Positions 1 to 64,000 of a DNA stretch of 64,000 bases are shown here, in pieces; positions within the stretch are counted from its first letter, which is position 1, and each line of letters starts with the position of its first letter. The notes under the pieces are model-generated. The model searched no databases. It saw nothing but the letters and a program-made list of their open reading frames with translations, and was not told the DNA's origin. The DNA lies in the NCBI GenBank assembly GCA_944322755.1, contig CALUPY010000007.1:23301-87300 (forward strand), in the 5' to 3' direction. The position numbers and the translations under genes were made by a program. This stretch comes from Candidatus Gastranaerophilales bacterium (GTDB lineage Bacteria > Cyanobacteriota > Vampirovibrionia > Gastranaerophilales > Gastranaerophilaceae).

Positions 1-908
1 TTATAGCTGTCTTTTTCTGCCAGATGAATAAGTTTTGTAAGCTCCTTATCCACAGACAGATACTCTGTATTTTTAAGTATTTTTTTCAGAAGTTTTTTAT
101 CTGTCGGATTTGCAAGAAAATCATCAAGCGCCTTTAGAACAGCAGGATTTTTAGACTGTTTATATTTAAAAGCTTCTATTGCATCTTTAAATTGTGAAGG
201 ATTTGCAGCATATCCTGTCATAAGCAGCTGATTCTGGGGAAGTTTAAATTCTGTAAGAACCAAATTTAAATTTTTTGCAGAAGGATTCGAAATAAATGTT
301 TCAAGAAGATGCATCTGAGACGGAGAATAGAGCAGTCTGTTTCTCACGGCATCCAGCTGAGTTACATATTTGGACGGATCTTTTGCATAATTTTTAATCA
401 GATCTGACGCTTGCAATGATGAATAATTTTTCAACGCATCGAGTGCGTTTCCAACAAGATATCCACGAACGCTATGTGCCTGCGGTTGTCCCATCGGCCC
501 GGCCATACCGGGTTTGTTCATCATTGTATTCAGTGCTTCACTGTTTTTAACGAAAGAACTATTTCTGATTTTATCTATATAGTTTGTGACAGCTGTATTA
601 AATTTCGAAAAGAGCGGTTTTTTAGCCACATTATTGGCGGAATTTTCAATTTTGCTGAAAAACGTGTCAGAATAGTCTTTTCTGAGCGCCTTATTTACAA
701 ATTCAGAAGCGCCCATTAAAGCAGCCGTACCACCGACAACTCCGCCTACAAGAATTCCTGTATTGCCCTGTTCAACCTTTTCTGCCTGTTTTAAAAGGGG
801 ATTGTTTTCAAGAACCGCACCGTTTGAGACAGGTCCCGTAAAATTTGCTTTAGCCTGTCCTGGTGTATTATTATAATATATCTGCGAATTGTTTATATTT
901 GGCTGCAT
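1..908 (-). CDS. Hypothetical protein, C-terminus beyond left edge
   Basis: I do not recognise the family. The visible 302 residues read open from an ATG (MQPNINNSQ) to the window edge, so the gene is 3'-partial here. Residues 21-25 (ANFTG) resemble the short SFKG-like N-terminal motif found on other unrelated proteins of this window. A Gly/Ala-rich hydrophobic stretch at about 51-66 could be one membrane helix. A Met/Gly/Pro-rich patch lies near 130-142. The rest is Lys/Leu-rich and looks helical. There is no signal peptide at the very N-terminus, and the Shine-Dalgarno sequence is poor, so the start is only likely. Confidence 0.7.
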   Translation of the reverse strand, partial: MQPNINNSQIYYNNTPGQAKANFTGPVSNGAVLENNPLLKQAEKVEQGNTGILVGGVVGGTAALMGASEFVNKALRKDYSDTFFSKIENSANNVAKKPLFSKFNTAVTNYIDKIRNSSFVKNSEALNTMMNKPGMAGPMGQPQAHSVRGYLVGNALDALKNYSSLQASDLIKNYAKDPSKYVTQLDAVRNRLLYSPSQMHLLETFISNPSAKNLNLVLTEFKLPQNQLLMTGYAANPSQFKDAIEAFKYKQSKNPAVLKALDDFLANPTDKKLLKKILKNTEYLSVDKELTKLIHLAEKDSY

Positions 909-1102
909 AGCACGCTCACACTATCACCTACATTATAATAAAAACATTCTTTTGAAAATTATTGCTAAAAAAATTATAAATGTATCTATAATGAAACATG
1001 TAAAAACAAAGAATGCAAATCATTATTTATATACAAGATACTGATACATTCCCAAAATAGCAAATAACAGTCAAAGCTGTAAATACTTTCGGTTTGAACA
1101 AT

Positions 1103-1132
1103 AAAAAATGCGGTTTTAAAACCGCATTTTTT
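1103..1132 (-). terminator. Intrinsic terminator of dapL
   Basis: A perfect hairpin with arms AAAATGCGGTTTT/AAAACCGCATTTT lies directly after the dapL stop codon and is flanked by A-runs and T-runs. It could terminate transcription in either direction, so it may also serve as the upstream boundary of the leftmost gene. Confidence 0.75.
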
Positions 1133-1138
1133 ATTTTA

Positions 1139-2308
1139 TCAGCTAAAAAGTTTTTTAAATCTTTGCATTGCCTCAATGGTATTTTCTTTTGAGCCAAACG
1201 ATGTTAATCGGAAATAACCTTCACCGTTTTTGCCGAAGCCGGAGCCTGGAGTGCCTACTACCTGAATATTTTCAAGCAGGTAGTCAAAGAAATCCCAAGA
1301 CGTCATATTATTCGGACATTTTAACCAGATATACGGAGAATGTTTTCCGCCGACATGCCAGATATTACACTGTTCCAGCGTGTCTGAGATGACTTTTGCA
1401 TTTTCTTTGTAATATCCGATATTTTCTTTAATTTCGGCCTGTCCTTTTTCGCTGAACACAGCTTCCGCACCACGTTGTATTATGTAAGGTACACCGTTGA
1501 ATTTTGTTGTTTGTCTTCTGAGCCAGAATTTATTAAGCTTTCCGAGTGCCTTGGGGACTATTGTGTAGCCGCAGCGTGTGCCGGTAAAGCCGGCTGTTTT
1601 TGACAATGAACAAAACTCTATGGCACATTCTTTTGCACCTTCAATTTCGTAAATACTCCGAGGCAGAGAATCGTCAGACACGAAACATTCATATGCTGCA
1701 TCGAAGAGTATAACAGCTCTGTTTTTGAGTGCATAATCTACCCATTTTTTGAGTTGTTCTTTGTTGTATACAGCGCCTGTGGGATTGTTCGGTGAACAAA
1801 TATAAATAATGTCGGCTTTTACACTTTCATCGGGCAAAGGCAGGAACTCATTTTCTCCGTTTGCATCCGCAAAAATTACTTTTCTGCCAGCCATAACATT
1901 TGTGTCAACATAAACAGGATAAACAGGGTCCGGAACGAGCACTGTATTATCCTTTGAAAAAATATCCAGAATATTTCCCAAATCGCTTTTGGCACCGTCA
2001 GAAATAAATATCTCATCAAGTTCAAGCTGAACATTACGTTTTAAATAATATCTTTGCACAGCTTCCCTTAAAAAATCATATCCCTGCTCGGGACCGTAGC
2101 CTCTGAATGTAGCCTGAATACCCATCTCATCTACTGCTTTATGCAGTGCATCAACAACCGCCTTGCACAACGGCAGAGTAACATCGCCTATTCCGAGTCT
2201 TATAACTTTTTTATCAGGATTTTTTTGTATAAATTCATTGACTTTTTTGGCAACTGTAGAAAAAAGATAACTTTCTTCAAGGTTTTGATAATTTTCGTTT
2301 ATATTCAT
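1139..2308 (-). CDS. dapL: LL-diaminopimelate aminotransferase
   Basis: PLP-dependent class I/II aminotransferase of the DapL family. It converts tetrahydrodipicolinate plus glutamate directly to LL-diaminopimelate, feeding lysine and peptidoglycan synthesis. The 389 residues match the family length. The PLP-binding region includes SPNNPTG (172-178), D203/Y206 and the Schiff-base lysine K237 in SLSKTAGFTGTR; the N-terminal IRLGIGDVTLP motif is characteristic. An AGGGGAAAG Shine-Dalgarno supports the start. The gene is monocistronic with its own terminator. DapL is typical of cyanobacteria, chlamydiae and some other lineages, which helps the taxonomic reading. Confidence is high. Confidence 0.95.
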   Translation of the reverse strand: MNINENYQNLEESYLFSTVAKKVNEFIQKNPDKKVIRLGIGDVTLPLCKAVVDALHKAVDEMGIQATFRGYGPEQGYDFLREAVQRYYLKRNVQLELDEIFISDGAKSDLGNILDIFSKDNTVLVPDPVYPVYVDTNVMAGRKVIFADANGENEFLPLPDESVKADIIYICSPNNPTGAVYNKEQLKKWVDYALKNRAVILFDAAYECFVSDDSLPRSIYEIEGAKECAIEFCSLSKTAGFTGTRCGYTIVPKALGKLNKFWLRRQTTKFNGVPYIIQRGAEAVFSEKGQAEIKENIGYYKENAKVISDTLEQCNIWHVGGKHSPYIWLKCPNNMTSWDFFDYLLENIQVVGTPGSGFGKNGEGYFRLTSFGSKENTIEAMQRFKKLFS

Positions 2309-2401
2309 ACTTTCCCCTTTTTATTACGCGTAATTACCGTATATAACAGTAAAATTATAAACAAAAATTATAAAATTATGCAAACTCGTTATAAAAGGCG
2401 T

Positions 2402-4504
2402 TTAGAAAGTTATTTTTGTTCCTATTGTCACAGACGAATTGTTTCTCGTTTTGTTTAGTGCGTCGCGTTCGTTATTGTATCTGACAGAAACAGATGTTTT
2501 TGGATTCAGCTGCACACCGAGGCCTACAGAAAAAAGAGTTTTGTTTTCAGTCTGCTCATTAAAACCGCCTATTGTAATTCTTTGACGATACAGACCTACG
2601 TTTGCATCTCCGTAGAGCAAGACATTGGAGTTAGATGGCTTAAAAACAACGGATACATTACCGTCAACTCCGAAATCTTTATCAACGGCAGTCACGACAG
2701 CACCGGCATTTACACCTGCATTTATACACATGTTTTTATTAGGATTGCAGTTTACAGATGAAGACGCATTAAGTTTTACACCAGGCTGGAGTCCAAAACA
2801 CATGCCTGTATTCGTAAACTTCAAATCAGTCAATACACCGCCGCTTACGCTATTTTTCAATGTAACATCCTGAATTCTGTTTTTTAATTCAAAGCCGTCT
2901 TCTGCCAGAATACGGGCATCTCCTCTTACTCCAGAACCCGCGAGTTCAAAAGTTGTGCCGGCGCAAACAGTTGTTTTCGCGGAATTAGAGAGTTCCATAT
3001 TTTCAGTCTTAAGCAGAGTCGATTTTTTGCCGACAGAGCCTTTAAAAAAGGTCGACAGATATTTAGTTTTTTGAAATGCCGGGGTATGCTTAAAAATAGC
3101 ATTTTCCGGCGTATTATCGACAACCGGAGCCATTGCATTTATTGTTTCATTATCAAAACCGGCACTTGTTAAATCATTGCGGATATCTTCCGTCATTTTC
3201 GATAAAGCATTCAGATTTCCTGTGTCATCCTGTATATATTCACAGCCTCCCAATTCTCCTGCAGTGTAAGAGGTTATGCCTTTTGTGTCATAAAATATGC
3301 CGCTGTCATGATTTATTCCCTTGTGTTCCAGTTTTAAGCCGACACTTTCCGAATTAAGAAACATCGATGTTTCATTGTTCTTTTTAAAACCGAGAGTAAT
3401 TGATGTTTCTGTATCCTTTACGGAATTTCCATAGACAAGTGAGCCTCCGGCTTCTGCTGAAAGATTTCCGTTTGTTGATATTTCAAAAGAACCTTTCACA
3501 GCAGGTGCCGGATTTATCGGTAAATCGAAAGGCGTTTCAAGATGGTAGTCACGCTTGTCCATTTCATCGCCGAATACAGCCTCTTTTTCAAGGGCAAATT
3601 CCTGATATGATTTTTCTCCGTCATCCTGAAACATAATATAACCGGTGCTTTCAAGAGAATGGCTCCTTTTAAAGACTTCTCTTGCTGCATCTTTTATATT
3701 TGCTGCATTGATAACTATATTTTTTCCATAGTTATTAAAAACATATTTTCCGTCACTTTGCTGATAAAGAAGTGTCAGGTGGTTGCCGCCTTCAACATTT
3801 CCTCCTGAAAGCAGAGCTGATTTTATTCCGCATTCATCAAGTGTGTTCATTATAAAAGAATGAATGGGCCCGCAAATAAAACCGCTCAGCTGTTCTCCAT
3901 CAGGTGTGTTAATGATTTTGTCGAGCACTTCAGGCTGATTTTCACCGACTTTTTTATGAGGAGTTTTGTCATCGTACAACTTATTAAAATCCTCAAGAAG
4001 TCTTGATATAGTAGTGTTAAGGATTTTCGGATTGTCTTTGTTCTCATTGATATAATCTTTTAAATATTGATACGTCTTTTGTGAAGAATTTCCGTTGTTT
4101 TTGTAGAAAGTCTTCAAATCTGCTAAATCAATACCAATAAGGTCAGTTCTGTCATTATAATCTTTCGAATTATATTCCTTTGAAAAAAGTGGTTCAGGCA
4201 TATTTATATCAGGAAGATTTTCTGTGTTGTTCTCCCGGTTTTCGTCATATCCTTGTAAAATATTATCCAGAAAGTCATCGAAAGAGCCGGTATCGTCGTA
4301 TATAGTCACATTTTTTGTATACTCAGTCAGAACAGGCGCAATTTCTGCACTTTCAATTTTTCCATTCATTACAGGCGAATCTTCAGTAATTGTAACATTA
4401 AATTCCGCCTGGGATGGCTTTCTTAATACAACGTCATCATTTGCCGCATGTTTACTTTCCTGTAATATATCAGTTTTTCCTTGCTTATTATCCTCAACCG
4501 GCAT
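2402..4504 (-). CDS. Transglutaminase-like protein with barrel-like C-terminus
   Basis: 700 residues. The start is the ATG (MPVEDN) with GAGGAG five bases upstream; an ATG four codons earlier would sit on top of that ribosome site. About residues 205-262 look like a transglutaminase/papain-fold core: FICGPIH with C211 as nucleophile, then GIKSALLSGG, GGNHL with H242, and YVFNNYG with N257/N258 as third residue. From about 345 onward the chain is Gly/Asn/Thr-rich alternating beta sequence ending in KITF, as in outer-membrane barrels or passenger beta-domains. There is no signal peptide. The long N-terminal ~200 residues are acidic and Asn-rich. The enzyme assignment is by motif only; the surface location is inference. 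No partner gene is evident. Confidence 0.6.
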   Translation of the reverse strand: MPVEDNKQGKTDILQESKHAANDDVVLRKPSQAEFNVTITEDSPVMNGKIESAEIAPVLTEYTKNVTIYDDTGSFDDFLDNILQGYDENRENNTENLPDINMPEPLFSKEYNSKDYNDRTDLIGIDLADLKTFYKNNGNSSQKTYQYLKDYINENKDNPKILNTTISRLLEDFNKLYDDKTPHKKVGENQPEVLDKIINTPDGEQLSGFICGPIHSFIMNTLDECGIKSALLSGGNVEGGNHLTLLYQQSDGKYVFNNYGKNIVINAANIKDAAREVFKRSHSLESTGYIMFQDDGEKSYQEFALEKEAVFGDEMDKRDYHLETPFDLPINPAPAVKGSFEISTNGNLSAEAGGSLVYGNSVKDTETSITLGFKKNNETSMFLNSESVGLKLEHKGINHDSGIFYDTKGITSYTAGELGGCEYIQDDTGNLNALSKMTEDIRNDLTSAGFDNETINAMAPVVDNTPENAIFKHTPAFQKTKYLSTFFKGSVGKKSTLLKTENMELSNSAKTTVCAGTTFELAGSGVRGDARILAEDGFELKNRIQDVTLKNSVSGGVLTDLKFTNTGMCFGLQPGVKLNASSSVNCNPNKNMCINAGVNAGAVVTAVDKDFGVDGNVSVVFKPSNSNVLLYGDANVGLYRQRITIGGFNEQTENKTLFSVGLGVQLNPKTSVSVRYNNERDALNKTRNNSSVTIGTKITF

Positions 4505-4618
4505 AAAACTCCTCAACTGTTCATAATTCCCCGTATATAGATATAAAAGTATTTTTTACTAAAAAATTGCCTAAAAAATTTCAACTTAACTCCGAAGGGA
4601 TTAAAAGACACACTAAAT

Positions 4619-4982
4619 TGTCCTGGAAAAATTCGTGATAAGACTCTGCCTCACAAAACAATCCTGAGAATTGTTTTGTGAGAGGTAAATGATGTGAACG
4701 AATTTTTTGACAAATCAAACACTCACAGCGAAGCGAGCAGTAGTGAGCCAGTCTTTGAAACGCAGTGTAGGTGAGTGTCACTTTTTCACTATACGTGAAG
4801 ACATTTTGCACGAAATCAAAGATTTCTGCAAAAGAAGTCAAAGGTGAGCAGGTACAGGCTGCGTTGAGCGAAACCAGACTGGCATGCCGCGTGAGGCAAA
4901 ACCGAATCAGGTGTCCATGTGAGCCAAAACCACGCTTTTGGTGAACGTCTGATTTCAATAGAGCCGGCGGCAACTGCGGCAC
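4619..4982 (+). repeat. Structured intergenic element, long copy
   Basis: The 477-base gap between the two minus-strand neighbours holds a more GC-rich, hairpin-dense block. Four sub-blocks recur in the same order in a 105-base copy upstream of the iron alcohol dehydrogenase: AAAAATTCGTGATAAG (16/16 identical), ACGAATTTTTTGA (13/13), GAGCAGGT, and an ACTGCGGCAC-like end. The first two blocks pair as arms around an inner perfect hairpin (CTCACAAAACAAT and its complement, 4651-4679). Further stems include GAAATCAAAGATTTC (4812-4826), flanked by TTTTGC/GCAAAA, and CCAAAA/TTTTGG (4924-4941). Its role is unknown: structured RNA or mobile repeat. I see no convincing gene in the gap. Confidence 0.55.
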
Positions 4983-6238
4983 TATATTATTTCAGCTGCA
5001 GTGCAGTGTATTCCGCCTGCAGTATTAAAAAGTCTTTCTGTAGTTTTGTCGTCAATAAAGTGTATATTTTCTTTTGCAACGTAGTCTTTAATACTCTCAA
5101 TAAAAGCATTTTTTGTACTAAAACCTGTTTTTGCTTCAATTTCCTGAGTAATCCCAATAGCCCTGTCCAATAACGGGGCATTTGTAATATATACGGGTTT
5201 TCCGTCTTTTTCTGAAACTATTGCATTCAAAAAATTGTTCTCATATTTATTAGTTAAATTAACCCCAATAGTCTCATCATGACCAGCCTTAAAAGTCTGC
5301 AATTCAATAAACTTGTCCACCATAGATTTAAGCCTGGGGTCATCGTTTTTCGAAATGTCTTTTAAAAAGTCCATATTGTTATGAAAATTATTGAGCATTT
5401 CTTTTTCTTTTGCTTTATCTTTGACCGGTTGAAGATAATAATAGTTTCCCGGTACACGAATTGGCTTATAGCCTGAATCTTCGAGCTTTTCAATCAGTTT
5501 TGGCATAACATCTTTATGTTTATATGGTGCAAACCGTTCTGTAATTTCAAATTTTTCAAGATATAAACCCAGCTGATTACAGACTTCTTCAAGCTGTGCG
5601 CGCTCTTTACTGTCCGGGTTAGCGGTTTTTATATAATTTTGAATTTTTTTAATGCCTGATTTTAACATATCTTTTGTGAGTTCATAATCAGCAACAAGCA
5701 CATTTCCGTCATTAAGCGGTCGGATAAACAAATCGATATGATAATCAAGACGTGGGATTGAATGAATTTTTTCCACTCCATACACTGTCTTCAAAAATTC
5801 ATCCGGAAACTCCTTTGCTTTATTTTCACCGAGCAGCATTTCGCGTCTGCCTTTATTCTCACAAATAAAGAAATTTCCGCCTCTTAAATGCATCGGCAGT
5901 TTCACGGGTTCAAAACCCAAGGTCTTTTTTATGCCATCTGCAGACGCTCTCAAAACTCTTTTTAGATGTTCCCGTGTTGAGTCAAAAAGGACGATATCTG
6001 TTTTGTTTTTTAGAAAAGTTATGTAGTCCTGCGCCCACATTAGATAGCTTTTCTGCTGAAGGTCATAAATTTCTTTTTTTATTGATTTTGAGGCAATATT
6101 TGGCGTAAATACATCGAGACCTGTTGTTAAACTAAGCTTTTTAAGGGCTTGTGCACAGTTTTTATCTGTTACATAAAGTCCCCTCAATGGCATAGCCCCG
6201 TATCCTTTGAATGACGGTGAATATGATATTGTGTTCAT
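4982..6238 (-). CDS. Protein-arginine-deiminase-like pentein
   Basis: 418 residues. Motifs in order match the guanidino-modifying pentein fold. MWAQDY (67-72, D71) is followed by VLFDSTR, echoing the WMQDE...FDSPR region of animal PAD enzymes. Then come RGGN (119-122), DYHIDLF (165-171) with the H-x-D pair H167/D169, and GGIHC (408-412) with the nucleophile C412. All four expected catalytic positions (Asp, His, Asp, Cys) are present, so deimination of arginine (peptidyl, free or agmatine) is plausible. The N-terminus has SPSFKGYG and no signal peptide. The 3' end abuts the structured element. Family placement is by motif order; the substrate is unknown. Confidence 0.65.
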   Translation of the reverse strand: MNTISYSPSFKGYGAMPLRGLYVTDKNCAQALKKLSLTTGLDVFTPNIASKSIKKEIYDLQQKSYLMWAQDYITFLKNKTDIVLFDSTREHLKRVLRASADGIKKTLGFEPVKLPMHLRGGNFFICENKGRREMLLGENKAKEFPDEFLKTVYGVEKIHSIPRLDYHIDLFIRPLNDGNVLVADYELTKDMLKSGIKKIQNYIKTANPDSKERAQLEEVCNQLGLYLEKFEITERFAPYKHKDVMPKLIEKLEDSGYKPIRVPGNYYYLQPVKDKAKEKEMLNNFHNNMDFLKDISKNDDPRLKSMVDKFIELQTFKAGHDETIGVNLTNKYENNFLNAIVSEKDGKPVYITNAPLLDRAIGITQEIEAKTGFSTKNAFIESIKDYVAKENIHFIDDKTTERLFNTAGGIHCTAAEII

Positions 6239-6343
6239 AATTTGTTTTTCCCTTTTCTGATATAATTAATAAGCAAAAATAAAAAATTTTGCTATTTTAT
6301 CATCAGCGCAAAAAAAATTTTGTTCTGTTTTAAAACTAATACT

Positions 6344-7045
6344 ATGAAAATATCACCACTTAACGGAATCAAAAAAGCTATAGGAATCACACTGGCCGCA
6401 GGTTCAATTGCATTTGCAGCTCCTGCTGCAATGAAAGCGCAAAATGCGTGGACAAAAGAAGTGTTTATATTAAAGAAAGATACATTTGAACACACAAAAG
6501 ACTCGATAGACATACCGGAAAAGACCATAACAAAAGATTCTATTCCGTCAATCGCAAGAGTTCCTGCCTCAGGCACATCAGACAAGGCTGTCTTGGATGA
6601 AGCACCGAATCCGTCAATCTACATTGCAGGAGAAAAGAAAAAAGCGGCAATAGTCGTTGACCTATCCAAAAATGTTTTGTATTTTTACAATGATAAAGGT
6701 ACACCGGTGTCTGCATACCTTGTCGCAAGCGGAAGAAAACGTTATCCCACTGATACAGGTATAAGAATTGTTACGCATATTGAAAGATATCCGTATAAAA
6801 CAGCATCTCCAAAAACCAAACGTTATAAAAAGCCCTGGGATTACGGCCCAAGAGTAATCTGTCTTGAGACTGTAGACCAAAAGACCGGAGCAAGAGGCAA
6901 AACCGGTGAATTTATTCATGGCAATAATAATCCCTCCAGCCTTGGAAAATACGCATCTTTGGGCTGTGTCAGAATGGATAACACAGTTATAAAACAGCTG
7001 GCCGGTTTGGTTAAACCAGGTGATTTAGTAATAATGAAACGATAA
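6344..7045 (+). CDS. L,D-transpeptidase (YkuD domain)
   Basis: 233 residues. The ATG at MKISPLNG is preferred over an upstream TTG because it begins a good signal peptide: basic GIKKA, then a hydrophobic AIGITLAAGSIAFAAPAA core. A polar linker (~35-95) leads to a YkuD catalytic domain at ~100-233. It carries the signature H192-G...S-L-G-C208-V-R210, where C208 is the nucleophile that forms 3-3 crosslinks or attaches proteins to peptidoglycan. It is expected to act in the periplasm. It is divergent from the pentein gene, sharing a ~100-base intergenic region. No clear Shine-Dalgarno is visible. Confidence 0.88.
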   Translation: MKISPLNGIKKAIGITLAAGSIAFAAPAAMKAQNAWTKEVFILKKDTFEHTKDSIDIPEKTITKDSIPSIARVPASGTSDKAVLDEAPNPSIYIAGEKKKAAIVVDLSKNVLYFYNDKGTPVSAYLVASGRKRYPTDTGIRIVTHIERYPYKTASPKTKRYKKPWDYGPRVICLETVDQKTGARGKTGEFIHGNNNPSSLGKYASLGCVRMDNTVIKQLAGLVKPGDLVIMKR

Positions 7046-7100
7046 TTCGCCGCTGCTAATTGACATTGCCTGAAGATATCACACAAAAATACGCATAAAA

Positions 7101-7607
7101 TCAGTAATCCAGCCCGCCTCCGATTCTGGTTAAGTTGTTACGTATTTCAATTTCCATATCAACTACGGAATCAAAAGAATCTTTCTTTTCTGCTTTATTC
7201 TTTTCAAATTTATCCGCAATTGCTTTGATATCACGGGGATTTTCATAGTTTCTCACTTTTTCTTTTATTATTTTAAAGAACAGTCTTTTTTCTGCAACAT
7301 CAATGGTTTTGTTACAAATAAGCAGAAGAGATTTTGCTAGACTTTTCGGCTGTTTCAAAATTACAGCCAAACTTCTTTCTCCCGGTGCTAATTCAGTTGA
7401 CAAATAAACTTCATAATCTCCCCTGTCATTTTTTCTTGCATCCAAAATAGTTGTATTTTCAGTATTAGGATATGAAGCTTGAAACAGATTATTATATTTT
7501 TTCAGTTTTTTGCTGTCATTTTTAAATTCTTCTCTTTTTAGTCTTTCCTGCAAATCGCTGCTGAGACGCATTTTAAAGCTTACAGGAGAAACTGAATTTA
7601 TTTTCAT
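7101..7607 (-). CDS. Hypothetical protein with N-terminal SFK motif
   Basis: 168 residues from an ATG preceded by AAGG; longer upstream reading is less likely. Not recognised. Residues 7-12 read SPVSFKM, one of the recurrent N-terminal SFKG-like motifs in this window. The rest is Lys/Glu/Asn-rich and mostly helical, with a short beta region (YEVYLSTEL). A long acidic/basic coil near 130-150 (KFEKNKAEKKDS) precedes a short Gly-rich tail. There is no signal peptide or membrane segment. It converges with the L,D-transpeptidase gene and is transcribed alone. Confidence 0.65.
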   Translation of the reverse strand: MKINSVSPVSFKMRLSSDLQERLKREEFKNDSKKLKKYNNLFQASYPNTENTTILDARKNDRGDYEVYLSTELAPGERSLAVILKQPKSLAKSLLLICNKTIDVAEKRLFFKIIKEKVRNYENPRDIKAIADKFEKNKAEKKDSFDSVVDMEIEIRNNLTRIGGGLDY

Positions 7608-7759
7608 AGTTTTATACCTTTTATTTGTAACTAAGTAAATAATAGCCCGAACAAAAAACACATAGTCATTTCCAAGTGATATACGTAAAAATATTTTTAC
7701 ATTATTCAAGGCAATTTTTAAGTAAAAAATTACTTTATATATTTAAATAGGGGGATATT

Positions 7760-8551
7760 ATGCCAGATAGAGACCAGGTAATGAGACTATTTAAAAGTGC
7801 AATGTCCTACAGAGACTCGAAAAGAGTTCTGATTAATTCCGCTAAAAAAGAATATGCAGAAGAAATTGATATATTGCAGGAAAAAGGAGAAAGTATTGCA
7901 GATAAGTTAAAGACTACTGCAAAAATTATTATCAAAGGAAAAGATGACGAATATTATCCTAAAACAGCAAAAGGCACAACCCCCACGATATCTCAGGAGA
8001 GATATGAAAACAGTTATATGAATACCAATATAGATGCAACACGGACTGTTATGAGGCCCAAGCCGCCTGTTATAGAAAAAAGCTCAAAATTTTTTAAAAA
8101 CGTAAAATATGATGTAAGTGTTTCAAATATTGTTTCGGAACGACAAATAGGTCACAATTCAATACTTGCCCGTGATGTAGACTTTTTTGATAAAACAGCG
8201 ACATTTAGTTTTCAAAAAATAGGTGATGGAGGTTATACAAAAATATCAGCCGGCGCCGGATATAATTTTTTCAAAAAGCGGGTAAAACTTGATGCCCACT
8301 ACACTATGCCAGACAGTTTTATAAGAGGCAGAGTCTACATTGAAAAGGACAATCCAGGAGTAAATGTAGAATATATAAGAGAAATGCCAAAAGACGGAAC
8401 GCTAAATATAAATGGCGGTGTTTTTAAAGATGATGCGGCTTTTCAGATTGAATATAATGCAAAACTCGATAAAAATACTAAGATGGTAATAGGTGCATAC
8501 GGCACCACTAAATACAAAGAAACCGGTGTATACGGACGTCTGGAATTTTAA
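7760..8551 (+). CDS. Barrel-like protein without signal peptide
   Basis: 263 residues with GGGGGA just upstream of the ATG. The first ~110 residues are Lys-rich and probably helical. From about residue 115 the sequence turns into short amphipathic strands with Gly/Tyr/Asn turns (SAGAGYNFF, GTLNINGGVF, MVIGAYGTT) and ends in YGRLEF. A terminal Phe is the usual outer-membrane-barrel C-terminus. No Sec signal peptide is visible, the same odd combination as in the 700-residue protein at the left of the window. Its stop codon directly abuts the stop of convergent fliE. Function unknown. Confidence 0.6.
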   Translation: MPDRDQVMRLFKSAMSYRDSKRVLINSAKKEYAEEIDILQEKGESIADKLKTTAKIIIKGKDDEYYPKTAKGTTPTISQERYENSYMNTNIDATRTVMRPKPPVIEKSSKFFKNVKYDVSVSNIVSERQIGHNSILARDVDFFDKTATFSFQKIGDGGYTKISAGAGYNFFKKRVKLDAHYTMPDSFIRGRVYIEKDNPGVNVEYIREMPKDGTLNINGGVFKDDAAFQIEYNAKLDKNTKMVIGAYGTTKYKETGVYGRLEF

Positions 8552-8893
8552 TTACAATTGTATTTGCATAATTTTGTCATATGCCTGAATAATCTTGCCA
8601 GTGACAGTTGTGGCGACGGAAACTCCGAGCTCTGCTTTTGCCATTGCGGTCATAACATCATGGATATCTACGTTATTATTTTCCTGCATTGCATCTTTCA
8701 GCAGTTCATCCGGTGCATTCATTTCGTGGTTTAAATTTTCAATTAATCCTGAAAAAACAGCTGAAAAATCACTTGTTTCAGGTTTTTCAATACGCCCCAT
8801 ACGCATTGGAGCTACGCCTGTGCCTGTGTTCAGTTTTGTCGGCTGTATACGTTCAAAAAGATTTATATTCGGTGCAAATTTTTTTTCTATCAT
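8552..8893 (-). CDS. fliE: Flagellar hook-basal body protein FliE
   Basis: 113 residues, normal FliE size. FliE joins the MS ring to the proximal rod and is exported by the flagellar type III system. The C-terminal half (HDVMTAMAKAELGVSVA, then KIIQAYDKIMQI) is the conserved helical FliE signature. AGGAAG provides the ribosome site. It is the last gene of the minus-strand rod operon, and its stop directly abuts the convergent barrel-like gene. FliF, which often follows fliE, is therefore not here. Confidence 0.9.
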   Translation of the reverse strand: MIEKKFAPNINLFERIQPTKLNTGTGVAPMRMGRIEKPETSDFSAVFSGLIENLNHEMNAPDELLKDAMQENNNVDIHDVMTAMAKAELGVSVATTVTGKIIQAYDKIMQIQL

Positions 8894-8908
8894 AATAACT
8901 TCCTATTT

Positions 8909-9553
8909 TTATCCTAAATAGTTTGCGAGAATGCTTTTTACGTAGTTCTGGGTTTCTTTAAACGGAGGTACTCCGCCATATTTGTCTACATTACCTCCAC
9001 CTGCATTATAAGCAGCAAGCGCAAGTACTACATTTCCGTTATATCTTGCAAGAAGACCTTTAAGATGTCTTACTCCTCCGTCAAGATTTTGCAAAGGATT
9101 GAATGCATCTTTAACGCCAAGCCCTTTTGCTGTTGCAGGCATAAGCTGCATTAACCCCATTGCTCCTGCGTGGGAAAGAGCTTTCGGGTTAAAGCCAGAT
9201 TCCTGTTTTATAACAGCTTTGACAAGCTTTTCGTCCATATCATATTTTTTGCAAATCTGGGAAATAAGACTGAGGATGTGGCTTTTTCCTGCTGGTACCT
9301 TTATATTGTCAACAGAAGACGAATTCTGTACAGGATTAGCAGCCTGGGTTTTTTCTTGTTTTGCAACCCTGAAAACATTTGCTTTACTGCTTTTTAATAC
9401 CTCTGCGAATGTGCTTTTCTCGGCATTTTGCGCGGCTTCCGGGTTAAGCTGGCGCTCAATTGAATTGACACGGGCTTTTATAACGGCAAGTCTTTGGATT
9501 GCCGCTTCTTTTCCGCCTTCATTTATATATGCCTGTATTGTGGGTGAAAACAT
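8909..9553 (-). CDS. Lytic transglycosylase (SLT) of the flagellar operon
   Basis: 214 residues. Residues ~95-214 form an SLT goose-type lysozyme domain: KQESGFNPKALS with the catalytic Glu, GAMGLMQLMPATA, and LALAAYNAGGGNV near the C-terminus. The N-terminal ~90 residues are a helical linker without a classical signal peptide. In this position, between flgC and fliE, it most likely opens peptidoglycan for rod passage, replacing the FlgJ muramidase. Export by the flagellar apparatus would explain the missing Sec signal (inference). AAAGGCAA precedes the ATG. Confidence 0.87.
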   Translation of the reverse strand: MFSPTIQAYINEGGKEAAIQRLAVIKARVNSIERQLNPEAAQNAEKSTFAEVLKSSKANVFRVAKQEKTQAANPVQNSSSVDNIKVPAGKSHILSLISQICKKYDMDEKLVKAVIKQESGFNPKALSHAGAMGLMQLMPATAKGLGVKDAFNPLQNLDGGVRHLKGLLARYNGNVVLALAAYNAGGGNVDKYGGVPPFKETQNYVKSILANYLG

Positions 9554-9566
9554 TTGCCTTTACCTG

Positions 9567-10010
9567 TTATTTTCCTATTTCAACAGCTCTTTGCGCCATT
9601 GCTTTTGATATTGTTATAACTGCGAGGTTTGCTTCGTAAGCTCTTTGTGCAATATTTGCATCTGCAATATCGACTATAGGGTTTACGTTAGAAGCGCGTA
9701 TGTAACCGTTTGCGTCAGCGTCGGGATGACCAGGTTTGTATATTCTTTCGCCGAGAGTCGGGTCTTCAACTACACCGGTAAAGCATACACCGCCTTGTAA
9801 AAAAGGAAGTGTGCCGGTTCCGAATACATCTTCTTTCATTGAGTTCAAAAGCCCATGGAAAGAGATGTCGTCTGTTGCATTAAGTACCGGGATTTTTCTT
9901 ACATAGTTTGGTGTATCTATGTTTGCAATGTTTTTTGCGTGAATTTTAATTCTTTTTCCGTGTACGCCTAAACTTTTTTCGCCTATGTTTAATGCTTCTA
10001 TCAAACTCAT
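9567..10010 (-). CDS. flgC: Flagellar basal-body rod protein FlgC
   Basis: 147 residues. The N-terminal rod-protein helix carries AKNIANIDTPNYVRK, and the C-terminal helix has AQRAYEANLAVITISKAM, both typical of the proximal rod protein FlgC. A proline/glycine segment (YKPGHPDADANGYI) matches the FlgC-specific region. AAGGAT precedes the ATG. It sits directly behind flgB in the rod operon and is co-transcribed with it. Confidence 0.93.
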   Translation of the reverse strand: MSLIEALNIGEKSLGVHGKRIKIHAKNIANIDTPNYVRKIPVLNATDDISFHGLLNSMKEDVFGTGTLPFLQGGVCFTGVVEDPTLGERIYKPGHPDADANGYIRASNVNPIVDIADANIAQRAYEANLAVITISKAMAQRAVEIGK

Positions 10011-10026
10011 ATTTTAAATCCTTCTA

Positions 10027-10371
10027 TTATTTGCCTACGTTTATAACAGTTCTCATTTCCGTAATCATGCTGGTCATTCTTCTTGTTGCCATAGCGTACA
10101 TAATGTTCATTTTTTGCATTTCTGTAAGTTCATATACAGGGTCAACGCCGACACCCTGTTCTTCCACAAGCCCGGAGGGGCCAAGTTTTATAGACAACTC
10201 TGTCTCAAGCGGACTGTTCATTGTGCCGAGATACTGGTCAAAACTTATGTCTTTTCTTACGTATCCCGGGGTATCGATGTTTGCGAGGTTTGTGCTCAGC
10301 GCGCGCTGCTTCTGAGTCACAAGATCCATCATCAAATTCACTTTTACCATCGGGTCTTTGGGTGTGTACAT
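10027..10371 (-). CDS. flgB: Flagellar basal-body rod protein FlgB
   Basis: 114 residues, usual FlgB length. LSTNLANIDTPGYVRKDISF is the conserved rod N-terminal motif. The C-terminal helix (MNIMYAMATRRMTSMITEMRT) fits FlgB, the first proximal rod subunit distal to FliE. AAGGATAA supplies the ribosome site. It is followed after 16 bases by flgC. Confidence 0.92.
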   Translation of the reverse strand: MYTPKDPMVKVNLMMDLVTQKQRALSTNLANIDTPGYVRKDISFDQYLGTMNSPLETELSIKLGPSGLVEEQGVGVDPVYELTEMQKMNIMYAMATRRMTSMITEMRTVINVGK

Positions 10372-10389
10372 TGCGTTAGTTATCCTTTA

Positions 10390-11106
10390 CTATTGAGTCA
10401 GATTTATTGATTTTTGATACATATCATCAACTACTTTGATTAGCCTTGTGCTTGCAATCATTGAAGCATTGAGTCTCATTACCTCGTTGACATTGTCTAT
10501 AAATCTGGTGTTAGAGCGTTCAAGATATCCTTGAGATATATAAGTGTGGTCTTTGATGAGCTTTGGTTCTCCTGAATCTGCTGTTGCAATGACTTTATTG
10601 TATTCTGCCTGCTGGAGTCCTTCGGGATTGTCAAACTGAACAACAGGAATTCTTCCCAACACCTGTTCGTTTGTTTTGCCTGCAACAAAATGTACAACGG
10701 TTCCGTCTGATTTTATTCGTATATTCGTAAAGTCAGTAGGAAGTTTTATGCCGTCGCCGACCATATAACCGTCGTTCGTCATAAGGTAGCCTTCGCTGTT
10801 AACCTTGAATGAACCGTCTCTCGTATATTTTACGTCACCATTTTCAGAGGTTACGGGAATAAATCCGGGCCCTGTTAATGCAACATCCAGTGTTCTTTCC
10901 GTCCTCATAACAGGTCCCTGCTGGTAATCATATCTGACTCTGCCGTCAAGATAGCCTGATTCGTCCATAATTTGTTCAAAACGGACAGACTTATAGGCGT
11001 TTGTGTTGAGGTTGCCGATATTGTTTGATATGTATCCGAGGCGTTCAAACTGAACGTTTGTATTTACTATGCCCCTTCTTATTAAACCTTGTAAGTTATA
11101 ACCCAT
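10390..11106 (-). CDS. flgG: Flagellar rod/hook-basal body protein (FlgG type)
   Basis: 238 residues. The N-terminus has the rod motif YISNNIGNLNTNAYKS, followed by the FlgE/F/G D1-type beta region (LDVALTGPGFIPV...YTRDGSFKVNSEGYLMT). The C-terminus has VMRLNASMIASTRLIKVVDD, the paired rod helix. This identifies a FlgF/FlgG family rod protein. FlgG, the distal rod, is the best guess, but the slightly short length leaves FlgF possible. It lies between the other FlgF/G-like gene and flgB. AGGTAAA precedes the start. Confidence 0.83.
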   Translation of the reverse strand: MGYNLQGLIRRGIVNTNVQFERLGYISNNIGNLNTNAYKSVRFEQIMDESGYLDGRVRYDYQQGPVMRTERTLDVALTGPGFIPVTSENGDVKYTRDGSFKVNSEGYLMTNDGYMVGDGIKLPTDFTNIRIKSDGTVVHFVAGKTNEQVLGRIPVVQFDNPEGLQQAEYNKVIATADSGEPKLIKDHTYISQGYLERSNTRFIDNVNEVMRLNASMIASTRLIKVVDDMYQKSINLTQ

Positions 11107-11117
11107 ATTTTACCTTC

Positions 11118-11813
11118 CTATCCGTTGCCTAATTGCTGGATTGCTCTTGAGAGATTACTGTTTTGGAGGACAAAAAGCTGTCTGTTGGCTTCAAAATTCC
11201 TTCTTATCGGAATCATCTGCAAAACTTCTTCCGACTGTGACACGTTTGAAAACTCATTGTAGCCCTGTTTTATATTCGGCTCCAACACTGCAACACCGTC
11301 AGTCGTTACAGTCGAGATAGTCGCTACATATTCAAGTTTTCCGGTACGCTTGTTCAAAACACGAATATCTCCGTTGTGATTAACTTTTACATCGGAAAGC
11401 TTTTCAGGCGTAAACGGCAATTTTATCGGTGTGCCGTCATTTGCAAGCACGTTAGCGTTTTCGAGGGTTAAAAGGTTTCCTTCGCCATCGAGTTTGAATC
11501 GTCCGTCACGTGTGAGCTTAATACCGTCCGGGCTTTTGTACTGGAAATAGCCTTTTGCTGCAATTGCTAAATCAAGCGGATTCTTTGTAACTGCGATCCT
11601 TCCGATTCTATCGTCTATTGCCGTTGACAGGCCATGAACGCCTATATATTCGGAAAACGAAGACACAACAGGGTCTTTTCGCTGGTATCCGACTTTGTCA
11701 AAACCGGTCATGTTTTCGTTTAAAATTCCGAAAAGCTCTGTCTGTAAATGCATTGCACGGATATTTACAGTCATTCCGTTTTCAAAAAAGTTTATTCCGC
11801 CGTTTAGTCTCAT
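11118..11813 (-). CDS. Flagellar rod/hook-basal body protein (FlgF/G-like)
   Basis: 231 residues from the ATG with GAGG six bases upstream; an ATG 21 bases earlier lacks such a site. The FlgE/F/G core is clear (LDLAIAAKGYFQYKSPDG, LTRDGRFKLDGEGNLLT), as is the C-terminal rod helix (IPIRRNFEANRQLFVLQ). The N-terminal rod motif is divergent (ILNENMTGFDKVGYQRK instead of ANNxANxxTxGYK). It heads the rod operon. It is probably the FlgF partner of the next gene. Confidence 0.8.
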   Translation of the reverse strand: MRLNGGINFFENGMTVNIRAMHLQTELFGILNENMTGFDKVGYQRKDPVVSSFSEYIGVHGLSTAIDDRIGRIAVTKNPLDLAIAAKGYFQYKSPDGIKLTRDGRFKLDGEGNLLTLENANVLANDGTPIKLPFTPEKLSDVKVNHNGDIRVLNKRTGKLEYVATISTVTTDGVAVLEPNIKQGYNEFSNVSQSEEVLQMIPIRRNFEANRQLFVLQNSNLSRAIQQLGNG

Positions 11814-11849
11814 TTTTTGCCTCTTATACTGCACAGTTATACATTAATG

Positions 11850-11876
11850 ATATCGGCGCAAAAGTCAAAACAATTA
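11850..11876 (-). promoter_or_regulatory. Sigma28 (FliA)-like flagellar promoter
   Basis: On the minus strand, TAAT, 15 bases, then GCCGATAT. This is close to the flagellar sigma28 consensus TAAA-N15-GCCGATAA. It would start transcription about 27 bases before the first rod gene, and the operon genes follow without internal gaps larger than 19 bases. No sigma factor gene is in the window, so use of this promoter is inferred from the match and its position. Confidence 0.5.
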
Positions 11877-12013
11877 GTTTTTTATCCAAAAATCATACAT
11901 TCGGTGTAAAAACCGGCTTTTTTATTAAAGGGAAAAATTTTTTATTCTTTTTTATAAACACTGTAGAAATTTCATATAAAATATGTCAAAATATAAGAAG
12001 AAAAGAGGTCTAG

Positions 12014-13111
12014 ATGGATAGTCAAAATACTAATTTGAATGAATCAACATCAGAAGTTAAAGAAAAAGCGCAATCAATAATGCAAAAGGAGATTTTTGAA
12101 CAGCCGGCGGTGGTCAAAAATCTAATTGAACGGTGTATAAACTCTAATGACTCGGTAATGCTTAATTTGCCGCTGAATATAAATAACATAGTAATTTCAG
12201 CCAGCGGCTCTTCATACAACTGTGCCGCTATTTCTGCGCCATTGTTCAGAGAATTGTTGTGCATTCCCTGTGAATACGAGTATTCAAGCGAATTTATTTT
12301 GCAAAAAAATTATTTTGTGACACCTGAAACTCTTTTTATTTTCATATCCCAGTCAGGAGAGACTTCAGATACACTACAGGCCATAAAAAAAATTAAAGAA
12401 CTGGGCGGAAAAACTTTATGCATCACAAATGCAGAGAATTCGACGTTATGGAATCTGAGCGACTATCGTATTTTATCTGATGCAGGTGAAGAAAAAAGCA
12501 TAGCTTCAACAAAAGCGCTTTGTGCGCAGTTATTCTGCATGATGCTAATTATTTTGAAAATCAAATTTTCCAGAGCGCAAAACATAGAAAACGAAATTCA
12601 TGCCCTGAAAAGGCTACCGTTATATCTTGAGCGGATTATCGGAGATTTTGACAGATTCAAAATTGCAGCAGAGATGATTTCAAAATACAGAGATATTGTT
12701 ATTCTGGGAAACAAAACTTACTATCCTGTTGCAAAAGAAGGTGCTTTAAAAATCAAGGAGACTTCCTATTTGAACGTGACAGCATATCCCTTCGGGGAAT
12801 TTATGCATGGACATGTCGCCGTATTGAACGAAAAGGCAATTGTGATAGCAATTATTGATGAAGAAAATGAAGAATCAGCCAAAAGGAATCTCCAAAAAAT
12901 CCGTGCTGACTACAATCCCCAGATTATCTGCATAAGCACGGTAAAAGATATTGAGTGCGGAGATTTTAATATATACATAAAAACAAGCAAAAAAATAAAA
13001 GCTATTTTTGGCGCACTTATTACATTGCAGCTGATTGCGTGCGAAATTGCAAGAATTTTAAAAAGAAATCCGGATAAGCCAAAAGGGCTGAAAAAAGTCG
13101 TTAAAGACTAA
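12014..13111 (+). CDS. SIS-domain sugar-phosphate isomerase, GlmS isomerase-like
   Basis: 365 residues with two SIS domains (~45-180 and ~210-345): ISASGSSYN and FISQSGETSDT in the first, then KEGALKIKETSYLNVTAYPFGEFMHGH and a C-terminal RNPDKPKGLKKVV tail. These match the isomerase half of glucosamine-6-phosphate synthase. The N-terminal glutaminase domain is absent. It therefore cannot use glutamine and more likely isomerises or deaminates an aminosugar or fructosamine phosphate (GlmS/AgaS/FrlB superfamily). GAGG lies seven bases from the ATG. It is a monocistronic neighbour of the flagellar operon; a glycan role is possible but not shown. Confidence 0.8.
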   Translation: MDSQNTNLNESTSEVKEKAQSIMQKEIFEQPAVVKNLIERCINSNDSVMLNLPLNINNIVISASGSSYNCAAISAPLFRELLCIPCEYEYSSEFILQKNYFVTPETLFIFISQSGETSDTLQAIKKIKELGGKTLCITNAENSTLWNLSDYRILSDAGEEKSIASTKALCAQLFCMMLIILKIKFSRAQNIENEIHALKRLPLYLERIIGDFDRFKIAAEMISKYRDIVILGNKTYYPVAKEGALKIKETSYLNVTAYPFGEFMHGHVAVLNEKAIVIAIIDEENEESAKRNLQKIRADYNPQIICISTVKDIECGDFNIYIKTSKKIKAIFGALITLQLIACEIARILKRNPDKPKGLKKVVKD

Positions 13112-13408
13112 AGTAACAAATCTTTGTTTTACCTTCAGTGATTCTATCAGCATCGAGCTGAATATAGTTACACGAAAAAAGTTTTCTGTTAAACTCAAAC
13201 ACCGATTTTTCTTCTGTCACAGCTTTTCAGAGCATATTTACAAAAAAAGAATAAATAGTGATTATTCAAACAAGAAGAGTTTAAAGTTGTTTATTTTAAA
13301 CAGAAAGACAATGTTCTTTTCAGAATAAAATAATTACCAAAAAAACCTCAAAACATATTTTTTTAACGAAAACACAAAAAATGTAGTATTATATATATCG
13401 GGTAGAAA
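13112..13408 (+). other. AT-rich intergenic stretch
   Basis: No gene is visible. The right end (about 13383-13400, TAGTATTATATATAT) is A/T-rich enough to hold the -10 region of the alcohol dehydrogenase promoter. I see no clear terminator for the upstream SIS gene. Confidence 0.5.
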
Positions 13409-13524
13409 TGTCTGAGAAAAATTCGTGATAAGCAACAAAAATACACGACGAATTTTTTGAATAACCATTGAACCTTTAAAAAGAAGAGCAGGTGCAGCCC
13501 GAAACTACGGCACCGGATTAGACA
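13409..13524 (+). promoter_or_regulatory. Structured leader of the iron alcohol dehydrogenase
   Basis: The leader can fold as a three-way junction. A closing stem TGTCT (13409-13413) pairs with AGACA (13520-13524). It encloses a perfect 10-bp stem AAAAATTCGT/ACGAATTTTT (13417-13426, 13448-13457) and a GGTGC/GCACC stem (13491-13495, 13510-13514). The AAAGGA ribosome site follows immediately. That architecture is riboswitch-like, but I cannot match a known class. It shares four ordered sequence blocks with the longer element at 4619-4982, so it may instead be a repeat. Confidence 0.45.
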
Positions 13525-13538
13525 GAAAGGAACTGATT

Positions 13539-14753
13539 ATGTGGGAAAAAGATGTAAACATTAACCAAATTCAGGAAATTAGAGTTAAAACAAATGTATT
13601 CTTCGGAGTCGGCGCTATATCTAAAATTGCAGATATTGCAGCTGATTTAAAGAAAAAAGGAATAGATAAAGTTATCATAATAAGTGGAAAAAATGCATAT
13701 AAAGTCACAGGAGCCTGGGATTATGTCGAAAAAGCATTGAACAATAACGGCATCGGATACATTAACTATGCAAAAGTTACACCAAACCCGACGACAGCAG
13801 CTATTGATGAAGCAACAGCTATGGCTAAAGAATTCGGCGCAAAGGCTGTTATTGCAATCGGCGGCGGTTCTCCGATTGATACAGGAAAAAGTGTAGCAAT
13901 ACTTCTTGAATATCCGGATAAAACAGCTGCAGAGCTCTATGAATGGAAATTCCCGGCAGAAAAAGCTGCCCCCATTGTAGCCATAAACCTTACTCACGGA
14001 ACAGGTACAGAGGTCAACAGATTTGCGGTTGCAACCCTTCTTGAAAAGAACTTCAAACCGGCAATAGCATATGACTGCATCTATCCGTCATATTCAATCG
14101 ACGACCCGCAGCTTATGACTAAATTGTCAAAAAATCAGACAATGTATACGGCAATAGACGCAGTAAACCACGTAATAGAAGGCGCAACCTCAAAAGTTGC
14201 TTCGCCTTATGCAGTGACGCTCGCAAGAGAAACGATTAATCTCGTTGCCAAATATCTGCCAAAAGCACTCGAAAATCTTGAAGATGCAGAACCGAGATAC
14301 TATTTACTTTATGCTTCACTGCTCGGCGGGGTAGGTTTTGACAACGGAATGCTTCATTATACACACGCTCTTGAACATCCGCTGAGCGCGGTAAAACCTG
14401 AGCTTTCACACGGGCTGGGTCTTGCAATGCTTCTGCCTGCAGTTATCAAAGCTATTTATGCAGACAGAGCAGCAACTCTTGCTTACATTCTTGAGCCGAT
14501 TGCACCCGGATTAAACGGCACACCGGATGAAGCAGAAAAAGCAGCAAAACTCGTCGAAAAATGGTTGTTCAATGTCGGTGTAACACAAAAACTTTCAGAT
14601 GACGGATTTAGTGAAGGCGATGTTGACAAGCTGGTCAACCTCTGCTTTACGACACCTTCTCTTGATTTGCTTTTGAGTCTTGCACCAAATGAAGCAACAA
14701 AAGAAGTTGTGAAAAAGATTTATGAGGAATCAATGACTCCGTTATGTAAATAG
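13539..14753 (+). CDS. Iron-containing alcohol dehydrogenase
   Basis: 404 residues, group III metal-dependent ADH. The Rossmann half carries GGGS (108-111, IAIGGGSPIDTGKS). The metal site is readable as D207 and H211 (DAVNH), H276/H280 (HYTHALEH) and H291 (LSHGLG). LTHGTGTEVNRFAV follows family sequence. It should interconvert an alcohol and aldehyde/ketone with NAD(P)H in the cytoplasm; the substrate cannot be read. AAGGA lies seven bases from the ATG. The structured leader suggests regulation, and a terminator follows. Confidence 0.92.
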   Translation: MWEKDVNINQIQEIRVKTNVFFGVGAISKIADIAADLKKKGIDKVIIISGKNAYKVTGAWDYVEKALNNNGIGYINYAKVTPNPTTAAIDEATAMAKEFGAKAVIAIGGGSPIDTGKSVAILLEYPDKTAAELYEWKFPAEKAAPIVAINLTHGTGTEVNRFAVATLLEKNFKPAIAYDCIYPSYSIDDPQLMTKLSKNQTMYTAIDAVNHVIEGATSKVASPYAVTLARETINLVAKYLPKALENLEDAEPRYYLLYASLLGGVGFDNGMLHYTHALEHPLSAVKPELSHGLGLAMLLPAVIKAIYADRAATLAYILEPIAPGLNGTPDEAEKAAKLVEKWLFNVGVTQKLSDDGFSEGDVDKLVNLCFTTPSLDLLLSLAPNEATKEVVKKIYEESMTPLCK

Positions 14754-14778
14754 CTGTAATAGAATTTTCAAAAAAATG

Positions 14779-14814
14779 AAAGACAGGCGTAAAAATTTTA
14801 CACCTGTCTTTTTT
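14779..14814 (+). terminator. Intrinsic terminator after alcohol dehydrogenase
   Basis: Long hairpin: AAAGACAGG pairs with CCTGTCTTT around a self-complementary GTAAAA...TTTTAC core. It is followed by TTTT. It separates the dehydrogenase from the glycan cluster. Confidence 0.8.
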
Positions 14815-14968
14815 GTTAATATTAAAAACCCGCTAATCACAAGTCTTTTCAGAAATTCTGAATTTAAAAATTTTTTCAAAAATATAGACAATCGGGTAAT
14901 GGATAACCAAAGATTCAGCAGATTAAAATATAAATTGTTTAACTAAATAAGAAGAATAAGGGGAAGTA

Positions 14969-17140
14969 ATGGGAGAAAAATTGCTGGAAAAAGTGTTTTC
15001 GATAAAGAACGACAAAGACGGAAGACACAAAGTTGTAAGGGTTTTAGGTGCGAAGGTAAAACTCCAATATGATCACCAAAAAAGAGAAACACAAAAAGCA
15101 ATATTAGTACAGGATTCATACAACCTTAACTGTTATAATGCTGCAGACAAAATAGTTGTCTTCATTGAAATTGAACCTTATAGAATGTGTGGTGGTCAGA
15201 TGTCACTTTTTTCACTATGTAAATTTTCAAAAGAAATATTAGAGCCTTCTGTTCCTGTTTTAATTACAACTATGCCCGGCAAATATACTTATGCACATAA
15301 CAATAATTTCGAAAACAATTTAAATATTATGAGATGGGAACAAATTGCAAAAATAATTAAAAACAAGAAAGAAGTCATTTTACATATTCCTGAGGTTTGT
15401 ATAAAAAATCCAGAAACTGGAGAATTACTTTTTGATAGACTGACTGAACATGATTATGAAGTATTAAAGTCGATTGAAAAGTTGCAAATTAATATATTAA
15501 ATCAAAACATTGAGTTAATACCCGACAATGATATTTTAGATTCATTAAAAAAAATAACAGAAAACATAACCCAAACAGTAGCTCACGATAAGACCTGCAA
15601 TCAGTCATTAGCAAATAAATATAACATGCCGGTACATCTATTTTCAGGGTTTTATGAACTGCCCGATGTAAAAAAATATTCTTTATCAGAAAAAGAGAAT
15701 CTCATTTTATTTTCTCCTGATTTACCCACAAACGGACTTAAATACAAAGAAGAATTTATAAAAAAAATTATTAAATCATTTCCTAACTATAGAATAGAAA
15801 GAATCTTTGGATATAGTTTTGAAGATTATTGTGCATTAACGGCTCGCGCAAAATTTGTTATCTCTTTCGGAGAAGGTTTTGATGGCTATTTTAATAATTC
15901 ACCATTGCTTGGTACTATGGGTTTAGCTGTGTTCAACAGAAAATTTTTCCCTGATGATGGATGGTTACAGAATCCAAATGTTTATGATTCTTTTGAACAA
16001 ATGTCTGAAAAAATTGTTGCCGATATGAAGTATTATCTCGAAAATCCGGCAGAATATTATAGTGTTATTAAAAATCACCGAAGCAAGGTTTATTCTCTTT
16101 ATTCAAAAGAGAAAACAAAGAAAAAACTTAATGATTTTTATAATAAAAATTATGATTTTTTGCCATTTTTTGGCGAAGAGAAGCAGGATAATTTTGTAAA
16201 TTTAAATACAGGCATAATTGATTATTTGCCGAACAGTTTTAAGAACTATTTGTTAGAAAATAATATGCCAGAAAAAATAAATAAACTTAAAAGGAATCTC
16301 GACAAAAATTCACTTAAGGTCATTGATAGCTCTTTAAAAAAGATTCTCAATGTACCTGACTCACGATATTCAACGTTATATTTTGTCAAGAAAGAAGAAT
16401 TTGAGGCAGAATTTAAAGATAAAAATTCTATTTATGACAAAATTATGACCAATGATATGTATAATTTTTTTGCGGAGAATTATAAACTCTCAAAAATGGA
16501 TTATGATCTAGAAGTTCTCGTTTTTCATCATAGTCTAAAAGATACAACAGATAAGCTAAAAGAATATATAAAAAACAAGGACTATATTGATGCAGGTGCT
16601 TATATAGGAGATAGTGCTCTTGTTCTATTTCCATATCAACCACGAAAAATATATTCTTTTGAGATTTCCCCATATAATCTTGCAAAATATCAAAAGACTA
16701 TGGAATTAAATAATATAGAAACTGACAAATATGAATTGATTAATATGGGTTTGTCAGACAAAAATGATGTTATAAAAATTAAGGATTCAAAAGATGCAGG
16801 TGTTTCAGAATATTGTAGCTCAAATGATTGTATTGCTGTAAAGTTTATCCCCCTAGATAAATTTGTCTTTTTACATAGTTTAGAAGTAGGGTTTATTAAA
16901 GCTGATATAGAAGGCTCTGCTTTAAAAGCTTTAATGGGCATGACTAAAACAATTAAAACATTTCGTCCTGTACTGTCTTTGTCAATTTATCATTCACCAG
17001 AAGAATTTTTTGAAACAAAACCATATCTTGAAGAAATTGTAAGTGATCTAAATTATGAAATCGAAATAAGAAATGAAGTATCTTTGCCTGATAATCTTTT
17101 CGGGGTTACGGTTTTTGCATATCCTGCAGAACTTAAATAA
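14969..17140 (+). CDS. Glycosyltransferase-like protein fused to FkbM methyltransferase
   Basis: 723 residues. The N-terminal RVLGAKVKL pattern and a middle region (~240-370: LILFSPDLPTNG, ISFGEGFDGYFNNSPLLGTMG) resemble glycosyltransferase donor-binding halves, though the GT family is uncertain. The C-terminal ~190 residues are an FkbM-type SAM methyltransferase: YIDAGAYIGDSAL, YSFEISPYN, GFIKADIEGSALKALMGM. It likely elongates and O-methylates a surface glycan. The gene is visibly more AT-rich than its housekeeping neighbours, as is usual for exchanged polysaccharide genes. AGGGGAAG precedes the ATG. It leads the 15-28 kb cluster. Confidence 0.75.
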   Translation: MGEKLLEKVFSIKNDKDGRHKVVRVLGAKVKLQYDHQKRETQKAILVQDSYNLNCYNAADKIVVFIEIEPYRMCGGQMSLFSLCKFSKEILEPSVPVLITTMPGKYTYAHNNNFENNLNIMRWEQIAKIIKNKKEVILHIPEVCIKNPETGELLFDRLTEHDYEVLKSIEKLQINILNQNIELIPDNDILDSLKKITENITQTVAHDKTCNQSLANKYNMPVHLFSGFYELPDVKKYSLSEKENLILFSPDLPTNGLKYKEEFIKKIIKSFPNYRIERIFGYSFEDYCALTARAKFVISFGEGFDGYFNNSPLLGTMGLAVFNRKFFPDDGWLQNPNVYDSFEQMSEKIVADMKYYLENPAEYYSVIKNHRSKVYSLYSKEKTKKKLNDFYNKNYDFLPFFGEEKQDNFVNLNTGIIDYLPNSFKNYLLENNMPEKINKLKRNLDKNSLKVIDSSLKKILNVPDSRYSTLYFVKKEEFEAEFKDKNSIYDKIMTNDMYNFFAENYKLSKMDYDLEVLVFHHSLKDTTDKLKEYIKNKDYIDAGAYIGDSALVLFPYQPRKIYSFEISPYNLAKYQKTMELNNIETDKYELINMGLSDKNDVIKIKDSKDAGVSEYCSSNDCIAVKFIPLDKFVFLHSLEVGFIKADIEGSALKALMGMTKTIKTFRPVLSLSIYHSPEEFFETKPYLEEIVSDLNYEIEIRNEVSLPDNLFGVTVFAYPAELK

Positions 17141-17153
17141 AAAGGAAACAAAA

Positions 17154-17384
17154 ATGAACAAACAACAATTTTTAAATGACTTAGAAGACATATTACAAAG
17201 AGAAGAACCGTGTACAGAAAATGACAATCTTGATGAATATGAAGAATGGGATTCACTTTCTCAAATGTCACTTATTGCATATATGGACAGAACTTTTGGA
17301 GTCAAATTAGGTTTTGATAACTTTGAAAACGTAAAAACCGTCGCCGATTTAATAGAACTCGCCGGAGGAAAAATTGGAGATTAA
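17154..17384 (+). CDS. Acyl carrier protein (first copy)
   Basis: 76 residues from the ATG with AAAGGAAA upstream. Small acidic four-helix carrier with the phosphopantetheine attachment motif EEWDSLSQM, S34 being the modified serine. It is a dedicated carrier rather than the fatty-acid ACP, since it sits inside a glycan cluster. The 3' end overlaps the next gene by 11 bases, implying translational coupling with the following reductase. Confidence 0.85.
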   Translation: MNKQQFLNDLEDILQREEPCTENDNLDEYEEWDSLSQMSLIAYMDRTFGVKLGFDNFENVKTVADLIELAGGKIGD

Positions 17385-18117
17385 ATTTGATAAAGAGCAG
17401 CGTTTTATTGTCACAGGTGCAAGCTCAGGTATTGGGGAAAATACAGCATTAATGCTCAACAAGCTCGGAGCAACAGTAATTGCAATTGGAAGAAATAAGG
17501 AACGTTTACAGATGCTTGTTGAACAATCGTATTCTCCAGAAAATATGTTTACAGAACAAAAGGATTTGACTGAAGATATTCCTTCTCTACCCCAGTATGT
17601 AAAATCATTAAAAGACAAATACGGCAAATTCCAGGGGCTTGTTTATGGTGCAGGTATAGGTAAGGTGGAACCATTGCAAATGATTCAGTATCCTGAAGTA
17701 ATAAAAGAGTTTGAAACGAATTATTTTGCTCCGCTTTTTATGGCTAAAGGTTTTGCGGATAGACGCATAAATAATGGTTCAGGCAGCGCATGTGTATTTG
17801 TTTCATCAATTGCTTCTTTCTGTTCTGACAAAGGACATGTTGTATATGCCGGTTCAAAAGCAGCTCTTTCAGCTTCTGTAAAATCAATGGCAAAAGAATT
17901 AGCAAAAAACGGAGTAAGAATGAACTGCGTGTCTCCTTCTGCAGTCAATACACCAATGCTTGATGAACACAGCAGAAGTGAAGAACAGATGAAAAAATAT
18001 CCTTTTGGTATTGCAGAAACTGAAGATGTAAGCAATTTGATTGTTTATTTACTATCTGATAAAGCTAAATTTATCTCTGCACAAAACTATATAATCGATT
18101 CAGGTGGAGTGTCATAA
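17374..18117 (+). CDS. SDR-family oxidoreductase
   Basis: 247 residues, classical short-chain dehydrogenase: TGASSGIG nucleotide loop (14-21), S144/S145, catalytic Y158-x3-K162 and the SPSAVNTPM region. It starts with TTG; GGAGG six bases upstream inside the carrier-protein gene decides this. Likely reduces a 3-oxoacyl-carrier intermediate or a sugar keto group with NAD(P)H. It is sandwiched between a carrier protein and a NeuD-type acyltransferase with overlapping ends. Confidence 0.85.
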   Translation: MEIKFDKEQRFIVTGASSGIGENTALMLNKLGATVIAIGRNKERLQMLVEQSYSPENMFTEQKDLTEDIPSLPQYVKSLKDKYGKFQGLVYGAGIGKVEPLQMIQYPEVIKEFETNYFAPLFMAKGFADRRINNGSGSACVFVSSIASFCSDKGHVVYAGSKAALSASVKSMAKELAKNGVRMNCVSPSAVNTPMLDEHSRSEEQMKKYPFGIAETEDVSNLIVYLLSDKAKFISAQNYIIDSGGVS

Positions 18118-18764
18118 TGAAAAAAATCTATATAGTTGGCGGCGATGGATTCGCAAGAGAATGTTATATGTATTTATCTTCTATAATTGAAGAAGATAAA
18201 GATATTGAATTTGGCGGTTTTTTAGGGCACAACGGATATGGTGAAAATACAGATTTCAAAAAGCTTCAGCATTTGTACAAAGGAGATGTTTCTGAACATA
18301 AATTTGCAGATAACGAGTATGTAATTATCGGGGCAGGCATGCCCAAAATCAGAAAAATAATATATGAAGACCTAAAAAAACGCAATATAAAATTTTATAC
18401 ACTTATTTCAAAAAATTCTAAGATAAATGAGTTTGTAGAATATGGAGAGGCTAATATTTTTATATACTACGTTCCGTCTCCTGATGTAAAAATTGGCAAC
18501 GGCAATCTCTTTAACGGATATACAATTACCGGACATGATGTTGAAATCGGCGATTTCAACTTTTTGGCACCTAGAGCGCAAATTTTAGGCGGTGCGAAGA
18601 TTGGAAGTATGAACACAATCGGTGCTAATGCAATTCTTCTTCCGCATGCAAAAATCGGTGACAACAACAAAATTGCACCGCTCAGTGCCGTTTACAAAGG
18701 CTGTAAAAATAACTGCTATATGGCAGGCAATCCGGCATTAAAAATAGGAGATAACAATGCATAG
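18117..18764 (+). CDS. NeuD-family sugar O-/N-acyltransferase
   Basis: 215 residues. The N-terminal Rossmann-like part (KKIYIVGGDGFARECYMYL) and the C-terminal left-handed beta-helix of hexapeptide repeats (IGNGNLFNG, IGDFNFLAP, IGSMNTIGA, IGDNNKIAP, then MAGNPAL) are typical of the NeuD/PglD acetyltransferase family that decorates nonulosonic acids and aminosugars. The expected acyl donor is acetyl-CoA, but with carriers next door an acyl-ACP donor is possible (inference). Start and stop codons overlap both neighbours. Confidence 0.85.
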   Translation: MKKIYIVGGDGFARECYMYLSSIIEEDKDIEFGGFLGHNGYGENTDFKKLQHLYKGDVSEHKFADNEYVIIGAGMPKIRKIIYEDLKKRNIKFYTLISKNSKINEFVEYGEANIFIYYVPSPDVKIGNGNLFNGYTITGHDVEIGDFNFLAPRAQILGGAKIGSMNTIGANAILLPHAKIGDNNKIAPLSAVYKGCKNNCYMAGNPALKIGDNNA

Positions 18765-19905
18765 CTGCTTTAAAAATGCAAAAATATCAGCAATAGCGGC
18801 AGTGGTGCCGGAGGATGTAATCACAATTGACGATGAAATTGTGTTTTACAAAAATGACGAAAAACTCCTGCAGAGAAACAAAAAAATTCTCGGGCTCGGT
18901 AAGCGTCACATTGTTCCGGATGGCGTCACTAATGCTGATTTGTGCGAGGCTGCCGCAAATAGATTGATAACCGAACTCGGCGTTGAAAAAAATGAAATTG
19001 ATGCGTTGATAGTCGTTTCTTCCAGCCATGATTATATATATCCTGCATCAGCTTGTATATTGCAGGACAGGCTTGGACTTAGTGAAGATTGTGCTTGTTT
19101 TGATATATCCGGGCTGGCATGTTCTGCTTATGTATATGGATTGTGGAATGCTCATTCGCTTATACAAAGCGGGGCAGCAAAAAAATGCCTCTTGTTAGTT
19201 GGCGATACAGTGAGCAGGCACTCTGACAAAAGAAACAGAAATTCCAATATGCTTTTTGGCGATGCTGGCGTTGCGACACTGATTGAGTATACAGAGCACT
19301 CGATTCCATCGTATTTTATCCTTGGCACAAGAGGCAGCGGATGGAACAAAATCGTTGCGCCGGCAGGAGGTTCAAAATTGCCTATCCGGAAAGATATTGT
19401 TGATATTGAGATTACTGATAATAGAGACAATGTATGGCACCTTTGGGATGAAATTATGAAGGGGATGGATATTTTTAAATTTACAATGGAAGTCGCACCG
19501 AAGGGCATAGATGATATTCTAAAATTTTCAGGAAAAAACAAAGAAGAAATAGACTTTTTTGCTTTTCATCAGGCTAATAAACAAATCGTCGACAATATTG
19601 CAAAATACGTCCGTTTACCTAAAGATCAGTATTCGGCTGAAACCTTTACAAAATATGCAAACTGTGCAGCGGCATCTATTGCAACAAACATCTGCGATCA
19701 GCTTTGCGGTAAAAATCCGGAAAATGTTTTGCTTTCATCATTCGGAGTCGGGCTTTCATGGGGGTTTGCGCTTTTGAATATGAAAGATACTAAAAATCTG
19801 GGCATTGGCATTTACAAAACGCCTGATAAGCTTTTGACGCGTGAGGAGCTTGTGGAAAACTGGATAAGTTATTTTAAAGGAGAGATTGATGAGCTTCAAC
19901 TCTAA
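18757..19905 (+). CDS. 3-oxoacyl-ACP synthase III (KAS III-like)
   Basis: 382 residues, thiolase fold. The KAS III catalytic triad is complete: C122 (ISGLACSAYVYG), H271 (FAFHQANKQ) and N302 (YANCAAASIATN). It catalyses decarboxylative Claisen condensation of a starter acyl-CoA/ACP with malonyl-ACP. It is longer than housekeeping FabH (~320 residues), with an insertion and an extended C-terminus. That agrees with cluster-type KAS III enzymes that use unusual starters. It overlaps the NeuD-like gene and the next SDR. Confidence 0.9.
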   Translation: MHSCFKNAKISAIAAVVPEDVITIDDEIVFYKNDEKLLQRNKKILGLGKRHIVPDGVTNADLCEAAANRLITELGVEKNEIDALIVVSSSHDYIYPASACILQDRLGLSEDCACFDISGLACSAYVYGLWNAHSLIQSGAAKKCLLLVGDTVSRHSDKRNRNSNMLFGDAGVATLIEYTEHSIPSYFILGTRGSGWNKIVAPAGGSKLPIRKDIVDIEITDNRDNVWHLWDEIMKGMDIFKFTMEVAPKGIDDILKFSGKNKEEIDFFAFHQANKQIVDNIAKYVRLPKDQYSAETFTKYANCAAASIATNICDQLCGKNPENVLLSSFGVGLSWGFALLNMKDTKNLGIGIYKTPDKLLTREELVENWISYFKGEIDELQL

Positions 19906-20635
19906 AACAGTATTTATAACCGGTTCAAGACGTGGACTCGGGTGGGCAATGGCAGAAGAATTTGCGAAAAATGGGGCAAACATTATTGCTCATGCCAGAA
20001 CACAGACAGAAGAATTCTCTGAAAGATTACGAGAACTATCTGAAAATTATGGAGTTAACGTAAGCGCTTTGTATTTTGATTTAACAGATACAGAGATGAT
20101 GAAAGAAACTGTTAAGGATTTGATAATAAAACAGAAAACAAGAATAGACGTACTTGTCAATAATGCCGGTATTGCTCATGGCGGATATTTTCAAATGACA
20201 CCGGTTTCAGCAATAAGAGATGTTTTTAATATAAATCTATTTGCCCAGATGGAAATTACCCAGCTTGTATTAAAGTCTATGATTCGTAATAAATCTGGCG
20301 TCATTATAAATATGAGTTCGGTATTGGGGCTTGATATAAAAGAAGGCAGCTGTGCTTATGGTGTTTCAAAGGCTGCGATTGCTGCGTGGACAAAAACGCT
20401 TGCTGCTGAATGTGCGCCGTATGGTATTAGAGCAAATGCAATTGCTCCTGGACTTATTGATACAGATATGGCAAAGCTTATGGAAGAAAAAGCGGAGCAG
20501 GAAATGATATCATCTTCTGCAATGAACAGACTTGGCTGTCCTGCTGAAATTGCAAAAACAGCTCTTTTCCTTGCTTCAGACGATGCATCTTTTATAAACG
20601 GACAAGTTATCAGAGTCGACGGAGGGATTGTTTGA
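19889..20635 (+). CDS. SDR-family 3-oxoacyl-ACP reductase-like (FabG-like)
   Basis: 248 residues from the ATG following AAAGGAGAG. Classical SDR with TGSRRGLG (11-18), NNAG (91-94), S143/S144 and the Y157-x3-K161 active site. The sequence (INMSSVLG, YGVSKAAIAAWTKTLAAE, IAPGLIDTDM) is very FabG-like, so reduction of the KAS III product is the natural role. Its stop codon overlaps the ATG of the transketolase subunit (TGATG). Confidence 0.87.
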   Translation: MSFNSKTVFITGSRRGLGWAMAEEFAKNGANIIAHARTQTEEFSERLRELSENYGVNVSALYFDLTDTEMMKETVKDLIIKQKTRIDVLVNNAGIAHGGYFQMTPVSAIRDVFNINLFAQMEITQLVLKSMIRNKSGVIINMSSVLGLDIKEGSCAYGVSKAAIAAWTKTLAAECAPYGIRANAIAPGLIDTDMAKLMEEKAEQEMISSSAMNRLGCPAEIAKTALFLASDDASFINGQVIRVDGGIV

Positions 20636-21447
20636 TGACAAATTTAACAGAGCTATCCAAACAAATGAGAACTGACATGTTAAAAATGGCTTACTCTGTC
20701 GGTAAAACCGGTGCTCATATCGGTCCGTCTTTATCCCTGACAGAAATTATAGCTGTTTTATATTTTTCTGTAATGAATTTTGACCCCAAAAATCCGCAAA
20801 ACGACTCCAGAGACAGACTAATTCTCAGCAAAGGTCACGGAGTAATGGCGCAATACGCTGCAATGAAACAATTGGGCATGATTACTGACGAAGTTCTTTT
20901 GACCTTTAAAAAAAACGGTTCAAAATTATCTGCCCATCCGTCATTAAACAGAGAACTCGGCATTGAATTTTCATCGGGAAGCCTTGGACAGGGGCTGTCG
21001 CTTGGCGTCGGATGTGCACTGGCATTGAAGCGAAAAAAATCAAACTCCCGGGTTTTTGTAATTCTTGGCGACGGTGAATGCAATGAAGGTTCAATCTGGG
21101 AAGCTGCAATGTATGCATCTTATCAAAAATTGAACAACCTGACGGTTATTATTGATAAAAATAACATCCAGTACGATGATTTTACGGACAATATACTGTC
21201 TATGAATCCGCTGGATAAAAAATGGGAAAGCTTTGGCTTTGAAACGAAAACAGTAAACGGACACGACACTGAGCAGCTTATAAAAATACTAAATATGAAC
21301 GCTGAAAAACCGGTCGCTGTTATAGCAGAAACCATAAAAGGAAAGGGGGTTTCCTTTATGGAAAACAATCCTCAGTGGCACAACGGCATTTTGTCACAAG
21401 AATTGTACGAAAAAGCACTTGTTGAAATAGGAGGTGCAAATGCTTGA
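20635..21447 (+). CDS. Transketolase, N-terminal (TPP-binding) subunit
   Basis: 270 residues; the ATG overlaps the upstream stop, with GGAGGG in front. It carries the thiamine diphosphate and Mg site GDGECNEG (145-152) with N176/N177 (IDKNNIQYDD), plus LSKGHG. It corresponds to the first half of transketolase. The second half is the next gene, so the active site forms between two polypeptides. It should transfer a two-carbon ketol group to an aldehyde. Being inside an acyl-carrier/LuxC cluster rather than a pentose-phosphate operon, it probably acts on a non-standard aldehyde. Confidence 0.9.
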   Translation: MTNLTELSKQMRTDMLKMAYSVGKTGAHIGPSLSLTEIIAVLYFSVMNFDPKNPQNDSRDRLILSKGHGVMAQYAAMKQLGMITDEVLLTFKKNGSKLSAHPSLNRELGIEFSSGSLGQGLSLGVGCALALKRKKSNSRVFVILGDGECNEGSIWEAAMYASYQKLNNLTVIIDKNNIQYDDFTDNILSMNPLDKKWESFGFETKTVNGHDTEQLIKILNMNAEKPVAVIAETIKGKGVSFMENNPQWHNGILSQELYEKALVEIGGANA

Positions 21448-22408
21448 TATAACACCTCAAAATATAAGAATGTGGTCATTATTAGGTTCTTGCGGAGCTT
21501 TTGGCGCTGCTGCCGAGTCAGTGGTGCAAGAAAACTCTAATATAGTTATGCTTACAGCTGATTTATGCTCATTTGCTGGGCTAAGCAGATTTTCAAAAAT
21601 GTATCCTGATAATTTTTTCAATGTTGGTATTGCAGAACAAAATATGGTTGGTGTTGCCGGTGGAATGGCTAAGGAAGGATTGATACCTTTTGTTACAACT
21701 TATGCTACATTTGCCTCAATGAGAGCATTGGATCAGATTAAGGTAAATATGGGGTATATGAAATTGCCTGTAAAACTTGTCGGAATGACTGCTGGGCTGT
21801 CTGTTGGCATTTTAGGAGCAACACATATAAGTATCGAAGATATAGCTGCTATTCGTTCAATCCCGAATATATGTATACTTTCACCGGCGGATTCTCTAGA
21901 AACAGTGAAATGTGTTGAGGCTGCTGTTCAAATAGCCGGACCGGTATATCTTCGTCTTTCAGGTTCTATGAATAATCCCCCTGTATACAAAGCTGATTAT
22001 GATTTTGTTGCAGGTAAAGCAATCACTCTAAAAGATGGAGAGGATATAACTATTATTGCAACCGGCACAATGGTTCATAACTCATTGAGGGCAGCAAAAT
22101 TGTTGAAGGAAAAAGGCATATCAGCAAAGGTCGTTAATATGCATACTCTAAAACCACTCGATGTAGATGCTGTAAAATCAGCATGTTCGAGTAAAATGAT
22201 AATTACAGTCGAAGAACATTCGGTAATTGGCGGGCTTGGAGGTGCTGTTGCAGAAGTACTGGCTGGTATTGAAAAGAAACCTGAACACTTGATTATTGGG
22301 GTTTCTGATTCTTACAAACCGGCAGGAGAGTATAAATACCTTCTTGAACAGTACGGGCTATTGCCTGAACAAATAGCTGAAAAAATTGAACAAAATTACA
22401 AAAAATAA
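21440..22408 (+). CDS. Transketolase, C-terminal subunit
   Basis: 322 residues from the ATG after ATAGGAGG, overlapping the N-terminal subunit by eight bases. It has the pyrimidine-binding transketolase half (NVGIAEQNMVGVAGGMAKEG with the conserved Glu, TYATFASMRALDQI) and the C-terminal domain (VNMHTLKPLD, VEEHSVIGGLG). Together with the previous gene it makes a complete two-subunit enzyme of the type also seen in O-antigen and branched-sugar clusters. Confidence 0.9.
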   Translation: MLDITPQNIRMWSLLGSCGAFGAAAESVVQENSNIVMLTADLCSFAGLSRFSKMYPDNFFNVGIAEQNMVGVAGGMAKEGLIPFVTTYATFASMRALDQIKVNMGYMKLPVKLVGMTAGLSVGILGATHISIEDIAAIRSIPNICILSPADSLETVKCVEAAVQIAGPVYLRLSGSMNNPPVYKADYDFVAGKAITLKDGEDITIIATGTMVHNSLRAAKLLKEKGISAKVVNMHTLKPLDVDAVKSACSSKMIITVEEHSVIGGLGGAVAEVLAGIEKKPEHLIIGVSDSYKPAGEYKYLLEQYGLLPEQIAEKIEQNYKK

Positions 22409-22422
22409 AGGAGAAAAATAAA

Positions 22423-22662
22423 ATGACAACATTAGAAGCGTATACAAAGGCATTCACTGATACATTCGGTATTACTGATGAAGAGGCAAAAAATCTGAAA
22501 TTTCAGGATATAAAGGCATGGGATTCTGTGGGTCACATGGGTTTGATTTCAGCAATCGAAGAAGCTTTTGATATCATGATGGAAACAGACGACATTATTG
22601 ATTTAAGTTCATTTGAAAAGGGCAAAGAAATCCTCAAAAGATATGATGTTGAAATTAAATAA
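22423..22662 (+). CDS. Acyl carrier protein (second copy)
   Basis: 79 residues, AAAGGAG in front. Four-helix acidic carrier with the attachment motif KAWDSVGHMGL, S35 modified. It differs clearly from the first copy, so the two probably serve different loading enzymes. Position suggests pairing with the AMP ligase that follows after a 219-base gap containing no recognisable gene. Confidence 0.85.
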   Translation: MTTLEAYTKAFTDTFGITDEEAKNLKFQDIKAWDSVGHMGLISAIEEAFDIMMETDDIIDLSSFEKGKEILKRYDVEIK

Positions 22663-22881
22663 GTTTTAATAGATTTACCCAGACACAGCAGGCCTTTTTG
22701 TTTATGTGATGTCAATGAGGACAGAGTATTGAATGCATCCAGCTATTAAATCATTTTTTAGTGTTCACCTAGAAATGCAATCAATACAAAGTCAATATAT
22801 TAATCACAAAAAAACAAATTGGTCTGGCTGTTCGGTAAATCCATCAACGCCAAAAGCTGCAAAATCAGGGAATCTTGTATA

Positions 22882-24294
22882 ATGATATGGAACTTAAATA
22901 ATTTTAAAAATAATACAGCAGTAATCACCGAAAACGGTCAAAAAATCACATACGAAGAACTTGACAGGTATTGCCGCTCGCTGACAGATATAATCGGCAA
23001 GCGCTGTCTTGTTTTCAATCTTTGCCGCAATGAAATCGGCTCACTGGTCGGCTACATTGGATTTTTAAATGCCGGTATTGTACCTGTTATGCTCAAAGCG
23101 GATTTAGATTCTGAGCTTTTGCAAGAATGCATAGATACGTACAAACCGGATTATTTGAATGTTCCGTCAGAAATGGCAGAAGAATTTACGGACTGCAAAG
23201 AAGTCTATAAAAATCTCGGCTACAGCTTGCTAAAAACGAAGTATGAGAATGTTTTTGAGCTAAACGATGAACTGGCGCTTCTTTTAACAACATCTGGCTC
23301 AACCGGCAGCCCGAAACTTGTCAGACAGAGTTACAAAAATATTGAAGCAAACACAAAATCTATTGCGGAATACTTAAACCTCGATGAAACAGAGCGTGCA
23401 ATCACTACCTTGCCGATGAATTACACATACGGTATTTCTATTATAAATACACATCTTTGGATAGGCGCATGCCTGATTCTGACGGAAAAAGGGCTTATGC
23501 AAAAAGATTTCTGGCAGCAGCTTAAAGAGCATAACGCAACCTCTTTCGGCGGAGTTCCATACACTTATGAAATGCTTGAGCGTCTGAGATTTTTCAGGAT
23601 GGATTTGCCGTCATTGCGGTATGTAACACAGGCAGGCGGAAAGCTTTCACCGGATTTGCACGAAAAATTTGCAAAATGGGCACTTGAAAAAAACAAAAAG
23701 TTTATTGTTATGTATGGACAAACAGAAGCTACAGCAAGAATGTCCTACCTTCCTGCAGAAAAATCACTCGAAAAATACGGCAGTATGGGTATTGCAATCC
23801 CAGGCGGTAAATTTTCGCTGATTGATGTGAACGGAGCTGAAATTACAACGCCGGAGACTGTAGGCGAGCTTGTTTATGAAGGTGACAATGTCACTTTAGG
23901 CTATGCTCAATGCGGAGATGACCTAAAAAAAGGAGACGAAAGAGGAGGACGGCTTGTCACCGGAGATATGGCAAAATTTGATAAAGACGGATTTTTCTAT
24001 ATTGTCGGACGAAAAAAACGTTTCTTAAAAATTTTTGGCAACCGCGTAAATCTTGATGAAAGCGAAAGATTAATAAAAAGCAATTTTGACAACATTGACT
24101 GTGCTTGCTGCGGTAAAGATGACAGTATGTGTATATTTTTGACAGACAGCAGCTATAATGAGCGGGTTTTAAATTTTATGACCCTTAAAACAGGGTTAAA
24201 CCGAGCCGCATTTAGGATTCAAGACATAGAAGAAATCCCGAAAAACGAAGCCGGAAAAACGTTGTATAAAGCGCTGGAACAGTATTATGCTTAA
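22882..24294 (+). CDS. AMP-binding acyl/aminoacyl ligase
   Basis: 470 residues, ANL superfamily. P-loop TTSGSTGSPK (~135-144), YGQTEAT and a C-terminal GRKKRFLKIFGNRVNLDE hinge motif are present. It activates a carboxylate as an adenylate and should pass it to a pantetheine thiol, most likely the carrier encoded just upstream. Resemblance to D-alanine-carrier ligase (DltA)/amino-acid-activating enzymes of glycan loci is possible but not provable here. Sequence in frame upstream of MIWNLNN lacks a ribosome site, so the ATG was chosen. It overlaps the next gene by eight bases. Confidence 0.83.
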   Translation: MIWNLNNFKNNTAVITENGQKITYEELDRYCRSLTDIIGKRCLVFNLCRNEIGSLVGYIGFLNAGIVPVMLKADLDSELLQECIDTYKPDYLNVPSEMAEEFTDCKEVYKNLGYSLLKTKYENVFELNDELALLLTTSGSTGSPKLVRQSYKNIEANTKSIAEYLNLDETERAITTLPMNYTYGISIINTHLWIGACLILTEKGLMQKDFWQQLKEHNATSFGGVPYTYEMLERLRFFRMDLPSLRYVTQAGGKLSPDLHEKFAKWALEKNKKFIVMYGQTEATARMSYLPAEKSLEKYGSMGIAIPGGKFSLIDVNGAEITTPETVGELVYEGDNVTLGYAQCGDDLKKGDERGGRLVTGDMAKFDKDGFFYIVGRKKRFLKIFGNRVNLDESERLIKSNFDNIDCACCGKDDSMCIFLTDSSYNERVLNFMTLKTGLNRAAFRIQDIEEIPKNEAGKTLYKALEQYYA

Positions 24295-24883
24295 AGAAGA
24301 AACAAAGATATGTAAAATGCCTGCAAATGCAGATAATGAAATAAATATGCAAAAAGACGGATACTTTTTTGCAGACAGGACTTTACTTGCATCGATAAAT
24401 CTATCCAGATTTGCAATAGACACGAAAAAACTCATCAGGTTGAATATTGTCAACACAAAAGAACACAAGGAAGAAATTTTTGAAGTTGCAAGAAAGTCTT
24501 TCCCTTATGACAGACGCTTTCATCTGACGCCTGAAATAGATAACGCTACGGCTGAGACTGAAATAAAAAAATGGGTTGAAAATCTCGACGATGTACTGGT
24601 TTGTATCTATAAGGATAAAGTTATAGGATTTCTTGCGCTAAAGGAAACCGATGATGAGACACTTTTTGTGCATCTTGCTGCTGTTGATGAAAAATACAGA
24701 TTGACAGGGGCTGCAATGTCTTTATATGCAAGAGCGGTAGAAATTGCAAAAGAGAAGGGGTACAAAAAACTAGACGGGAGAATAAGCTCTCAAAATACAG
24801 CGGTTATGAATCTATACGCCTATCTTGGCGCTTCTTTCTCAGACCCTGAAGATATATTTATTAAAGGAAAAATTGATGAGTAA
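24287..24883 (+). CDS. GNAT-family N-acetyltransferase
   Basis: 198 residues. The C-terminal ~110 residues form the GNAT fold: VIGFLALKE, LFVHLAAVDEKYRLTGAAMSLYARAVEIAKEKG (acetyl-CoA loop region) and SSQNTAVMNLYAYLGAS. It is similar in pattern to WecD-type aminosugar acetyltransferases. Within this cluster it likely acetylates an amino group on the sugar or acyl product. It is coupled by overlap to the ligase and to the LuxE homologue. Confidence 0.82.
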   Translation: MLKEETKICKMPANADNEINMQKDGYFFADRTLLASINLSRFAIDTKKLIRLNIVNTKEHKEEIFEVARKSFPYDRRFHLTPEIDNATAETEIKKWVENLDDVLVCIYKDKVIGFLALKETDDETLFVHLAAVDEKYRLTGAAMSLYARAVEIAKEKGYKKLDGRISSQNTAVMNLYAYLGASFSDPEDIFIKGKIDE

Positions 24884-25955
24884 CTTGGAAAAACTGTTTG
24901 AAATAGAACCATACAGTCTAAATAAAGAAGAAAAAGAAAAAATGCTTTCGGAAGAACTCGGCAGATTAACGGAATTTCATTATAACAACTGTCCTGAGTA
25001 CAAAAAGATACTCGACAGACTCGGATATGATGTAACAAAAACACATACAACAGAAGAACTTCCGTTTATTCCTGTCAGATTGTTCAAATTCTATGACCTT
25101 ATGAGCTGCCCCAAAGATGATATTGTAAAAACAATGACATCTTCCGGCACCTCCGGACAGGCTGTTTCAAAGATTTATCTGAGTGCGCAAAACACAAAAA
25201 ATCAGTCAAAAACTCTTACGGAGATTATCACTTCATTCATCGGAAAACAGCGGCTTCCGTTGCTTCTTTTGGATACGGAGATGGTAAAAAAAGACCGCTC
25301 AATGTTTTCCGCCCGCGGCGCCGGCATAATAGGTTTTTCTATGTTCGGGCGTGATACGGTTTATGCTCTCGATTCTGATATGAACCTTGATTTTGACAAA
25401 GTGGCTGCATTTCTTGAAAAACACAAAGACGAACCGATTCTTATGTTCGGATACACCTACATGATATGGCAGTTTGTCGTAAAAGAGCTGAAAAAACGAG
25501 GCGTAAATTTTAATATAAAAAACGGTATCCTGTTTCATATAGGCGGCTGGAAAAAGCTTAAAGATGAGGCAGTAGACGTATTTACCTACAATAAGACAAT
25601 AAATGATGTAATGGGCAGTGTAAAAGTCTACAATTATTACGGCATGGCAGAGCAGCTAGGGTCTGTTTTTGTTCAGTGTGAACACGGACACATGCACTGC
25701 TCAAATTATTCAGATATTATCACCCGTCATCCGTATGACTTTACGCCCTGCAAGTTTGGCGAGAAAGGTATTATACAGCTTTTATCGGTACTGCCGGAGT
25801 CTTACCCCGGTCATTCCCTCCTGACAGAAGACGAAGGGGTTGTACTCGGTGAAGATGATTGTGCGTGCGGAAGAAAGGGCAAATACTTTGAAATAAAAGG
25901 TAGAATAAAAAATGCAGAAATAAGAGGATGTTCAGATACTTATGAGCGGCGTTAG
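24876..25955 (+). CDS. luxE: LuxE-family acyl-protein synthetase
   Basis: 359 residues from the ATG with AAAGGA. It is homologous to the LuxE subunit of bioluminescence fatty-acid reductase: the ATP-binding loop SSGTSG (89-94), YGMAEQLGSVFVQCE, and the C-terminal GRIKNAEIRGCSD. There the near-terminal Cys is the position of the acyl-carrying cysteine in LuxE (my recollection of the family). LuxE activates an acid as acyl-AMP and hands the acyl group to LuxC. There are no luciferase genes, so this is a repurposed acid reductase in a glycan cluster. Confidence 0.88.
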   Translation: MSNLEKLFEIEPYSLNKEEKEKMLSEELGRLTEFHYNNCPEYKKILDRLGYDVTKTHTTEELPFIPVRLFKFYDLMSCPKDDIVKTMTSSGTSGQAVSKIYLSAQNTKNQSKTLTEIITSFIGKQRLPLLLLDTEMVKKDRSMFSARGAGIIGFSMFGRDTVYALDSDMNLDFDKVAAFLEKHKDEPILMFGYTYMIWQFVVKELKKRGVNFNIKNGILFHIGGWKKLKDEAVDVFTYNKTINDVMGSVKVYNYYGMAEQLGSVFVQCEHGHMHCSNYSDIITRHPYDFTPCKFGEKGIIQLLSVLPESYPGHSLLTEDEGVVLGEDDCACGRKGKYFEIKGRIKNAEIRGCSDTYERR

Positions 25956-27117
25956 ATACTTAATTGGAAATGAAAATATACTAAACTTACCAATGGCGAC
26001 TTTATGCGATGAGGTTTGTGATTTTTTAAATGACCTGTCTAAAGAAATTTTAGGCTCGCAGGCAGGGCGGCTTTACCCGGATTTGTCGGCATTGGCGTTC
26101 TGGTGCAGAAAAGCAAATATCCAAAAAATAAAAGAAACCGCACCGGTTAAAACAAACAGACTTGGAAGAGGGCTTTGTTTTCACATTGCACCCTCAAATA
26201 TACCGGTCAATTTTGCGTTCTCATACGGATTCTCCCTGCTTGCCGGCAACGCAAACATAGTCCGGATACCGAGCAAGGATTTTCCTCAAGTGGACGCTCT
26301 TGTTGAAATATTCAAAAAAGTATTAGAAAAATATCCAAAAATTAAGGATAGGACAGCTTTTGTAAAATACGACAGAACATCTGATGCAACAGCCGTATTT
26401 TCAAAAATAGCGGATGCCAGAATGATTTGGGGCGGGGATAATACAATAAAGACCGTAAAGTCCTGCGAAACAAAACCGCGCTGTATAGATATTGCATTTG
26501 CAGACAGGTATTCTGTGTGCATAATAGACGGACAGAGTATTTTAGAAGCTGATGAAAACTCAATAGAGAGACTTGCTCAAAACTTTTATAACGACACGTA
26601 TCTGATGGACCAAAACGCTTGTTCTTCTCCGCAGCTTATATACTGGCAAAACGATAGCGAACAAGCCCGCGAGAAATTCTGGAATGCTGTTTACAAGACA
26701 GCAAAAGAAAAATACGTTCTGCAAGATGCAGTATGTGTGGACAAATACACAAAATTCTGCGAGGACGCAATAGACTATTCAGACAAAATAAAATCCGTAA
26801 AACATTCAGAAAACCTCTTGTACAGAAGTGAAATAACTGCACCTGATAAAGATATAGAAAATCTTAGGGGCAAAGCCGGATACTTTTACGAGTACTCACT
26901 AAAGGATATAGGAGAGCTATTCTCTGTGGTGGATGAAAAGTATCAGACCGTCACTTATTATGGAATAGATGCACAAAAGCTTGCAAAAGATATAGTCTTG
27001 CATGAATTGCGCGGTATAGACAGAATCGTTCCAATCGGAAAAGCTATGGACATAGACGTTATCTGGGACGGATACGACCTGTTGACGCAGCTATCGAGGA
27101 TAATAGATGTACGTTGA
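25942..27117 (+). CDS. luxC: LuxC-family acyl-CoA reductase
   Basis: 391 residues. Family signature LMDQNACSSPQ gives the nucleophile C227; the aldehyde-dehydrogenase-like fold is supported by FHIAPSNIPVNFAFSYGFSLLAGNANIVR and MIWGGDNTIK. LuxC reduces an acyl thioester to an aldehyde with NADPH. It overlaps luxE by 14 bases and the next dehydrogenase by 11, so the three are translationally coupled. The aldehyde would be a natural acceptor for the split transketolase upstream (inference). Confidence 0.9.
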   Translation: MSGVRYLIGNENILNLPMATLCDEVCDFLNDLSKEILGSQAGRLYPDLSALAFWCRKANIQKIKETAPVKTNRLGRGLCFHIAPSNIPVNFAFSYGFSLLAGNANIVRIPSKDFPQVDALVEIFKKVLEKYPKIKDRTAFVKYDRTSDATAVFSKIADARMIWGGDNTIKTVKSCETKPRCIDIAFADRYSVCIIDGQSILEADENSIERLAQNFYNDTYLMDQNACSSPQLIYWQNDSEQAREKFWNAVYKTAKEKYVLQDAVCVDKYTKFCEDAIDYSDKIKSVKHSENLLYRSEITAPDKDIENLRGKAGYFYEYSLKDIGELFSVVDEKYQTVTYYGIDAQKLAKDIVLHELRGIDRIVPIGKAMDIDVIWDGYDLLTQLSRIIDVR

Positions 27118-28012
27118 AAAAAGTCAAAGAAAAATTTCCATAATCGGCACAGGCGCTGTAGGGTCGGCAATAGCCTACGCAATTATGATGCGGGGGCTTG
27201 CTGATAAAATTGTTTTGATTGATACAAATAAAAAGCTTGCAAATGCAGAACTGCTGGATATAAAACACGGACTGCATAATATACCCTGCGCAGAACTTGT
27301 CAGCGGTGACTATTCAGACATAGAAGACAGCTCGATTATTATTGTTACGGCAGGCAGAAGCCGGAGAGAAGGTGAAAGCAGGCTGGACTTAGCACAGGAC
27401 AATATAAAAATTGCTGCAAAAATAGCAGAAAATATAAAAACTTATTACAACACAGGTGTTGTAATTGTAGTCTCAAACCCGGTAGACGTAATCACTTACT
27501 ATATGACAAAGCACCTTAATCTCGAAAAGGGCAAGGTTTTTGGCACGGGTTGCATGCTGGATTCTTCGAGATTATCCGCTATATTGACGGATTACCTCGG
27601 CAAAAACGTTGAGATTCCTGTTATAGGAGAGCACGGAAACTCGCAGATTCCGTTGTGGAGTGCAATAGGGGAATGTGGTTTGAGCGAGTCACAAAAAGCC
27701 GCAATGGAAGACAATGTGCGTTCAATGGGTGCAGAAATTATTGCAGGCAAGGGTAAAACTTTTTTCGGAATAGCTACTTGTGTAGCTGTGCTTACAGAGA
27801 CAATAATTAAAAATAAACCGACAAAACTCTGCATTTCAACCGTATTAAATGGAGAATACGGTATTAAAGATGCCGCATTAAGTGTACCTTGTATTGTAGA
27901 TTCAATAGGGGTTAAAATTATCGAGAATTTAAATCTTTCATCCAAAGAACTCATGTTTTTACAAAAAACAGCTAGAGCTATATACACAACAACATCTATT
28001 CATCAAGAATAA
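27107..28012 (+). CDS. L-2-hydroxyacid dehydrogenase (lactate/malate family)
   Basis: 301 residues. NAD motif GTGAVGSA (14-21), D40, R92, R155, D152 and H176 (IGEHGN) are all in place. At the substrate-specificity position, where lactate dehydrogenases have Gln102 and malate dehydrogenases Arg, this protein has R86 (AGRSRREGESR). That argues against plain lactate dehydrogenase and suggests a dicarboxylate or another 2-oxoacid, although the surrounding GESRLDL resembles LDH. It is the last gene of the cluster and overlaps the 3' end of the convergent carbonic anhydrase gene by 17 bases. Confidence 0.87.
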   Translation: MYVEKSQRKISIIGTGAVGSAIAYAIMMRGLADKIVLIDTNKKLANAELLDIKHGLHNIPCAELVSGDYSDIEDSSIIIVTAGRSRREGESRLDLAQDNIKIAAKIAENIKTYYNTGVVIVVSNPVDVITYYMTKHLNLEKGKVFGTGCMLDSSRLSAILTDYLGKNVEIPVIGEHGNSQIPLWSAIGECGLSESQKAAMEDNVRSMGAEIIAGKGKTFFGIATCVAVLTETIIKNKPTKLCISTVLNGEYGIKDAALSVPCIVDSIGVKIIENLNLSSKELMFLQKTARAIYTTTSIHQE

Positions 28013-28571
28013 CAATCTCGCCGGTATCGAATTTGAAATAAGCCCTGACAATCTCCAGTTTTCCGTTTGCATAAGCTTTTCTAAGAATCTCCGAACGTTT
28101 TAAGAGCTTTCTTTTTTTTACGAGTGTGTAATCCCGGGCAAGCTCATTGTAGCATTTAGTTTTGTTATCAATAATTTCATAGACCGATTTTATTAACAGC
28201 TTAAAGACTGAGGGTTCTTCAGGGTAAGAACTTTTTGCCGCCTTCATAACTCCGCAGTCATCATGACTCATCACAACGACTAAGGGCACTTTTAAATGGT
28301 CAACAGCATATTCTACGCTCTCCAGTATGTTCGGTCCAATAACTGCACCGGCGCCTCTTACGACAAATAAATCGCCAATACCTTTGTCAAAAATAAACTC
28401 AGGCACAACTCTGGAATCGGAACAAGTAACAATACAAGCTATGGGAGATTGCCCATGCCGGTTTGCGACCAGTGCCTTCACATCTCTGTTCTGTGCCTCT
28501 GATTTTCCGTTTACAAAATTTTTGTTTCCTTCTATAAGAATATCCAGAGCCCGTTTTGCTTTTTCGTTCAT
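27996..28571 (-). CDS. Beta-class carbonic anhydrase
   Basis: 191 residues from the ATG with GGGG upstream. Zinc ligands C50, H103 and C106 with D52 in CSDSR, plus VRGAGAV and MSHDDCG, are all conserved. It hydrates CO2 to bicarbonate in the cytoplasm. The C-terminal third has a basic linker (VKKRKLLKRSE). Monocistronic; convergent with the dehydrogenase that ends the glycan cluster. Confidence 0.92.
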   Translation of the reverse strand: MNEKAKRALDILIEGNKNFVNGKSEAQNRDVKALVANRHGQSPIACIVTCSDSRVVPEFIFDKGIGDLFVVRGAGAVIGPNILESVEYAVDHLKVPLVVVMSHDDCGVMKAAKSSYPEEPSVFKLLIKSVYEIIDNKTKCYNELARDYTLVKKRKLLKRSEILRKAYANGKLEIVRAYFKFDTGEIVILDE

Positions 28572-28633
28572 TTTACCCCCTGACTTTATTATTGATAATA
28601 CCATATTTTATTCTGTTTCAAAATAATAAGATA

Positions 28634-28662
28634 TTGTACTATCTGAAATATATTATTATACT
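28634..28662 (+). promoter_or_regulatory. ruvC promoter, predicted leaderless
   Basis: TTGTAC, 17 bases, TATACT. The -10 box ends seven bases before the ruvC ATG and there is no Shine-Dalgarno, so transcription would begin at or next to the start codon. Confidence 0.55.
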
Positions 28663-28669
28663 AAATAGT

Positions 28670-29170
28670 ATGAGAATTTTAGGCATAGATCCGGGACTTG
28701 CAATAGTCGGATACAGCATATTAGATATAGATACGGAGCATGACAGCTACAAACTCGTTTCATCTGGCTCAATCCAAACTGACAAAACAAAAGATGATGC
28801 GAGCAGGCTGAACGAAATTTCTTGTGATTTGCAGGAAATAATTTCAATGTTTAAGCCTGATGAAGCAAGCATAGAAAAACTGTTTTTTTTCAAAAACCAA
28901 AAAACAGTAATCCCTGTGGCGCAGGCAAGAGGTGTAATTCTTATGATGCTTAATAAAAACTCAATAAAAGCTCACGAATATACCCCTATAGAAGTAAAAC
29001 AGACTCTCACCGGATACGGCAGAGCCACAAAAGATGAAGTTGCGTTTTCTGTTTCGCAAATTGTAACCGGAAAAATCCCAAAACTTGATGATACTGTAGA
29101 TTCTATTGCGATTGCTTTATGCCATGCCAGAAATATCCGGTGCCCACTTGAACAGTATGCTCAGGTTTAA
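28670..29170 (+). CDS. ruvC: Holliday junction resolvase RuvC
   Basis: 166 residues. It has the RNase H-like fold with the first catalytic Asp in GIDPGLAIVGY (D7), a Glu in SIEKLFF and the C-terminal acidic pair in DDTVDSIAIALCHA. It resolves four-way junctions with RuvAB. The ATG used has no ribosome site but follows a promoter directly; reading further upstream would cross that promoter. ruvA/ruvB are not in this window. Confidence 0.94.
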   Translation: MRILGIDPGLAIVGYSILDIDTEHDSYKLVSSGSIQTDKTKDDASRLNEISCDLQEIISMFKPDEASIEKLFFFKNQKTVIPVAQARGVILMMLNKNSIKAHEYTPIEVKQTLTGYGRATKDEVAFSVSQIVTGKIPKLDDTVDSIAIALCHARNIRCPLEQYAQV

Positions 29171-29193
29171 TAACAAAATACGGAGATTATAAA

Positions 29194-29664
29194 ATGAATG
29201 AATTATTAATGAAAAGAATAGCTTTCTTATCTGCAATGCTTGGACTTATTGCCGGAGTGATTACAGTTATACCATTCATCTGCAGTTTATCATTTCTTGC
29301 ATTAATGGTGCTGGCAGCAGTGATTGTCATTGTTTATATGAAAAAGAAAAACTTTATAGGCTATATCGAGCCCAAAGAAGGTTCTATATACGGTGCAATA
29401 ATAGGTTTTATATCATTTATCGGCTTTTGTGTGTCTTTTCTTCCGCTTGCTGCAATAATCGGTCTTATTTACAAAGGCTCATTTTATCTCGGCATCAGTT
29501 TAATAGTGCGCTCTGGAATATTTGTTATAATATTAATGGTGCTGTTTGTGGCAATGCTCAGCGCATTAATAAATGCATTCTCCGGACTGGTAACAGCATA
29601 CATTTACACCCAGATAGAAGAAAAACCGGGTGAAAGTAGAACTAATATAGAATTTGAAGAATAA
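29194..29664 (+). CDS. Four-helix membrane protein, unknown
   Basis: 156 residues, not recognised. Four hydrophobic stretches (~8-28, 31-47, 66-92, 98-131, the last long enough for one or two helices) with a short basic loop KKKNF after the second. The C-terminal tail is acidic. GGAG precedes the ATG. It lies in line between ruvC and mtnA with gaps of 23 and 12 bases, so it is probably co-transcribed. No catalytic motif is visible; inner membrane location is likely. Confidence 0.7.
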   Translation: MNELLMKRIAFLSAMLGLIAGVITVIPFICSLSFLALMVLAAVIVIVYMKKKNFIGYIEPKEGSIYGAIIGFISFIGFCVSFLPLAAIIGLIYKGSFYLGISLIVRSGIFVIILMVLFVAMLSALINAFSGLVTAYIYTQIEEKPGESRTNIEFEE

Positions 29665-29676
29665 GAGGGTTAATCA

Positions 29677-30732
29677 ATGGAATTTAAATCAAAAATCAAA
29701 ACAATAGAATGGACTGGCAACTGCTCAAGAATGGTTGATCAGACTTTAATACCATATGAATACAAAATGGTTGATATAACCACATCTCAAGAAATGTTCA
29801 ATGCAATACGAAATATGATAGTCAGAGGAGCACCCGCTATCGGCATTGCAGGCGCACACGGGGTCGTGCTTGCGGCAATGGAAATCGCGAACAAAACACA
29901 GGATAAAAACACATTTCTGAATGAACTGCAAAAACATGCTGAATATCTCAAAAGCGCCCGCCCCACAGCTGTAAACCTTATGTGGGCTGTTGACAAACAG
30001 CTTGAAATAGCAAAACATTCGGAAAAATCTATCTCTGAAATAGTTGAAGCACTTAAAACTAACGGCATAAAACTAGAAAATGAAGATATAGAAATAAATA
30101 AAAAAATAGGTGATTTTGGAGCAGAGCTTGTTAAAAAAGGCGCAACCATCCTCACCCACTGCAATGCCGGAGCCCTGGCAACAGTTGGATACGGTACCGC
30201 ACTCGGCGTTGTTCGCTCTGCCTATGCAAAAGACAACACTATTCAAGTCTTTGCTGATGAAACACGCCCTAGACTTCAGGGAGCAAGAATTACGACTTTT
30301 GAACTGGTTACGGATGGAATTCCTGTTACTTTAATCACTGACGGAATGAGCGGCTACTTTATGAAAAAAGGTATGATTGATATGGTCGTAGTCGGAGCGG
30401 ATAGGATTGCCGCAAATGGTGATACTGCAAACAAAATAGGAACTTACAATTTAGCAATAGCTGCAAAATACCACAATGTACCGTTCTATATAGCAGCGCC
30501 CCTTTCCACAATCGACACATCGATAAAAACCGGAGACGAAATTCCCATTGAAGAACGCGGGCATGAAGAAGTTACTCATATAAACGGAAAAAGTATATGC
30601 GCACAAGGGGTGAAAATCATCAACCCCGGGTTCGATGTAACACCGAATGAACTAATTTGCGGAATCATTACAGAAAAAGGCGTTCTTTATCCGGATTACA
30701 CTGAATCCATAAAAAAAGCTTTTTCCGCTTAA
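29677..30732 (+). CDS. mtnA: Methylthioribose-1-phosphate isomerase
   Basis: 351 residues, eIF2B-like fold. Family motifs: NMIVRGAPAIGIAGAHGV, ARPTAVNLMWAV, the catalytic Cys in THCNAGALATVGYGTALG, DETRPRLQGARITTFEL and the catalytic Asp in GADRIAANGDTANKIGTY. It converts 5-methylthioribose-1-phosphate to methylthioribulose-1-phosphate in methionine salvage. Other salvage genes are not adjacent, so a promiscuous aldose-1-phosphate role is also conceivable. A terminator follows. Confidence 0.94.
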   Translation: MEFKSKIKTIEWTGNCSRMVDQTLIPYEYKMVDITTSQEMFNAIRNMIVRGAPAIGIAGAHGVVLAAMEIANKTQDKNTFLNELQKHAEYLKSARPTAVNLMWAVDKQLEIAKHSEKSISEIVEALKTNGIKLENEDIEINKKIGDFGAELVKKGATILTHCNAGALATVGYGTALGVVRSAYAKDNTIQVFADETRPRLQGARITTFELVTDGIPVTLITDGMSGYFMKKGMIDMVVVGADRIAANGDTANKIGTYNLAIAAKYHNVPFYIAAPLSTIDTSIKTGDEIPIEERGHEEVTHINGKSICAQGVKIINPGFDVTPNELICGIITEKGVLYPDYTESIKKAFSA

Positions 30733-30751
30733 TTTATAACCATTAATTTAT

Positions 30752-30785
30752 TGCCGGTATGTAATATGCATTACCGGCATTTTTC
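30752..30785 (+). terminator. Intrinsic terminator after mtnA
   Basis: TGCCGGT and its complement ACCGGCA surround a TA-rich loop and are followed by TTTTT. It ends the ruvC-mtnA unit. Confidence 0.7.
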
Positions 30786-30875
30786 CATGCCTCATTATCC
30801 TCCATTAACATGATGTAAAATCTTTGAAAAAATATAAAAATATAATTACTAGAATAAGGAAGAGGAGAGACTATC

Positions 30876-31448
30876 ATGGTTTCAGGTATAGGCAGTGTTA
30901 CTGACTATTCTGCTATTAGCAGTTTAAATATTTTACAGAACACAGACCAGACCAACTCAGCAGAAGACACCTTCATTGATATTCTGGCAGATGCAGAGGG
31001 CGATGATAGTGACTCTGAATCATCAAAAGTATCAGAAACTTCTGAAAAAGACTTTGAAAAATCCGATTTGTATCAATATATAAAAGACTCGATGGGCATG
31101 CCCGCCGGTGTAAATGTAGAGGGTTTTGAATATACCCAAAGTTCGGATTCTGCAGCACAGGCAGCCTCTGACTCTGCTGAATCAAGCGGTTCCGGAAACG
31201 GTGAAAGCCAGACACAGTATGACGAAATGGATTTAAATAAAGACGGTGTTGTTACTGCTGATGAGATAATGCAGTATATGCAGCAACAGCAAAAAAACCA
31301 GCTTTCAGAAACAATTCAAAATTCATTGAACAAATATTCTCCTGACAATATTATGGGAGGACTGAATACAATAAATGCGTCAAATGCATATAGTAATACC
31401 TTAACTTCTATATCGGGCAGCGCAATGACGCTAAACATTGCGGTCTAG
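30876..31448 (+). CDS. Acidic protein with single EF-hand
   Basis: 190 residues. Unrecognised apart from one canonical EF-hand calcium loop, DLNKDGVVTADE (~124-135), with all liganding positions filled. The first half is Ser/Asp/Glu-rich low complexity (EGDDSDSESSKVSE, SDSAESSGSGNG), followed after the EF-hand by a Gln-run (QYMQQQQKNQ). There is no signal peptide. AGGAGAG precedes the ATG. A single EF-hand with disordered flanks is common in secreted or surface proteins; location here is unknown. Confidence 0.7.
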   Translation: MVSGIGSVTDYSAISSLNILQNTDQTNSAEDTFIDILADAEGDDSDSESSKVSETSEKDFEKSDLYQYIKDSMGMPAGVNVEGFEYTQSSDSAAQAASDSAESSGSGNGESQTQYDEMDLNKDGVVTADEIMQYMQQQQKNQLSETIQNSLNKYSPDNIMGGLNTINASNAYSNTLTSISGSAMTLNIAV

Positions 31449-31515
31449 CCGCTAATTCTCACACTAATTCATACTTAACATTCCAATTTATTTCCCTTCT
31501 ATTTAGCAAAAAAAT

Positions 31516-31546
31516 TCTCCTTTGGGTTTAATACAAACAAAGGAGA
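31516..31546 (+). promoter_or_regulatory. Hairpin covering a ribosome binding site
   Basis: A perfect 9-bp stem TCTCCTTTG/CAAAGGAGA with a 13-base loop places the AAAGGAG ribosome site of the next gene inside the 3' arm. It is followed by T-rich sequence. It may block translation until melted, or act as terminator for the EF-hand gene. Confidence 0.5.
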
Positions 31547-31555
31547 TTTCTTTTT

Positions 31556-32128
31556 ATGAATGTAAGTTTTTCAGGACTTAAAAATGCAACTTGCACATAT
31601 ATTGTCAATTCAGCGCCATATCAACGAACTATAAACCAAAATACTTATAATATAACAAACTCTAAAGATATAGTTCTCAACGTCCAGCTTGACAATAACG
31701 GAGACAATGATCTTGACAATTTCAGGGAAATTCTGAAAAAATATCCGTCTGATGGAGATAAAAACAGTCTTTCTTTTACTTATGCAGAAAAACTTATATC
31801 AAATGACACAAAAAAAGGTGAATACAGCTTAAACGGCAAAAAGTTAGAACTATGCGACGGGAACCTTGCGCTGTTTTCAAAACTATCAAAGCTTATGGAT
31901 AAAATGTCTGACAGAAAATCTTTTGTTCAGGAAGAAACATATACAAATACTCCGGATTTTGTAAGAAAAATCTATGTTATCATATCAACATTTGCAAAAT
32001 ACTTAAGCGGTACGGATACATCTGCTGTAGTAGAGTACGCACTGGAACCAAAAAGAATCTCAGCTGCAGCCAATCATATGCAAAAACAGATTCAAAAAGA
32101 TATGACAGATTATTTTACGGAAGGATAG
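31556..32128 (+). CDS. Hypothetical protein with N-terminal SFSG motif
   Basis: 190 residues, not recognised. It begins MNVSFSGLKN, another instance of the short N-terminal motif. Residues ~60-190 are mainly charged helices with a loop of alternating strands near 75-95. There is no signal peptide, membrane segment or catalytic motif. The ribosome site AAAGGAG is strong but buried in the hairpin just upstream, suggesting controlled translation. Confidence 0.65.
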   Translation: MNVSFSGLKNATCTYIVNSAPYQRTINQNTYNITNSKDIVLNVQLDNNGDNDLDNFREILKKYPSDGDKNSLSFTYAEKLISNDTKKGEYSLNGKKLELCDGNLALFSKLSKLMDKMSDRKSFVQEETYTNTPDFVRKIYVIISTFAKYLSGTDTSAVVEYALEPKRISAAANHMQKQIQKDMTDYFTEG

Positions 32129-32196
32129 AAAAAAAACGTATTATAAAAATATAATACGTAAAAAATTATGTACTTTAGCTATATAATATATTCAGA

Positions 32197-32538
32197 TTAA
32201 GAACAAAGTCTTAACCTTCTGTTAACGATACATTGTCTATCTTTTAAAAAGTCATTTTCTGACATATAAAAGTTTACATATTTATCCATTTTCATAATGA
32301 ACATAAGTACATACAAATCCGAGTTTACATTGTAAAACGATAATTCACCCTTTTTCACGTTATGTTTTATAAAATCCAAAAACTCCGAGCTTACCCTATC
32401 GACTCTGCTAAAGTCAATTCCGTATCTTTGAATATCTTTCCTTTTAAGAATTTCTTTCAACTTCTTTATATTATCATTTGAAAGTATTCCTGTCGCTGTC
32501 TCTGTTATACTGTTGTTTGCTGATGTTTTGATATCCAT
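32197..32538 (-). CDS. STAS-like domain protein
   Basis: 113 residues. The pattern GIDFSRVDRVSSEFLDFIKHN, then LSFYNVNSDLYVLMFIMKMDKYVNFYMSE, matches a STAS fold (anti-sigma-factor antagonist type): strand, serine-containing helix start, strand, helix. The serine pair at VSSEF sits where SpoIIAA-like proteins are phosphorylated, so switching by a serine kinase is possible. No kinase, phosphatase or sigma gene is near. The assignment is by pattern; the N-terminal strand is short. Confidence 0.55.
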   Translation of the reverse strand: MDIKTSANNSITETATGILSNDNIKKLKEILKRKDIQRYGIDFSRVDRVSSEFLDFIKHNVKKGELSFYNVNSDLYVLMFIMKMDKYVNFYMSENDFLKDRQCIVNRRLRLCS

Positions 32539-32730
32539 ATCACAATCATCCCTGTATTTCTGTAATTCCTTTAGTTTTGCTATTATATATATGAAATTTA
32601 TATCCCTTACATTTATATATTAACAGTTTTTTTTGCGATTTGAATTATTAAAAAGTTGGAAAAAAACCAAACTTTAGATGGAATTTTTCATTTTTTGCTA
32701 ATTTTAAGGAACTCACTTCCGCTTTATCTA

Positions 32731-32739
32731 TGCTAAAAT
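32731..32739 (+). promoter_or_regulatory. Extended -10 promoter of the TSCPD gene
   Basis: TGCTAAAAT, an extended -10 element, lies about 45 bases before the TSCPD-protein ATG. Confidence 0.4.
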
Positions 32740-32785
32740 ATCTAATAAAAGAAATAAAATTATCATAACTAAAGGACAAGTCTAT

Positions 32786-33064
32786 ATGCAGAAAGCAGAA
32801 ACAATTGAATACAAAACTCACGGAAGTTGCAGCAAACTCATAAAAATGACTATTTGTGAAAACAAAATCACAGACTCTGAAATAATCGGAGGCTGCAACG
32901 GAAACTTAAAAGGCATTCAAAAACTCATAAGAGGTATGGATATAGACGAAGTCATAGAAAAATTCAAAGGTATAAGATGCGGTGACAAGCCCACCAGCTG
33001 CCCGGATCAAATAGCTTGTTGTTTAATTGCATACAAAAACTCGAAACAGAATGTAAATGTATAA
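32786..33064 (+). CDS. TSCPD domain-containing small protein
   Basis: 92 residues. Defining motif TSCPDQIACCLI near the C-terminus with further cysteines (C14, GGC, IRCG), matching the small standalone TSCPD proteins. The same domain occurs at the end of some B12-dependent ribonucleotide reductases. The cysteines could bind a metal. Function unproven. AAAGGA lies 11 bases from the ATG. Monocistronic. Confidence 0.8.
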   Translation: MQKAETIEYKTHGSCSKLIKMTICENKITDSEIIGGCNGNLKGIQKLIRGMDIDEVIEKFKGIRCGDKPTSCPDQIACCLIAYKNSKQNVNV

Positions 33065-33205
33065 AAAATAAAGTCATTATATATTATTTTCATCAATAAT
33101 TAGTAAACTATATAAAACAGACTTGTATTTTCAGATTCATAGCCGAAAAATTTTTTAAATAGCGAAATTGGAGTTTTGAAAAAATCTATTTTATATAACA
33201 AGCAA

Positions 33206-33230
33206 AAAGACAGCCATAACAGCTGTCTTT
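33206..33230 (-). terminator. Intrinsic terminator
   Basis: Perfect 9-bp stem AAAGACAGC/GCTGTCTTT with a seven-base loop, followed on the minus strand by TTTTT. It lies downstream of the 144-residue membrane-associated protein gene. Confidence 0.75.
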
Positions 33231-33256
33231 CGCCTTTATTATTTATATTGCCAAAA

Positions 33257-33691
33257 CTATTTTTTTTCTTGATATGCATCAGGCACGGCATGCGGATTGT
33301 CGGGTGTGAAGGTATGATCGACAAACTGTGCACGGTCAATATACTTTTGTTCAATGGTTCCTTTTTTATAAGTTCTGACAAGTAAACTCAAACCTGCTAA
33401 AGCACCGGTGATAACTTTTACCGGAGTAGGTGCTTTCTTTATGCATTCAATAAATGTTTTTAATGCACCCGGTTGTTTTGCACCATTGTTAACAGCTTCT
33501 GCAATAGATTTCATAGCTGCGCCTCTTCCTGCAAGTGCTGCTGCACCGATACAAGCACCAATCTGCAAATTCGAAATAGTCGAATTTTTATAGTGCTGGA
33601 ATGCACAGTCTATTTTGTTACCGGCTGTACCTTTTCTTTTGTCAGCCAGCGCGTTTAGTGTCGGGGACACGAAAAATAATACTTTTGACAT
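33257..33691 (-). CDS. Small protein with hydrophobic segments, unknown
   Basis: 144 residues, not recognised. Two Ala/Gly-rich hydrophobic stretches (~41-58 IGACIGAAALAGRGAAM and ~91-103 VKVITGALAGLSLLV) could insert in membrane or pack as helices. The N-terminus MSKVLFFVSP is not a clear signal peptide. AAGG precedes the ATG, and a good terminator follows. It is divergent from the rimP-nusA promoter region. Confidence 0.65.
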   Translation of the reverse strand: MSKVLFFVSPTLNALADKRKGTAGNKIDCAFQHYKNSTISNLQIGACIGAAALAGRGAAMKSIAEAVNNGAKQPGALKTFIECIKKAPTPVKVITGALAGLSLLVRTYKKGTIEQKYIDRAQFVDHTFTPDNPHAVPDAYQEKK

Positions 33692-33872
33692 AATTTTATA
33701 CCTTCTTTCACACTTATATTTATTAAAACACCTGCGTATAAAATTTTGCTACCTCCTTGAGAATTATTTTTGAAAAAGCCCAGAGAGATAAGGTTTTCGA
33801 GCTTTACAATTGTTTACAACAAACAAATAATTATTGTTTTGTTTAATTTAAAAAATCTTTATACAATTTTTG

Positions 33873-33900
33873 TTGAAAATTTTTGATTTAATGTTATTAT
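33873..33900 (+). promoter_or_regulatory. rimP: rimP-nusA promoter
   Basis: TTGAAA, 16 bases, TATTAT. Transcription would start near 33907, only a few bases before the leader hairpin described next. Confidence 0.5.
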
Positions 33901-33911
33901 ATTAAAGTAGA

Positions 33912-33940
33912 AAAGAAACGGACAAACCGTTTCTTTTTTT
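33912..33940 (+). terminator. Terminator-like hairpin in rimP-nusA leader
   Basis: Perfect 10-bp stem AAAGAAACGG/CCGTTTCTTT with a five-base loop, followed by TTTT. It lies between the operon promoter and the rimP ribosome site (AAGGG). Nothing upstream on this strand needs terminating nearby, so it is a candidate attenuator that could let NusA adjust its own expression. Confidence 0.6.
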
Positions 33941-33952
33941 ATAAGGGATGTT

Positions 33953-34435
33953 ATGGAACACAAAAACATAAATAAATTTGATATTATTGAAAAAATAACG
34001 CCTGTTGTGGAAAACACAGCTATGCGTTACGGTTTTATACCCATAGAAACAGATTTTTCAAAAGAGTCAGGACGGTGGTTCCTGAGAATATATCTTTATT
34101 CTAAAGAAAAACCTGTGACACTCGATGACTGTGAAAATATTTCTAGAAGCCTCAGTGATTTTTTGGATGAACTAATACCTGTTAAATATAATCTGGAAGT
34201 GAGTTCTCCAGGATTGGACAGAAAAATAAAATCAGATAAAGAATATATAATTTTTGAAGGCAAGCTTGTTAACGTAAAGCTCAAAAAGCCTATAGATAAA
34301 ACAACAGGAGAAAAACATCTAACCGGACGGATAAAAAATTTCAGTGAAAATGAGGGACTAATGCTGGAAACAGAAAACGGTACAGTTATTATCCCTAAAG
34401 AAAATATACAAAAATCTCAATTAGAAATTGAATAG
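33953..34435 (+). CDS. rimP: Ribosome maturation factor RimP
   Basis: 160 residues, normal size. Family motifs: IEKITPVVENTAMRYGFIPIE, the DDCENISRSLSDFLDE helix, NLEVSSPGLDRKIKS and the C-terminal SH3-like barrel. It assists 30S maturation. It precedes nusA by 13 bases, the usual bacterial order, although infB does not follow here. Confidence 0.95.
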   Translation: MEHKNINKFDIIEKITPVVENTAMRYGFIPIETDFSKESGRWFLRIYLYSKEKPVTLDDCENISRSLSDFLDELIPVKYNLEVSSPGLDRKIKSDKEYIIFEGKLVNVKLKKPIDKTTGEKHLTGRIKNFSENEGLMLETENGTVIIPKENIQKSQLEIE

Positions 34436-34448
34436 TTAGGAGACTCTA

Positions 34449-35690
34449 ATGATTAAAATTGGAACAGCTTTATTTGAAGCAACTGAACAGCTTGAAAGAG
34501 AAAAGGGAATCTCAAAAGAGGTTATTATTTCATCTTTATGCGATGCTCTTGTTGCTGCTTACAAAAAACATATCAGAGCCAAAGAAGCGCCTAATGTTGA
34601 AGCCATTCTTGATGAAACAACAGGTGAAATCGGTGTTTTCAGAACGAAACTCGTTGTTGAAAATGTAGAAGATGAAAATATGGAAATATCACTTGCGGAT
34701 GCGAAAGAAATCAGCGATGATGTTGAACTCGAAGATGAGGTAAAAATCGAAGTTACGCCTGAAAATTTCGGAAGAATTGCAGCGCAGGCGGCAAAACAGG
34801 TTATTACCCAAAGAATAAGAGAAGCTGAAAGAAATCTTGTTCTTGCTGAATTTATGGATAAAAAAGGCACTTTAACAACCGGTATTATCCAACGTGTTGA
34901 AAACAGAAATGTTTTTGTGAATATAGGAAAAACTGATGCTATTCTTCCTTACAAAGAACAAATTCCGGGAGAATACTACAAACCCGGAAACCGCATCAGA
35001 GTGTTCGTTTTAAATGTAAAAGAAACGAACAGACTTCCTCAGGTTATTGTTTCACATGCGCATGCTGAAATAGTCAGAGAACTTTTTGAACTTGAAGTAC
35101 CGGAAATTGAAGACGGCATTGTAGAAATCAAATCAATCGCAAGAGAAGCAGGATATAGAACAAAACTTGCCGTACACAGCAATGACCCTGATATTGACTC
35201 GGTAGGAGCGTGTATTGGCCCCAGAGGCAGCAGAATACAGACTATCGTCAGCGAGTTAAAGAATGAAAAAATCGATATCGTAAGATGGTCGGAAGATCCT
35301 GTCGAATACATAGTCAACGCACTTTCTCCTGCCAGAATAATTTCTGTTGATATTCTCGCAGATGAAGAAAATGCACACGAAGCACTTGTGGTCGTTCCTG
35401 ACGACCAGCTGAGTCTTGCAATCGGCAGAGAAGGTCAAAATGTAAGACTTGCCCACAAATTGACCGGATGGAAAATAGATATTAAAAACCAGACTCAGGC
35501 AGAACAGGCCGAAGCGGCTTACAGAGCACGTGCAGAAGAGCAGGAAGAGCCTGAACAGGATAATGATGACTATGAAAATGAACTTCCGCAGGAAGTTGAT
35601 GAAGAAAATATTGTAGAAGAAGAATACGGTATTGACGAAGATGATATGATTCATGAAGAAGCTTCTCAGGAAGAAGAAGTTCAGGAATAA
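34449..35690 (+). CDS. nusA: Transcription elongation factor NusA
   Basis: 413 residues: N-terminal RNAP-binding domain (1-~125), S1 domain (~137-205), then tandem KH domains (VGACIGPRGSRIQTIVSEL and LAIGREGQNVRLAHKL). It ends in an unusually long acidic tail (~350-413, Glu/Asp-rich) instead of the E. coli acidic repeats. It controls pausing, termination and antitermination. AGGAG precedes the ATG. The operon ends with a strong terminator. Confidence 0.96.
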   Translation: MIKIGTALFEATEQLEREKGISKEVIISSLCDALVAAYKKHIRAKEAPNVEAILDETTGEIGVFRTKLVVENVEDENMEISLADAKEISDDVELEDEVKIEVTPENFGRIAAQAAKQVITQRIREAERNLVLAEFMDKKGTLTTGIIQRVENRNVFVNIGKTDAILPYKEQIPGEYYKPGNRIRVFVLNVKETNRLPQVIVSHAHAEIVRELFELEVPEIEDGIVEIKSIAREAGYRTKLAVHSNDPDIDSVGACIGPRGSRIQTIVSELKNEKIDIVRWSEDPVEYIVNALSPARIISVDILADEENAHEALVVVPDDQLSLAIGREGQNVRLAHKLTGWKIDIKNQTQAEQAEAAYRARAEEQEEPEQDNDDYENELPQEVDEENIVEEEYGIDEDDMIHEEASQEEEVQE

Positions 35691-35710
35691 AATATTTTAA
35701 GTAATAGTGA

Positions 35711-35740
35711 AAAAACCGGCAAAGAAAATGCCGGTTTTTT
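35711..35740 (+). terminator. Intrinsic terminator after nusA
   Basis: AAAAACCGGC/GCCGGTTTTT stem with a nine-base loop and T-run, 20 bases after the nusA stop. Confidence 0.85.
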
Positions 35741-35760
35741 TATGAAGTTTTTTGAAATCG

Positions 35761-35788
35761 TGGACATGTTTTTTAGGTGTAATATGAT
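35761..35788 (+). promoter_or_regulatory. amiC promoter, predicted leaderless
   Basis: TGGACA, 16 bases, TATGAT, with the -10 ending six bases before the amidase ATG. Confidence 0.5.
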
Positions 35789-35794
35789 ATTATT

Positions 35795-37657
35795 ATGTTC
35801 AAAAAATTTATATTAGTATTACTTTTATTACTCATAAACTTTATTTTTATACCGTGCGCAAAGGCTGTTCCTACACCTGAACCGCTTAAAATAAACAACA
35901 TACTGTTCGATAATTCGGACAATATGATATTCTTTGGTACTGATGCAAAAACTGACTATAATTTGCCGATAAAGCTTAAAAAGCTCAGTGACAGAGGTTA
36001 TTTTGATATAGAAAATGCAGTTTTAACAAGACCAAATGCAAGCTGGACTTTTAAAAACAGCAAAATTCACCAAATAAAAATTTCGCAGTTTTCTACAAAA
36101 CCCGATATTGTCAGAGTCGTTATTATTTATAATAAAGGTTTTAAAGCAGGTGATTTAAAGCTCTTAAAAGCGGATAACAACTTTATTCTCACATACAAAG
36201 ATGATTTTTTAAAACAGGACGGAGAGGCTACGGTATACAATGATGAAAGGTTGAATACACCCGGATATTATGAATATACGACATTCGAGGAAGATAAAAA
36301 AAATGCTGCGCAGTCTGTCCATCCATCGTCTCCGGCGGGAAGTGCTATAAGTACGAATCCTTCTGCGCAAAAAGTATTGAATAATGTTGAAAAACAAAAA
36401 ACAGAAACAAAGCTTAAATCAATGTTTTTTGTAAACAGAATTGATGTAAAACGGGGAAATGCCCTGGTTCGTGGTATAGGTCAAATTTCAATTGAAAATC
36501 CTATAGTTTTGACAGAGCCTTCGCGTCTTGTTTTTGACTTGCCAAATACTTACGTCTCACCTGATATCAGAAATATAGAATACGTGCTCAGTGAGAAAGA
36601 AACAATAAAAATAGGACAGTTTGAACCGACAAAAGCAAGGCTTGTTATAAAAAGTGATGATGTAGATAAATTCCGCCCAATATATTCTTATGACGGACAG
36701 AGTATCTTTTTTGCACATGACAATAGAATAGCCGGACTTTCTTTATTTCATAAAACAGCGGCCACAAAAACATATAGCGCCAAAAAAATTAACAACAAAA
36801 CAGATGAGTTGAGTTTTTCCTACACAAATCCGATTATTCACTCAATACACAGAACAAAAGACGCTGTTGAGCTGAACTTGTACAACTCTTCCGGATTTGA
36901 CCATAACGCATTTGTGAAAAATTTGAAATCAGAAAACCTCGCTCAGGTGAGAACAGAAGCAATTATTCCGTACGGTATAAAAGTTATAATTCCACTAAAA
37001 CCAACATCTACTATAAATTACAAAGAAGGCTTTGACTGCAAATCACTTACTCTGACAGTCACAACGCCGGATGACCCAATCATAAAAACAAAGTCAGTAC
37101 CAATAATCACAAAAGGCAGAGATATCAGAGTAATAGTCGTAGATGCAGGCCACGGAGGGTCTGATGTAGGAGCCACCCGTGCGGGAATCTACGAAAAAGA
37201 CATAACACTCGATATTGCCAAAAGGGTTAGCGACCTTTTGACCAATAAAGGATATCATGTCGAAATGACAAGAAGAAAAGATGACACAGTGTCTCTGCAG
37301 GACAGAGTTCTTTTCACGGAATCAAAAAATGCTGACCTCTTTGTCAGCGTGCATGTAAATTCGAGCGTAAGTGAAGAGCCATACGGGGTAGAAACCCACT
37401 ATTACACTGATGAATCATATATGTTTGCTCAGGAAGTTCATAAATCGATTGCCGCAAAAATAGATTCTAAAGACAGAGGATTGTTTAAATCGAAGTTTTA
37501 TGTTATCAATAATTCTATTGCACCGTCCATTCTTGTGGAAACAGGATTTATTTCCAACACATCCGAACGGAACAGCCTGATAACAGACGAGCGCAAACAA
37601 AAAACAGCAGAGGCAATAGTGGACGGAATTTTGAATTATATTAAAAAGAATAAGTAA
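35795..37657 (+). CDS. amiC: N-acetylmuramoyl-L-alanine amidase (AmiC type)
   Basis: 620 residues. Signal peptide (MFKKF, then a Leu/Ile-rich core ending CAKA), an AMIN-like targeting domain (~205-300: IDVKRGNALVRGIG, SRLVFDLPNTY), a further beta region, and a C-terminal Amidase_3 catalytic domain (~445-615). The zinc site is VVDAGHGGSDVGA (first His), the following Glu in GIYEKDITLD, VSVHVNSS (second His) and SILVETGFISN with the catalytic Glu. It cleaves peptidoglycan stems, mainly for cell separation. murI follows after two bases. Confidence 0.93.
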   Translation: MFKKFILVLLLLLINFIFIPCAKAVPTPEPLKINNILFDNSDNMIFFGTDAKTDYNLPIKLKKLSDRGYFDIENAVLTRPNASWTFKNSKIHQIKISQFSTKPDIVRVVIIYNKGFKAGDLKLLKADNNFILTYKDDFLKQDGEATVYNDERLNTPGYYEYTTFEEDKKNAAQSVHPSSPAGSAISTNPSAQKVLNNVEKQKTETKLKSMFFVNRIDVKRGNALVRGIGQISIENPIVLTEPSRLVFDLPNTYVSPDIRNIEYVLSEKETIKIGQFEPTKARLVIKSDDVDKFRPIYSYDGQSIFFAHDNRIAGLSLFHKTAATKTYSAKKINNKTDELSFSYTNPIIHSIHRTKDAVELNLYNSSGFDHNAFVKNLKSENLAQVRTEAIIPYGIKVIIPLKPTSTINYKEGFDCKSLTLTVTTPDDPIIKTKSVPIITKGRDIRVIVVDAGHGGSDVGATRAGIYEKDITLDIAKRVSDLLTNKGYHVEMTRRKDDTVSLQDRVLFTESKNADLFVSVHVNSSVSEEPYGVETHYYTDESYMFAQEVHKSIAAKIDSKDRGLFKSKFYVINNSIAPSILVETGFISNTSERNSLITDERKQKTAEAIVDGILNYIKKNK

Positions 37658-37659
37658 TT

Positions 37660-38460
37660 ATGGATATTATAAAAGACAGACCTATAGGTGTATTCGACTC
37701 TGGAATCGGAGGTTTGACGGTTCTTGAAAAGCTGTATGAAGCTTGCCCGCATGAACACTATATATACTATGCGGACACAAAAAATCTGCCATACGGCGAA
37801 AAAACCAAAGATGAGTTAATTGATATAGTAAGAAAAATTTTTGATTTTTATCAGCAGCAGGATGTAAAGGCTGTTGTTATGGCTTGTAACACATCTTCTG
37901 CTCTTGTATATGAAGAGCTCATGGACGATTATGACTTTCTTATCTATCCAATTATTCAAATTACAGCAGAGTGCGTTGCAGAAATGAACTTAAAAAGAAT
38001 CGGAGTACTTGCGACGAATGCAACAGTTGAATCACATGCATACCTGAAATCCTTAGTTGAACATGACAGAATGCTGCTGGTTAAAGAATCGGCCTGTCCG
38101 CTGTGGGTTTCTATGGTAGAGCACAAAAAGGAAGACTATGAAGATGAAGACGAAGATGCTATTATGCTGGAATATCTAGAGCCCATACTCGATTTTCGTC
38201 CTGACAAAATTATTCTCGGATGTACTCATTATCCGCATTTGATGAACAAAATCAAACGTTTCGCAAGAAAATCATTGTTTATAAATCCGGCAGACTGTTT
38301 TTCCGAATACATAAAAAAAGATCTGGAAAATTCAGGATTAAGAAAAACTTACGGGGTTTTGAGAACAGATTTTTATGTAAGCTCAAATCCACAGGCATTT
38401 AAGAAAAATGCGTCCGTTTTCATTAAGATGAAAGATCTTCCCCAATTGCTTGAGTTGTAG
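37660..38460 (+). CDS. murI: Glutamate racemase
   Basis: 266 residues. The paired catalytic cysteines lie in VVMACNTSSA and ILGCTHYPHL; the N-terminal IGVFDSGIGGLTV is diagnostic. It supplies D-glutamate for peptidoglycan, fitting its coupling to the amidase gene. An odd acidic insertion (KKEDYEDEDEDA, ~149-160) lies before the second active-site half. Confidence 0.96.
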   Translation: MDIIKDRPIGVFDSGIGGLTVLEKLYEACPHEHYIYYADTKNLPYGEKTKDELIDIVRKIFDFYQQQDVKAVVMACNTSSALVYEELMDDYDFLIYPIIQITAECVAEMNLKRIGVLATNATVESHAYLKSLVEHDRMLLVKESACPLWVSMVEHKKEDYEDEDEDAIMLEYLEPILDFRPDKIILGCTHYPHLMNKIKRFARKSLFINPADCFSEYIKKDLENSGLRKTYGVLRTDFYVSSNPQAFKKNASVFIKMKDLPQLLEL

Positions 38461-38612
38461 TTTAGATTGAAAATTCTGTTTATACTCATGATATCAGTGT
38501 TTTAAAAAAACAGAATCTAATAAAACAACGGTAAAGAATGCAGCTAATCTAAATATTGTCTTTTAGTGAAAAAAATTATAAAATACTAATGGGATTAAAC
38601 GGAGGTTTTAAT

Positions 38613-38939
38613 GTGAACAATAAACGCTGGAACGACAAATATAAAGAAACAAATCTTGCCCTTGAATTGTTGAAAAAGCTTAACGATAAAGGCCAGACTA
38701 AACTTTCAAATGATATAATAGATGTCGCGGCAGCTATAAAAACAGTGCACAGAGAAAATGACACTGCTCCTTTGAGTTTGGGCATAGAACGTGTGTTGGG
38801 ACTATATCAGGCAAACCGCGGCCGCCGCTGGTATGACAAAATCCCTAACCTCTCTACAGCGATGAAAACTATTTCCACGCTTCCTGAAAATGATTATACA
38901 AATATCATGGAAGGTGTTTATATGTCACTCAAGGATTAA
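38613..38939 (+). CDS. Small helical protein, unknown
   Basis: 108 residues. The GTG start with GGAGG seven bases before it is preferred over upstream in-frame TTG or ATG codons, which lack sites. Not recognised. It is wholly charged/helical, with a basic-aromatic GRRWYDK near the middle. There is no signal or membrane segment. It ends two bases before tcdA and is presumably co-transcribed with it. Confidence 0.65.
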   Translation: MNNKRWNDKYKETNLALELLKKLNDKGQTKLSNDIIDVAAAIKTVHRENDTAPLSLGIERVLGLYQANRGRRWYDKIPNLSTAMKTISTLPENDYTNIMEGVYMSLKD

Positions 38940-38941
38940 AA

Positions 38942-39688
38942 ATGGACAGTTTATTTTCGAGAAACGAATCAATATGGGGCAAGCCGGTTCAAAATATGCT
39001 TAAATCAAAGCATATTATTGTCTTCGGACTCGGCGGAGTCGGCGGGTTTGCCTTGGAATCACTAGCCAGAGCCGGTATCGAAAATTTTACCATAGTCGAT
39101 TTTGACAAAGTTTCTGAAAGCAATATAAACAGACAGCTCATAGCCTTGCACTCAACAGTAGGTCAAAGTAAAGCAGAACTATTTAAAAGCAGGCTTTGGG
39201 ATATTAATCCACAAATAAATGTTAGAGTAATAGAAAATTTCTATAATACCCGTCTTAATGACGAAATATTTGAGACAAAGCCGGATTACGTAATAGATGC
39301 AATAGATACGCTGCGTTCAAAAATAGAACTTCTTGTATACTGCAAAAACAATAACATACCGGTCATTACATCAATGGGAGCCGGTAACAGACTAAATCCG
39401 ACCAAACTTTATATATGCGATATTTCTGATATAGAAAATAAAAAAGATGTATTTATAAAAAATGTACTTTACCAATTAAAACAGCACGGGATACAATCAG
39501 GTATAAAAGCTGTAGTAAGCAGTGAAAAGCCTTGTGTTGTCTCAAAAATACAAAATACAGAAAGAATAAAAACTCCGGACGGTGAAATATTTGAATTTAA
39601 CAAGATTTCCCCGGGTTCAACACCTTTTGTTCCGGCTGTTGCTGGTTATTATATGGCTTTTAGCGTAATCGAATCCTTTATAAATTAG
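38942..39688 (+). CDS. tcdA: tRNA threonylcarbamoyladenosine dehydratase (TcdA/CsdL)
   Basis: 248 residues, E1/ThiF-like ATP-dependent enzyme. It has the nucleotide loop FGLGGVGGFALE (29-40), DFDKVSESNINRQ with the adenylation Asp/Arg, DAIDTLRSK, and the C-terminal GSTPFVPAVAGYYMA. It cyclises t6A to ct6A at position 37 of ANN-decoding tRNAs. It overlaps the convergent hypothetical gene by four bases. Confidence 0.92.
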   Translation: MDSLFSRNESIWGKPVQNMLKSKHIIVFGLGGVGGFALESLARAGIENFTIVDFDKVSESNINRQLIALHSTVGQSKAELFKSRLWDINPQINVRVIENFYNTRLNDEIFETKPDYVIDAIDTLRSKIELLVYCKNNNIPVITSMGAGNRLNPTKLYICDISDIENKKDVFIKNVLYQLKQHGIQSGIKAVVSSEKPCVVSKIQNTERIKTPDGEIFEFNKISPGSTPFVPAVAGYYMAFSVIESFIN

Positions 39689-40125
39689 GTATTTATCTTT
39701 TTAAAAAGTTTTTTGATAAGTCCGCCAAGGCTTTTCGCATGGGGTATAAGAGCTTCTTTATGATACTGTTTGTAGCTGTCTATAATATTTTGAGGAAGTT
39801 CCTTTCCATCCTTGAAAGTAAATGCAATAAATTCCAGATATTCAAGCTGTTCTTGCAAAAACAAATTGTCTTTTGACGAAATATCCTCATCTGCTTCATA
39901 ATGGCATAACGCATGCCATGCAGCCTGAATAGATGGGTCTTCAGAATCTTTTGGAAACAAAAGAAGTGCTTTTTGTACATTAATACGTTCCGTCAGTACA
40001 TTTATTATAATATGTCCAACATACTGCCGGTCTTTTGTATAGTCAACACTTTTTACCTTCTTTGGCTGTAGTCCGCGTTTGTGAAGGTTATTTAAAAAAT
40101 TGTTCAGCAGTTCTATTATATTCAT
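39685..40125 (-). CDS. Hypothetical protein in BlaI-type operon
   Basis: 146 residues, not recognised. A Lys-rich N-terminus and a mostly helical body with HALCHYEADED near the middle, ending in a basic amphipathic tail (GGLIKKLFKK). There is no signal peptide. It starts six bases after the BlaI-like regulator stop, so it is the regulator's operon partner and possibly its target. No membrane or catalytic motif is visible. Confidence 0.65.
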   Translation of the reverse strand: MNIIELLNNFLNNLHKRGLQPKKVKSVDYTKDRQYVGHIIINVLTERINVQKALLLFPKDSEDPSIQAAWHALCHYEADEDISSKDNLFLQEQLEYLEFIAFTFKDGKELPQNIIDSYKQYHKEALIPHAKSLGGLIKKLFKKINT

Positions 40126-40131
40126 ATCCGG

Positions 40132-40479
40132 CTATGCCAGAGCTTTTTGGCACTCTTTTTCAATTGCTCTCATAAGAGAGACCATATCATTGTCAAAATA
40201 CTGTCCAGCCAGTCTTTTGATAGCCTTATTAGCCATTTCGATTCTTGAGTTAACAGTTTTGTAGAAAAACTTTTTGCCCTGTTTGTATCTTACAAGCATA
40301 TTTTTTTCAACTAGTCTGTCCATGACTGTTTTTACTGTAGTGTAAGCTCTTTCAATTTCTGAAGATGCATTCAGATGAATCTGGACATCATTTACAGAAA
40401 CATCATCTTCACTCTGGTCTTCTAATCTCCAAATTGTTTTTAATATTTCGTTTTCTAAACAGCCATGGCTATAGTTCAT
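40132..40479 (-). CDS. BlaI/MecI/CopY-family transcriptional repressor
   Basis: 115 residues. Winged helix with the family signature AYTTVKTVMDRLVEKNMLVRYKQGKKFFYKT (recognition helix and wing), then a C-terminal dimerisation helix. Members repress beta-lactamase or copper genes and are removed by a BlaR-type protease. No BlaR/MecR sensor is nearby. AAAGGAG precedes the ATG. It probably autoregulates this two-gene operon; I cannot see a clear operator dyad. Confidence 0.85.
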   Translation of the reverse strand: MNYSHGCLENEILKTIWRLEDQSEDDVSVNDVQIHLNASSEIERAYTTVKTVMDRLVEKNMLVRYKQGKKFFYKTVNSRIEMANKAIKRLAGQYFDNDMVSLMRAIEKECQKALA

Positions 40480-40609
40480 TTATATGCTCCTTTATAGTTA
40501 GTTTATGTTATTTATCCAATCAATGATATAGTAATACAAACCAAGAGTTTTTTAAACCATATCAATTTATTAAAATTTAATTATTGTTTTTCTTTTTTGA
40601 ATTAATTTT

Positions 40610-40861
40610 TTAGTTAGTTCTGAGTTTGTGAAACTCAAAACTTGGACCAAAATTTGTAGAATCTTCTGTACTGCCGAGTTTGATAACACGTCCTTTCATC
40701 TGTGTTTTATTTGACTCGGTTGTGATTTTGAACGCATTTTTTACATACAATGCGTTTTTAGTATTAACAACTCCGGTCTGTGTTTTCGAGCACGCTGTTG
40801 TAGCCAGAATGACGAAACAGACCAAAATTGCAGAAACGATTTTTGTGACTTTTATAACCAT
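40610..40861 (-). CDS. Small predicted lipoprotein
   Basis: 83 residues from the ATG MVIKVTK; an earlier in-frame start would add 42 residues ahead of the signal sequence and is unlikely. The N-terminus has K-V-T-K, then a hydrophobic core (IVSAILVCFVILAT) and C24 in TTACSK, a loose lipobox. The remaining ~60 residues are polar. It is probably lipidated and periplasmic. The family is not recognised. Confidence 0.65.
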   Translation of the reverse strand: MVIKVTKIVSAILVCFVILATTACSKTQTGVVNTKNALYVKNAFKITTESNKTQMKGRVIKLGSTEDSTNFGPSFEFHKLRTN

Positions 40862-41223
40862 AATTTTATTCCGGAAAAAATTATCTACTACCAGTATAGC
40901 ATATATTTTTTTATTTGCATGTAAAAAATATTTTGAGCGCAGTTTCCTTTTGTCTGAAAGTGCACTATAGATTAAATATTTGCACATATATGAAGTTTTG
41001 TAAATAAAATATATGTATCATATATCAAAAAGAGCAATTTTTTATATCGAAAATTGTTTATATAAGTACGAGAGATAAAAAGAGAATTTAAAAAACATAA
41101 AACACGATACATATTAGAGATACGAGATTAGAGATTTTACAACAACACACTTACTTACTTACTTATTTACTTCACTTACTTTCACGCACTTCACACGAGA
41201 GGAATGAAAAAAGCTTCATTCCG

Positions 41224-41252
41224 AAGGCTTAAGCAATTAAGCCTTTTTTTTT
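41224..41252 (+). terminator. Intrinsic terminator before PfkB kinase
   Basis: AAGGCTTAA, GCAA tetraloop, TTAAGCCTT, then T9. This is an excellent rho-independent terminator only 48 bases before the kinase ATG. Confidence 0.9.
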
Positions 41253-41264
41253 GTTTACAATTGG

Positions 41265-41294
41265 TTGCAACTCAAAAATCATTTGTGATAAATT
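41265..41294 (+). promoter_or_regulatory. PfkB-kinase promoter, predicted leaderless
   Basis: TTGCAA, 18 bases, TAAATT, six bases before the kinase ATG. There is no Shine-Dalgarno. Confidence 0.45.
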
Positions 41295-41300
41295 CTAAGA

Positions 41301-42239
41301 ATGAGTGAAAAACTTGATATTATTTCAATAGGTGAAAGTCTGATTGAACTTTCCAGTGCGAAGAGTCTTACATATGCGGAATGTTTGACAAAATACTACG
41401 GCGGAGACACCCTCTGTGCTGCGGTTGCTGCATCGAGACTGGGCTCAAAAGTAGGATATATTACCAGAGTCGGAAATGACCATTTTAAAGATTTTTTGCT
41501 TGAAAGCTGGCAAGTTGAAGGGCTTGATATCTCTCAGGTAAAACTTGTTGACGGATACAACGGGCTTTACTTTATTGCAAGAGAGTTTGACGGAGAAAAA
41601 GAATTTTCGTACTACAGAAAAAAAACCGCAGCAACAAAACTTTCTGTTGATGATATATCAGAAGAATACATAAAAAATTCTGAATCAGTATATTCCTCCG
41701 GTGTCACCCAGTCTCTGTCTCTTTCTGCTAAAGAAGCAGTAGAAAAAGCTTTTAGGATAGGGAAAGAAAACGGAATCATTAATGCTTATGACCCGAATTT
41801 TGATTCTCTGCTGTGGTCAGAATCTGAAGCTTTTGATGCATTTGAAAGTATTCAAAGCTGCCTTGATATAATTTTTCTCAATATGAAACAGGACGGTGAA
41901 AAAGTTTTTGAAATAGATAATGTGGATAATCTTATAAAATATTTCTGGGATAGGTCAATAGGCACTGTCATTGTGAAATCCGCGGCAGACGGTGGGTATT
42001 TTGTCGGGGCGGATGGAAATATAACATTTATCGATTTTTGGACAAAAGATGTTGTTGATACGACATGTTCCGGAGATGCTTTTAATGGTGCATTTTTGCA
42101 CGGATATATTTCAGGACTGCCGCCTGTAAAAGCAGCAAAATTAGCTTCTGTTGTTGCAGGACTGCAGTGTCAGAATATTGGTGCGATTAAATCCATTCCT
42201 GACAGAGAAAAGGTTGAGTCGGTGTATCATGCCTGGTAG
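41301..42239 (+). CDS. PfkB-family carbohydrate kinase
   Basis: 312 residues. Ribokinase fold: GESLIEL at the N-terminus, YGGDTLCAAVAASRLG, and the signature DTTCSGDAFNGAFLHG with catalytic D259 and the anion hole. The usual GAGD reads CSGD. The overall pattern suggests 2-keto-3-deoxygluconate kinase or a related sugar kinase; the substrate cannot be fixed. The downstream csaB gene overlaps its 3' end by 11 bases. Confidence 0.87.
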   Translation: MSEKLDIISIGESLIELSSAKSLTYAECLTKYYGGDTLCAAVAASRLGSKVGYITRVGNDHFKDFLLESWQVEGLDISQVKLVDGYNGLYFIAREFDGEKEFSYYRKKTAATKLSVDDISEEYIKNSESVYSSGVTQSLSLSAKEAVEKAFRIGKENGIINAYDPNFDSLLWSESEAFDAFESIQSCLDIIFLNMKQDGEKVFEIDNVDNLIKYFWDRSIGTVIVKSAADGGYFVGADGNITFIDFWTKDVVDTTCSGDAFNGAFLHGYISGLPPVKAAKLASVVAGLQCQNIGAIKSIPDREKVESVYHAW

Positions 42240-43257
42240 TTTTAAAAAAGCGGTTATTTCAGGATATTACGGTTTCGACAACTTCGGTGACGAAGCTATT
42301 TTAAATGTATTGGTGTCTAATTTAAAAAAGAATGAAATAGAGGTTTGTGTAATATCAAAAAATCCGCAAAAAACCTCAAAAAAACTTGATATCAAAAGTG
42401 TTTATACATTTTCTATCCTGAGTATTCTAAAAAGCATAAAGTCCTCAGATGTGCTGATTAGCGGAGGCGGCAGCCTTTTGCAGGATGTAACAAGTTTAAA
42501 GAGTTTGTTTTACTATTTGTTTATAATTTTTATCGCACTTTTTTTTAGGAAGAAAGTAATAATATTTGCTCAGGGAATAGGGCCTGTAAACAATTTATTA
42601 GGGCGTTTCGTCACTAAAATTATACTGAGACACTGTTCGTATGTAACAGTTCGTGATGAAAAGAGTCTTTTTCGGACACGAGGCTGGGGTATAAAGTCAA
42701 AGCTGGTTAATGATCCGGTATGGAGTATAGAGGTTCCGGTTCCTGTGAAAATGAACAGGGTCGGTGTTCAGCTTCGTTCGTGGAAAAATCTTTCAAGTAA
42801 GTATTTGTTTGCACTTGCGCGCCAGATTGCAAAGGATTTTTCGGATAAAGAAATTTTTATTTATTCTTTTCAGGATGCTCTTGATTTAAAATTGTGCAGC
42901 GAATTTGAGGGAAATCTAAAAATTGCGAATCCTGCAATAAAAACCACAATAGTTAAAGCTGATAGCATAGAAAATATAATTCAATCTGTTTCAAATTTGG
43001 AATATATGATTGCAATGAGATATCATGCCTGCCTGCTTGCTCTTAAATACGGCATAAAAACAATGGCTCTCAGCTATGATGAGAAAGTGGAAAAACTCTC
43101 AGGAAGATTCAATATTCCCTGTTCCAATCTTTCTGATGCGGAAAAACTTCCAGAATATTTTAATGAATTAAAAACTCTGGATGTGGATAATATTTTGAAA
43201 GAAACAACAAACCTTAAGTTCGACTTTTCTGAAATTGTTTCTATTATAAAGAATTAA
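42229..43257 (+). CDS. csaB: Polysaccharide pyruvyl transferase CsaB
   Basis: 342 residues from the ATG overlapping the kinase end. N-terminal ISGYYGFDNFGDEAIL is the CsaB/WcaK signature, followed by GGGSLLQD, IIFAQGIGPV and MRYHACLLALKYGI. It adds ketal pyruvate to a cell-wall polymer, the ligand that SLH domains bind. In cyanobacteria-like diderms this anchors the outer membrane to peptidoglycan, consistent with the taxonomic reading. One hydrophobic stretch (YYLFIIFIALFF) lies near 95. Confidence 0.88.
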   Translation: MPGSFKKAVISGYYGFDNFGDEAILNVLVSNLKKNEIEVCVISKNPQKTSKKLDIKSVYTFSILSILKSIKSSDVLISGGGSLLQDVTSLKSLFYYLFIIFIALFFRKKVIIFAQGIGPVNNLLGRFVTKIILRHCSYVTVRDEKSLFRTRGWGIKSKLVNDPVWSIEVPVPVKMNRVGVQLRSWKNLSSKYLFALARQIAKDFSDKEIFIYSFQDALDLKLCSEFEGNLKIANPAIKTTIVKADSIENIIQSVSNLEYMIAMRYHACLLALKYGIKTMALSYDEKVEKLSGRFNIPCSNLSDAEKLPEYFNELKTLDVDNILKETTNLKFDFSEIVSIIKN

Positions 43258-43377
43258 AAGCTTTTCATACAAATGCCAGGTACGAATACTTCGCTGTAAA
43301 ACAGGGTATGCTGTGTAAATATTCTTTGCAAAATATTTAAGAATGTATATTAATAATAATAATTTTTGAATTGGATA

Positions 43378-43406
43378 TTTAAAATAATTGAATTTTTTTG
43401 TATAAT
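43378..43406 (+). promoter_or_regulatory. pyrH: pyrH operon promoter
   Basis: TTTAAA, 17 bases, TATAAT (perfect -10), about 38 bases before the pyrH ATG. Confidence 0.5.
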
Positions 43407-43443
43407 CATAAAAACAGAAAAATAGTATATATACGTGGTGAAT

Positions 43444-44169
43444 ATGGATAAAGATTTAAAATATAAACGCATCCTGTTAAAAGTTAGCGGAGAGGCATTG
43501 CTGGGGGAACAGGAATTCGGTATTGATCAGAAACCTGTTGAAATGATAGCTAATGAGATAAAAATAGCTCATGATATGGGTGCAGAAATTGCAGTAGTAG
43601 TTGGCGGAGGAAATATTTTCCGCGGCATGAAAAACAGCGCAAAGCTAGGAATGGATCAGGCTTCCGGTGATTATGTAGGAATGCTTGCGACAGTGATGAA
43701 CGCTATTGCACTGCAGAGCGCGTTAAGAAAATTAAATGTTTCCTGCAGGGTTCAGTCTGCTATTGATATGGATAAAATAGCAGAGCCATATATAAGATTT
43801 AAAGCAATAAGGCACCTTGAAAAAAGCAGAGTTGTAATATTTGCAGCTGGAACAGGAAATCCGTTCTTTACGACAGATACAGCAGCAGCACTAAGAGCGT
43901 CTGAAATAGATGCGGAGGTTATGCTAATGGCGAAAAACGGAGTGGACGGAGTATATTCTGATGATCCGAGAACAAACCCGGATGCAAAAAAATATGAAAA
44001 AATATCATATGATGATATAATTGTTAAAGGTTTAAAAGTAATGGATACTGCATCCTGCGCACTATGCAAACAAAACCATATACCGATTATTGTTTTTGAT
44101 TTTGCAGCAAAAGGCAGTATAGCAAAGATTTTAAACGGTGAAAATTTAGGTACTTTTGTAGGAGATTAA
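43444..44169 (+). CDS. pyrH: Uridylate kinase
   Basis: 241 residues from the ATG; two in-frame GTG codons just upstream are alternatives. Amino-acid-kinase fold: KRILLKVSGEALLG, VVVGGGNIFRG, FAAGTGNPFFTTDTAAALRA. It phosphorylates UMP to UDP. It opens the classical pyrH-frr-cdsA-rnc-rpe run, where genes are two bases apart or overlap. Confidence 0.96.
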   Translation: MDKDLKYKRILLKVSGEALLGEQEFGIDQKPVEMIANEIKIAHDMGAEIAVVVGGGNIFRGMKNSAKLGMDQASGDYVGMLATVMNAIALQSALRKLNVSCRVQSAIDMDKIAEPYIRFKAIRHLEKSRVVIFAAGTGNPFFTTDTAAALRASEIDAEVMLMAKNGVDGVYSDDPRTNPDAKKYEKISYDDIIVKGLKVMDTASCALCKQNHIPIIVFDFAAKGSIAKILNGENLGTFVGD

Positions 44170-44171
44170 AT

Positions 44172-44732
44172 ATGTCAATTGATGAACTGCTTTTAAACGG
44201 CGAAGAAAAAATGGAAAAAGCTATAAATGCATTGAAAAAAGAATATGCAGGCATAAGAACGGGAAGAGCAAATCCGCTTATATTAGACAAAGTTGTCGTG
44301 GACTATTACGGCGTTCCCACTCCGCTCAGACAAATTTCCCAGGTTTCGGTTCAGGACGGTCAAACTCTTGTGATTTCACCTTATGACAAATCAATTTTAA
44401 AAGAAATTGAAAAAGCAATGATTAAGGCAGAACTCGGTATTACCCCAAATAGTGACGGTATGGTAATAAGACTGACTTTCCCTCCGCTTACACAGGACAG
44501 AAGAAAAGAAATTTCGAAAGAAGTTAAAAAAATCGGAGAAGAAGCAAAAGTTGCAGTAAGAAATATCCGTCGTGATATGACTGATGACTTGAAAAAAATT
44601 GAAAAATCAGACAATCTTCCTGAAGATACTGTAAAGGATACTCAGGATGAAATTCAAAAACTCACTGACAAATACATAAAAATTGTAGATGAAAGTGCAG
44701 CAGAAAAAGAAAAAGAGGTCATGACAGTATAA
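44172..44732 (+). CDS. frr: Ribosome recycling factor
   Basis: 186 residues, standard length. Conserved EYAGIRTGRANP, PYDKSILKEIEKAM and LTQDRRKEISKEVKKIGEEAKVAVRNIRRD segments form the tRNA-like helical bundle. It releases post-termination ribosomes with EF-G. It follows pyrH after two bases. Confidence 0.96.
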   Translation: MSIDELLLNGEEKMEKAINALKKEYAGIRTGRANPLILDKVVVDYYGVPTPLRQISQVSVQDGQTLVISPYDKSILKEIEKAMIKAELGITPNSDGMVIRLTFPPLTQDRRKEISKEVKKIGEEAKVAVRNIRRDMTDDLKKIEKSDNLPEDTVKDTQDEIQKLTDKYIKIVDESAAEKEKEVMTV

Positions 44733-45641
44733 GTGAAACTCGCTGACGTTCTAAACAAAAAGCAGTTAAGACTTGTCACAGGTCTTATTATCGGAGTAAT
44801 TGTACTTGCGGCTGTAATCACAGGCGGTATTTCTCTTATGCTGCTTGTGCTGTGCATTGTTTTTGCAGGTTCGAAAGAATATGTAAATATTCTGCAGCAC
44901 AAGGGATTCCGCCCCTTTTTAAGACTGATACTTGTTGTTGACCTGCTTCTTGTTTTACTTACGACATTCAAGCGTTTTGATTTGGCGCCTGTTGTAATGG
45001 TACTCGGCACAATAGGCGCATTTATGGCTGTTTTGTTTAAAGGCAGACAACCATATATTGCGAATGTTGCCACAACGATTCTCGGGTTTATATATGGTGG
45101 GTGGCTGCCTTGTTATGTGATTTTACTCAGGCAGCTTGAACAGGATTCTCTTGGATTTTTTACAATCAGATTGAGTGCCGGTCTTGGCTTTTTAACTTTG
45201 CTGTTTTTCACAATTTTGCTTACAGATGTCGGTGCGTATCTTGTGGGCTCAAAATTCGGAAAAACACCGCTTGCGCCGATAATAAGCCCGAAAAAAACTG
45301 TAGAAGGTGCTGTCGGTGGTACAATAGCCGGTCTGATAGCTGCTATAATAACGGGTTTCATTATTGATTTACAATGGTATCAGGCATTGACTGCAGGATT
45401 GTTGATTACCGCATTTGCTCAAATTGGAGACCTTGCCGAATCATTGATAAAACGAGATGCCGGCGTAAAGGATTCAGGAAATGCGCTTCCCGGCCACGGT
45501 GGATTTCTTGACCGTGCGGACAGCTATCTATTCAGCACTCCTGTTGCTTATTTTTACTTCAAATATTTCGTAGTAAATAATGAACTCACTCTGGATTTTA
45601 TAAGTTTTGCAAGAAGGGCAATGAATGCAGTCGGACTGTAA
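44733..45641 (+). CDS. cdsA: Phosphatidate cytidylyltransferase
   Basis: 302 residues, multi-spanning membrane protein (about eight hydrophobic segments). Near the C-terminus it has the CdsA signature: SPKKTVEGAVGG, then ESLIKRDAGVKDSGNALPGHGGFLDRADS. It makes CDP-diacylglycerol for phospholipid synthesis. The GTG start sits directly after the frr stop, implying coupling. It overlaps rnc by 17 bases. Confidence 0.94.
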   Translation: MKLADVLNKKQLRLVTGLIIGVIVLAAVITGGISLMLLVLCIVFAGSKEYVNILQHKGFRPFLRLILVVDLLLVLLTTFKRFDLAPVVMVLGTIGAFMAVLFKGRQPYIANVATTILGFIYGGWLPCYVILLRQLEQDSLGFFTIRLSAGLGFLTLLFFTILLTDVGAYLVGSKFGKTPLAPIISPKKTVEGAVGGTIAGLIAAIITGFIIDLQWYQALTAGLLITAFAQIGDLAESLIKRDAGVKDSGNALPGHGGFLDRADSYLFSTPVAYFYFKYFVVNNELTLDFISFARRAMNAVGL

Positions 45642-46335
45642 AAATATAGATGAATTTTTAAATATCAACGGATTTCAAAATTACGATAAAAATTTGGTAA
45701 TTACTGCTTTAACGCACAGTTCATATGTAAACGACGGCAGAGGCAGCTATTTTGAGTGTTACGAAAGGCTTGAATTTCTAGGTGATGCAGTATTAAAGCT
45801 TATCACAAGCGAATACTTGTACAAAACTTTTACGGACTCAAATGAAGGAAATCTTACCAAAATACGTTCTGTCATTGTTTCTGATGAAATACTTGCTCAA
45901 ATTGCGCTAAAAATCGGGCTTTCTGCTTTTATTCGTTTGAGTGAGGCAGAGGAAAAAGACGGTGGTCGTGAAAAACAGTCTATTCTCGCCTGCGCAATGG
46001 AAGCTCTGTTCGGCGCAATATATCTGTCAGGCGGCTATAAAGAGGTAGAATCTTTTGTAATAAAGCATATGAACAAGCTAATCGATGATTTAAACAACAA
46101 TCGTTCTGTTTATAACGCAAAAGCTGTTCTGCAGGAATATACACAGGCTGAGTCAAAAGTAGTGCCTGAATACAAAACAGTGAAAGAAACCGGCAAAGCA
46201 AATAATAAAACTTTTTTTGTTGAAGTCCGCTATAACGGACAAATGCTTGGTCAGGGCGAAGGCAAAACAAAACGGGCAGCACAGCAGGAAGCGGCATTTG
46301 CTGCATGCAAAAAATTAAAACTTATAGAGGAGTAA
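45625..46335 (+). CDS. rnc: Ribonuclease III
   Basis: 236 residues. Catalytic signature ERLEFLGDAVL, the second acidic site in ACAMEALFGAIYLSGG, and a C-terminal double-stranded-RNA-binding domain (AVLQEYTQ, GKTKRAAQQEAAFAAC). It processes rRNA and cuts duplex RNA. The start lies inside the cdsA 3' end. Confidence 0.95.
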   Translation: MQSDCKNIDEFLNINGFQNYDKNLVITALTHSSYVNDGRGSYFECYERLEFLGDAVLKLITSEYLYKTFTDSNEGNLTKIRSVIVSDEILAQIALKIGLSAFIRLSEAEEKDGGREKQSILACAMEALFGAIYLSGGYKEVESFVIKHMNKLIDDLNNNRSVYNAKAVLQEYTQAESKVVPEYKTVKETGKANNKTFFVEVRYNGQMLGQGEGKTKRAAQQEAAFAACKKLKLIEE

Positions 46336-46336
46336 A

Positions 46337-46981
46337 ATGGAGAAAGTTGTAATATCACCATCGATTTTATCGGCGGATTTTGCAAATCTGGAAAGAGATA
46401 TTGATGTAATTCAAAACGCCGGAGCAGATTGGGTACATGTTGATGTCATGGATGGTCATTTTGTCCCTAACATAACCATAGGTGCACCGGTTGTAAAAGC
46501 AATCAAGCCGGTCTCAAAAATCCCTTTGGATGTGCATTTGATGATTGAAAATCCTCAAAATTACATAGACGATTTTGTGGAGGCGGGCGCGGATATAATA
46601 ACTATCCATTATGAAGCAACAACTGACATGACAGAAGACGTGATTTCTCACATAAAATCGCATAATGTCCTTGCCGGACTATCTATCAAACCCAAAACTC
46701 CTCCTCAGGAGATATTAAAATACTTATTGATGGTAGATATGGTTCTTATTATGACAGTTGAACCGGGATTCGGCGGACAGTCTTTTATGAGGGATTGCGC
46801 AGAAAAAATACCGGTAATTAAACAAAATGCCCCAGAAGACCTCATTATACAGGTTGATGGAGGAATAAATAAAGAAACCGGTAAAATCTGTAAAACATTA
46901 GGGGCTAATTCACTTGTTGCTGGTTCTTATATATATAAATCAGATGATATAAAGGGCGCAATTGAGTCATTAAGATTATAG
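46337..46981 (+). CDS. rpe: Ribulose-phosphate 3-epimerase
   Basis: 214 residues, TIM barrel. Signatures SPSILSADFANLERD, HVDVMDGHFVPNITIG (metal His/Asp), LDVHLMIENP, MTVEPGFGGQSF and VDGGINKETG are intact. It interconverts ribulose-5- and xylulose-5-phosphate. GAGG overlaps the rnc end. It is the last gene of the run. Confidence 0.96.
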   Translation: MEKVVISPSILSADFANLERDIDVIQNAGADWVHVDVMDGHFVPNITIGAPVVKAIKPVSKIPLDVHLMIENPQNYIDDFVEAGADIITIHYEATTDMTEDVISHIKSHNVLAGLSIKPKTPPQEILKYLLMVDMVLIMTVEPGFGGQSFMRDCAEKIPVIKQNAPEDLIIQVDGGINKETGKICKTLGANSLVAGSYIYKSDDIKGAIESLRL

Positions 46982-46995
46982 TTGTATTAATAGTA

Positions 46996-47496
46996 TTAAT
47001 GTCCCTTTAGTTTCTGACGTAATGTTTTACGTTTTTTTACCATGGGCGGATCTTCCGGCTGCGGTTCTTCAACAACCTGAACGGGAGCAGGTTCTTCCTG
47101 CAGAGCTTGAATTGGCTGCTCAACAATAGGTTCAGGTTCTTTATCTAAAGTGTCTATAGCAGATTCTTCTTCCTCACTAATTTCTTCTGCAGCATTGAGT
47201 TCTCTTTGCAGGTATTCATTTTTATCTTCAATAACGCCGGCTAAAAGACAGCTTAGCAGTGCCTGTTTTCCGCAGTCTAAATCACCGGAGACTGTTACTG
47301 TCATATTTTCTGTTGCAAAATTTTCCAGGAATTTCGCAATTTCTTTAACAATAAGTCCGAGTTTTTCTGGTGACTCAACTGTCCTGATTAAATCCAGCAG
47401 TTTGAGTACTGAAATATTAAATTCAGAAAAATCTTTTTCCTGAACGATTTCCTGTTTTGCCTTTTTAGCGTTTGTTATTCTGTCTTTGATTGACAA
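46996..47496 (-). CDS. Hypothetical protein downstream of CpaE-like gene
   Basis: 166 residues from a TTG with GGAG eight bases upstream. Not recognised. The N-terminal ~95 residues are helical; one stretch (TVTVSGDLDCGKQALLSCLLAG) faintly recalls a P-loop but is not one. The C-terminal ~60 residues are Pro/Glu-rich and disordered, then end in a basic tail (KKRKTLRQKLKGH). It lies 32 bases behind the CpaE-like ATPase gene, so it probably shares its transcript and may be a partner. Confidence 0.65.
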   Translation of the reverse strand: MSIKDRITNAKKAKQEIVQEKDFSEFNISVLKLLDLIRTVESPEKLGLIVKEIAKFLENFATENMTVTVSGDLDCGKQALLSCLLAGVIEDKNEYLQRELNAAEEISEEEESAIDTLDKEPEPIVEQPIQALQEEPAPVQVVEEPQPEDPPMVKKRKTLRQKLKGH

Positions 47497-47528
47497 TGTT
47501 TTATCTCCAGCCTTTTATAGTTTACTTA

Positions 47529-48701
47529 TTATAATACAAAACCAGAATCACTATTTTTTTTGATATTTTGAGTAATCAGGTAGTCTGTAACTTTTGAAGC
47601 AAAGTCGCGGAAATTTACCGATATATTTGCTTCCGGATTTATAAGGTTTACCGGCACACCTTTGTTAATTGCCGACATCATTGTCAGATAGTTGTTCGGT
47701 ATTTTCCAGAACACTTTCTGATTAACAACTTCTTCTATATCAGTGGTTTTTATTTCTTCGTTTTCCATATATCTGTTAAGTACGAGTTTTATTTTTTCTT
47801 GCGGATAATTCAGTTTTTTGAAAAGATTCATACAGCGCTGAATATTTCTTACTGCAGGAAGATTTACAATTGCACAAAGAAGTATCAGATCAGACATATC
47901 AAGAGCTGTGATAGTTTTTGCATCTATGTTTGTTCCCACATCTATAATTATATATGAAAAAGTCTTTTTTAACTCAAGAATAAGCGCTTTTATCTGCTCA
48001 GATGTAATTTCTTTTGAGTTTTCTATATTTATAGGGTCAGCTATAACATAAAGCGATGTATTTTTGTAACGTGTGAGAGCGTTTGTAATATTGGTCTTAT
48101 CAATATTTGCAAGGTTATTCACAACATAGCATACATCAAAGGACGGCGTTAAATCCAAAAATGTAGAAACATCTCCAAGCTGCAAATTCAAATCAATCAG
48201 TGCAGTTTTTTCCTTTGTCATTTCAGCAATTTCAACGGCAAGATTTACAGCAACAGAGGTTTTACCTATTCCGCCTTTGTTTGAGAATGTTGAAATTATT
48301 TTACAGGAATTGTCACCTGCAAGAGCTTTGCTGCTGGCGGATAATTCTTTAATTGTGTTTATAAATTGTGTTTTTGTAACAGGTTTTGTTATAAACTCTT
48401 TTGCACCTGCACGCATTGTTTTTATTATAGTTTCTGTTGTTGTTTTATTAGATATTGCAATAATTTTTACATTATGATTATTTTTATTTATTTCTGCTAT
48501 TGTCTCAATAGCTTTTTGTTCATTGTCGCTTATATCAATAACTGCAATACATTCATTGTTTTCAGCATATTCCGCAGCTCTGGCATATTCCAGAAATTCA
48601 GCAGCTGTCTCTGTATTTTCTATTTCATTAATATAATCTTTAAGAATAGCTCTGGAGGTTTCGTCTCTATCCATTATTATAATTTTTGTTTTTTCAATCA
48701 T
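47529..48701 (-). CDS. CpaE-like receiver plus MinD/ParA-type ATPase
   Basis: 390 residues. Residues 1-~125 form a response-regulator receiver with acidic D11/D13 (IIMDRDE), a phospho-acceptor Asp in AVIDIS (~55) and Lys in FITKPV (~107). From ~138 comes a ParA/MinD ATPase with deviant Walker A (NKGGIGKTSVAVNLA) and LIDLNLQLGDVSTFL. This architecture is that of CpaE/TadZ, which positions Tad-pilus or other polar machines. No Tad genes are in the window. The ribosome site TAGGA lies in the arm of a long leader hairpin. Confidence 0.83.
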   Translation of the reverse strand: MIEKTKIIIMDRDETSRAILKDYINEIENTETAAEFLEYARAAEYAENNECIAVIDISDNEQKAIETIAEINKNNHNVKIIAISNKTTTETIIKTMRAGAKEFITKPVTKTQFINTIKELSASSKALAGDNSCKIISTFSNKGGIGKTSVAVNLAVEIAEMTKEKTALIDLNLQLGDVSTFLDLTPSFDVCYVVNNLANIDKTNITNALTRYKNTSLYVIADPINIENSKEITSEQIKALILELKKTFSYIIIDVGTNIDAKTITALDMSDLILLCAIVNLPAVRNIQRCMNLFKKLNYPQEKIKLVLNRYMENEEIKTTDIEEVVNQKVFWKIPNNYLTMMSAINKGVPVNLINPEANISVNFRDFASKVTDYLITQNIKKNSDSGFVL

Positions 48702-48704
48702 AGA

Positions 48705-48782
48705 AAAATCCTATCCGCTTCTGTTGTATCATTTTACTACATCAAACGATAGTATCGCAATACAATAAACGGATAGGATTTT
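48705..48782 (-). promoter_or_regulatory. Long leader hairpin of the CpaE-like gene
   Basis: Perfect 13-bp arms AAAATCCTATCCG/CGGATAGGATTTT enclose secondary stems (TTGTAT/ATACAA, CGATA/TATCG). On the minus strand the second arm contains the TAGGA ribosome site and runs into TTTTTCT. It is either a terminator for the small upstream gene or a translation-blocking structure. Confidence 0.55.
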
Positions 48783-48799
48783 GTTTTAATAAAAAATTA

Positions 48800-48898
48800 T
48801 TAATATCTGTAATCCTCTGTTACACAGATATATACAGGAGCCAGTTCATAGAATCCCATAATGAAACCTTCAAAAAATGCATAAATTTTTTCTAACAT
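48800..48898 (-). CDS. Predicted 32-residue small protein
   Basis: A complete reading frame of 32 codons beginning MLEKIYAFFEGFIMGFYE and ending in VTEDYRY. GAAAGG lies seven bases before the ATG. The aromatic/hydrophobic content (residues 5-26) suggests a small membrane-associated peptide. It precedes the hairpin and the CpaE-like gene on the same strand. No homologue is known to me; spacing and ribosome site support it moderately. Confidence 0.45.
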   Translation of the reverse strand: MLEKIYAFFEGFIMGFYELAPVYICVTEDYRY

Positions 48899-49042
48899 AT
48901 TTTACCTTTCACACAAAATGTTCTTTAATTATATTATTACCTTCACTCTTATATAAAAAAATATTTTTCACAAAAATTGCTACTTAGTTAATAAATATTA
49001 ACAGATTTTTTAAATTCTTGCAATATTGAATCAGAAAAACAT

Positions 49043-50422
49043 TTATTTTTCTTTGTATACACACGCAGAAATTGCATCCATAAGTCGTTCGACAGGTATT
49101 ACTTTTATATCCTTAAATTCATCAGTATCGGTTTTATTTGAAGCAGGAACTATAATTTTTTTAAATCCAAGCTTTTCAGCCTCTTTTATCCTTTTTTGAA
49201 GATTATTCACAGAACGTATTTCTCCAGAAAGGCCTATTTCTCCGACAATAACAGTATCCGGACTGACTATTACATCCCTTGCACATGTTGCAACAGCTAA
49301 TGCAACGCCCAAATCTGCTGCAGGTTCATCAATTTCCAATCCGCCGATGACATTAACATAGACATCCTGTTTGCTCAGGTTCAAACCGATTCTTTTCTCA
49401 AGCACCGCAAGTATCTGCAATACTCTGTTATAATCAATACCGTTAGAAACCCTTCTGGGAGACGGGTATGGGGTTGTTCCGACCAGCGCCTGTATCTCCA
49501 GAAGCAGCGGGCGTGTTCCTTCGTTTGTTGCAATAACAACACTTCCTGGGGTAATATTTCGTGTTCTCTCATGCAAAAATAATTCACTCGGATTTGAGAC
49601 TTCATGCAGACCGTCGTCTTCCATATTAAAAACCCCGACCTCATTTGTTGTCCCGAAACGATTTTTCATACATCTTAAAAGTCTGTATGATTTATACCGG
49701 TCTCCCTCAAAATAAATTACTGTATCCACCATGTGTTCAAGGACTTTGGGGCCTGCAATATTTCCTTCTTTTGTTACATGCCCGATTACAACAACTGTTA
49801 TATTCTTATTTTTTGCTATATCCATAAGAATATTTGTACATTCACGAATCTGCGAAACACTGCCCGGAGAACTTGTTATACTCTGGGAATAAATTGCCTG
49901 AATGCTGTCTACTATAAGTACATCGGGTTTTAGTTCATCAAGCTGGTTTTTGATGAGTTCAAAATTAGTCTGTGAATAAATATACAAAGAATTTGAATTT
50001 ACACCGAGCCTCTGTGCTCTTAGTTTTACCTGAGAGGCTGATTCTTCTGCCGAAACATAAAGCAATTTTTTACCGGCATTGCATATTGATTTACTTGTCT
50101 GCAGAAGAATAGTTGATTTTCCGATACCGGGATCCCCTGCAAGCAAAACAATAGAGCCTTGAACAAGTCCGCCCCCGAGTACTCTGTCAAATTCTTCAAT
50201 GCCGCTTGAGAATCTTATTGTGTTTTCTATTTCAATTTCATTAATAAGGCAGGGCACAGAATCGCTAAAAGCTGATGTATTTAATGTTGAAAAACTTTTC
50301 GAGGTATCATATGCCTCTTCAACAAAAGAACCCCAGCTTGCACATTCAGGACATTTTCCAAGTGACTTCGGTGTTTCATAGCCGCAATTCTGGCATATCC
50401 ATTTTGTTTTTATTTTCGCCAT
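49043..50422 (-). CDS. radA: DNA repair protein RadA/Sms
   Basis: 459 residues. N-terminal zinc finger C10/C13/C24/C27, Walker A GDPGIGKST (~96-104), the RadA-specific KNRFG motif and a C-terminal Lon-like domain (GGLEIDEPAADLGVALAVA). It is a branch-migration helicase in recombination. A perfect TATAAT lies six bases before the ATG and no ribosome site is visible, so the mRNA is probably leaderless. Confidence 0.96.
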   Translation of the reverse strand: MAKIKTKWICQNCGYETPKSLGKCPECASWGSFVEEAYDTSKSFSTLNTSAFSDSVPCLINEIEIENTIRFSSGIEEFDRVLGGGLVQGSIVLLAGDPGIGKSTILLQTSKSICNAGKKLLYVSAEESASQVKLRAQRLGVNSNSLYIYSQTNFELIKNQLDELKPDVLIVDSIQAIYSQSITSSPGSVSQIRECTNILMDIAKNKNITVVVIGHVTKEGNIAGPKVLEHMVDTVIYFEGDRYKSYRLLRCMKNRFGTTNEVGVFNMEDDGLHEVSNPSELFLHERTRNITPGSVVIATNEGTRPLLLEIQALVGTTPYPSPRRVSNGIDYNRVLQILAVLEKRIGLNLSKQDVYVNVIGGLEIDEPAADLGVALAVATCARDVIVSPDTVIVGEIGLSGEIRSVNNLQKRIKEAEKLGFKKIIVPASNKTDTDEFKDIKVIPVERLMDAISACVYKEK

Positions 50423-50428
50423 AAGTTT

Positions 50429-50434
50429 ATTATA
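50429..50434 (-). promoter_or_regulatory. radA: radA -10 element
   Basis: Perfect TATAAT on the minus strand, six bases upstream of the radA start. No good -35 box is seen at 16-18 bases. Confidence 0.5.
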
Positions 50435-50448
50435 CAGGAATTAAAAAA

Positions 50449-50742
50449 TTATGCATTTGCCAAAAATTTTACTGCAGCATCCACGTATTCTTCTTGTTCT
50501 TTTGGAGTCAGAGCTGCAAACGCAGACATAATATTATTCATCATTTTATCGATTTGTTTTTTGCTGTAGCCTTTTTCCTGTATTGTTTCAATTACTGCAT
50601 CAGCTGCATCATTCATCAAGTCTTTTTCTGCCTGCGTGAACATATCATCATATCGTTCAAAAAGAAAGTCCATTCTGTCCTGCTTTTGGGGTTTATATAC
50701 CGGCTGTGTCGGGTTTATTGACACAGGTGCAACTTTCATCAT
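50449..50742 (-). CDS. Small helical protein, paralogue of neighbour's C-terminus
   Basis: 97 residues, not recognised. The basic/proline N-terminus (MMKVAPVSINPTQPVYKPQ) is followed by helices. Its C-terminal SAFAALTPKEQEEYVD parallels SAFNSMSKEEQDKFLE near the end of the adjacent 175-residue protein, so the two share a small domain. There is no signal peptide. AAGG lies upstream of the ATG. It sits 26 bases before radA and 15 bases after its relative. Confidence 0.65.
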   Translation of the reverse strand: MMKVAPVSINPTQPVYKPQKQDRMDFLFERYDDMFTQAEKDLMNDAADAVIETIQEKGYSKKQIDKMMNNIMSAFAALTPKEQEEYVDAAVKFLANA

Positions 50743-50757
50743 TTTTATATTCCTTTC

Positions 50758-51285
50758 TTAGTTCTTATTTTGTTCTGCAAGTTTTTCAGCTCGCACTTCA
50801 TCAATCAGATATTCTAAAAACTTGTCCTGCTCTTCTTTTGACATACTGTTGAAGGCTGAATCTATCTGCTGAATTGTCTTTGCCATCCCGTCACAATCAT
50901 CTATCGGATATTGCGCTGCAAGACTGTCCAAATCAGAAAAATCATCATATTCTTCAGATGTACTGTCAGCTATCACAGTAGAATCCGGTTCATTTGTATC
51001 ATCTTCAAACATGTATTCTGGTATATTGTCAAATATTGAAGTATCTATATCAGAAGGTTCATTGTCCCCGATAGTACAGGAGGCAGTTCCTGCAAGTAAT
51101 GCAGCCGCAAGAAGAGTATGCAGTTTATTCAATATGCCTTCATTTTGAGTGCATTTTTTGTTCGAAAACTCAACAGTATCTTTAGACCTGTCATTAGTGC
51201 AATTTTCACAATATTTTCTTTTACTGAAAGAAATATTGTGTTTCAATGGCTGGACAGAAAGATTTGCATCTATTTTCATACCCAT
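50758..51285 (-). CDS. Hypothetical protein with internal lipobox-like segment
   Basis: 175 residues; AAGGAA seven bases before the first ATG fixes the start. Residues 17-21 (NISFS) carry the SFK/SFS motif. A hydrophobic LLAAALLAGTASC ending at C70 looks like a lipoprotein signal but is preceded by a ~55-residue polar, Cys-containing extension. Beyond it the protein is very acidic, then has the helix shared with the next gene. It may be a lipoprotein with an unusual pro-region or a membrane-anchored protein. Confidence 0.65.
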   Translation of the reverse strand: MGMKIDANLSVQPLKHNISFSKRKYCENCTNDRSKDTVEFSNKKCTQNEGILNKLHTLLAAALLAGTASCTIGDNEPSDIDTSIFDNIPEYMFEDDTNEPDSTVIADSTSEEYDDFSDLDSLAAQYPIDDCDGMAKTIQQIDSAFNSMSKEEQDKFLEYLIDEVRAEKLAEQNKN

Positions 51286-51392
51286 TTTTTTGTTCCTTAT
51301 AGCTATTTATTTTATTTTACTATGTTTTATGTTCTGTATAAAATCCGTAATAATTTTTTTTTAATATTTATGATTATTTTATTAAAGATTCT

Positions 51393-52259
51393 TTACAAAG
51401 CTCTTGCACAAATCACCCTGTCTGTGCCCGAGACATCTTTGAAAACTTCAATATCTGAGAAATTATAGTATTTAAATAAATCAGACACAATTTCCGCCTG
51501 ACCGGCACCAAGTTCGAAAAGAACGAATCCTGAAGGTTTGAGATAATTTTTTGCCTGAGAAATAATTCTTTCATAATTTTCTATGCCGTGTTCATCTTCT
51601 GTAAAGAGAGCAAGCTCAGGTTCGTAATCTCTGACCTCCGGCTGCAGAGAAGGTTTAATATGCTTGGGAATGTAAGGCGGATTAGAAACTATCATATCAA
51701 ATTTTTCTCCATGCAAATAATCAATACTTGAAAAAATGTCGGATTTTCTGAATACTGCCCTGTTCATAAGCTCCATTGCCATAGCATTTTCCAAAGAAAC
51801 ATGTAGAGCTTCATTTGATATATCCAGCCCCAAAACCTGTGCATTTGTGTTTTTTGCTATCATGCAAGCAATGCAGCCTGTGCCTGTTCCTATGTCAAGA
51901 ACAGAAGTATAATTATTCTCCTTAATCTTTTCAATAGCTTTTATTATGAGCAGCTCTGTCTCCGGACGGGGGATAAGAGTATGTTTTGTGACTTTGAATT
52001 TTTCGCCCATAAATATACAATAACCGAGTATTTGTGCAAGAGGCTCTCTTGTTTTGAATCTACGGGAAAATATTTCTTTTAGTTCCTCCACCTGTTTTTC
52101 TGATAAATCCTCTCCGAGAATTAAATCTTTTTGCGACAAACCGGCAAAAACTTCAAGAGCAAAAACAAATTCTGCCCTGAATTCCTCTGATGATTCATAA
52201 ACCTCAGGATAAATTTTCAATTGATTTTCCAGATAAGATTTCAGTGTCTTTATGTTCAT
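51393..52259 (-). CDS. prmC: Release-factor glutamine methyltransferase PrmC
   Basis: 288 residues. SAM-binding VLDIGTGTGCIACMIA and the diagnostic NPPYIP Gln-recognition motif; the N-terminal helical domain is present. It methylates the GGQ glutamine of RF1/RF2. The ATG chosen lies 56 bases inside the preceding gene's 3' end; upstream in-frame TTG codons are less likely. prfA is not adjacent. Confidence 0.93.
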   Translation of the reverse strand: MNIKTLKSYLENQLKIYPEVYESSEEFRAEFVFALEVFAGLSQKDLILGEDLSEKQVEELKEIFSRRFKTREPLAQILGYCIFMGEKFKVTKHTLIPRPETELLIIKAIEKIKENNYTSVLDIGTGTGCIACMIAKNTNAQVLGLDISNEALHVSLENAMAMELMNRAVFRKSDIFSSIDYLHGEKFDMIVSNPPYIPKHIKPSLQPEVRDYEPELALFTEDEHGIENYERIISQAKNYLKPSGFVLFELGAGQAEIVSDLFKYYNFSDIEVFKDVSGTDRVICARAL

Positions 52260-52731
52260 CAACAATTCTTTCTATCATTCTCATTAAATCCAGACGAGAC
52301 AATGTTTCTGTATTCGTTTTTTCCAAATTATACTTTTTACATAGTTTATCATAATAATACAATTGTTTCTTAGTAGGAGGTTCTTTTGAGAGTTTAAACT
52401 CCCGTGCTTTTTGACGTTGTTCTTTCATTATTGCCTTTTGCTTTTCAAGAAAAGGTTTTTGCGCGTCTTTTTGCTCAAGCTGTTTTTTACAGTCATCTAT
52501 GTATATTTTTAGCTGTTTTAAAAACTCTTCTTTTTCAAATTCTTCAATTATCCATTCAAAATGAGGCACACCCTGTTCATAATAGTAAGTCTCATCTTCA
52601 ATGAACAATCCGATAATATCTTCCGTTGATTTTTCCTTGTGTTTTTTTACGAAATTTTTTACACATCCCAAAAGGGAGGATTTCTGATTTTTTGTTAAAT
52701 CCAAAAACAGAGTACTTTTAAGATTATACAT
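52204..52731 (-). CDS. Hypothetical charged protein upstream of prmC
   Basis: 175 residues from the second ATG, which AAGGG precedes by eight bases; the first ATG is too close. Not recognised. Long Lys/Glu-rich helical region (~80-125, coiled-coil-like), then PPTKKQLYYYDKLCKKYN, resembling a short P-T-x-K-Q-L-x-Y motif seen in small nucleic-acid-associated proteins (weak memory). It overlaps prmC and is probably co-transcribed. Confidence 0.6.
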   Translation of the reverse strand: MYNLKSTLFLDLTKNQKSSLLGCVKNFVKKHKEKSTEDIIGLFIEDETYYYEQGVPHFEWIIEEFEKEEFLKQLKIYIDDCKKQLEQKDAQKPFLEKQKAIMKEQRQKAREFKLSKEPPTKKQLYYYDKLCKKYNLEKTNTETLSRLDLMRMIERIVDEHKDTEILSGKSIENLS

Positions 52732-52772
52732 ATACATGCCCTTAACTAATGCTGCTCTTTATATTGTATAAC

Positions 52773-52808
52773 ATACAGGCATGCTTTTTAACAAAAACAT
52801 GCCTGTAT
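52773..52808. repeat. Large intergenic inverted repeat
   Basis: Perfect 11-bp arms ATACAGGCATG/CATGCCTGTAT, extended inward by TTTTT/AAAAA. There is no long T-run after it on either strand, so terminator activity is uncertain. It lies between the 55-residue small gene and the charged protein. Confidence 0.6.
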
Positions 52809-52845
52809 AGACCCTTTCATCTTTTGTTCAAAAAACAGAATAGTA

Positions 52846-53013
52846 TTATCTGAACAAATCGTTTACATCAAATTTTTCGCTGAGTTTAGAGTTAATAAAC
52901 TTAGCCATTTTTTGATAAACAGGATTTGTGGCATAAGAAGGGCAAGCCGTTCTGTATGCACGGGGTTCTGCTTTTTGTTCAAGATGTTCTGTTAAATCAA
53001 CGACTTTTTTCAT
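52846..53013 (-). CDS. Predicted 55-residue small protein
   Basis: A full frame of 55 codons beginning MKKVVDLTEHLEQKAEP and ending FDVNDLFR. Codon use and amphipathic composition look genuine; the centre has TACPSYATNP and a helical MAKFINSKLSEK. AGAGG lies about 12 bases upstream, longer than ideal. No family is recognised. It is transcribed alone in a gap between the D-2-hydroxyacid dehydrogenase and the prmC unit. Confidence 0.5.
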   Translation of the reverse strand: MKKVVDLTEHLEQKAEPRAYRTACPSYATNPVYQKMAKFINSKLSEKFDVNDLFR

Positions 53014-53099
53014 ACTTACATATTACCTCTTTTTTTCTATTTCCGCTACACCCATGAAAACAAGAGCACATGAAAAATTGCCTGTTCTTTTGTAACAAA

Positions 53100-54116
53100 T
53101 TATTTCACTACATTATTTTGAATTCTTCCTTCAGAAAATGCATTTATATTGTCTATCGTTGTATTCAAAATTCTGGTAACGGCTTCTATTGTATCATATG
53201 CCATATGCGGGGTGATAATAACATTTTCCAGTTTCAAAAGTCGTGTATTTAGAATAGTTTTCTTCAAAGAATTATTTGATAACCTGTCAATATCAACAAG
53301 ATAGTCAGGATTGGACAAACTTTCTTCAAACTCCAGAACATCAAGCCCTGCGCCTTTTATTGCGCCTGTGCCCAATGCATTATAAAGCGCTTGTGAGTCA
53401 ACAAGTTCTCCTCTTGCTGTATTTATTAAAACAGCGGATGGTTTCATTTTTTTAAAGCTTTCCTCATTAAAAATATGGTAGTTATCTTTTGTGAGGGGTG
53501 CATGCAAAGATATTACATCCGAATTTGCAAGCAATGAGTCGAAAGTTGTGTACCTCACACCGTATTTCTTTTCGAGTTCTACATTCTCCCGAATGTCATA
53601 GCCCAAAATATTCATATCAAAGCCATAGGCAAGTCTTGCCATTTCTGCCCCGATAGCACCGAGTCCGACAATGCCTATAGTTTTTCCTCCGAGTTCAAAG
53701 CCCATTGAGAGGTGAGGATTAACAACTTCTTGGGTCAGGTCATTGTATGCACTGGTAATTTTTCTTGACACATCCAGCATAAGTCCGAAAGCAAATTCTG
53801 CAACGCTTTTGTTTCCGTAATTAGGCGTAGTCTCGACTGCTATGTTTTTTTCTTTGCAGTAGTCGATGTCTATATGGTTGAACCCGACAGAACGCAGAGC
53901 AATCAGTTTTAAATTCACAAATTTTTCAAGAATTGTGCGTGTGACTCTTGATGTGGTAAAACAGGAAATTACATCTGCACTGACAATCTCCTCTCCTAAC
54001 TCCGTTAAGTCATTTAGCGGAGAATTTATCAATTTATAATCGTATTTACCTTCACTGGCTTTTTTCAAAGCGTCGCTTTCGTAATCTTCTACATCAAAAA
54101 ATATTATCTTTAGCAT
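53100..54116 (-). CDS. D-2-hydroxyacid dehydrogenase (D-lactate type)
   Basis: 338 residues. NAD-binding GIVGLGAIGAEMA, catalytic Arg in NTARGEL, Glu in LDVLEFE and His in ITPHMAY. The DVISCFTTSRV N-terminal region and length fit the D-lactate dehydrogenase (LdhA) branch. It reduces pyruvate or a related 2-oxoacid to the D-hydroxyacid in fermentation. The ribosome site is weak. It follows the MATE gene by 46 bases. Confidence 0.9.
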   Translation of the reverse strand: MLKIIFFDVEDYESDALKKASEGKYDYKLINSPLNDLTELGEEIVSADVISCFTTSRVTRTILEKFVNLKLIALRSVGFNHIDIDYCKEKNIAVETTPNYGNKSVAEFAFGLMLDVSRKITSAYNDLTQEVVNPHLSMGFELGGKTIGIVGLGAIGAEMARLAYGFDMNILGYDIRENVELEKKYGVRYTTFDSLLANSDVISLHAPLTKDNYHIFNEESFKKMKPSAVLINTARGELVDSQALYNALGTGAIKGAGLDVLEFEESLSNPDYLVDIDRLSNNSLKKTILNTRLLKLENVIITPHMAYDTIEAVTRILNTTIDNINAFSEGRIQNNVVK

Positions 54117-54162
54117 ACATTCATTAATGCATGTTTCTTGATAATTTTAATTGCCATATGTT

Positions 54163-55548
54163 CTAAACCTGCACGGGGATTGCACGTTCTTCCAGTTTTT
54201 TGGTATGTACTTTTTTGGCCCATCCTCTGCTTCTGAATCTAAATATAAAGACAAAACCGCGAAGACATTCATCCATTGCCATTGCTGCCCATACTCCGAC
54301 AAGTCCGTATCCCATCTTAACACCGAGAAGGTATCCAAGCCCGACTCCGAGAATCCAGGAAGAACATATACACATCATTGCTGGAAACTTTACATCTTCT
54401 ACGGCAATCAGGCAGCGAACCATTACAATGTTTATAGAACGCCCGATTTCAAGGAAAAATTCAACAAACAGAATTTTCTTTCCTAGGCTCAATATTTCAG
54501 GATTTTGCGTAAAAATACCGAACAATAAGTCACTATTCAAATATAGAACCAGAGTCATTGCCAAAGATATGGACATAGAAATCCATAAAGTAGGCCAGAC
54601 CCTATTGTTTGCCAGTTTCAGTCTGCCTGCACCTATTAGATAAGAAACAACAATCTGAGATGCCTGTGCGATTGCAATAGAATAAATATATGCGACATTA
54701 GCGAACATGGAACAATAAACTTTTGTAGTAATAACATAAGTCCCGAACATATTAACAAAAGTCATTATAACAACCTGCGACAGGTTGTATGACATTTCTT
54801 CCAAGCCGGAGGGCAAACCAATATGGAGTAGATTTTTCAATGTTTTGAAAGGAAAGGGTCTTAAATACTTAAAAGACAATATTGCATCTGTCTTTTTGTA
54901 AAATAACCAGATAACAAGCGCCAGCCCCAAACATCTGCTCAAACTTGTCGAAATAGCAGAACCGATAATCCCGAGCTCCGGAAAACCGAGAAGTCCGTCA
55001 ATCAAAATGATGTTGCCGATAATGTTTACTATATTCATTATTACTGCAACTAACATTACATCTTTCATTAGAGAATAGCTTCTGAGAGCAGCAGCAAAAG
55101 TCATATAAAGCCCTTGCACGATTACAAAAGCCCCGACAATAAGCAAAAAATGAGAGGTCTCTGTGAAAATGGCTGCCGGCACTTTCATGAGTGTTAAAAT
55201 TTGATTACAGAACAGGAACAAAAGAGCCGTAATAATTATACTTACTATAGCAAGCATATACATTGCAGTGTTGCATACCTCTGAAATTTTCTGTCTGTCA
55301 TTGGCTCCAAGATATCTGGATATAAGTACTGTTGTCGACACGCTCATAACGCTGAGTACAATTATTACTATATTCAAAATCTGGTTTGCATTTCCAATAG
55401 CAGCCACAGAGTTTTGCGAATAGTGGCTGATTAAAATCTGGTCAACATTTCCGACAAGCATTTGTAACAAAAGCTCGATAAATATCGGTATGGACATTTT
55501 AAACACATAACGGTTTGACGTTTTTGTTGAATCTTTTACCTTTTCCAT
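54163..55548 (-). CDS. MATE-family multidrug/cation exporter
   Basis: 461 residues with about twelve hydrophobic segments in two similar halves (KMSIPIFIELLLQMLVGNVDQILIS in the first, IGLPSGLEEMSYNLSQVVIMTFVN in the second), typical of MATE/NorM transporters driven by Na+ or H+. The substrate is unknown. The upstream leader has two small hairpins (CTGTAC/GTACAG and GCCG/CGGC). It probably shares a transcript with the dehydrogenase downstream. Confidence 0.9.
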   Translation of the reverse strand: MEKVKDSTKTSNRYVFKMSIPIFIELLLQMLVGNVDQILISHYSQNSVAAIGNANQILNIVIIVLSVMSVSTTVLISRYLGANDRQKISEVCNTAMYMLAIVSIIITALLFLFCNQILTLMKVPAAIFTETSHFLLIVGAFVIVQGLYMTFAAALRSYSLMKDVMLVAVIMNIVNIIGNIILIDGLLGFPELGIIGSAISTSLSRCLGLALVIWLFYKKTDAILSFKYLRPFPFKTLKNLLHIGLPSGLEEMSYNLSQVVIMTFVNMFGTYVITTKVYCSMFANVAYIYSIAIAQASQIVVSYLIGAGRLKLANNRVWPTLWISMSISLAMTLVLYLNSDLLFGIFTQNPEILSLGKKILFVEFFLEIGRSINIVMVRCLIAVEDVKFPAMMCICSSWILGVGLGYLLGVKMGYGLVGVWAAMAMDECLRGFVFIFRFRSRGWAKKVHTKKLEERAIPVQV

Positions 55549-55764
55549 ATTCCATATTCTGCCGCACTAACCCGGCTGTACAGTTAAAAGTACAGGGTAT
55601 GCAATAGTTTCAGATTTTGATTCGGCTATAATGTCATAAACAGATTAAACCAATATTAAAGTTTCTTCAACAAAAATAGAACATAAAATTAACCATTTAT
55701 AACAATACTTTACCAATGAAAAACCAGACCAATAAATTTAAGATATTCCAAAAGGAGAATAATT

Positions 55765-56448
55765 ATGCATAAAGATGAAAAGAAGAAAAAAATACTGATG
55801 GTGACTACAAATACTTCCCAAATAAATGATGAGATACCAACGGGTGTATATTTTGAGGAATTTGCAGTACCTTATCTTACATTTGAAGCTACCGGTTATG
55901 ATATTACAGTTGCAAGCCCCGAAGGCGGTCTTTCTCCGGTTGATCCCGAAAGCTATTCATGTTCTAACCCGATGGAATGGGACAAAACAAAAAAACATCT
56001 CGATGACACAGAAAAATTATCGGATGTGAATCTCGATGAATTTGACGTAATATTCTTTCCCGGCGGGCATGGCCCAATGTTTGATATAGCAGAGGATGAA
56101 AGTGTCAAAAATGCAGTTGAATATTTTTATGAAAAACACAAAATTATTGCAGCTGTATGTCATGGACCTGCAGCTCTTGTTCAGGCTAAAACACAGGATG
56201 GCGAATCTATTGTAAAAGACAGGGTTATTACTTCGTTTACAAATAAGGAAGAACATATTGTCAAAAAGGATGAATTTATGCCATTCTCTCTTCAGGGACG
56301 ATTAGAAAAACTCGGTGCGGACTTCGTTGAAGAAAAACCATGGTCAGAACATGTAGAAGTCGACAAAAATATAATAACAGGGCAGAATCAGAATTCTGCA
56401 CTAAAAATTGCAGAAGCTGTTATAAAAAAGCTTTCACATCACGAATAA
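55765..56448 (+). CDS. DJ-1/PfpI (Hsp31-like) protein
   Basis: 227 residues. Class I glutamine-amidotransferase-like fold with the nucleophile elbow AAVCHGPAAL (Cys), Glu in VYFEEFAVPY and FFPGGHGPMFD. Length and YFEEFAVPY pattern match Hsp31/glyoxalase III-like members, which detoxify methylglyoxal or act as stress chaperones. AAAGGAG precedes the ATG. Monocistronic, followed by a long bidirectional terminator. Confidence 0.87.
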   Translation: MHKDEKKKKILMVTTNTSQINDEIPTGVYFEEFAVPYLTFEATGYDITVASPEGGLSPVDPESYSCSNPMEWDKTKKHLDDTEKLSDVNLDEFDVIFFPGGHGPMFDIAEDESVKNAVEYFYEKHKIIAAVCHGPAALVQAKTQDGESIVKDRVITSFTNKEEHIVKKDEFMPFSLQGRLEKLGADFVEEKPWSEHVEVDKNIITGQNQNSALKIAEAVIKKLSHHE

Positions 56449-56452
56449 GCCT

Positions 56453-56493
56453 AAAACAAAACAAGCTGCTTATTTCGCAGCTTGTTTTGTTTT
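56453..56493. terminator. Bidirectional terminator
   Basis: Perfect 17-bp stem with arms AAAACAAAACAAGCTGC and its complement and a seven-base loop. A-rich on one side and T-rich on the other, it serves the convergent DJ-1-like and rpsA genes. Confidence 0.85.
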
Positions 56494-56510
56494 ATATATA
56501 AATGCAGAAT

Positions 56511-57557
56511 TTATTCCAGACTGAGACTGATTCTTCGGTCTTCTGGCTGAAATTTAATTATAGTAGTGTTAACTTTGTCTCCGACATTTATTACAACACC
56601 CTTATTATTTTGGTATTCAGCAAGTTCATTCATTGGCAGCAAAGCTTCAACACCGGGGAATACTTCAACAAAGGCCCCAAAGTTTTTGATTCTTGTGACC
56701 AAACCTTCAACTTTGTCGCCTTCTTTGAGTTTATCTTTTGCTTCATTCCACGGGTCTGCCTCAAGATTTTTCAGGCTTAAGCTGACTCGTTGTTTGTCGT
56801 GGTCAATTCCGATGATTTCAACATTGATAGTATCAGCAATTTTCAAAATATCTGACGGGTGGTCTACCCAGCGCCATGACATCTGAGAGAGAGGAAGAAG
56901 TCCATCCATTCCTCCGATATCAATAAATGCGCCGAAATCAGTAATTCGAACTACTTCGCCCTGTACCACCTGTCCTACTTCAAGCTTGCTGAACATAGCT
57001 TCTTTACTTTCATCAGCAGCATCGGAATAAACTTTTTTGTTTGAGAGAATAAAGTTGTTCTGCTGTGAATCAAGAGTAAGAATTTTCATTTCTATTGTCT
57101 GTCCTACGATATTATCAATATCTTTGGCACGTAAATGGCTGGAGGGGATAAAACCTCTAACACCTTTTACATCAACAAGAACACCGCCTCTGACAACAGC
57201 TGCGACTGTACCTTCAATGGTTGCATCCTGGGCTTTGAGTTCTTCGAGTTCTTTCCAGGCATAGGCAAGAGCAACTTTCTTGTATGAAAGCATAAATCTG
57301 CCTTCTGCATCTTCTTCTTTTATAATTAGAAATTCATAAACTTCATTCTTTTTTAATACATTCTCAACAGGTTCGCTATTGTCGATTCTTGCCTCTCTTA
57401 AAGGGCAATATGCAGAAGTTTTTGCACCAATATCGACAATTACGCCGTCAGAATCGTATCCGCATACCATGCCGCGGACTAAATCACCTTTTTGAAACTT
57501 GTAATCGTACTGTGCGATTAGCTTGTCGAACTCTTCATCGGTTAAAAAGTTTGTCAT
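56511..57557 (-). CDS. rpsA: 30S ribosomal protein S1
   Basis: 348 residues with four S1 repeats (~20-90, 107-172, 190-260, 277-348). The third has GEVVRITDFGAFIDIGGMDGLLP and the fourth KNFGAFVEVFPGVEALLP. It binds mRNA on the 30S subunit. Four repeats is intermediate between cyanobacterial (three) and proteobacterial (six) S1. GGAGAG precedes the ATG and an extended -10 promoter lies upstream. Confidence 0.93.
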   Translation of the reverse strand: MTNFLTDEEFDKLIAQYDYKFQKGDLVRGMVCGYDSDGVIVDIGAKTSAYCPLREARIDNSEPVENVLKKNEVYEFLIIKEEDAEGRFMLSYKKVALAYAWKELEELKAQDATIEGTVAAVVRGGVLVDVKGVRGFIPSSHLRAKDIDNIVGQTIEMKILTLDSQQNNFILSNKKVYSDAADESKEAMFSKLEVGQVVQGEVVRITDFGAFIDIGGMDGLLPLSQMSWRWVDHPSDILKIADTINVEIIGIDHDKQRVSLSLKNLEADPWNEAKDKLKEGDKVEGLVTRIKNFGAFVEVFPGVEALLPMNELAEYQNNKGVVINVGDKVNTTIIKFQPEDRRISLSLE

Positions 57558-57589
57558 ACAGACTCTCCATTAATCTTATCATGTTTCAC

Positions 57590-57598
57590 ATTATAGCA
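57590..57598 (-). promoter_or_regulatory. rpsA: rpsA extended -10 promoter
   Basis: TGCTATAAT on the minus strand (extended -10 with perfect TATAAT), about 33 bases before rpsA. Between here and the uvrA promoter lie about 250 bases of AT-rich sequence in which I see no gene. Confidence 0.6.
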
Positions 57599-57852
57599 AA
57601 TTTTTCAAAAAATCATGATAAAATCACGATTTTTACTTTACATGTAGTAATAATTCACGATTAGTGAAAAAGACAGTCTGACACGATTTTATTCTAAAAT
57701 TTGAATTACAACTAATGCTGTATTAAAAGAATAGCAAGAAAAACAAATAAAACAATGTATTGTCCTGTTATGCGTCAGGTAATGATTTTTCCGTTTTGGA
57801 CTAAAAATTTTTTCATATAAATAAACTAAATAATTCTTAAAAATCAATTTGA

Positions 57853-57881
57853 TTGAATATGAGATTTTGTTGTGAAATAAT
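57853..57881 (+). promoter_or_regulatory. uvrA: uvrA promoter, predicted leaderless
   Basis: TTGAAT, 17 bases, AATAAT, with six bases to the uvrA ATG and no ribosome site. Confidence 0.5.
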
Positions 57882-57887
57882 GTCGCT

Positions 57888-60716
57888 ATGAATGATAAAA
57901 TTGTCATAAAAGGTGTAAACCAGCATAACCTTAAAAATGTTGATTTAGAACTGCCGAAAAATGAACTTATCGTATTTACCGGTGTTTCCGGCTCGGGAAA
58001 AAGTTCACTTGCCTTTGATACAATTTTTGCGGAAGGGCAAAGACGATATGTTGAAAGTCTTTCCACTTATGCCCGCCAATTTCTGGGGCAGATGGACAAA
58101 CCTGATGTCGAAAGCATTGAAGGTCTTTCACCAGCGATTTCTATTGACCAGAAATCAACCTCAAATAATCCCCGCTCCACTGTTGGTACAGTTACTGAAA
58201 TTTATGACTATCTAAGACTTTTATTCGCAAGAATCGGTGTTCCTCATTGTCCGCAGTGCGGTGATGAAATAAAACCGCAGAGTATCGATGAAATTATAGA
58301 CAAGATAATGGCACTTCCGGAGGGCTCTAAAATACAAATAATAGCCCCGATAGTAAGAGGTCAGAAAGGTGAATTCGAGTCTGTCCTGAATGAACTCAAA
58401 CAGGAAGGTTTCATCAGAGTTCGTATCGACGGAGAAATATACAATCTGGATGAAGATGATATTGAACTTAAAAAGACACAGAAGCATACAATAGATGTCG
58501 TCGTAGACAGAATTATTGTTAAAGAATCCGCAAAATCAAGGCTTGCTGATAGCGTACAGACCGCCTTGCAAAAAGCCGGCGGATTAATGGCTGTGGATGT
58601 TAACGGAGAAAAAGAACTTATTTTTTCAGAAAAACTTGCGTGTGCAAAATGCGGGCTGAGCTTTGAAGAACTCGCTCCAAGAATATTCAGTTTTAATAAT
58701 CCCTATGGGGCATGCCCGACATGTTCAGGGCTTGGCGCTGATTTTGTAATTGACCCGGATTTGATAGTGCCGGACAAAAAAAAGGCATTAAGACAAGGGG
58801 CAATTTACCCTTGGAGCAAGGCCACAACATCATATTACACAGACCTTTTGACATCTGTATGTTCACATTATGATATTGATATGGACAAACCGTTTGAAGA
58901 TTTGACAGAAAAAGAACAGAACATAATCCTCTACGGAAGCGGAAACGAGCTTTTGAAAATAAGAGTTCAGCGCTTTGGCACACATTCATACGAAACCAGA
59001 AAAACAAGATATTGCGGTGTTATACCGTTTCTGGAAAAACGCTATAACGAAGCCTCAGGCGAATACTGGAGAGAAGAAATTCAAAAATATATGGTGACAA
59101 CACCTTGCAAAGACTGTCAAGGCGCGAGGTTAAAGCCGTTTGCACTTGCTGTTACAATTAAGGGCAAAAACATATATGAATTTTGTAAAATGCCTATTAC
59201 CGAAAGTTTTTCTTTTATTTCTGATTTGTATCTGGAGCTTAGCGATTATGAAATGCAGATAGCCAAACAGGTTCTCGAAGAAATCAGAGCAAGGCTGAAA
59301 TTTATGCTTGATGTCGGGCTCGGGTATCTTGATTTAGCGCGTATGGCCGGAACTTTGTCTGGAGGCGAGGCACAGAGAATCAGACTTGCAACACAGATAG
59401 GAAGCGGATTATCCGGAGTTTTGTATGTGCTGGATGAACCATCTATCGGGCTCCATCAAAGAGACAATGACCGGCTTATTCAAACTCTTATAAAGCTTAG
59501 AAATTTGGGAAATACTCTGATTGTAGTCGAACATGACGAAGATACAATGCGAAGTGCAGACTATATTGTTGATATAGGGCCGAGAGCAGGCGTGCATGGC
59601 GGTAAGATAGTTGCTAAAGGGACAATGGAGGACATTATAAAATCAAAAGAGTCCATAACCGGCAAATATCTGAGCGGAGAAAGAAAAATTCCCGTACCTG
59701 AAGTCAGACGCAAAGGCAATGGAGAATTCTTGCAAATAAAAAATGCACATCTCAACAACCTGAAAAATATTTCACTTGATATTCCGTTGGGCAAAGTTGT
59801 CGCAATAACAGGTGTTTCAGGTTCCGGAAAATCCACATTAATGATGGATTTGATACAGGAATACGCAATACACAAACTTAGGGGCAACAAACCCAAGCCC
59901 CAAGGCGTAGATGAAATACTTGGATTTGAACATATAGATAAAATTATTGATATTGATCAGTCGCCTATTGGCAGAACTCCACGTTCGAATCCTGCCACAT
60001 ATACGGATGTATTTACGCACATCAGAGAACTATATGCTCAAACAAACGAATCTAAAATGAGAGGATATAAAGCCGGACGTTTCAGCTTTAACGTCAAAGG
60101 CGGTCGCTGTGAAGCCTGCAAGGGAGACGGTGTTATCAAAATCGAAATGAATTTTCTCTCTGATGTATATGTAAAATGCGATGTATGTAAGGGTAAGCGA
60201 TATAACAGGGAGACTCTCGAAGTTAAATACAAAGGCGCGACTATTTCCGATGTTTTAAATATGACTGTTGCTGAGGCTTATGTCTTTTTTGAAAATATAC
60301 CGAAAATAAAAGACCGTCTGAAAACACTTTATGATGTTGGTCTCGGATACATAAAGCTTGGGCAGAGTGCAACGACTCTTTCGGGCGGAGAAGCACAGAG
60401 AATAAAACTCGCCTCGGAGCTCAACAAAAAAGCAACAGGAAAAACACTTTATCTTCTTGATGAACCGTCAGTCGGTCTGCACTGGTATGATTTGGACAAG
60501 TTAATAAAAATAATTAACAGGCTTGCAGACAATGGCAATACGATTTTAATTATTGAGCACAATCTTGATTTAATCAAAATAGCTGACCATATTATAGATC
60601 TGGGGCCCGAAGGCGGAGATATGGGCGGTAATGTTGTGTTTGAGGGTACTCCGGAAGAAATTGTAAAATGCAAAGAGTCTTATACCGGCAAATATTTGAA
60701 GCCGTTTCTTCAATAA
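57888..60716 (+). CDS. uvrA: Excinuclease ABC subunit A
   Basis: 942 residues, full-length UvrA. Two ABC ATPase modules (Walker [15 protein letters not shown] at ~30-43 and [14 protein letters not shown] near 645), two LSGGEAQRI signatures, and zinc-binding CPQCG/CxxC and CEACKGDG...CDVCKG motifs. It detects bulky DNA lesions in nucleotide excision repair. uvrB is not adjacent. Confidence 0.97.
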
Positions 60717-60772
60717 AAATTGCAGGCAATTTTTTTGTTTGACTTGTTTTGTGTGAAGAAAAAGGAGATAAA

Positions 60773-61465
60773 ATGAAAATACCCTTTAATTTATACAAAA
60801 TATTTCATTCGAAAATAATCCCCCAAAAGCCTCAAGTAATACATCAACAAAAAAAAATCTTATTTTGTCAGGAAATGTGGAAAGATGAATTTGCGGACGG
60901 CGCCGTAAAAGACTTATACAATTCTAAAGTCCCTTATCACGGTCGTTTTAATGCTTTTAACCATCTCCTTATTCAAGGCGGCACTCCTGAAAAATTTACG
61001 ACACCTAATACATTACTGCTTAACAAAACAGTAAAAGAGGTTATAACAGAAAGTGATATTGATTTTAAAAGACTCAAACCAATTAGCGAACCTCTTACCG
61101 TATACAGGTGCATCGGAGAAAAACCGGATTTCTTTTCCGAATATAAACTTTATCTGAAAAAATACAATACAAAACCCGGTGATATTATCTATATGCCGGA
61201 ATATGCATACAGCGCTTCTGATATAAACTATGCTAAATGTTTTCTGTCAGATAAAAACGGAATAATCTATGAAATCTATGTACCCAAAGGTGCCAGAGTC
61301 TCTTTGACAGACAGTATACAAAATGGAAAAATGCCACCCGGTAATGAATGCGTATTTCCAAGGGCATCAAAATTTTTATGCACAGAAAGAAAAATGGATA
61401 AAAATGGACATGTACATTTAATGCTGAAATACATACTGCCCGATGAATCATGGCGAAAACAATAA
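60773..61465 (+). CDS. ADP-ribosyltransferase-like protein
   Basis: 230 residues from the ATG after AAAGGAG. The C-terminal half follows the ADP-ribosyltransferase exoenzyme pattern: YRCIG with R112, GDIIYMPEYAYSAS with S147/S149, then EIYVPKGARVSL and NECVFPRASKF with E192 as presumptive catalytic Glu. The residue two before it is Gly rather than the usual Glu/Gln, so arginine-specific activity may be lost or altered. There is no signal peptide. No immunity or toxin partner gene is adjacent. Fold assignment is by motif order. Confidence 0.6.
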   Translation: MKIPFNLYKIFHSKIIPQKPQVIHQQKKILFCQEMWKDEFADGAVKDLYNSKVPYHGRFNAFNHLLIQGGTPEKFTTPNTLLLNKTVKEVITESDIDFKRLKPISEPLTVYRCIGEKPDFFSEYKLYLKKYNTKPGDIIYMPEYAYSASDINYAKCFLSDKNGIIYEIYVPKGARVSLTDSIQNGKMPPGNECVFPRASKFLCTERKMDKNGHVHLMLKYILPDESWRKQ

Positions 61466-61494
61466 AAAAACCGGCAAGTATATTGCCGGTTTTT
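61466..61494 (+). terminator. Intrinsic terminator
   Basis: AAAAACCGGCAA/TTGCCGGTTTTT stem with a five-base loop. It ends the ADP-ribosyltransferase-like gene and probably also the convergent YtxH operon. Confidence 0.85.
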
Positions 61495-61520
61495 AGAAAT
61501 ATTATAAGTGTTTATACTTT

Positions 61521-61781
61521 TTATACTTGTTTTTGCTGGTTAATGATTCCTTGGATTTTTTCCATGATTTCGTCGCCTTTAGCCTGCATATCGCTGACTA
61601 TGTCTTCTGCTTTGGACTGGATTTCTTTTACTGTTTTTTCTGCTTTGTCATAAACATCTTTCGAGTTTTTTGCGATAAGCTGTCTTGTTTCTTCTCCGGA
61701 TTGAGGAGCGAGAAGCAGTCCTATAACACTGCCTACGACTCCGCCTACTACAAAACCTGCTAAAAATTTTCCTGCTGACAT
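61521..61781 (-). CDS. YtxH-domain protein (second copy)
   Basis: 86 residues. Gly-rich membrane segment AGFVVGGVVGSVIGLLLAPQSGEETR, the YtxH hallmark, followed by an amphipathic helix. These proteins are small, inner-membrane-associated and stress-linked, with unknown mechanism. AAGGAG precedes the ATG. Last of a three-gene operon. Confidence 0.87.
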   Translation of the reverse strand: MSAGKFLAGFVVGGVVGSVIGLLLAPQSGEETRQLIAKNSKDVYDKAEKTVKEIQSKAEDIVSDMQAKGDEIMEKIQGIINQQKQV

Positions 61782-61809
61782 AATTTTCTCCTTAATTTAT
61801 CTATTGTTT

Positions 61810-62169
61810 TTATCTTTTGCTGAACATCTTAAACCCTGACATTAGTCCTTTAAAAAAGCTGTTTGAAATATTTTTCATTCCGCCGAAGGTCAATGTTGAA
61901 AAGCCGACAATAGTTGCTACTATTTTTTTTAAAGTCGACATCTGGTTGTCCGCTGCCTGAGCAAGTTCATTGAGTTTGTTTAAAGTAACCTGGACGTCTT
62001 TTATTATCGGTTCTACATCTCTTTTTACCATAATTGCGACGTCGTTTAAATTGTTAGTTAGTTTATTCATGTCGATTATTAATCTGACGATATAAACAGT
62101 AAGTACGATTACCGCTATTATCACAACAAAAATTAAAATTAATAATGCTATTGCTACAGCCTGAGTCAT
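61810..62169 (-). CDS. DUF948-like membrane protein
   Basis: 119 residues. One N-terminal membrane helix (IALLILIFVVIIAVIVLTVYIV), then a helical region with regularly spaced hydrophobics (DMNKLTNNLNDVAIMVKRDVEPIIKDVQ), the DUF948 pattern. DUF948 and YtxH genes are often neighbours in Firmicutes and others. Function unknown; membrane-anchored coiled coil. Confidence 0.8.
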   Translation of the reverse strand: MTQAVAIALLILIFVVIIAVIVLTVYIVRLIIDMNKLTNNLNDVAIMVKRDVEPIIKDVQVTLNKLNELAQAADNQMSTLKKIVATIVGFSTLTFGGMKNISNSFFKGLMSGFKMFSKR

Positions 62170-62183
62170 ATTGTTCTCCTAAT

Positions 62184-62495
62184 TTAGTTAAAGTCGTAAG
62201 ACATACTTTCTTTTTCTTTTGCTTTTGCCATTTGTTTGGCTTTGATGTGGTTGTTAAGCTTATTATACTGGCGTTCAAGCTTGTATTTCATCATATCCAG
62301 TGACTCGAGAGCCTGTTTTTTTGCTTCTCTTATTTCAGGTGCATGTTTTTCGGCAAAGTCATTTACAAATTCTTTTAGATCTTCTCTGGTTTCTTTACCT
62401 GATTTTGGTGCAAACAGTATACCAGCAATGACTCCGCCTATAATTCCGCCCAAAAGTCCCATTCCGAAACTTATTGAATTATCCTCTTTTGACAT
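62184..62495 (-). CDS. YtxH-domain protein (first copy)
   Basis: 103 residues. GMGLLGGIIGGVIAGILFAPKSGKETRE is a textbook YtxH motif; a Lys/Glu-rich helical tail follows. Opens the YtxH-DUF948-YtxH operon; the two YtxH genes differ in their tails, so they may associate as unlike partners. Confidence 0.88.
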   Translation of the reverse strand: MSKEDNSISFGMGLLGGIIGGVIAGILFAPKSGKETREDLKEFVNDFAEKHAPEIREAKKQALESLDMMKYKLERQYNKLNNHIKAKQMAKAKEKESMSYDFN

Positions 62496-62739
62496 AATAG
62501 TCTCCTTACTCTTTCTACATTGTTTTAGAACAGTATATCATTTTTTGCAAAAATTTACACTAGTACTTTTGTATAAAATTGTTTAGACAATATTTTTATG
62601 ATTTTTGCAGTTTCTTAATTTTTCTTTAAATTTCCTGTTATTTTATCAAGTTTTTACAAAAACTTAACTTTATATAAATATATACAAGAAACAGGCAGTG
62701 TGATGGCAAGCGGAATCGATATTTATAAGAGGTCTCGTT

Positions 62740-63534
62740 ATGAATAGAATTATGTATATTGATACAAATTACGGACAGTTTAATCGAAAGAATGTCGCAT
62801 TTAAAGCAAACCGCAGAACCTATGAACAGGATGCAAACGATGTTTCAATGGGCTGTTATACCGGTCTGTTCCGCAGTGATATAAATTGGAGAATGTTAGG
62901 TTCATACATTCTGAATCATTTTAAAAATAAAGATAAAATTAATATGGTAATGTTTGCGCCGTCAGACGGTTCGGAAGCTTATTCAACGATAATATCCCTT
63001 ATTGAAGCAGCAGGAGATAAGAAAAACCAGGTTTTAAAAAAATTCTTTCCAATAAAAGCGTATGATTACGACCGTGAAATTTTAAGGGCAGCGAAAAGCG
63101 GTTTAATAAATCTTGAACAAACTGACAGAATGGCTATGCAGATGAACTGTAAAGATTATCAGGATTATTTTGCGGAAACCGATAATGTACTCTATATAGT
63201 TAATGAAGAAATATCTCCCGCATCGCGTAATACAACAACAATGAAGGCAAAAAGAGTACTAACTGACAATGTAAGCTTTTTCCAGGCTGATATGTTTTTA
63301 AAAGTCAAAGAGCTAAAGGATGATGACGGAAATACAATTTTGATGTGCAGAAATGCTCTGGGGTATTTTGAAAATGACAAAATTGAAAAATTTATAAAGG
63401 ACGTTTCTGCAAAATTAAAAAGCGGCAGTCTTTTTATTGTAGGTGCACATGACAGCGTTTTGTTTGACGTGGATTCTTGTTTGAAAAAATATGGCTTTGA
63501 AAAAGTTATGGATAAAGTTTATAAAAAAACTTGA
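62740..63534 (+). CDS. Divergent CheR-like methyltransferase with NVAFKAN motif
   Basis: 264 residues. After an N-terminal KNVAFKANR (18-26) comes a CheR-type methyltransferase layout: GLFRSDINWRMLGSYIL, MFAPSDGSEAYSTI (position of the SAM motif, normally GCSxGEEPYS), AYDYDREILRAAKSG, CRNALGYF and a C-terminal strand pair. The altered SAM loop and missing receptor-binding features make chemoreceptor methylation doubtful. No chemotaxis genes are near. The GAGG-like site before the ATG is weak. Confidence 0.65.
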   Translation: MNRIMYIDTNYGQFNRKNVAFKANRRTYEQDANDVSMGCYTGLFRSDINWRMLGSYILNHFKNKDKINMVMFAPSDGSEAYSTIISLIEAAGDKKNQVLKKFFPIKAYDYDREILRAAKSGLINLEQTDRMAMQMNCKDYQDYFAETDNVLYIVNEEISPASRNTTTMKAKRVLTDNVSFFQADMFLKVKELKDDDGNTILMCRNALGYFENDKIEKFIKDVSAKLKSGSLFIVGAHDSVLFDVDSCLKKYGFEKVMDKVYKKT

Positions 63535-63592
63535 AAAAGATTTATTATTTGATATATTTTTAATACACGATTATTGAAAATATTTTACATAT

Positions 63593-63669
63593 GGCGGATA
63601 TCGTCAAGTGGTCAAGACCTCGGATTGTGGTTCCGATATGCGTGGGTTCGAATCCCACTATCCGCCCCA
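63593..63669 (+). tRNA. tRNA-His (anticodon GTG)
   Basis: Cloverleaf is readable: an eight-pair acceptor GGCGGATA/TATCCGCC including the extra G(-1):C73 pair diagnostic of tRNA-His, D stem GTC/GAC, anticodon stem TCGGA/TCCGA with loop TTGTGGT, T stem GTGGG/CCCAC with TTCGAAT, and a genomically encoded CCA. A terminator follows. Confidence 0.96.
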
Positions 63670-63677
63670 TTAACTTC

Positions 63678-63702
63678 AAAACCCTCTCTATGAGAGGGTT
63701 TT
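63678..63702 (+). terminator. Intrinsic terminator after tRNA-His
   Basis: AAAACCCTCTC/GAGAGGGTTTT stem with a short loop, then a T-rich tail. Confidence 0.8.
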
Positions 63703-63733
63703 AATATTTTATACTTTTTATAAATCCGCTTTG

Positions 63734-64000
63734 CTAAGCAACATGTAAAGAAAAACCAAGTTCTTTTAATAATTTGCCGATTGTATCTAATCTTGGAACT
63801 CGTTCTCCCTTGAACATTTCGTATAATGCGGCTCTTGTTATTCCTGTTTTTTGTGAAAATTCACTTATACTCATGCGCGCCTTAATAACTTGTTCTAAAG
63901 ATTGAAAAAATAAATCATAATCACCTTCTGTGATAAATTCTTGTATAGCTGCATCTAAATACATTTTTTGATATTCAATATCTTGTAAAACATTGTTCAT
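63734..64000 (-). CDS. XRE-type addiction-module antitoxin, at right edge
   Basis: 88 residues if the ATG at the very edge is the start; the gene could begin further right. It has an N-terminal family segment (QKMYLDAAIQEFITEGDYDLFFQSLEQV) and a C-terminal helix-turn-helix (SISEFSQKTGITRAALYEMFKG, then PRLDTIGKLLKELGFSL), the layout of HigA/antidote-type antitoxins. Its toxin (HigB/RelE type) would be expected just beyond the window. Confidence 0.75.
   Translation of the reverse strand: MNNVLQDIEYQKMYLDAAIQEFITEGDYDLFFQSLEQVIKARMSISEFSQKTGITRAALYEMFKGERVPRLDTIGKLLKELGFSLHVA

Follow-up and report, generated by a model that had tools for sequence, protein, structure and literature searches.

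The question raised by this locus is what could be made by a run of genes that places acyl carriers, a LuxE/LuxC pair and a split transketolase side by side, and whether its enzymes act in a single line. We analyzed a 64,000-nucleotide stretch of contig CALUPY010000007.1 from a Candidatus Gastranaerophilales bacterium (here called the window). An earlier note on this DNA had described about 14 plus-strand genes of named families, and all 14 were present between positions 14969 and 28012, co-directional on the plus strand, with identities assigned by Pfam and NCBIfam. Judging from residue conservation and from analogy with described pathways, we propose that the cluster may produce a short polyhydroxy acyl group of an unusual kind, likely put on a surface-glycan amino sugar, a reading whose chances we regard as about even. 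The 14 genes, in order, and one gene upstream of them are as follows.

14969..17140, plus strand: fused protein with a GT-B fold (residues 1-400, likely glycosyltransferase) and an FkbM methyltransferase (residues ~539-697) (Pfam/NCBIfam FkbM, AlphaFold, Foldseek)
17154..17384, plus strand: ACP1, carrier protein for the optional KAS III module (PP-binding)
17374..18117, plus strand: SDR1, probably the beta-ketoacyl reductase serving KAS III in its module (adh_short)
18117..18764, plus strand: NeuD-type hexapeptide acyltransferase (TIGR03570, 119 bits against a cut-off of 160.8; Hexapep)
18757..19905, plus strand: KAS III (Pfam/NCBIfam; conserved triad)
19886..20635, plus strand: FabG-like SDR, transketolase partner (Pfam/NCBIfam; Ser/Tyr/Lys conserved)
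20632..21447, plus strand: transketolase N chain (TKN), thiamine diphosphate binding (PF00456, 124.8 bits)
21434..22408, plus strand: transketolase C chain (TKC), remodelled acceptor site (PF02779/PF02780; residue tests)
22423..22662, plus strand: ACP2, carrier of the core cassette (weak NCBIfam ACP match, 22 bits; conserved Ser35)
22819..24294 (likely start ATG 22882), plus strand: AMP ligase, likely acyl-ACP2 synthetase (AMP-binding, 157.9 bits)
24287..24883, plus strand: GNAT, likely sugar N-acyltransferase (PF00583; predicted structure)
24825..25955 (likely start ATG 24876), plus strand: LuxE acyl-protein synthetase (PF04443, 186.6 bits)
25942..27117, plus strand: LuxC acyl reductase (PF05893, 105.2 bits)
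27107..28012, plus strand: LDH/MDH-family dehydrogenase with a malate-type specificity Arg (PF00056/PF02866)
13539..14753, plus strand: iron-containing alcohol dehydrogenase (Fe-ADH), upstream, possible part of the pathway (PF00465)

The genes are tightly packed. Ten of the 13 junctions overlap, by 1-20 bases when the listed starts (or the likely ATGs for ACP1 and LuxE) are used; the earlier statement that most genes overlap thus held, with a range somewhat wider than the 1-17 bases given. The remaining gaps are 13 bp 5' of ACP1, 14 bp 5' of ACP2 and 156 bp 5' of the AMP ligase, the last becoming 219 bp if ATG 22882 is the start. Identity to a sister genome resumes at this ATG, the likely start. 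The Fe-ADH gene lies upstream of the cluster in two genomes of the same genus as well (92-94% amino acid identity).

We compared the neighborhoods of 80 related luxC genes, with luxC as bait; 47 of these loci were well covered. A core of carrier protein, AMP ligase, LuxE and LuxC was found in 44-47 of the 47. By gene, LuxE was present in 47, the AMP ligase and ACP2 in 45 each, FabG in 40 and the transketolase pair in 35, leaving 12 with LuxE/LuxC and no transketolase pair. Among all 80 loci, adjacent pairs were LuxE-LuxC (73), TKN-TKC (47), ACP2-AMP ligase (46) and FabG-TKN (37). LuxE is fused to LuxC in five loci and FabG to TKN in one (L059), and these fusions support the successive steps proposed below. 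The neighborhood comparison had been suggested in the earlier note as a check, and the co-conservation of the genes came through it, the core staying together across many phyla. A phage origin of the cassette was rejected, as none of 50,697 phage records had a LuxC-like match.

The same comparison separated KAS III from the core. The earlier note had placed everything in one line, in which a chain assembled on ACP by KAS III and FabG is reduced by LuxE and LuxC before transketolase extends it to a ketose or acyl sugar. All the parts do stand in one run in the window, and the KAS III triad assigned there (C122/H271/N302) is correct and intact, each residue being kept in all ungapped sequences (37/37, 39/39 and 40/40, respectively). 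KAS III was present in 22 of the 47 well-covered loci and absent from 25 in which the core persisted, and it travels instead with ACP1 (16 of 22 loci with KAS III, 0 of 25 without) and SDR1 (18 of 22 and 1 of 25). In the sister genome (G174, locus L005), KAS III, ACP1 and SDR1 were not found in the cluster, and the DNA from the AMP ligase through the dehydrogenase gene is 93% identical to that of the window. Because KAS III is optional and moves with ACP1 and SDR1, a single chain-building line is unsupported. We reject it as a general logic and consider the linear route very unlikely. KAS III, ACP1, SDR1 and NeuD are likely a separate, optional module for a 3-hydroxybutyryl-type substituent, in which KAS III, judging from its sequence, probably initiates a chain of the acetoacetyl/3-hydroxybutyryl type, with ACP1 as its carrier.

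The catalytic residues of the core are conserved. LuxE carries its acyl group on a cysteine, and the C-terminal Cys was kept in 81 of 81 aligned sequences; C227 of LuxC, correctly named in the earlier note, was kept in 78 of 78. With the LuxC profile, the reductase of known structure 7xc6 was recovered at E 3.2e-8. ACP2 has no Pfam match, and its Ser35 was kept in 68 of 68 aligned sequences, as was Ser34 of ACP1 in 24 of 24. Lys480 of the AMP ligase and the Ser/Tyr/Lys of the FabG-like SDR were each kept in 70 of 70 ungapped sequences. The available part of one report describes LuxE as making acyl-AMP out of free acid (PMC4772473), so a carrier-built chain would be unnecessary upstream of LuxE. 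LuxC could in principle act on the end product rather than at the start of the pathway.

The two cysteines are shared with the LuxC/LuxE fatty acid reductase of bacterial luciferase systems, and the family names alone invite the idea that fatty acids are reduced here and a lipid enters the glycan. This is the printed interpretation of related flagellin islands in Enterobacteriaceae and Aeromonas group II, where the available text speaks of a liposugar (PMC4875605, PMC7874193). Unlike the lux operon, the cluster has no LuxD, luxA or luxB: a domain scan of its 14 proteins found neither a LuxD-type thioesterase nor a luciferase domain, and the substrate is likely a short hydroxy acid. The dehydrogenase of the cluster is of the malate type, and the relative in V. 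cholerae, as far as it is described in the accessible text, serves a C4 acid. We therefore think a fatty-aldehyde pathway unlikely.

The dehydrogenase bears on which acid enters. In this family, Gln at position 102 marks an L-lactate dehydrogenase and Arg a malate type. All 9 cassette copies carry Arg there, and all 12 non-cassette enzymes examined from the order carry Gln. The last gene had been called an L-2-hydroxyacid dehydrogenase; the LDH/MDH family stands, and the residue is not that of a lactate enzyme, which disfavors lactate as the entry acid. The gene is the sole PF00056 match in the genome. Malate may be a local choice, because an MDH-like gene was found in just 8 of the 80 related loci.

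The transketolase departs from its family at the acceptor site. In transketolases H461, D469 and R520 recognize the sugar phosphate and the alpha-hydroxyl. None of 50 cassette C chains keeps the equivalent of any of these residues, whereas 13 of 13 housekeeping enzymes of the family, including this genome's own (L001), keep all three. The change is common to the window C chain and its 120 best-listed database homologues (121/121). Two cassette chains have an Asp one position ahead of the lost D469. Of the 50, 36 retain the equivalent of R358, which is Cys in the window. The thiamine diphosphate and catalytic residues of canonical and split transketolases, such as that of Carboxydothermus (6yaj, whose C chain is the closest solved relative by sequence, 248.9 bits), are largely retained. 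The catalytic Glu and H473 are present in 50 of 50 C chains; in the N chain, His29 (51/52), His69 (50/52) and His250 (51/51) are kept. Among ungapped sequences, His102 (42/51) and Asp147 (44/51, Asn in 7) vary, and the site corresponding to Asn178 of the window is unconstrained. Pfam and NCBIfam place the pair among transketolases, as would be expected of an ordinary pentose-phosphate enzyme present in the cluster by chance. Against this, the genome already has a separate housekeeping pair, the recognition residues divide the two groups completely (0/50 and 13/13), and the pair is tied to the cassette across phyla, so that we consider a chance placement extremely improbable. A simple residue signature thus defines a transketolase subfamily.

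These results suggest a pathway from a small hydroxy acid through an aldehyde, a two-carbon extension and a reduction to a carrier-bound acyl group used for N-acylation of an amino sugar. The LDH/MDH-like enzyme, with the Arg observed at its specificity position, likely supplies a 2-hydroxy diacid, for example L-malate. LuxE would adenylate one carboxyl and hold the acyl group on its conserved C-terminal Cys, from which LuxC would reduce it and release the aldehyde. The split transketolase, given its residue losses, likely adds a two-carbon ketol to an unphosphorylated aldehyde without an alpha-hydroxyl, and FabG would reduce the ketol product. The AMP ligase probably attaches the other carboxyl to ACP2, and the WecD-like GNAT would move the acyl group from ACP2 to an amino group. 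Two ideas of the earlier note, LuxE and LuxC as an aldehyde-producing pair (here acting on an acid) and the transketolase pair acting on this aldehyde, remain as plausible chemistry on sequence grounds. The hydroxy-acid-to-N-acyl pathway is supported by the residue tests on the transketolase and dehydrogenase together with precedents from V. cholerae and azinomycin, as these are described in the available texts. The proposal joins carboxylate reduction with thiamine-dependent carbon-carbon bond formation in glycan decoration.

The extension step may be exchangeable. With the 47 loci related to each other and several Fisher tests run, FabG was found in 33 of 35 loci with the transketolase pair and 7 of 12 without (p = 0.008), and negative associations were seen with DegT (13/35 vs 9/12, p = 0.042), an acetolactate synthase (ALS)-like enzyme (1/35 vs 4/12, p = 0.012) and NeuB (5/35 vs 7/12, p = 0.005); for FabZ, KAS III, GNAT, MBL, LDH and the AMP ligase, p was above 0.1. 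An ALS-like enzyme or NeuB swapped in for transketolase is a lead from these counts. We keep it as a lead because of the relatedness of the loci, the number of tests, one transketolase locus (L083) that also carries an ALS gene, and the possibility that NeuB serves nonulosonate synthesis. A tentative and rather doubtful generalization is a traded, modular acyl code with a fixed LuxE-LuxC front end and an exchangeable carboligase, the product then being loaded on a dedicated carrier and passed to an amino sugar. The remodelled split transketolase, the ALS-like enzyme or a NeuB-type aldolase would, just as tentatively, set the extension. If the code exists, malate and transketolase would give a 3-deoxyhexonoyl amide, whose residue (C6H10O5, 162.05 Da) glycoproteomics would read as a hexose. 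LuxC homologues are abundant: of 7997 candidates scored from public genomes and metagenomes, 7393 were LuxC-type proteins at E ≤ 0.001. Unknown glycan substituents may therefore be widespread and perhaps taken for hexoses.

Several genes point to a glycan setting. The GT and FkbM domains of the first gene, as described in the earlier note, were found in one fused protein of 723 amino acids. Its residues 41-400 are modelled confidently by AlphaFold (pLDDT 85-98 by blocks of ten), and in Foldseek they match GT-B enzymes, for the most part glycosyltransferases and also UDP-GlcNAc 2-epimerases; a profile search for solved relatives by sequence found none (best E 0.097, unrelated). The GNAT model (pLDDT 91.7) has WecD (2fs5) as its best match by Z (18.3, 2.1 A, 176 aligned) and third by Foldseek E-value. 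Scanning one representative per cluster, we found DegT, LegB-like, epimerase, NeuB, cytidylyltransferase and glycosyltransferase genes beside copies elsewhere. An annotated plasmid of a clover Rhizobium (NZ_CP098804.1) has the core, the transketolase pair and DegT adjoining glycosyltransferases, and an annotated Deinococcus plasmid has the core without transketolase adjoining glycosyltransferases and exopolysaccharide-type genes. The surface-glycan setting suggested earlier is thus supported by the GT-B/FkbM protein, NeuD and WecD-like GNAT of the window. These genes, the sugar genes beside many copies and the exopolysaccharide-type genes of the Deinococcus copy argue against a secreted small molecule or lipid as the product, for which azinomycin, an antibiotic pathway said in the accessible text to use the same transketolase chemistry, is a precedent; we think such a product quite unlikely. 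The acceptor sugar is not fixed, because a Pfam scan covering 42 proteins of the window found no DegT-type aminotransferase and the genome's strong matches to DegT and NeuB are on different contigs.

FlgF/G-like genes lie at 10390-11834 in the window, and the flagellin matches listed for genome G000 are on other contigs. Close LuxC homologues were found in 6 of 192 genomes of the order, five of which have a flagellin match. The sixth (G178) has LuxC without a flagellin match, and the Deinococcus copy lies beside exopolysaccharide-type genes, so a role in flagella only is unsupported.

Among known systems, the cluster resembles tetronate-type pathways in its dedicated ACP2 adjoining the AMP ligase (in the window and in 46 of 80 loci) and in LuxE and LuxC with both catalytic cysteines (81/81, 78/78). 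In such pathways an alcohol dehydrogenase turns an aldehyde into an alcohol. The common reductase of the cassette loci is FabG, and Fe-ADH is upstream here but present in 2 of 80 loci. We know of no transketolase in the V. cholerae O1 tetronate gene set. RfbN reportedly also has a LuxC part, and roles for the other V. cholerae tetronate genes were reportedly described by Morona in 1995. According to the available parts of the published descriptions, the O1 genes (rfbKLMNO / wbe) share with the cassette a carrier protein, a short-hydroxy-acid AMP ligase and a LuxE-domain protein (PMC4772473, PMC12208996). RfbL activates 2,4-dihydroxybutanoate, putatively loading CoA or the carrier RfbK (PMC12208996), and the perosamine amino groups bear tetronate, an acyl group on surface-sugar amino groups as proposed here (PMC3441752). 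The cassette differs in its added carbon-carbon bond-forming step, FabG partner and optional KAS III module.

As proposed for the cassette, the azinomycin enzymes AziC3/C4 and AziC5/C6 convert a carboxylate to an unphosphorylated semialdehyde and extend it by two carbons, the two-gene transketolase AziC5/C6 acting on a glutamate-derived semialdehyde in the accessible text (PMC9570651). The residue pattern of the cassette transketolase is compatible with this type, by description. The azinomycin aldehyde comes from a kinase and reductase rather than from LuxE/LuxC, and the product is an antibiotic amino acid rather than a glycan group.

The earlier note knew of no described system with all these parts. 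In the available portions of the open-licence literature, neither KAS III together with the LuxE/LuxC-transketolase set nor a mechanism joining LuxE/LuxC to transketolase was found. Most of the parts list, without KAS III, is already known from the Dickeya flagellar locus, which adjoins fliC and has a nearly identical list (PMC4522980, PMC7575072). As excerpted, the Dickeya reports do not name KAS III, GNAT or an MDH-like gene, and the VioA and RfbC of that locus are missing here; its genes are called fatty acid or sugar biosynthesis, with no mechanism given. The Aeromonas group II and Enterobacteriaceae flagellin islands share ACP, FabG, AMP ligase, LuxE and LuxC, and the word transketolase is absent from the texts of both papers (PMC7874193, PMC4875605). 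Genes printed as 'fatty acid biosynthesis' in flagellin islands thus become a concrete pathway proposal. The flagellin glycan of Aeromonas AH-3 is described, in the available text, as ending in an unexplained 102-Da unit. This value would equal the mass of a dihydroxybutanoyl residue (C4H6O3, predicted 102.032), and the proposed pathway offers a testable explanation for the unit on Aeromonas flagellin.

The stretch from 14969 to 28012 is a single tight run of 14 genes, all on the plus strand, as the earlier note rightly observed. The genes are GT-B/FkbM fusion, ACP1, SDR1, NeuD-type, KAS III, FabG, the N and C chains of a split transketolase (TKN and TKC), ACP2, AMP ligase, GNAT, LuxE, LuxC and a dehydrogenase. 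Upstream are an iron-containing alcohol dehydrogenase, a GlmS-like SIS protein and flagellar FlgF/G-like genes. Downstream, before RuvC and MtnA, is a reverse-strand gene:

27996-28604, minus strand, carbonic anhydrase (PF00484), a gene whose end shares 17 bases with the end of the dehydrogenase gene

The genome (2.19 Mb, 43 contigs) encodes a second, housekeeping split transketolase. Residues 1-400 of the GT-B/FkbM protein (14969-16170) have no Pfam name and are likely a glycosyltransferase family without a name; the 61 database homologues of this domain, a few aligning over short stretches only, are standalone (~400 aa), FkbM-fused, or joined to radical-SAM, GT2, hexapeptide or rhamnan-synthesis domains. 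Elsewhere in the window, a 190-aa Ser/Asp-rich protein (30876-31448) has a DxNxDG..E stretch that by eye resembles an EF-hand and matched neither Pfam nor NCBIfam, a 190-aa ORF (31556-32128) had no match in a Pfam scan, and a polysaccharide pyruvyl transferase (42151-43257) adjoining a PfkB kinase is a second surface-polysaccharide function.

The 14-gene cluster is modular. LuxC loci were drawn from a collection of genomes at species level: of 210 stretches matched by pattern, 173 encode a relative. We kept the best 80 of the 173 and used 16 window proteins as queries against the six-frame ORFs of these loci. By record titles, these 80 loci come from Gastranaerophilales, Alphaproteobacteria, Spirochaetia, Lachnospiraceae, Helicobacter, Synergistaceae, Planctomycetaceae, Acidobacteriaceae, Myxococcota, SAR324, Elusimicrobia and others, including one archaeon, whose locus has no transketolase. 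The nearest named relatives of the window's genome, judged by LuxC, are Candidatus Gastranaerophilales, with 97% identity across the whole protein in genome G174. Among 47 well-covered loci (at least 5 kb before and at least 4 kb after LuxE/LuxC), the recurring cassette comprised LuxE (47), AMP ligase (45), ACP2 (45), LuxC (the bait gene; 44 with a best label of its own, and fused to LuxE in others), FabG (40) and the transketolase pair (35). Other genes varied: KAS III (22), DegT aminotransferase (22), GNAT (21), NeuB (12) and the MDH-like dehydrogenase (5). ACP1 and SDR1 track KAS III, occurring in 16 and 18 of the 22 loci with KAS III versus 0 and 1 of the 25 without it. Block order differs between loci; ACP2-AMP ligase-(GNAT)-LuxE-LuxC and FabG-TKN-TKC mostly travel as units, and LuxE-LuxC is fused in five loci and FabG-TKN in one. 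Neighbors (DegT, NeuB, cytidylyltransferase, nucleotidyltransferase, GT2, LegB-like epimerase, ALS-like, FabZ, radical SAM and MBL-fold) were named through one representative per sequence cluster. Six loci with no split transketolase (L008, L013, L035, L049, L058, L072) have an ALS-like enzyme, FabZ and NeuB inside the cassette, and five of them also an MBL-fold protein, identities for which one representative each was scanned; this is a possible alternative carboligase module.

The cassette transketolase is remodeled. In 50 cassette TKC (the window and 49 others; E. coli numbering), the catalytic Glu and H473 are invariant and the R358 equivalent is retained in 36, but no chain has an equivalent of H461, D469 or R520; two have an Asp one position early. 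The motif TH..(G)EDG.(S/T)H, with the Arg that follows it, is intact in every one of 13 housekeeping enzymes from this transketolase family. The window TKC shares the residue change with the 120 best-listed among 7971 homologues in the database, and it is also found in the TKC of a clover-rhizobium plasmid. In TKN, His29, His69 and His250 are nearly invariant, and His102 and Asp147 are kept in 42 and 44 of 51. Because the lost residues bind the sugar phosphate and the alpha-hydroxyl of the acceptor in transketolase, the expected aldehyde would be unphosphorylated and without an alpha-hydroxyl, a description that the 4-semialdehyde of malate would fit.

The dehydrogenase, the sole PF00056 match in the genome, is malate-type at its specificity residue. 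Arg occupies the lactate-dehydrogenase Gln position in all nine cassette enzymes (the window and eight loci), and all 12 non-cassette enzymes examined from the order have Gln there, these being the 12 best-scoring loci fetched from 42 matching genomes. Arg alone is no proof of substrate, because Arg is likewise present in this loop of 1y6j, a deposited lactate dehydrogenase that is the closest relative with a solved structure.

We give about an even chance that the cluster encodes an extended version of the tetronate-type hydroxyacyl pathway in which the transketolase lengthens an aldehyde, the acid being left open. The likelihoods of its steps are our judgement. LuxE and LuxC very likely yield an aldehyde, which the transketolase pair probably extends; AMP ligase and ACP2 would then be the probable means of reloading the product, and GNAT is a likely N-acylating enzyme for a sugar. 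Malate is a tentative choice of entry acid, somewhat doubtful. Aldehyde formation and ketol transfer, as first read from the sequence, stand as plausible chemistry; the placing of KAS III upstream of aldehyde formation does not.

Of 192 genomes sampled from the order, 6 carry a close LuxC (E <= 1e-40) and 74 have flagellin; five of the six also have flagellin, three of them being one genus. The dehydrogenase is directly 3' of LuxC in four of the six. Flagellin-N matches number 10 in the window's genome and 19 in its sister genome G174, several in ORFs of 160-190 or >600 aa, a flagellin-like expansion in their genus. On contig 4 of the window's genome, a DegT aminotransferase (L145, 7843-9036), which lies 1.5 kb from a MotB gene and 2.5 kb from a MotA gene, could supply the amino-sugar acceptor. 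G174 is 93% identical across 22882-27918 but only 44-47% in FabG, TKN and TKC, and it lacks the KAS III block. Genome G133 is 96-100% identical at 19078-20577 (end of KAS III, FabG), 75-78% in TKN, 97-100% at 21478-22377 (TKC), the mosaic stretch being 19078-22378, and 59-90% in the remaining 300-base windows. This mosaic DNA identity looks like recombination of modules; chimeric metagenome assembly might also produce it.

Fifteen relatives are on plasmid records, 10 of them Rhizobium; gene content was read from three. The large plasmid of the clover rhizobium (NZ_CP098804.1) has the transketolase pair, hexapeptide transferase, carrier-like protein, AMP ligase, glycosyltransferase, DegT, a LuxE-like ligase (42% to the window LuxE), LuxC, SDR and FabZ. 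A Deinococcus plasmid has exopolysaccharide-type genes followed by ACP, SDR, AMP ligase, LuxE, LuxC and acetyltransferase, and on a Ponticoccus plasmid LuxC is accompanied by a run of ACP, SDR, AMP ligase and LuxE that is divergent from it; neither of these two cassettes has a transketolase.

The earlier note knew of no described system with all these parts together; most of the parts list, KAS III excepted, does have precedent in print. The passages cited below on Dickeya, flagellin islands, V. cholerae and azinomycin do not join the parts into the mechanism proposed here. The flagellar locus of Dickeya zeae has a LuxC/LuxE/FadD/two transketolases/FabG/ACP set, judged unlikely to serve flagellar biogenesis (PMC4522980) and elsewhere named fatty-acid and sugar genes (PMC7575072). 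Islands in Enterobacteriaceae and Aeromonas with ACP, FabG, AMP ligase, LuxE and LuxC were interpreted as liposugar (PMC4875605, PMC7874193), and Aeromonas AH-3 flagellin has a 102-Da unit described as of unknown nature. In V. cholerae, RfbN has a LuxE domain (PMC4772473), RfbL activates 2,4-dihydroxybutanoate (PMC12208996), and perosamine carries tetronate on its amino groups (PMC3441752). In the azinomycin pathway, a semialdehyde is extended by the transketolase AziC5/C6 (PMC9570651).
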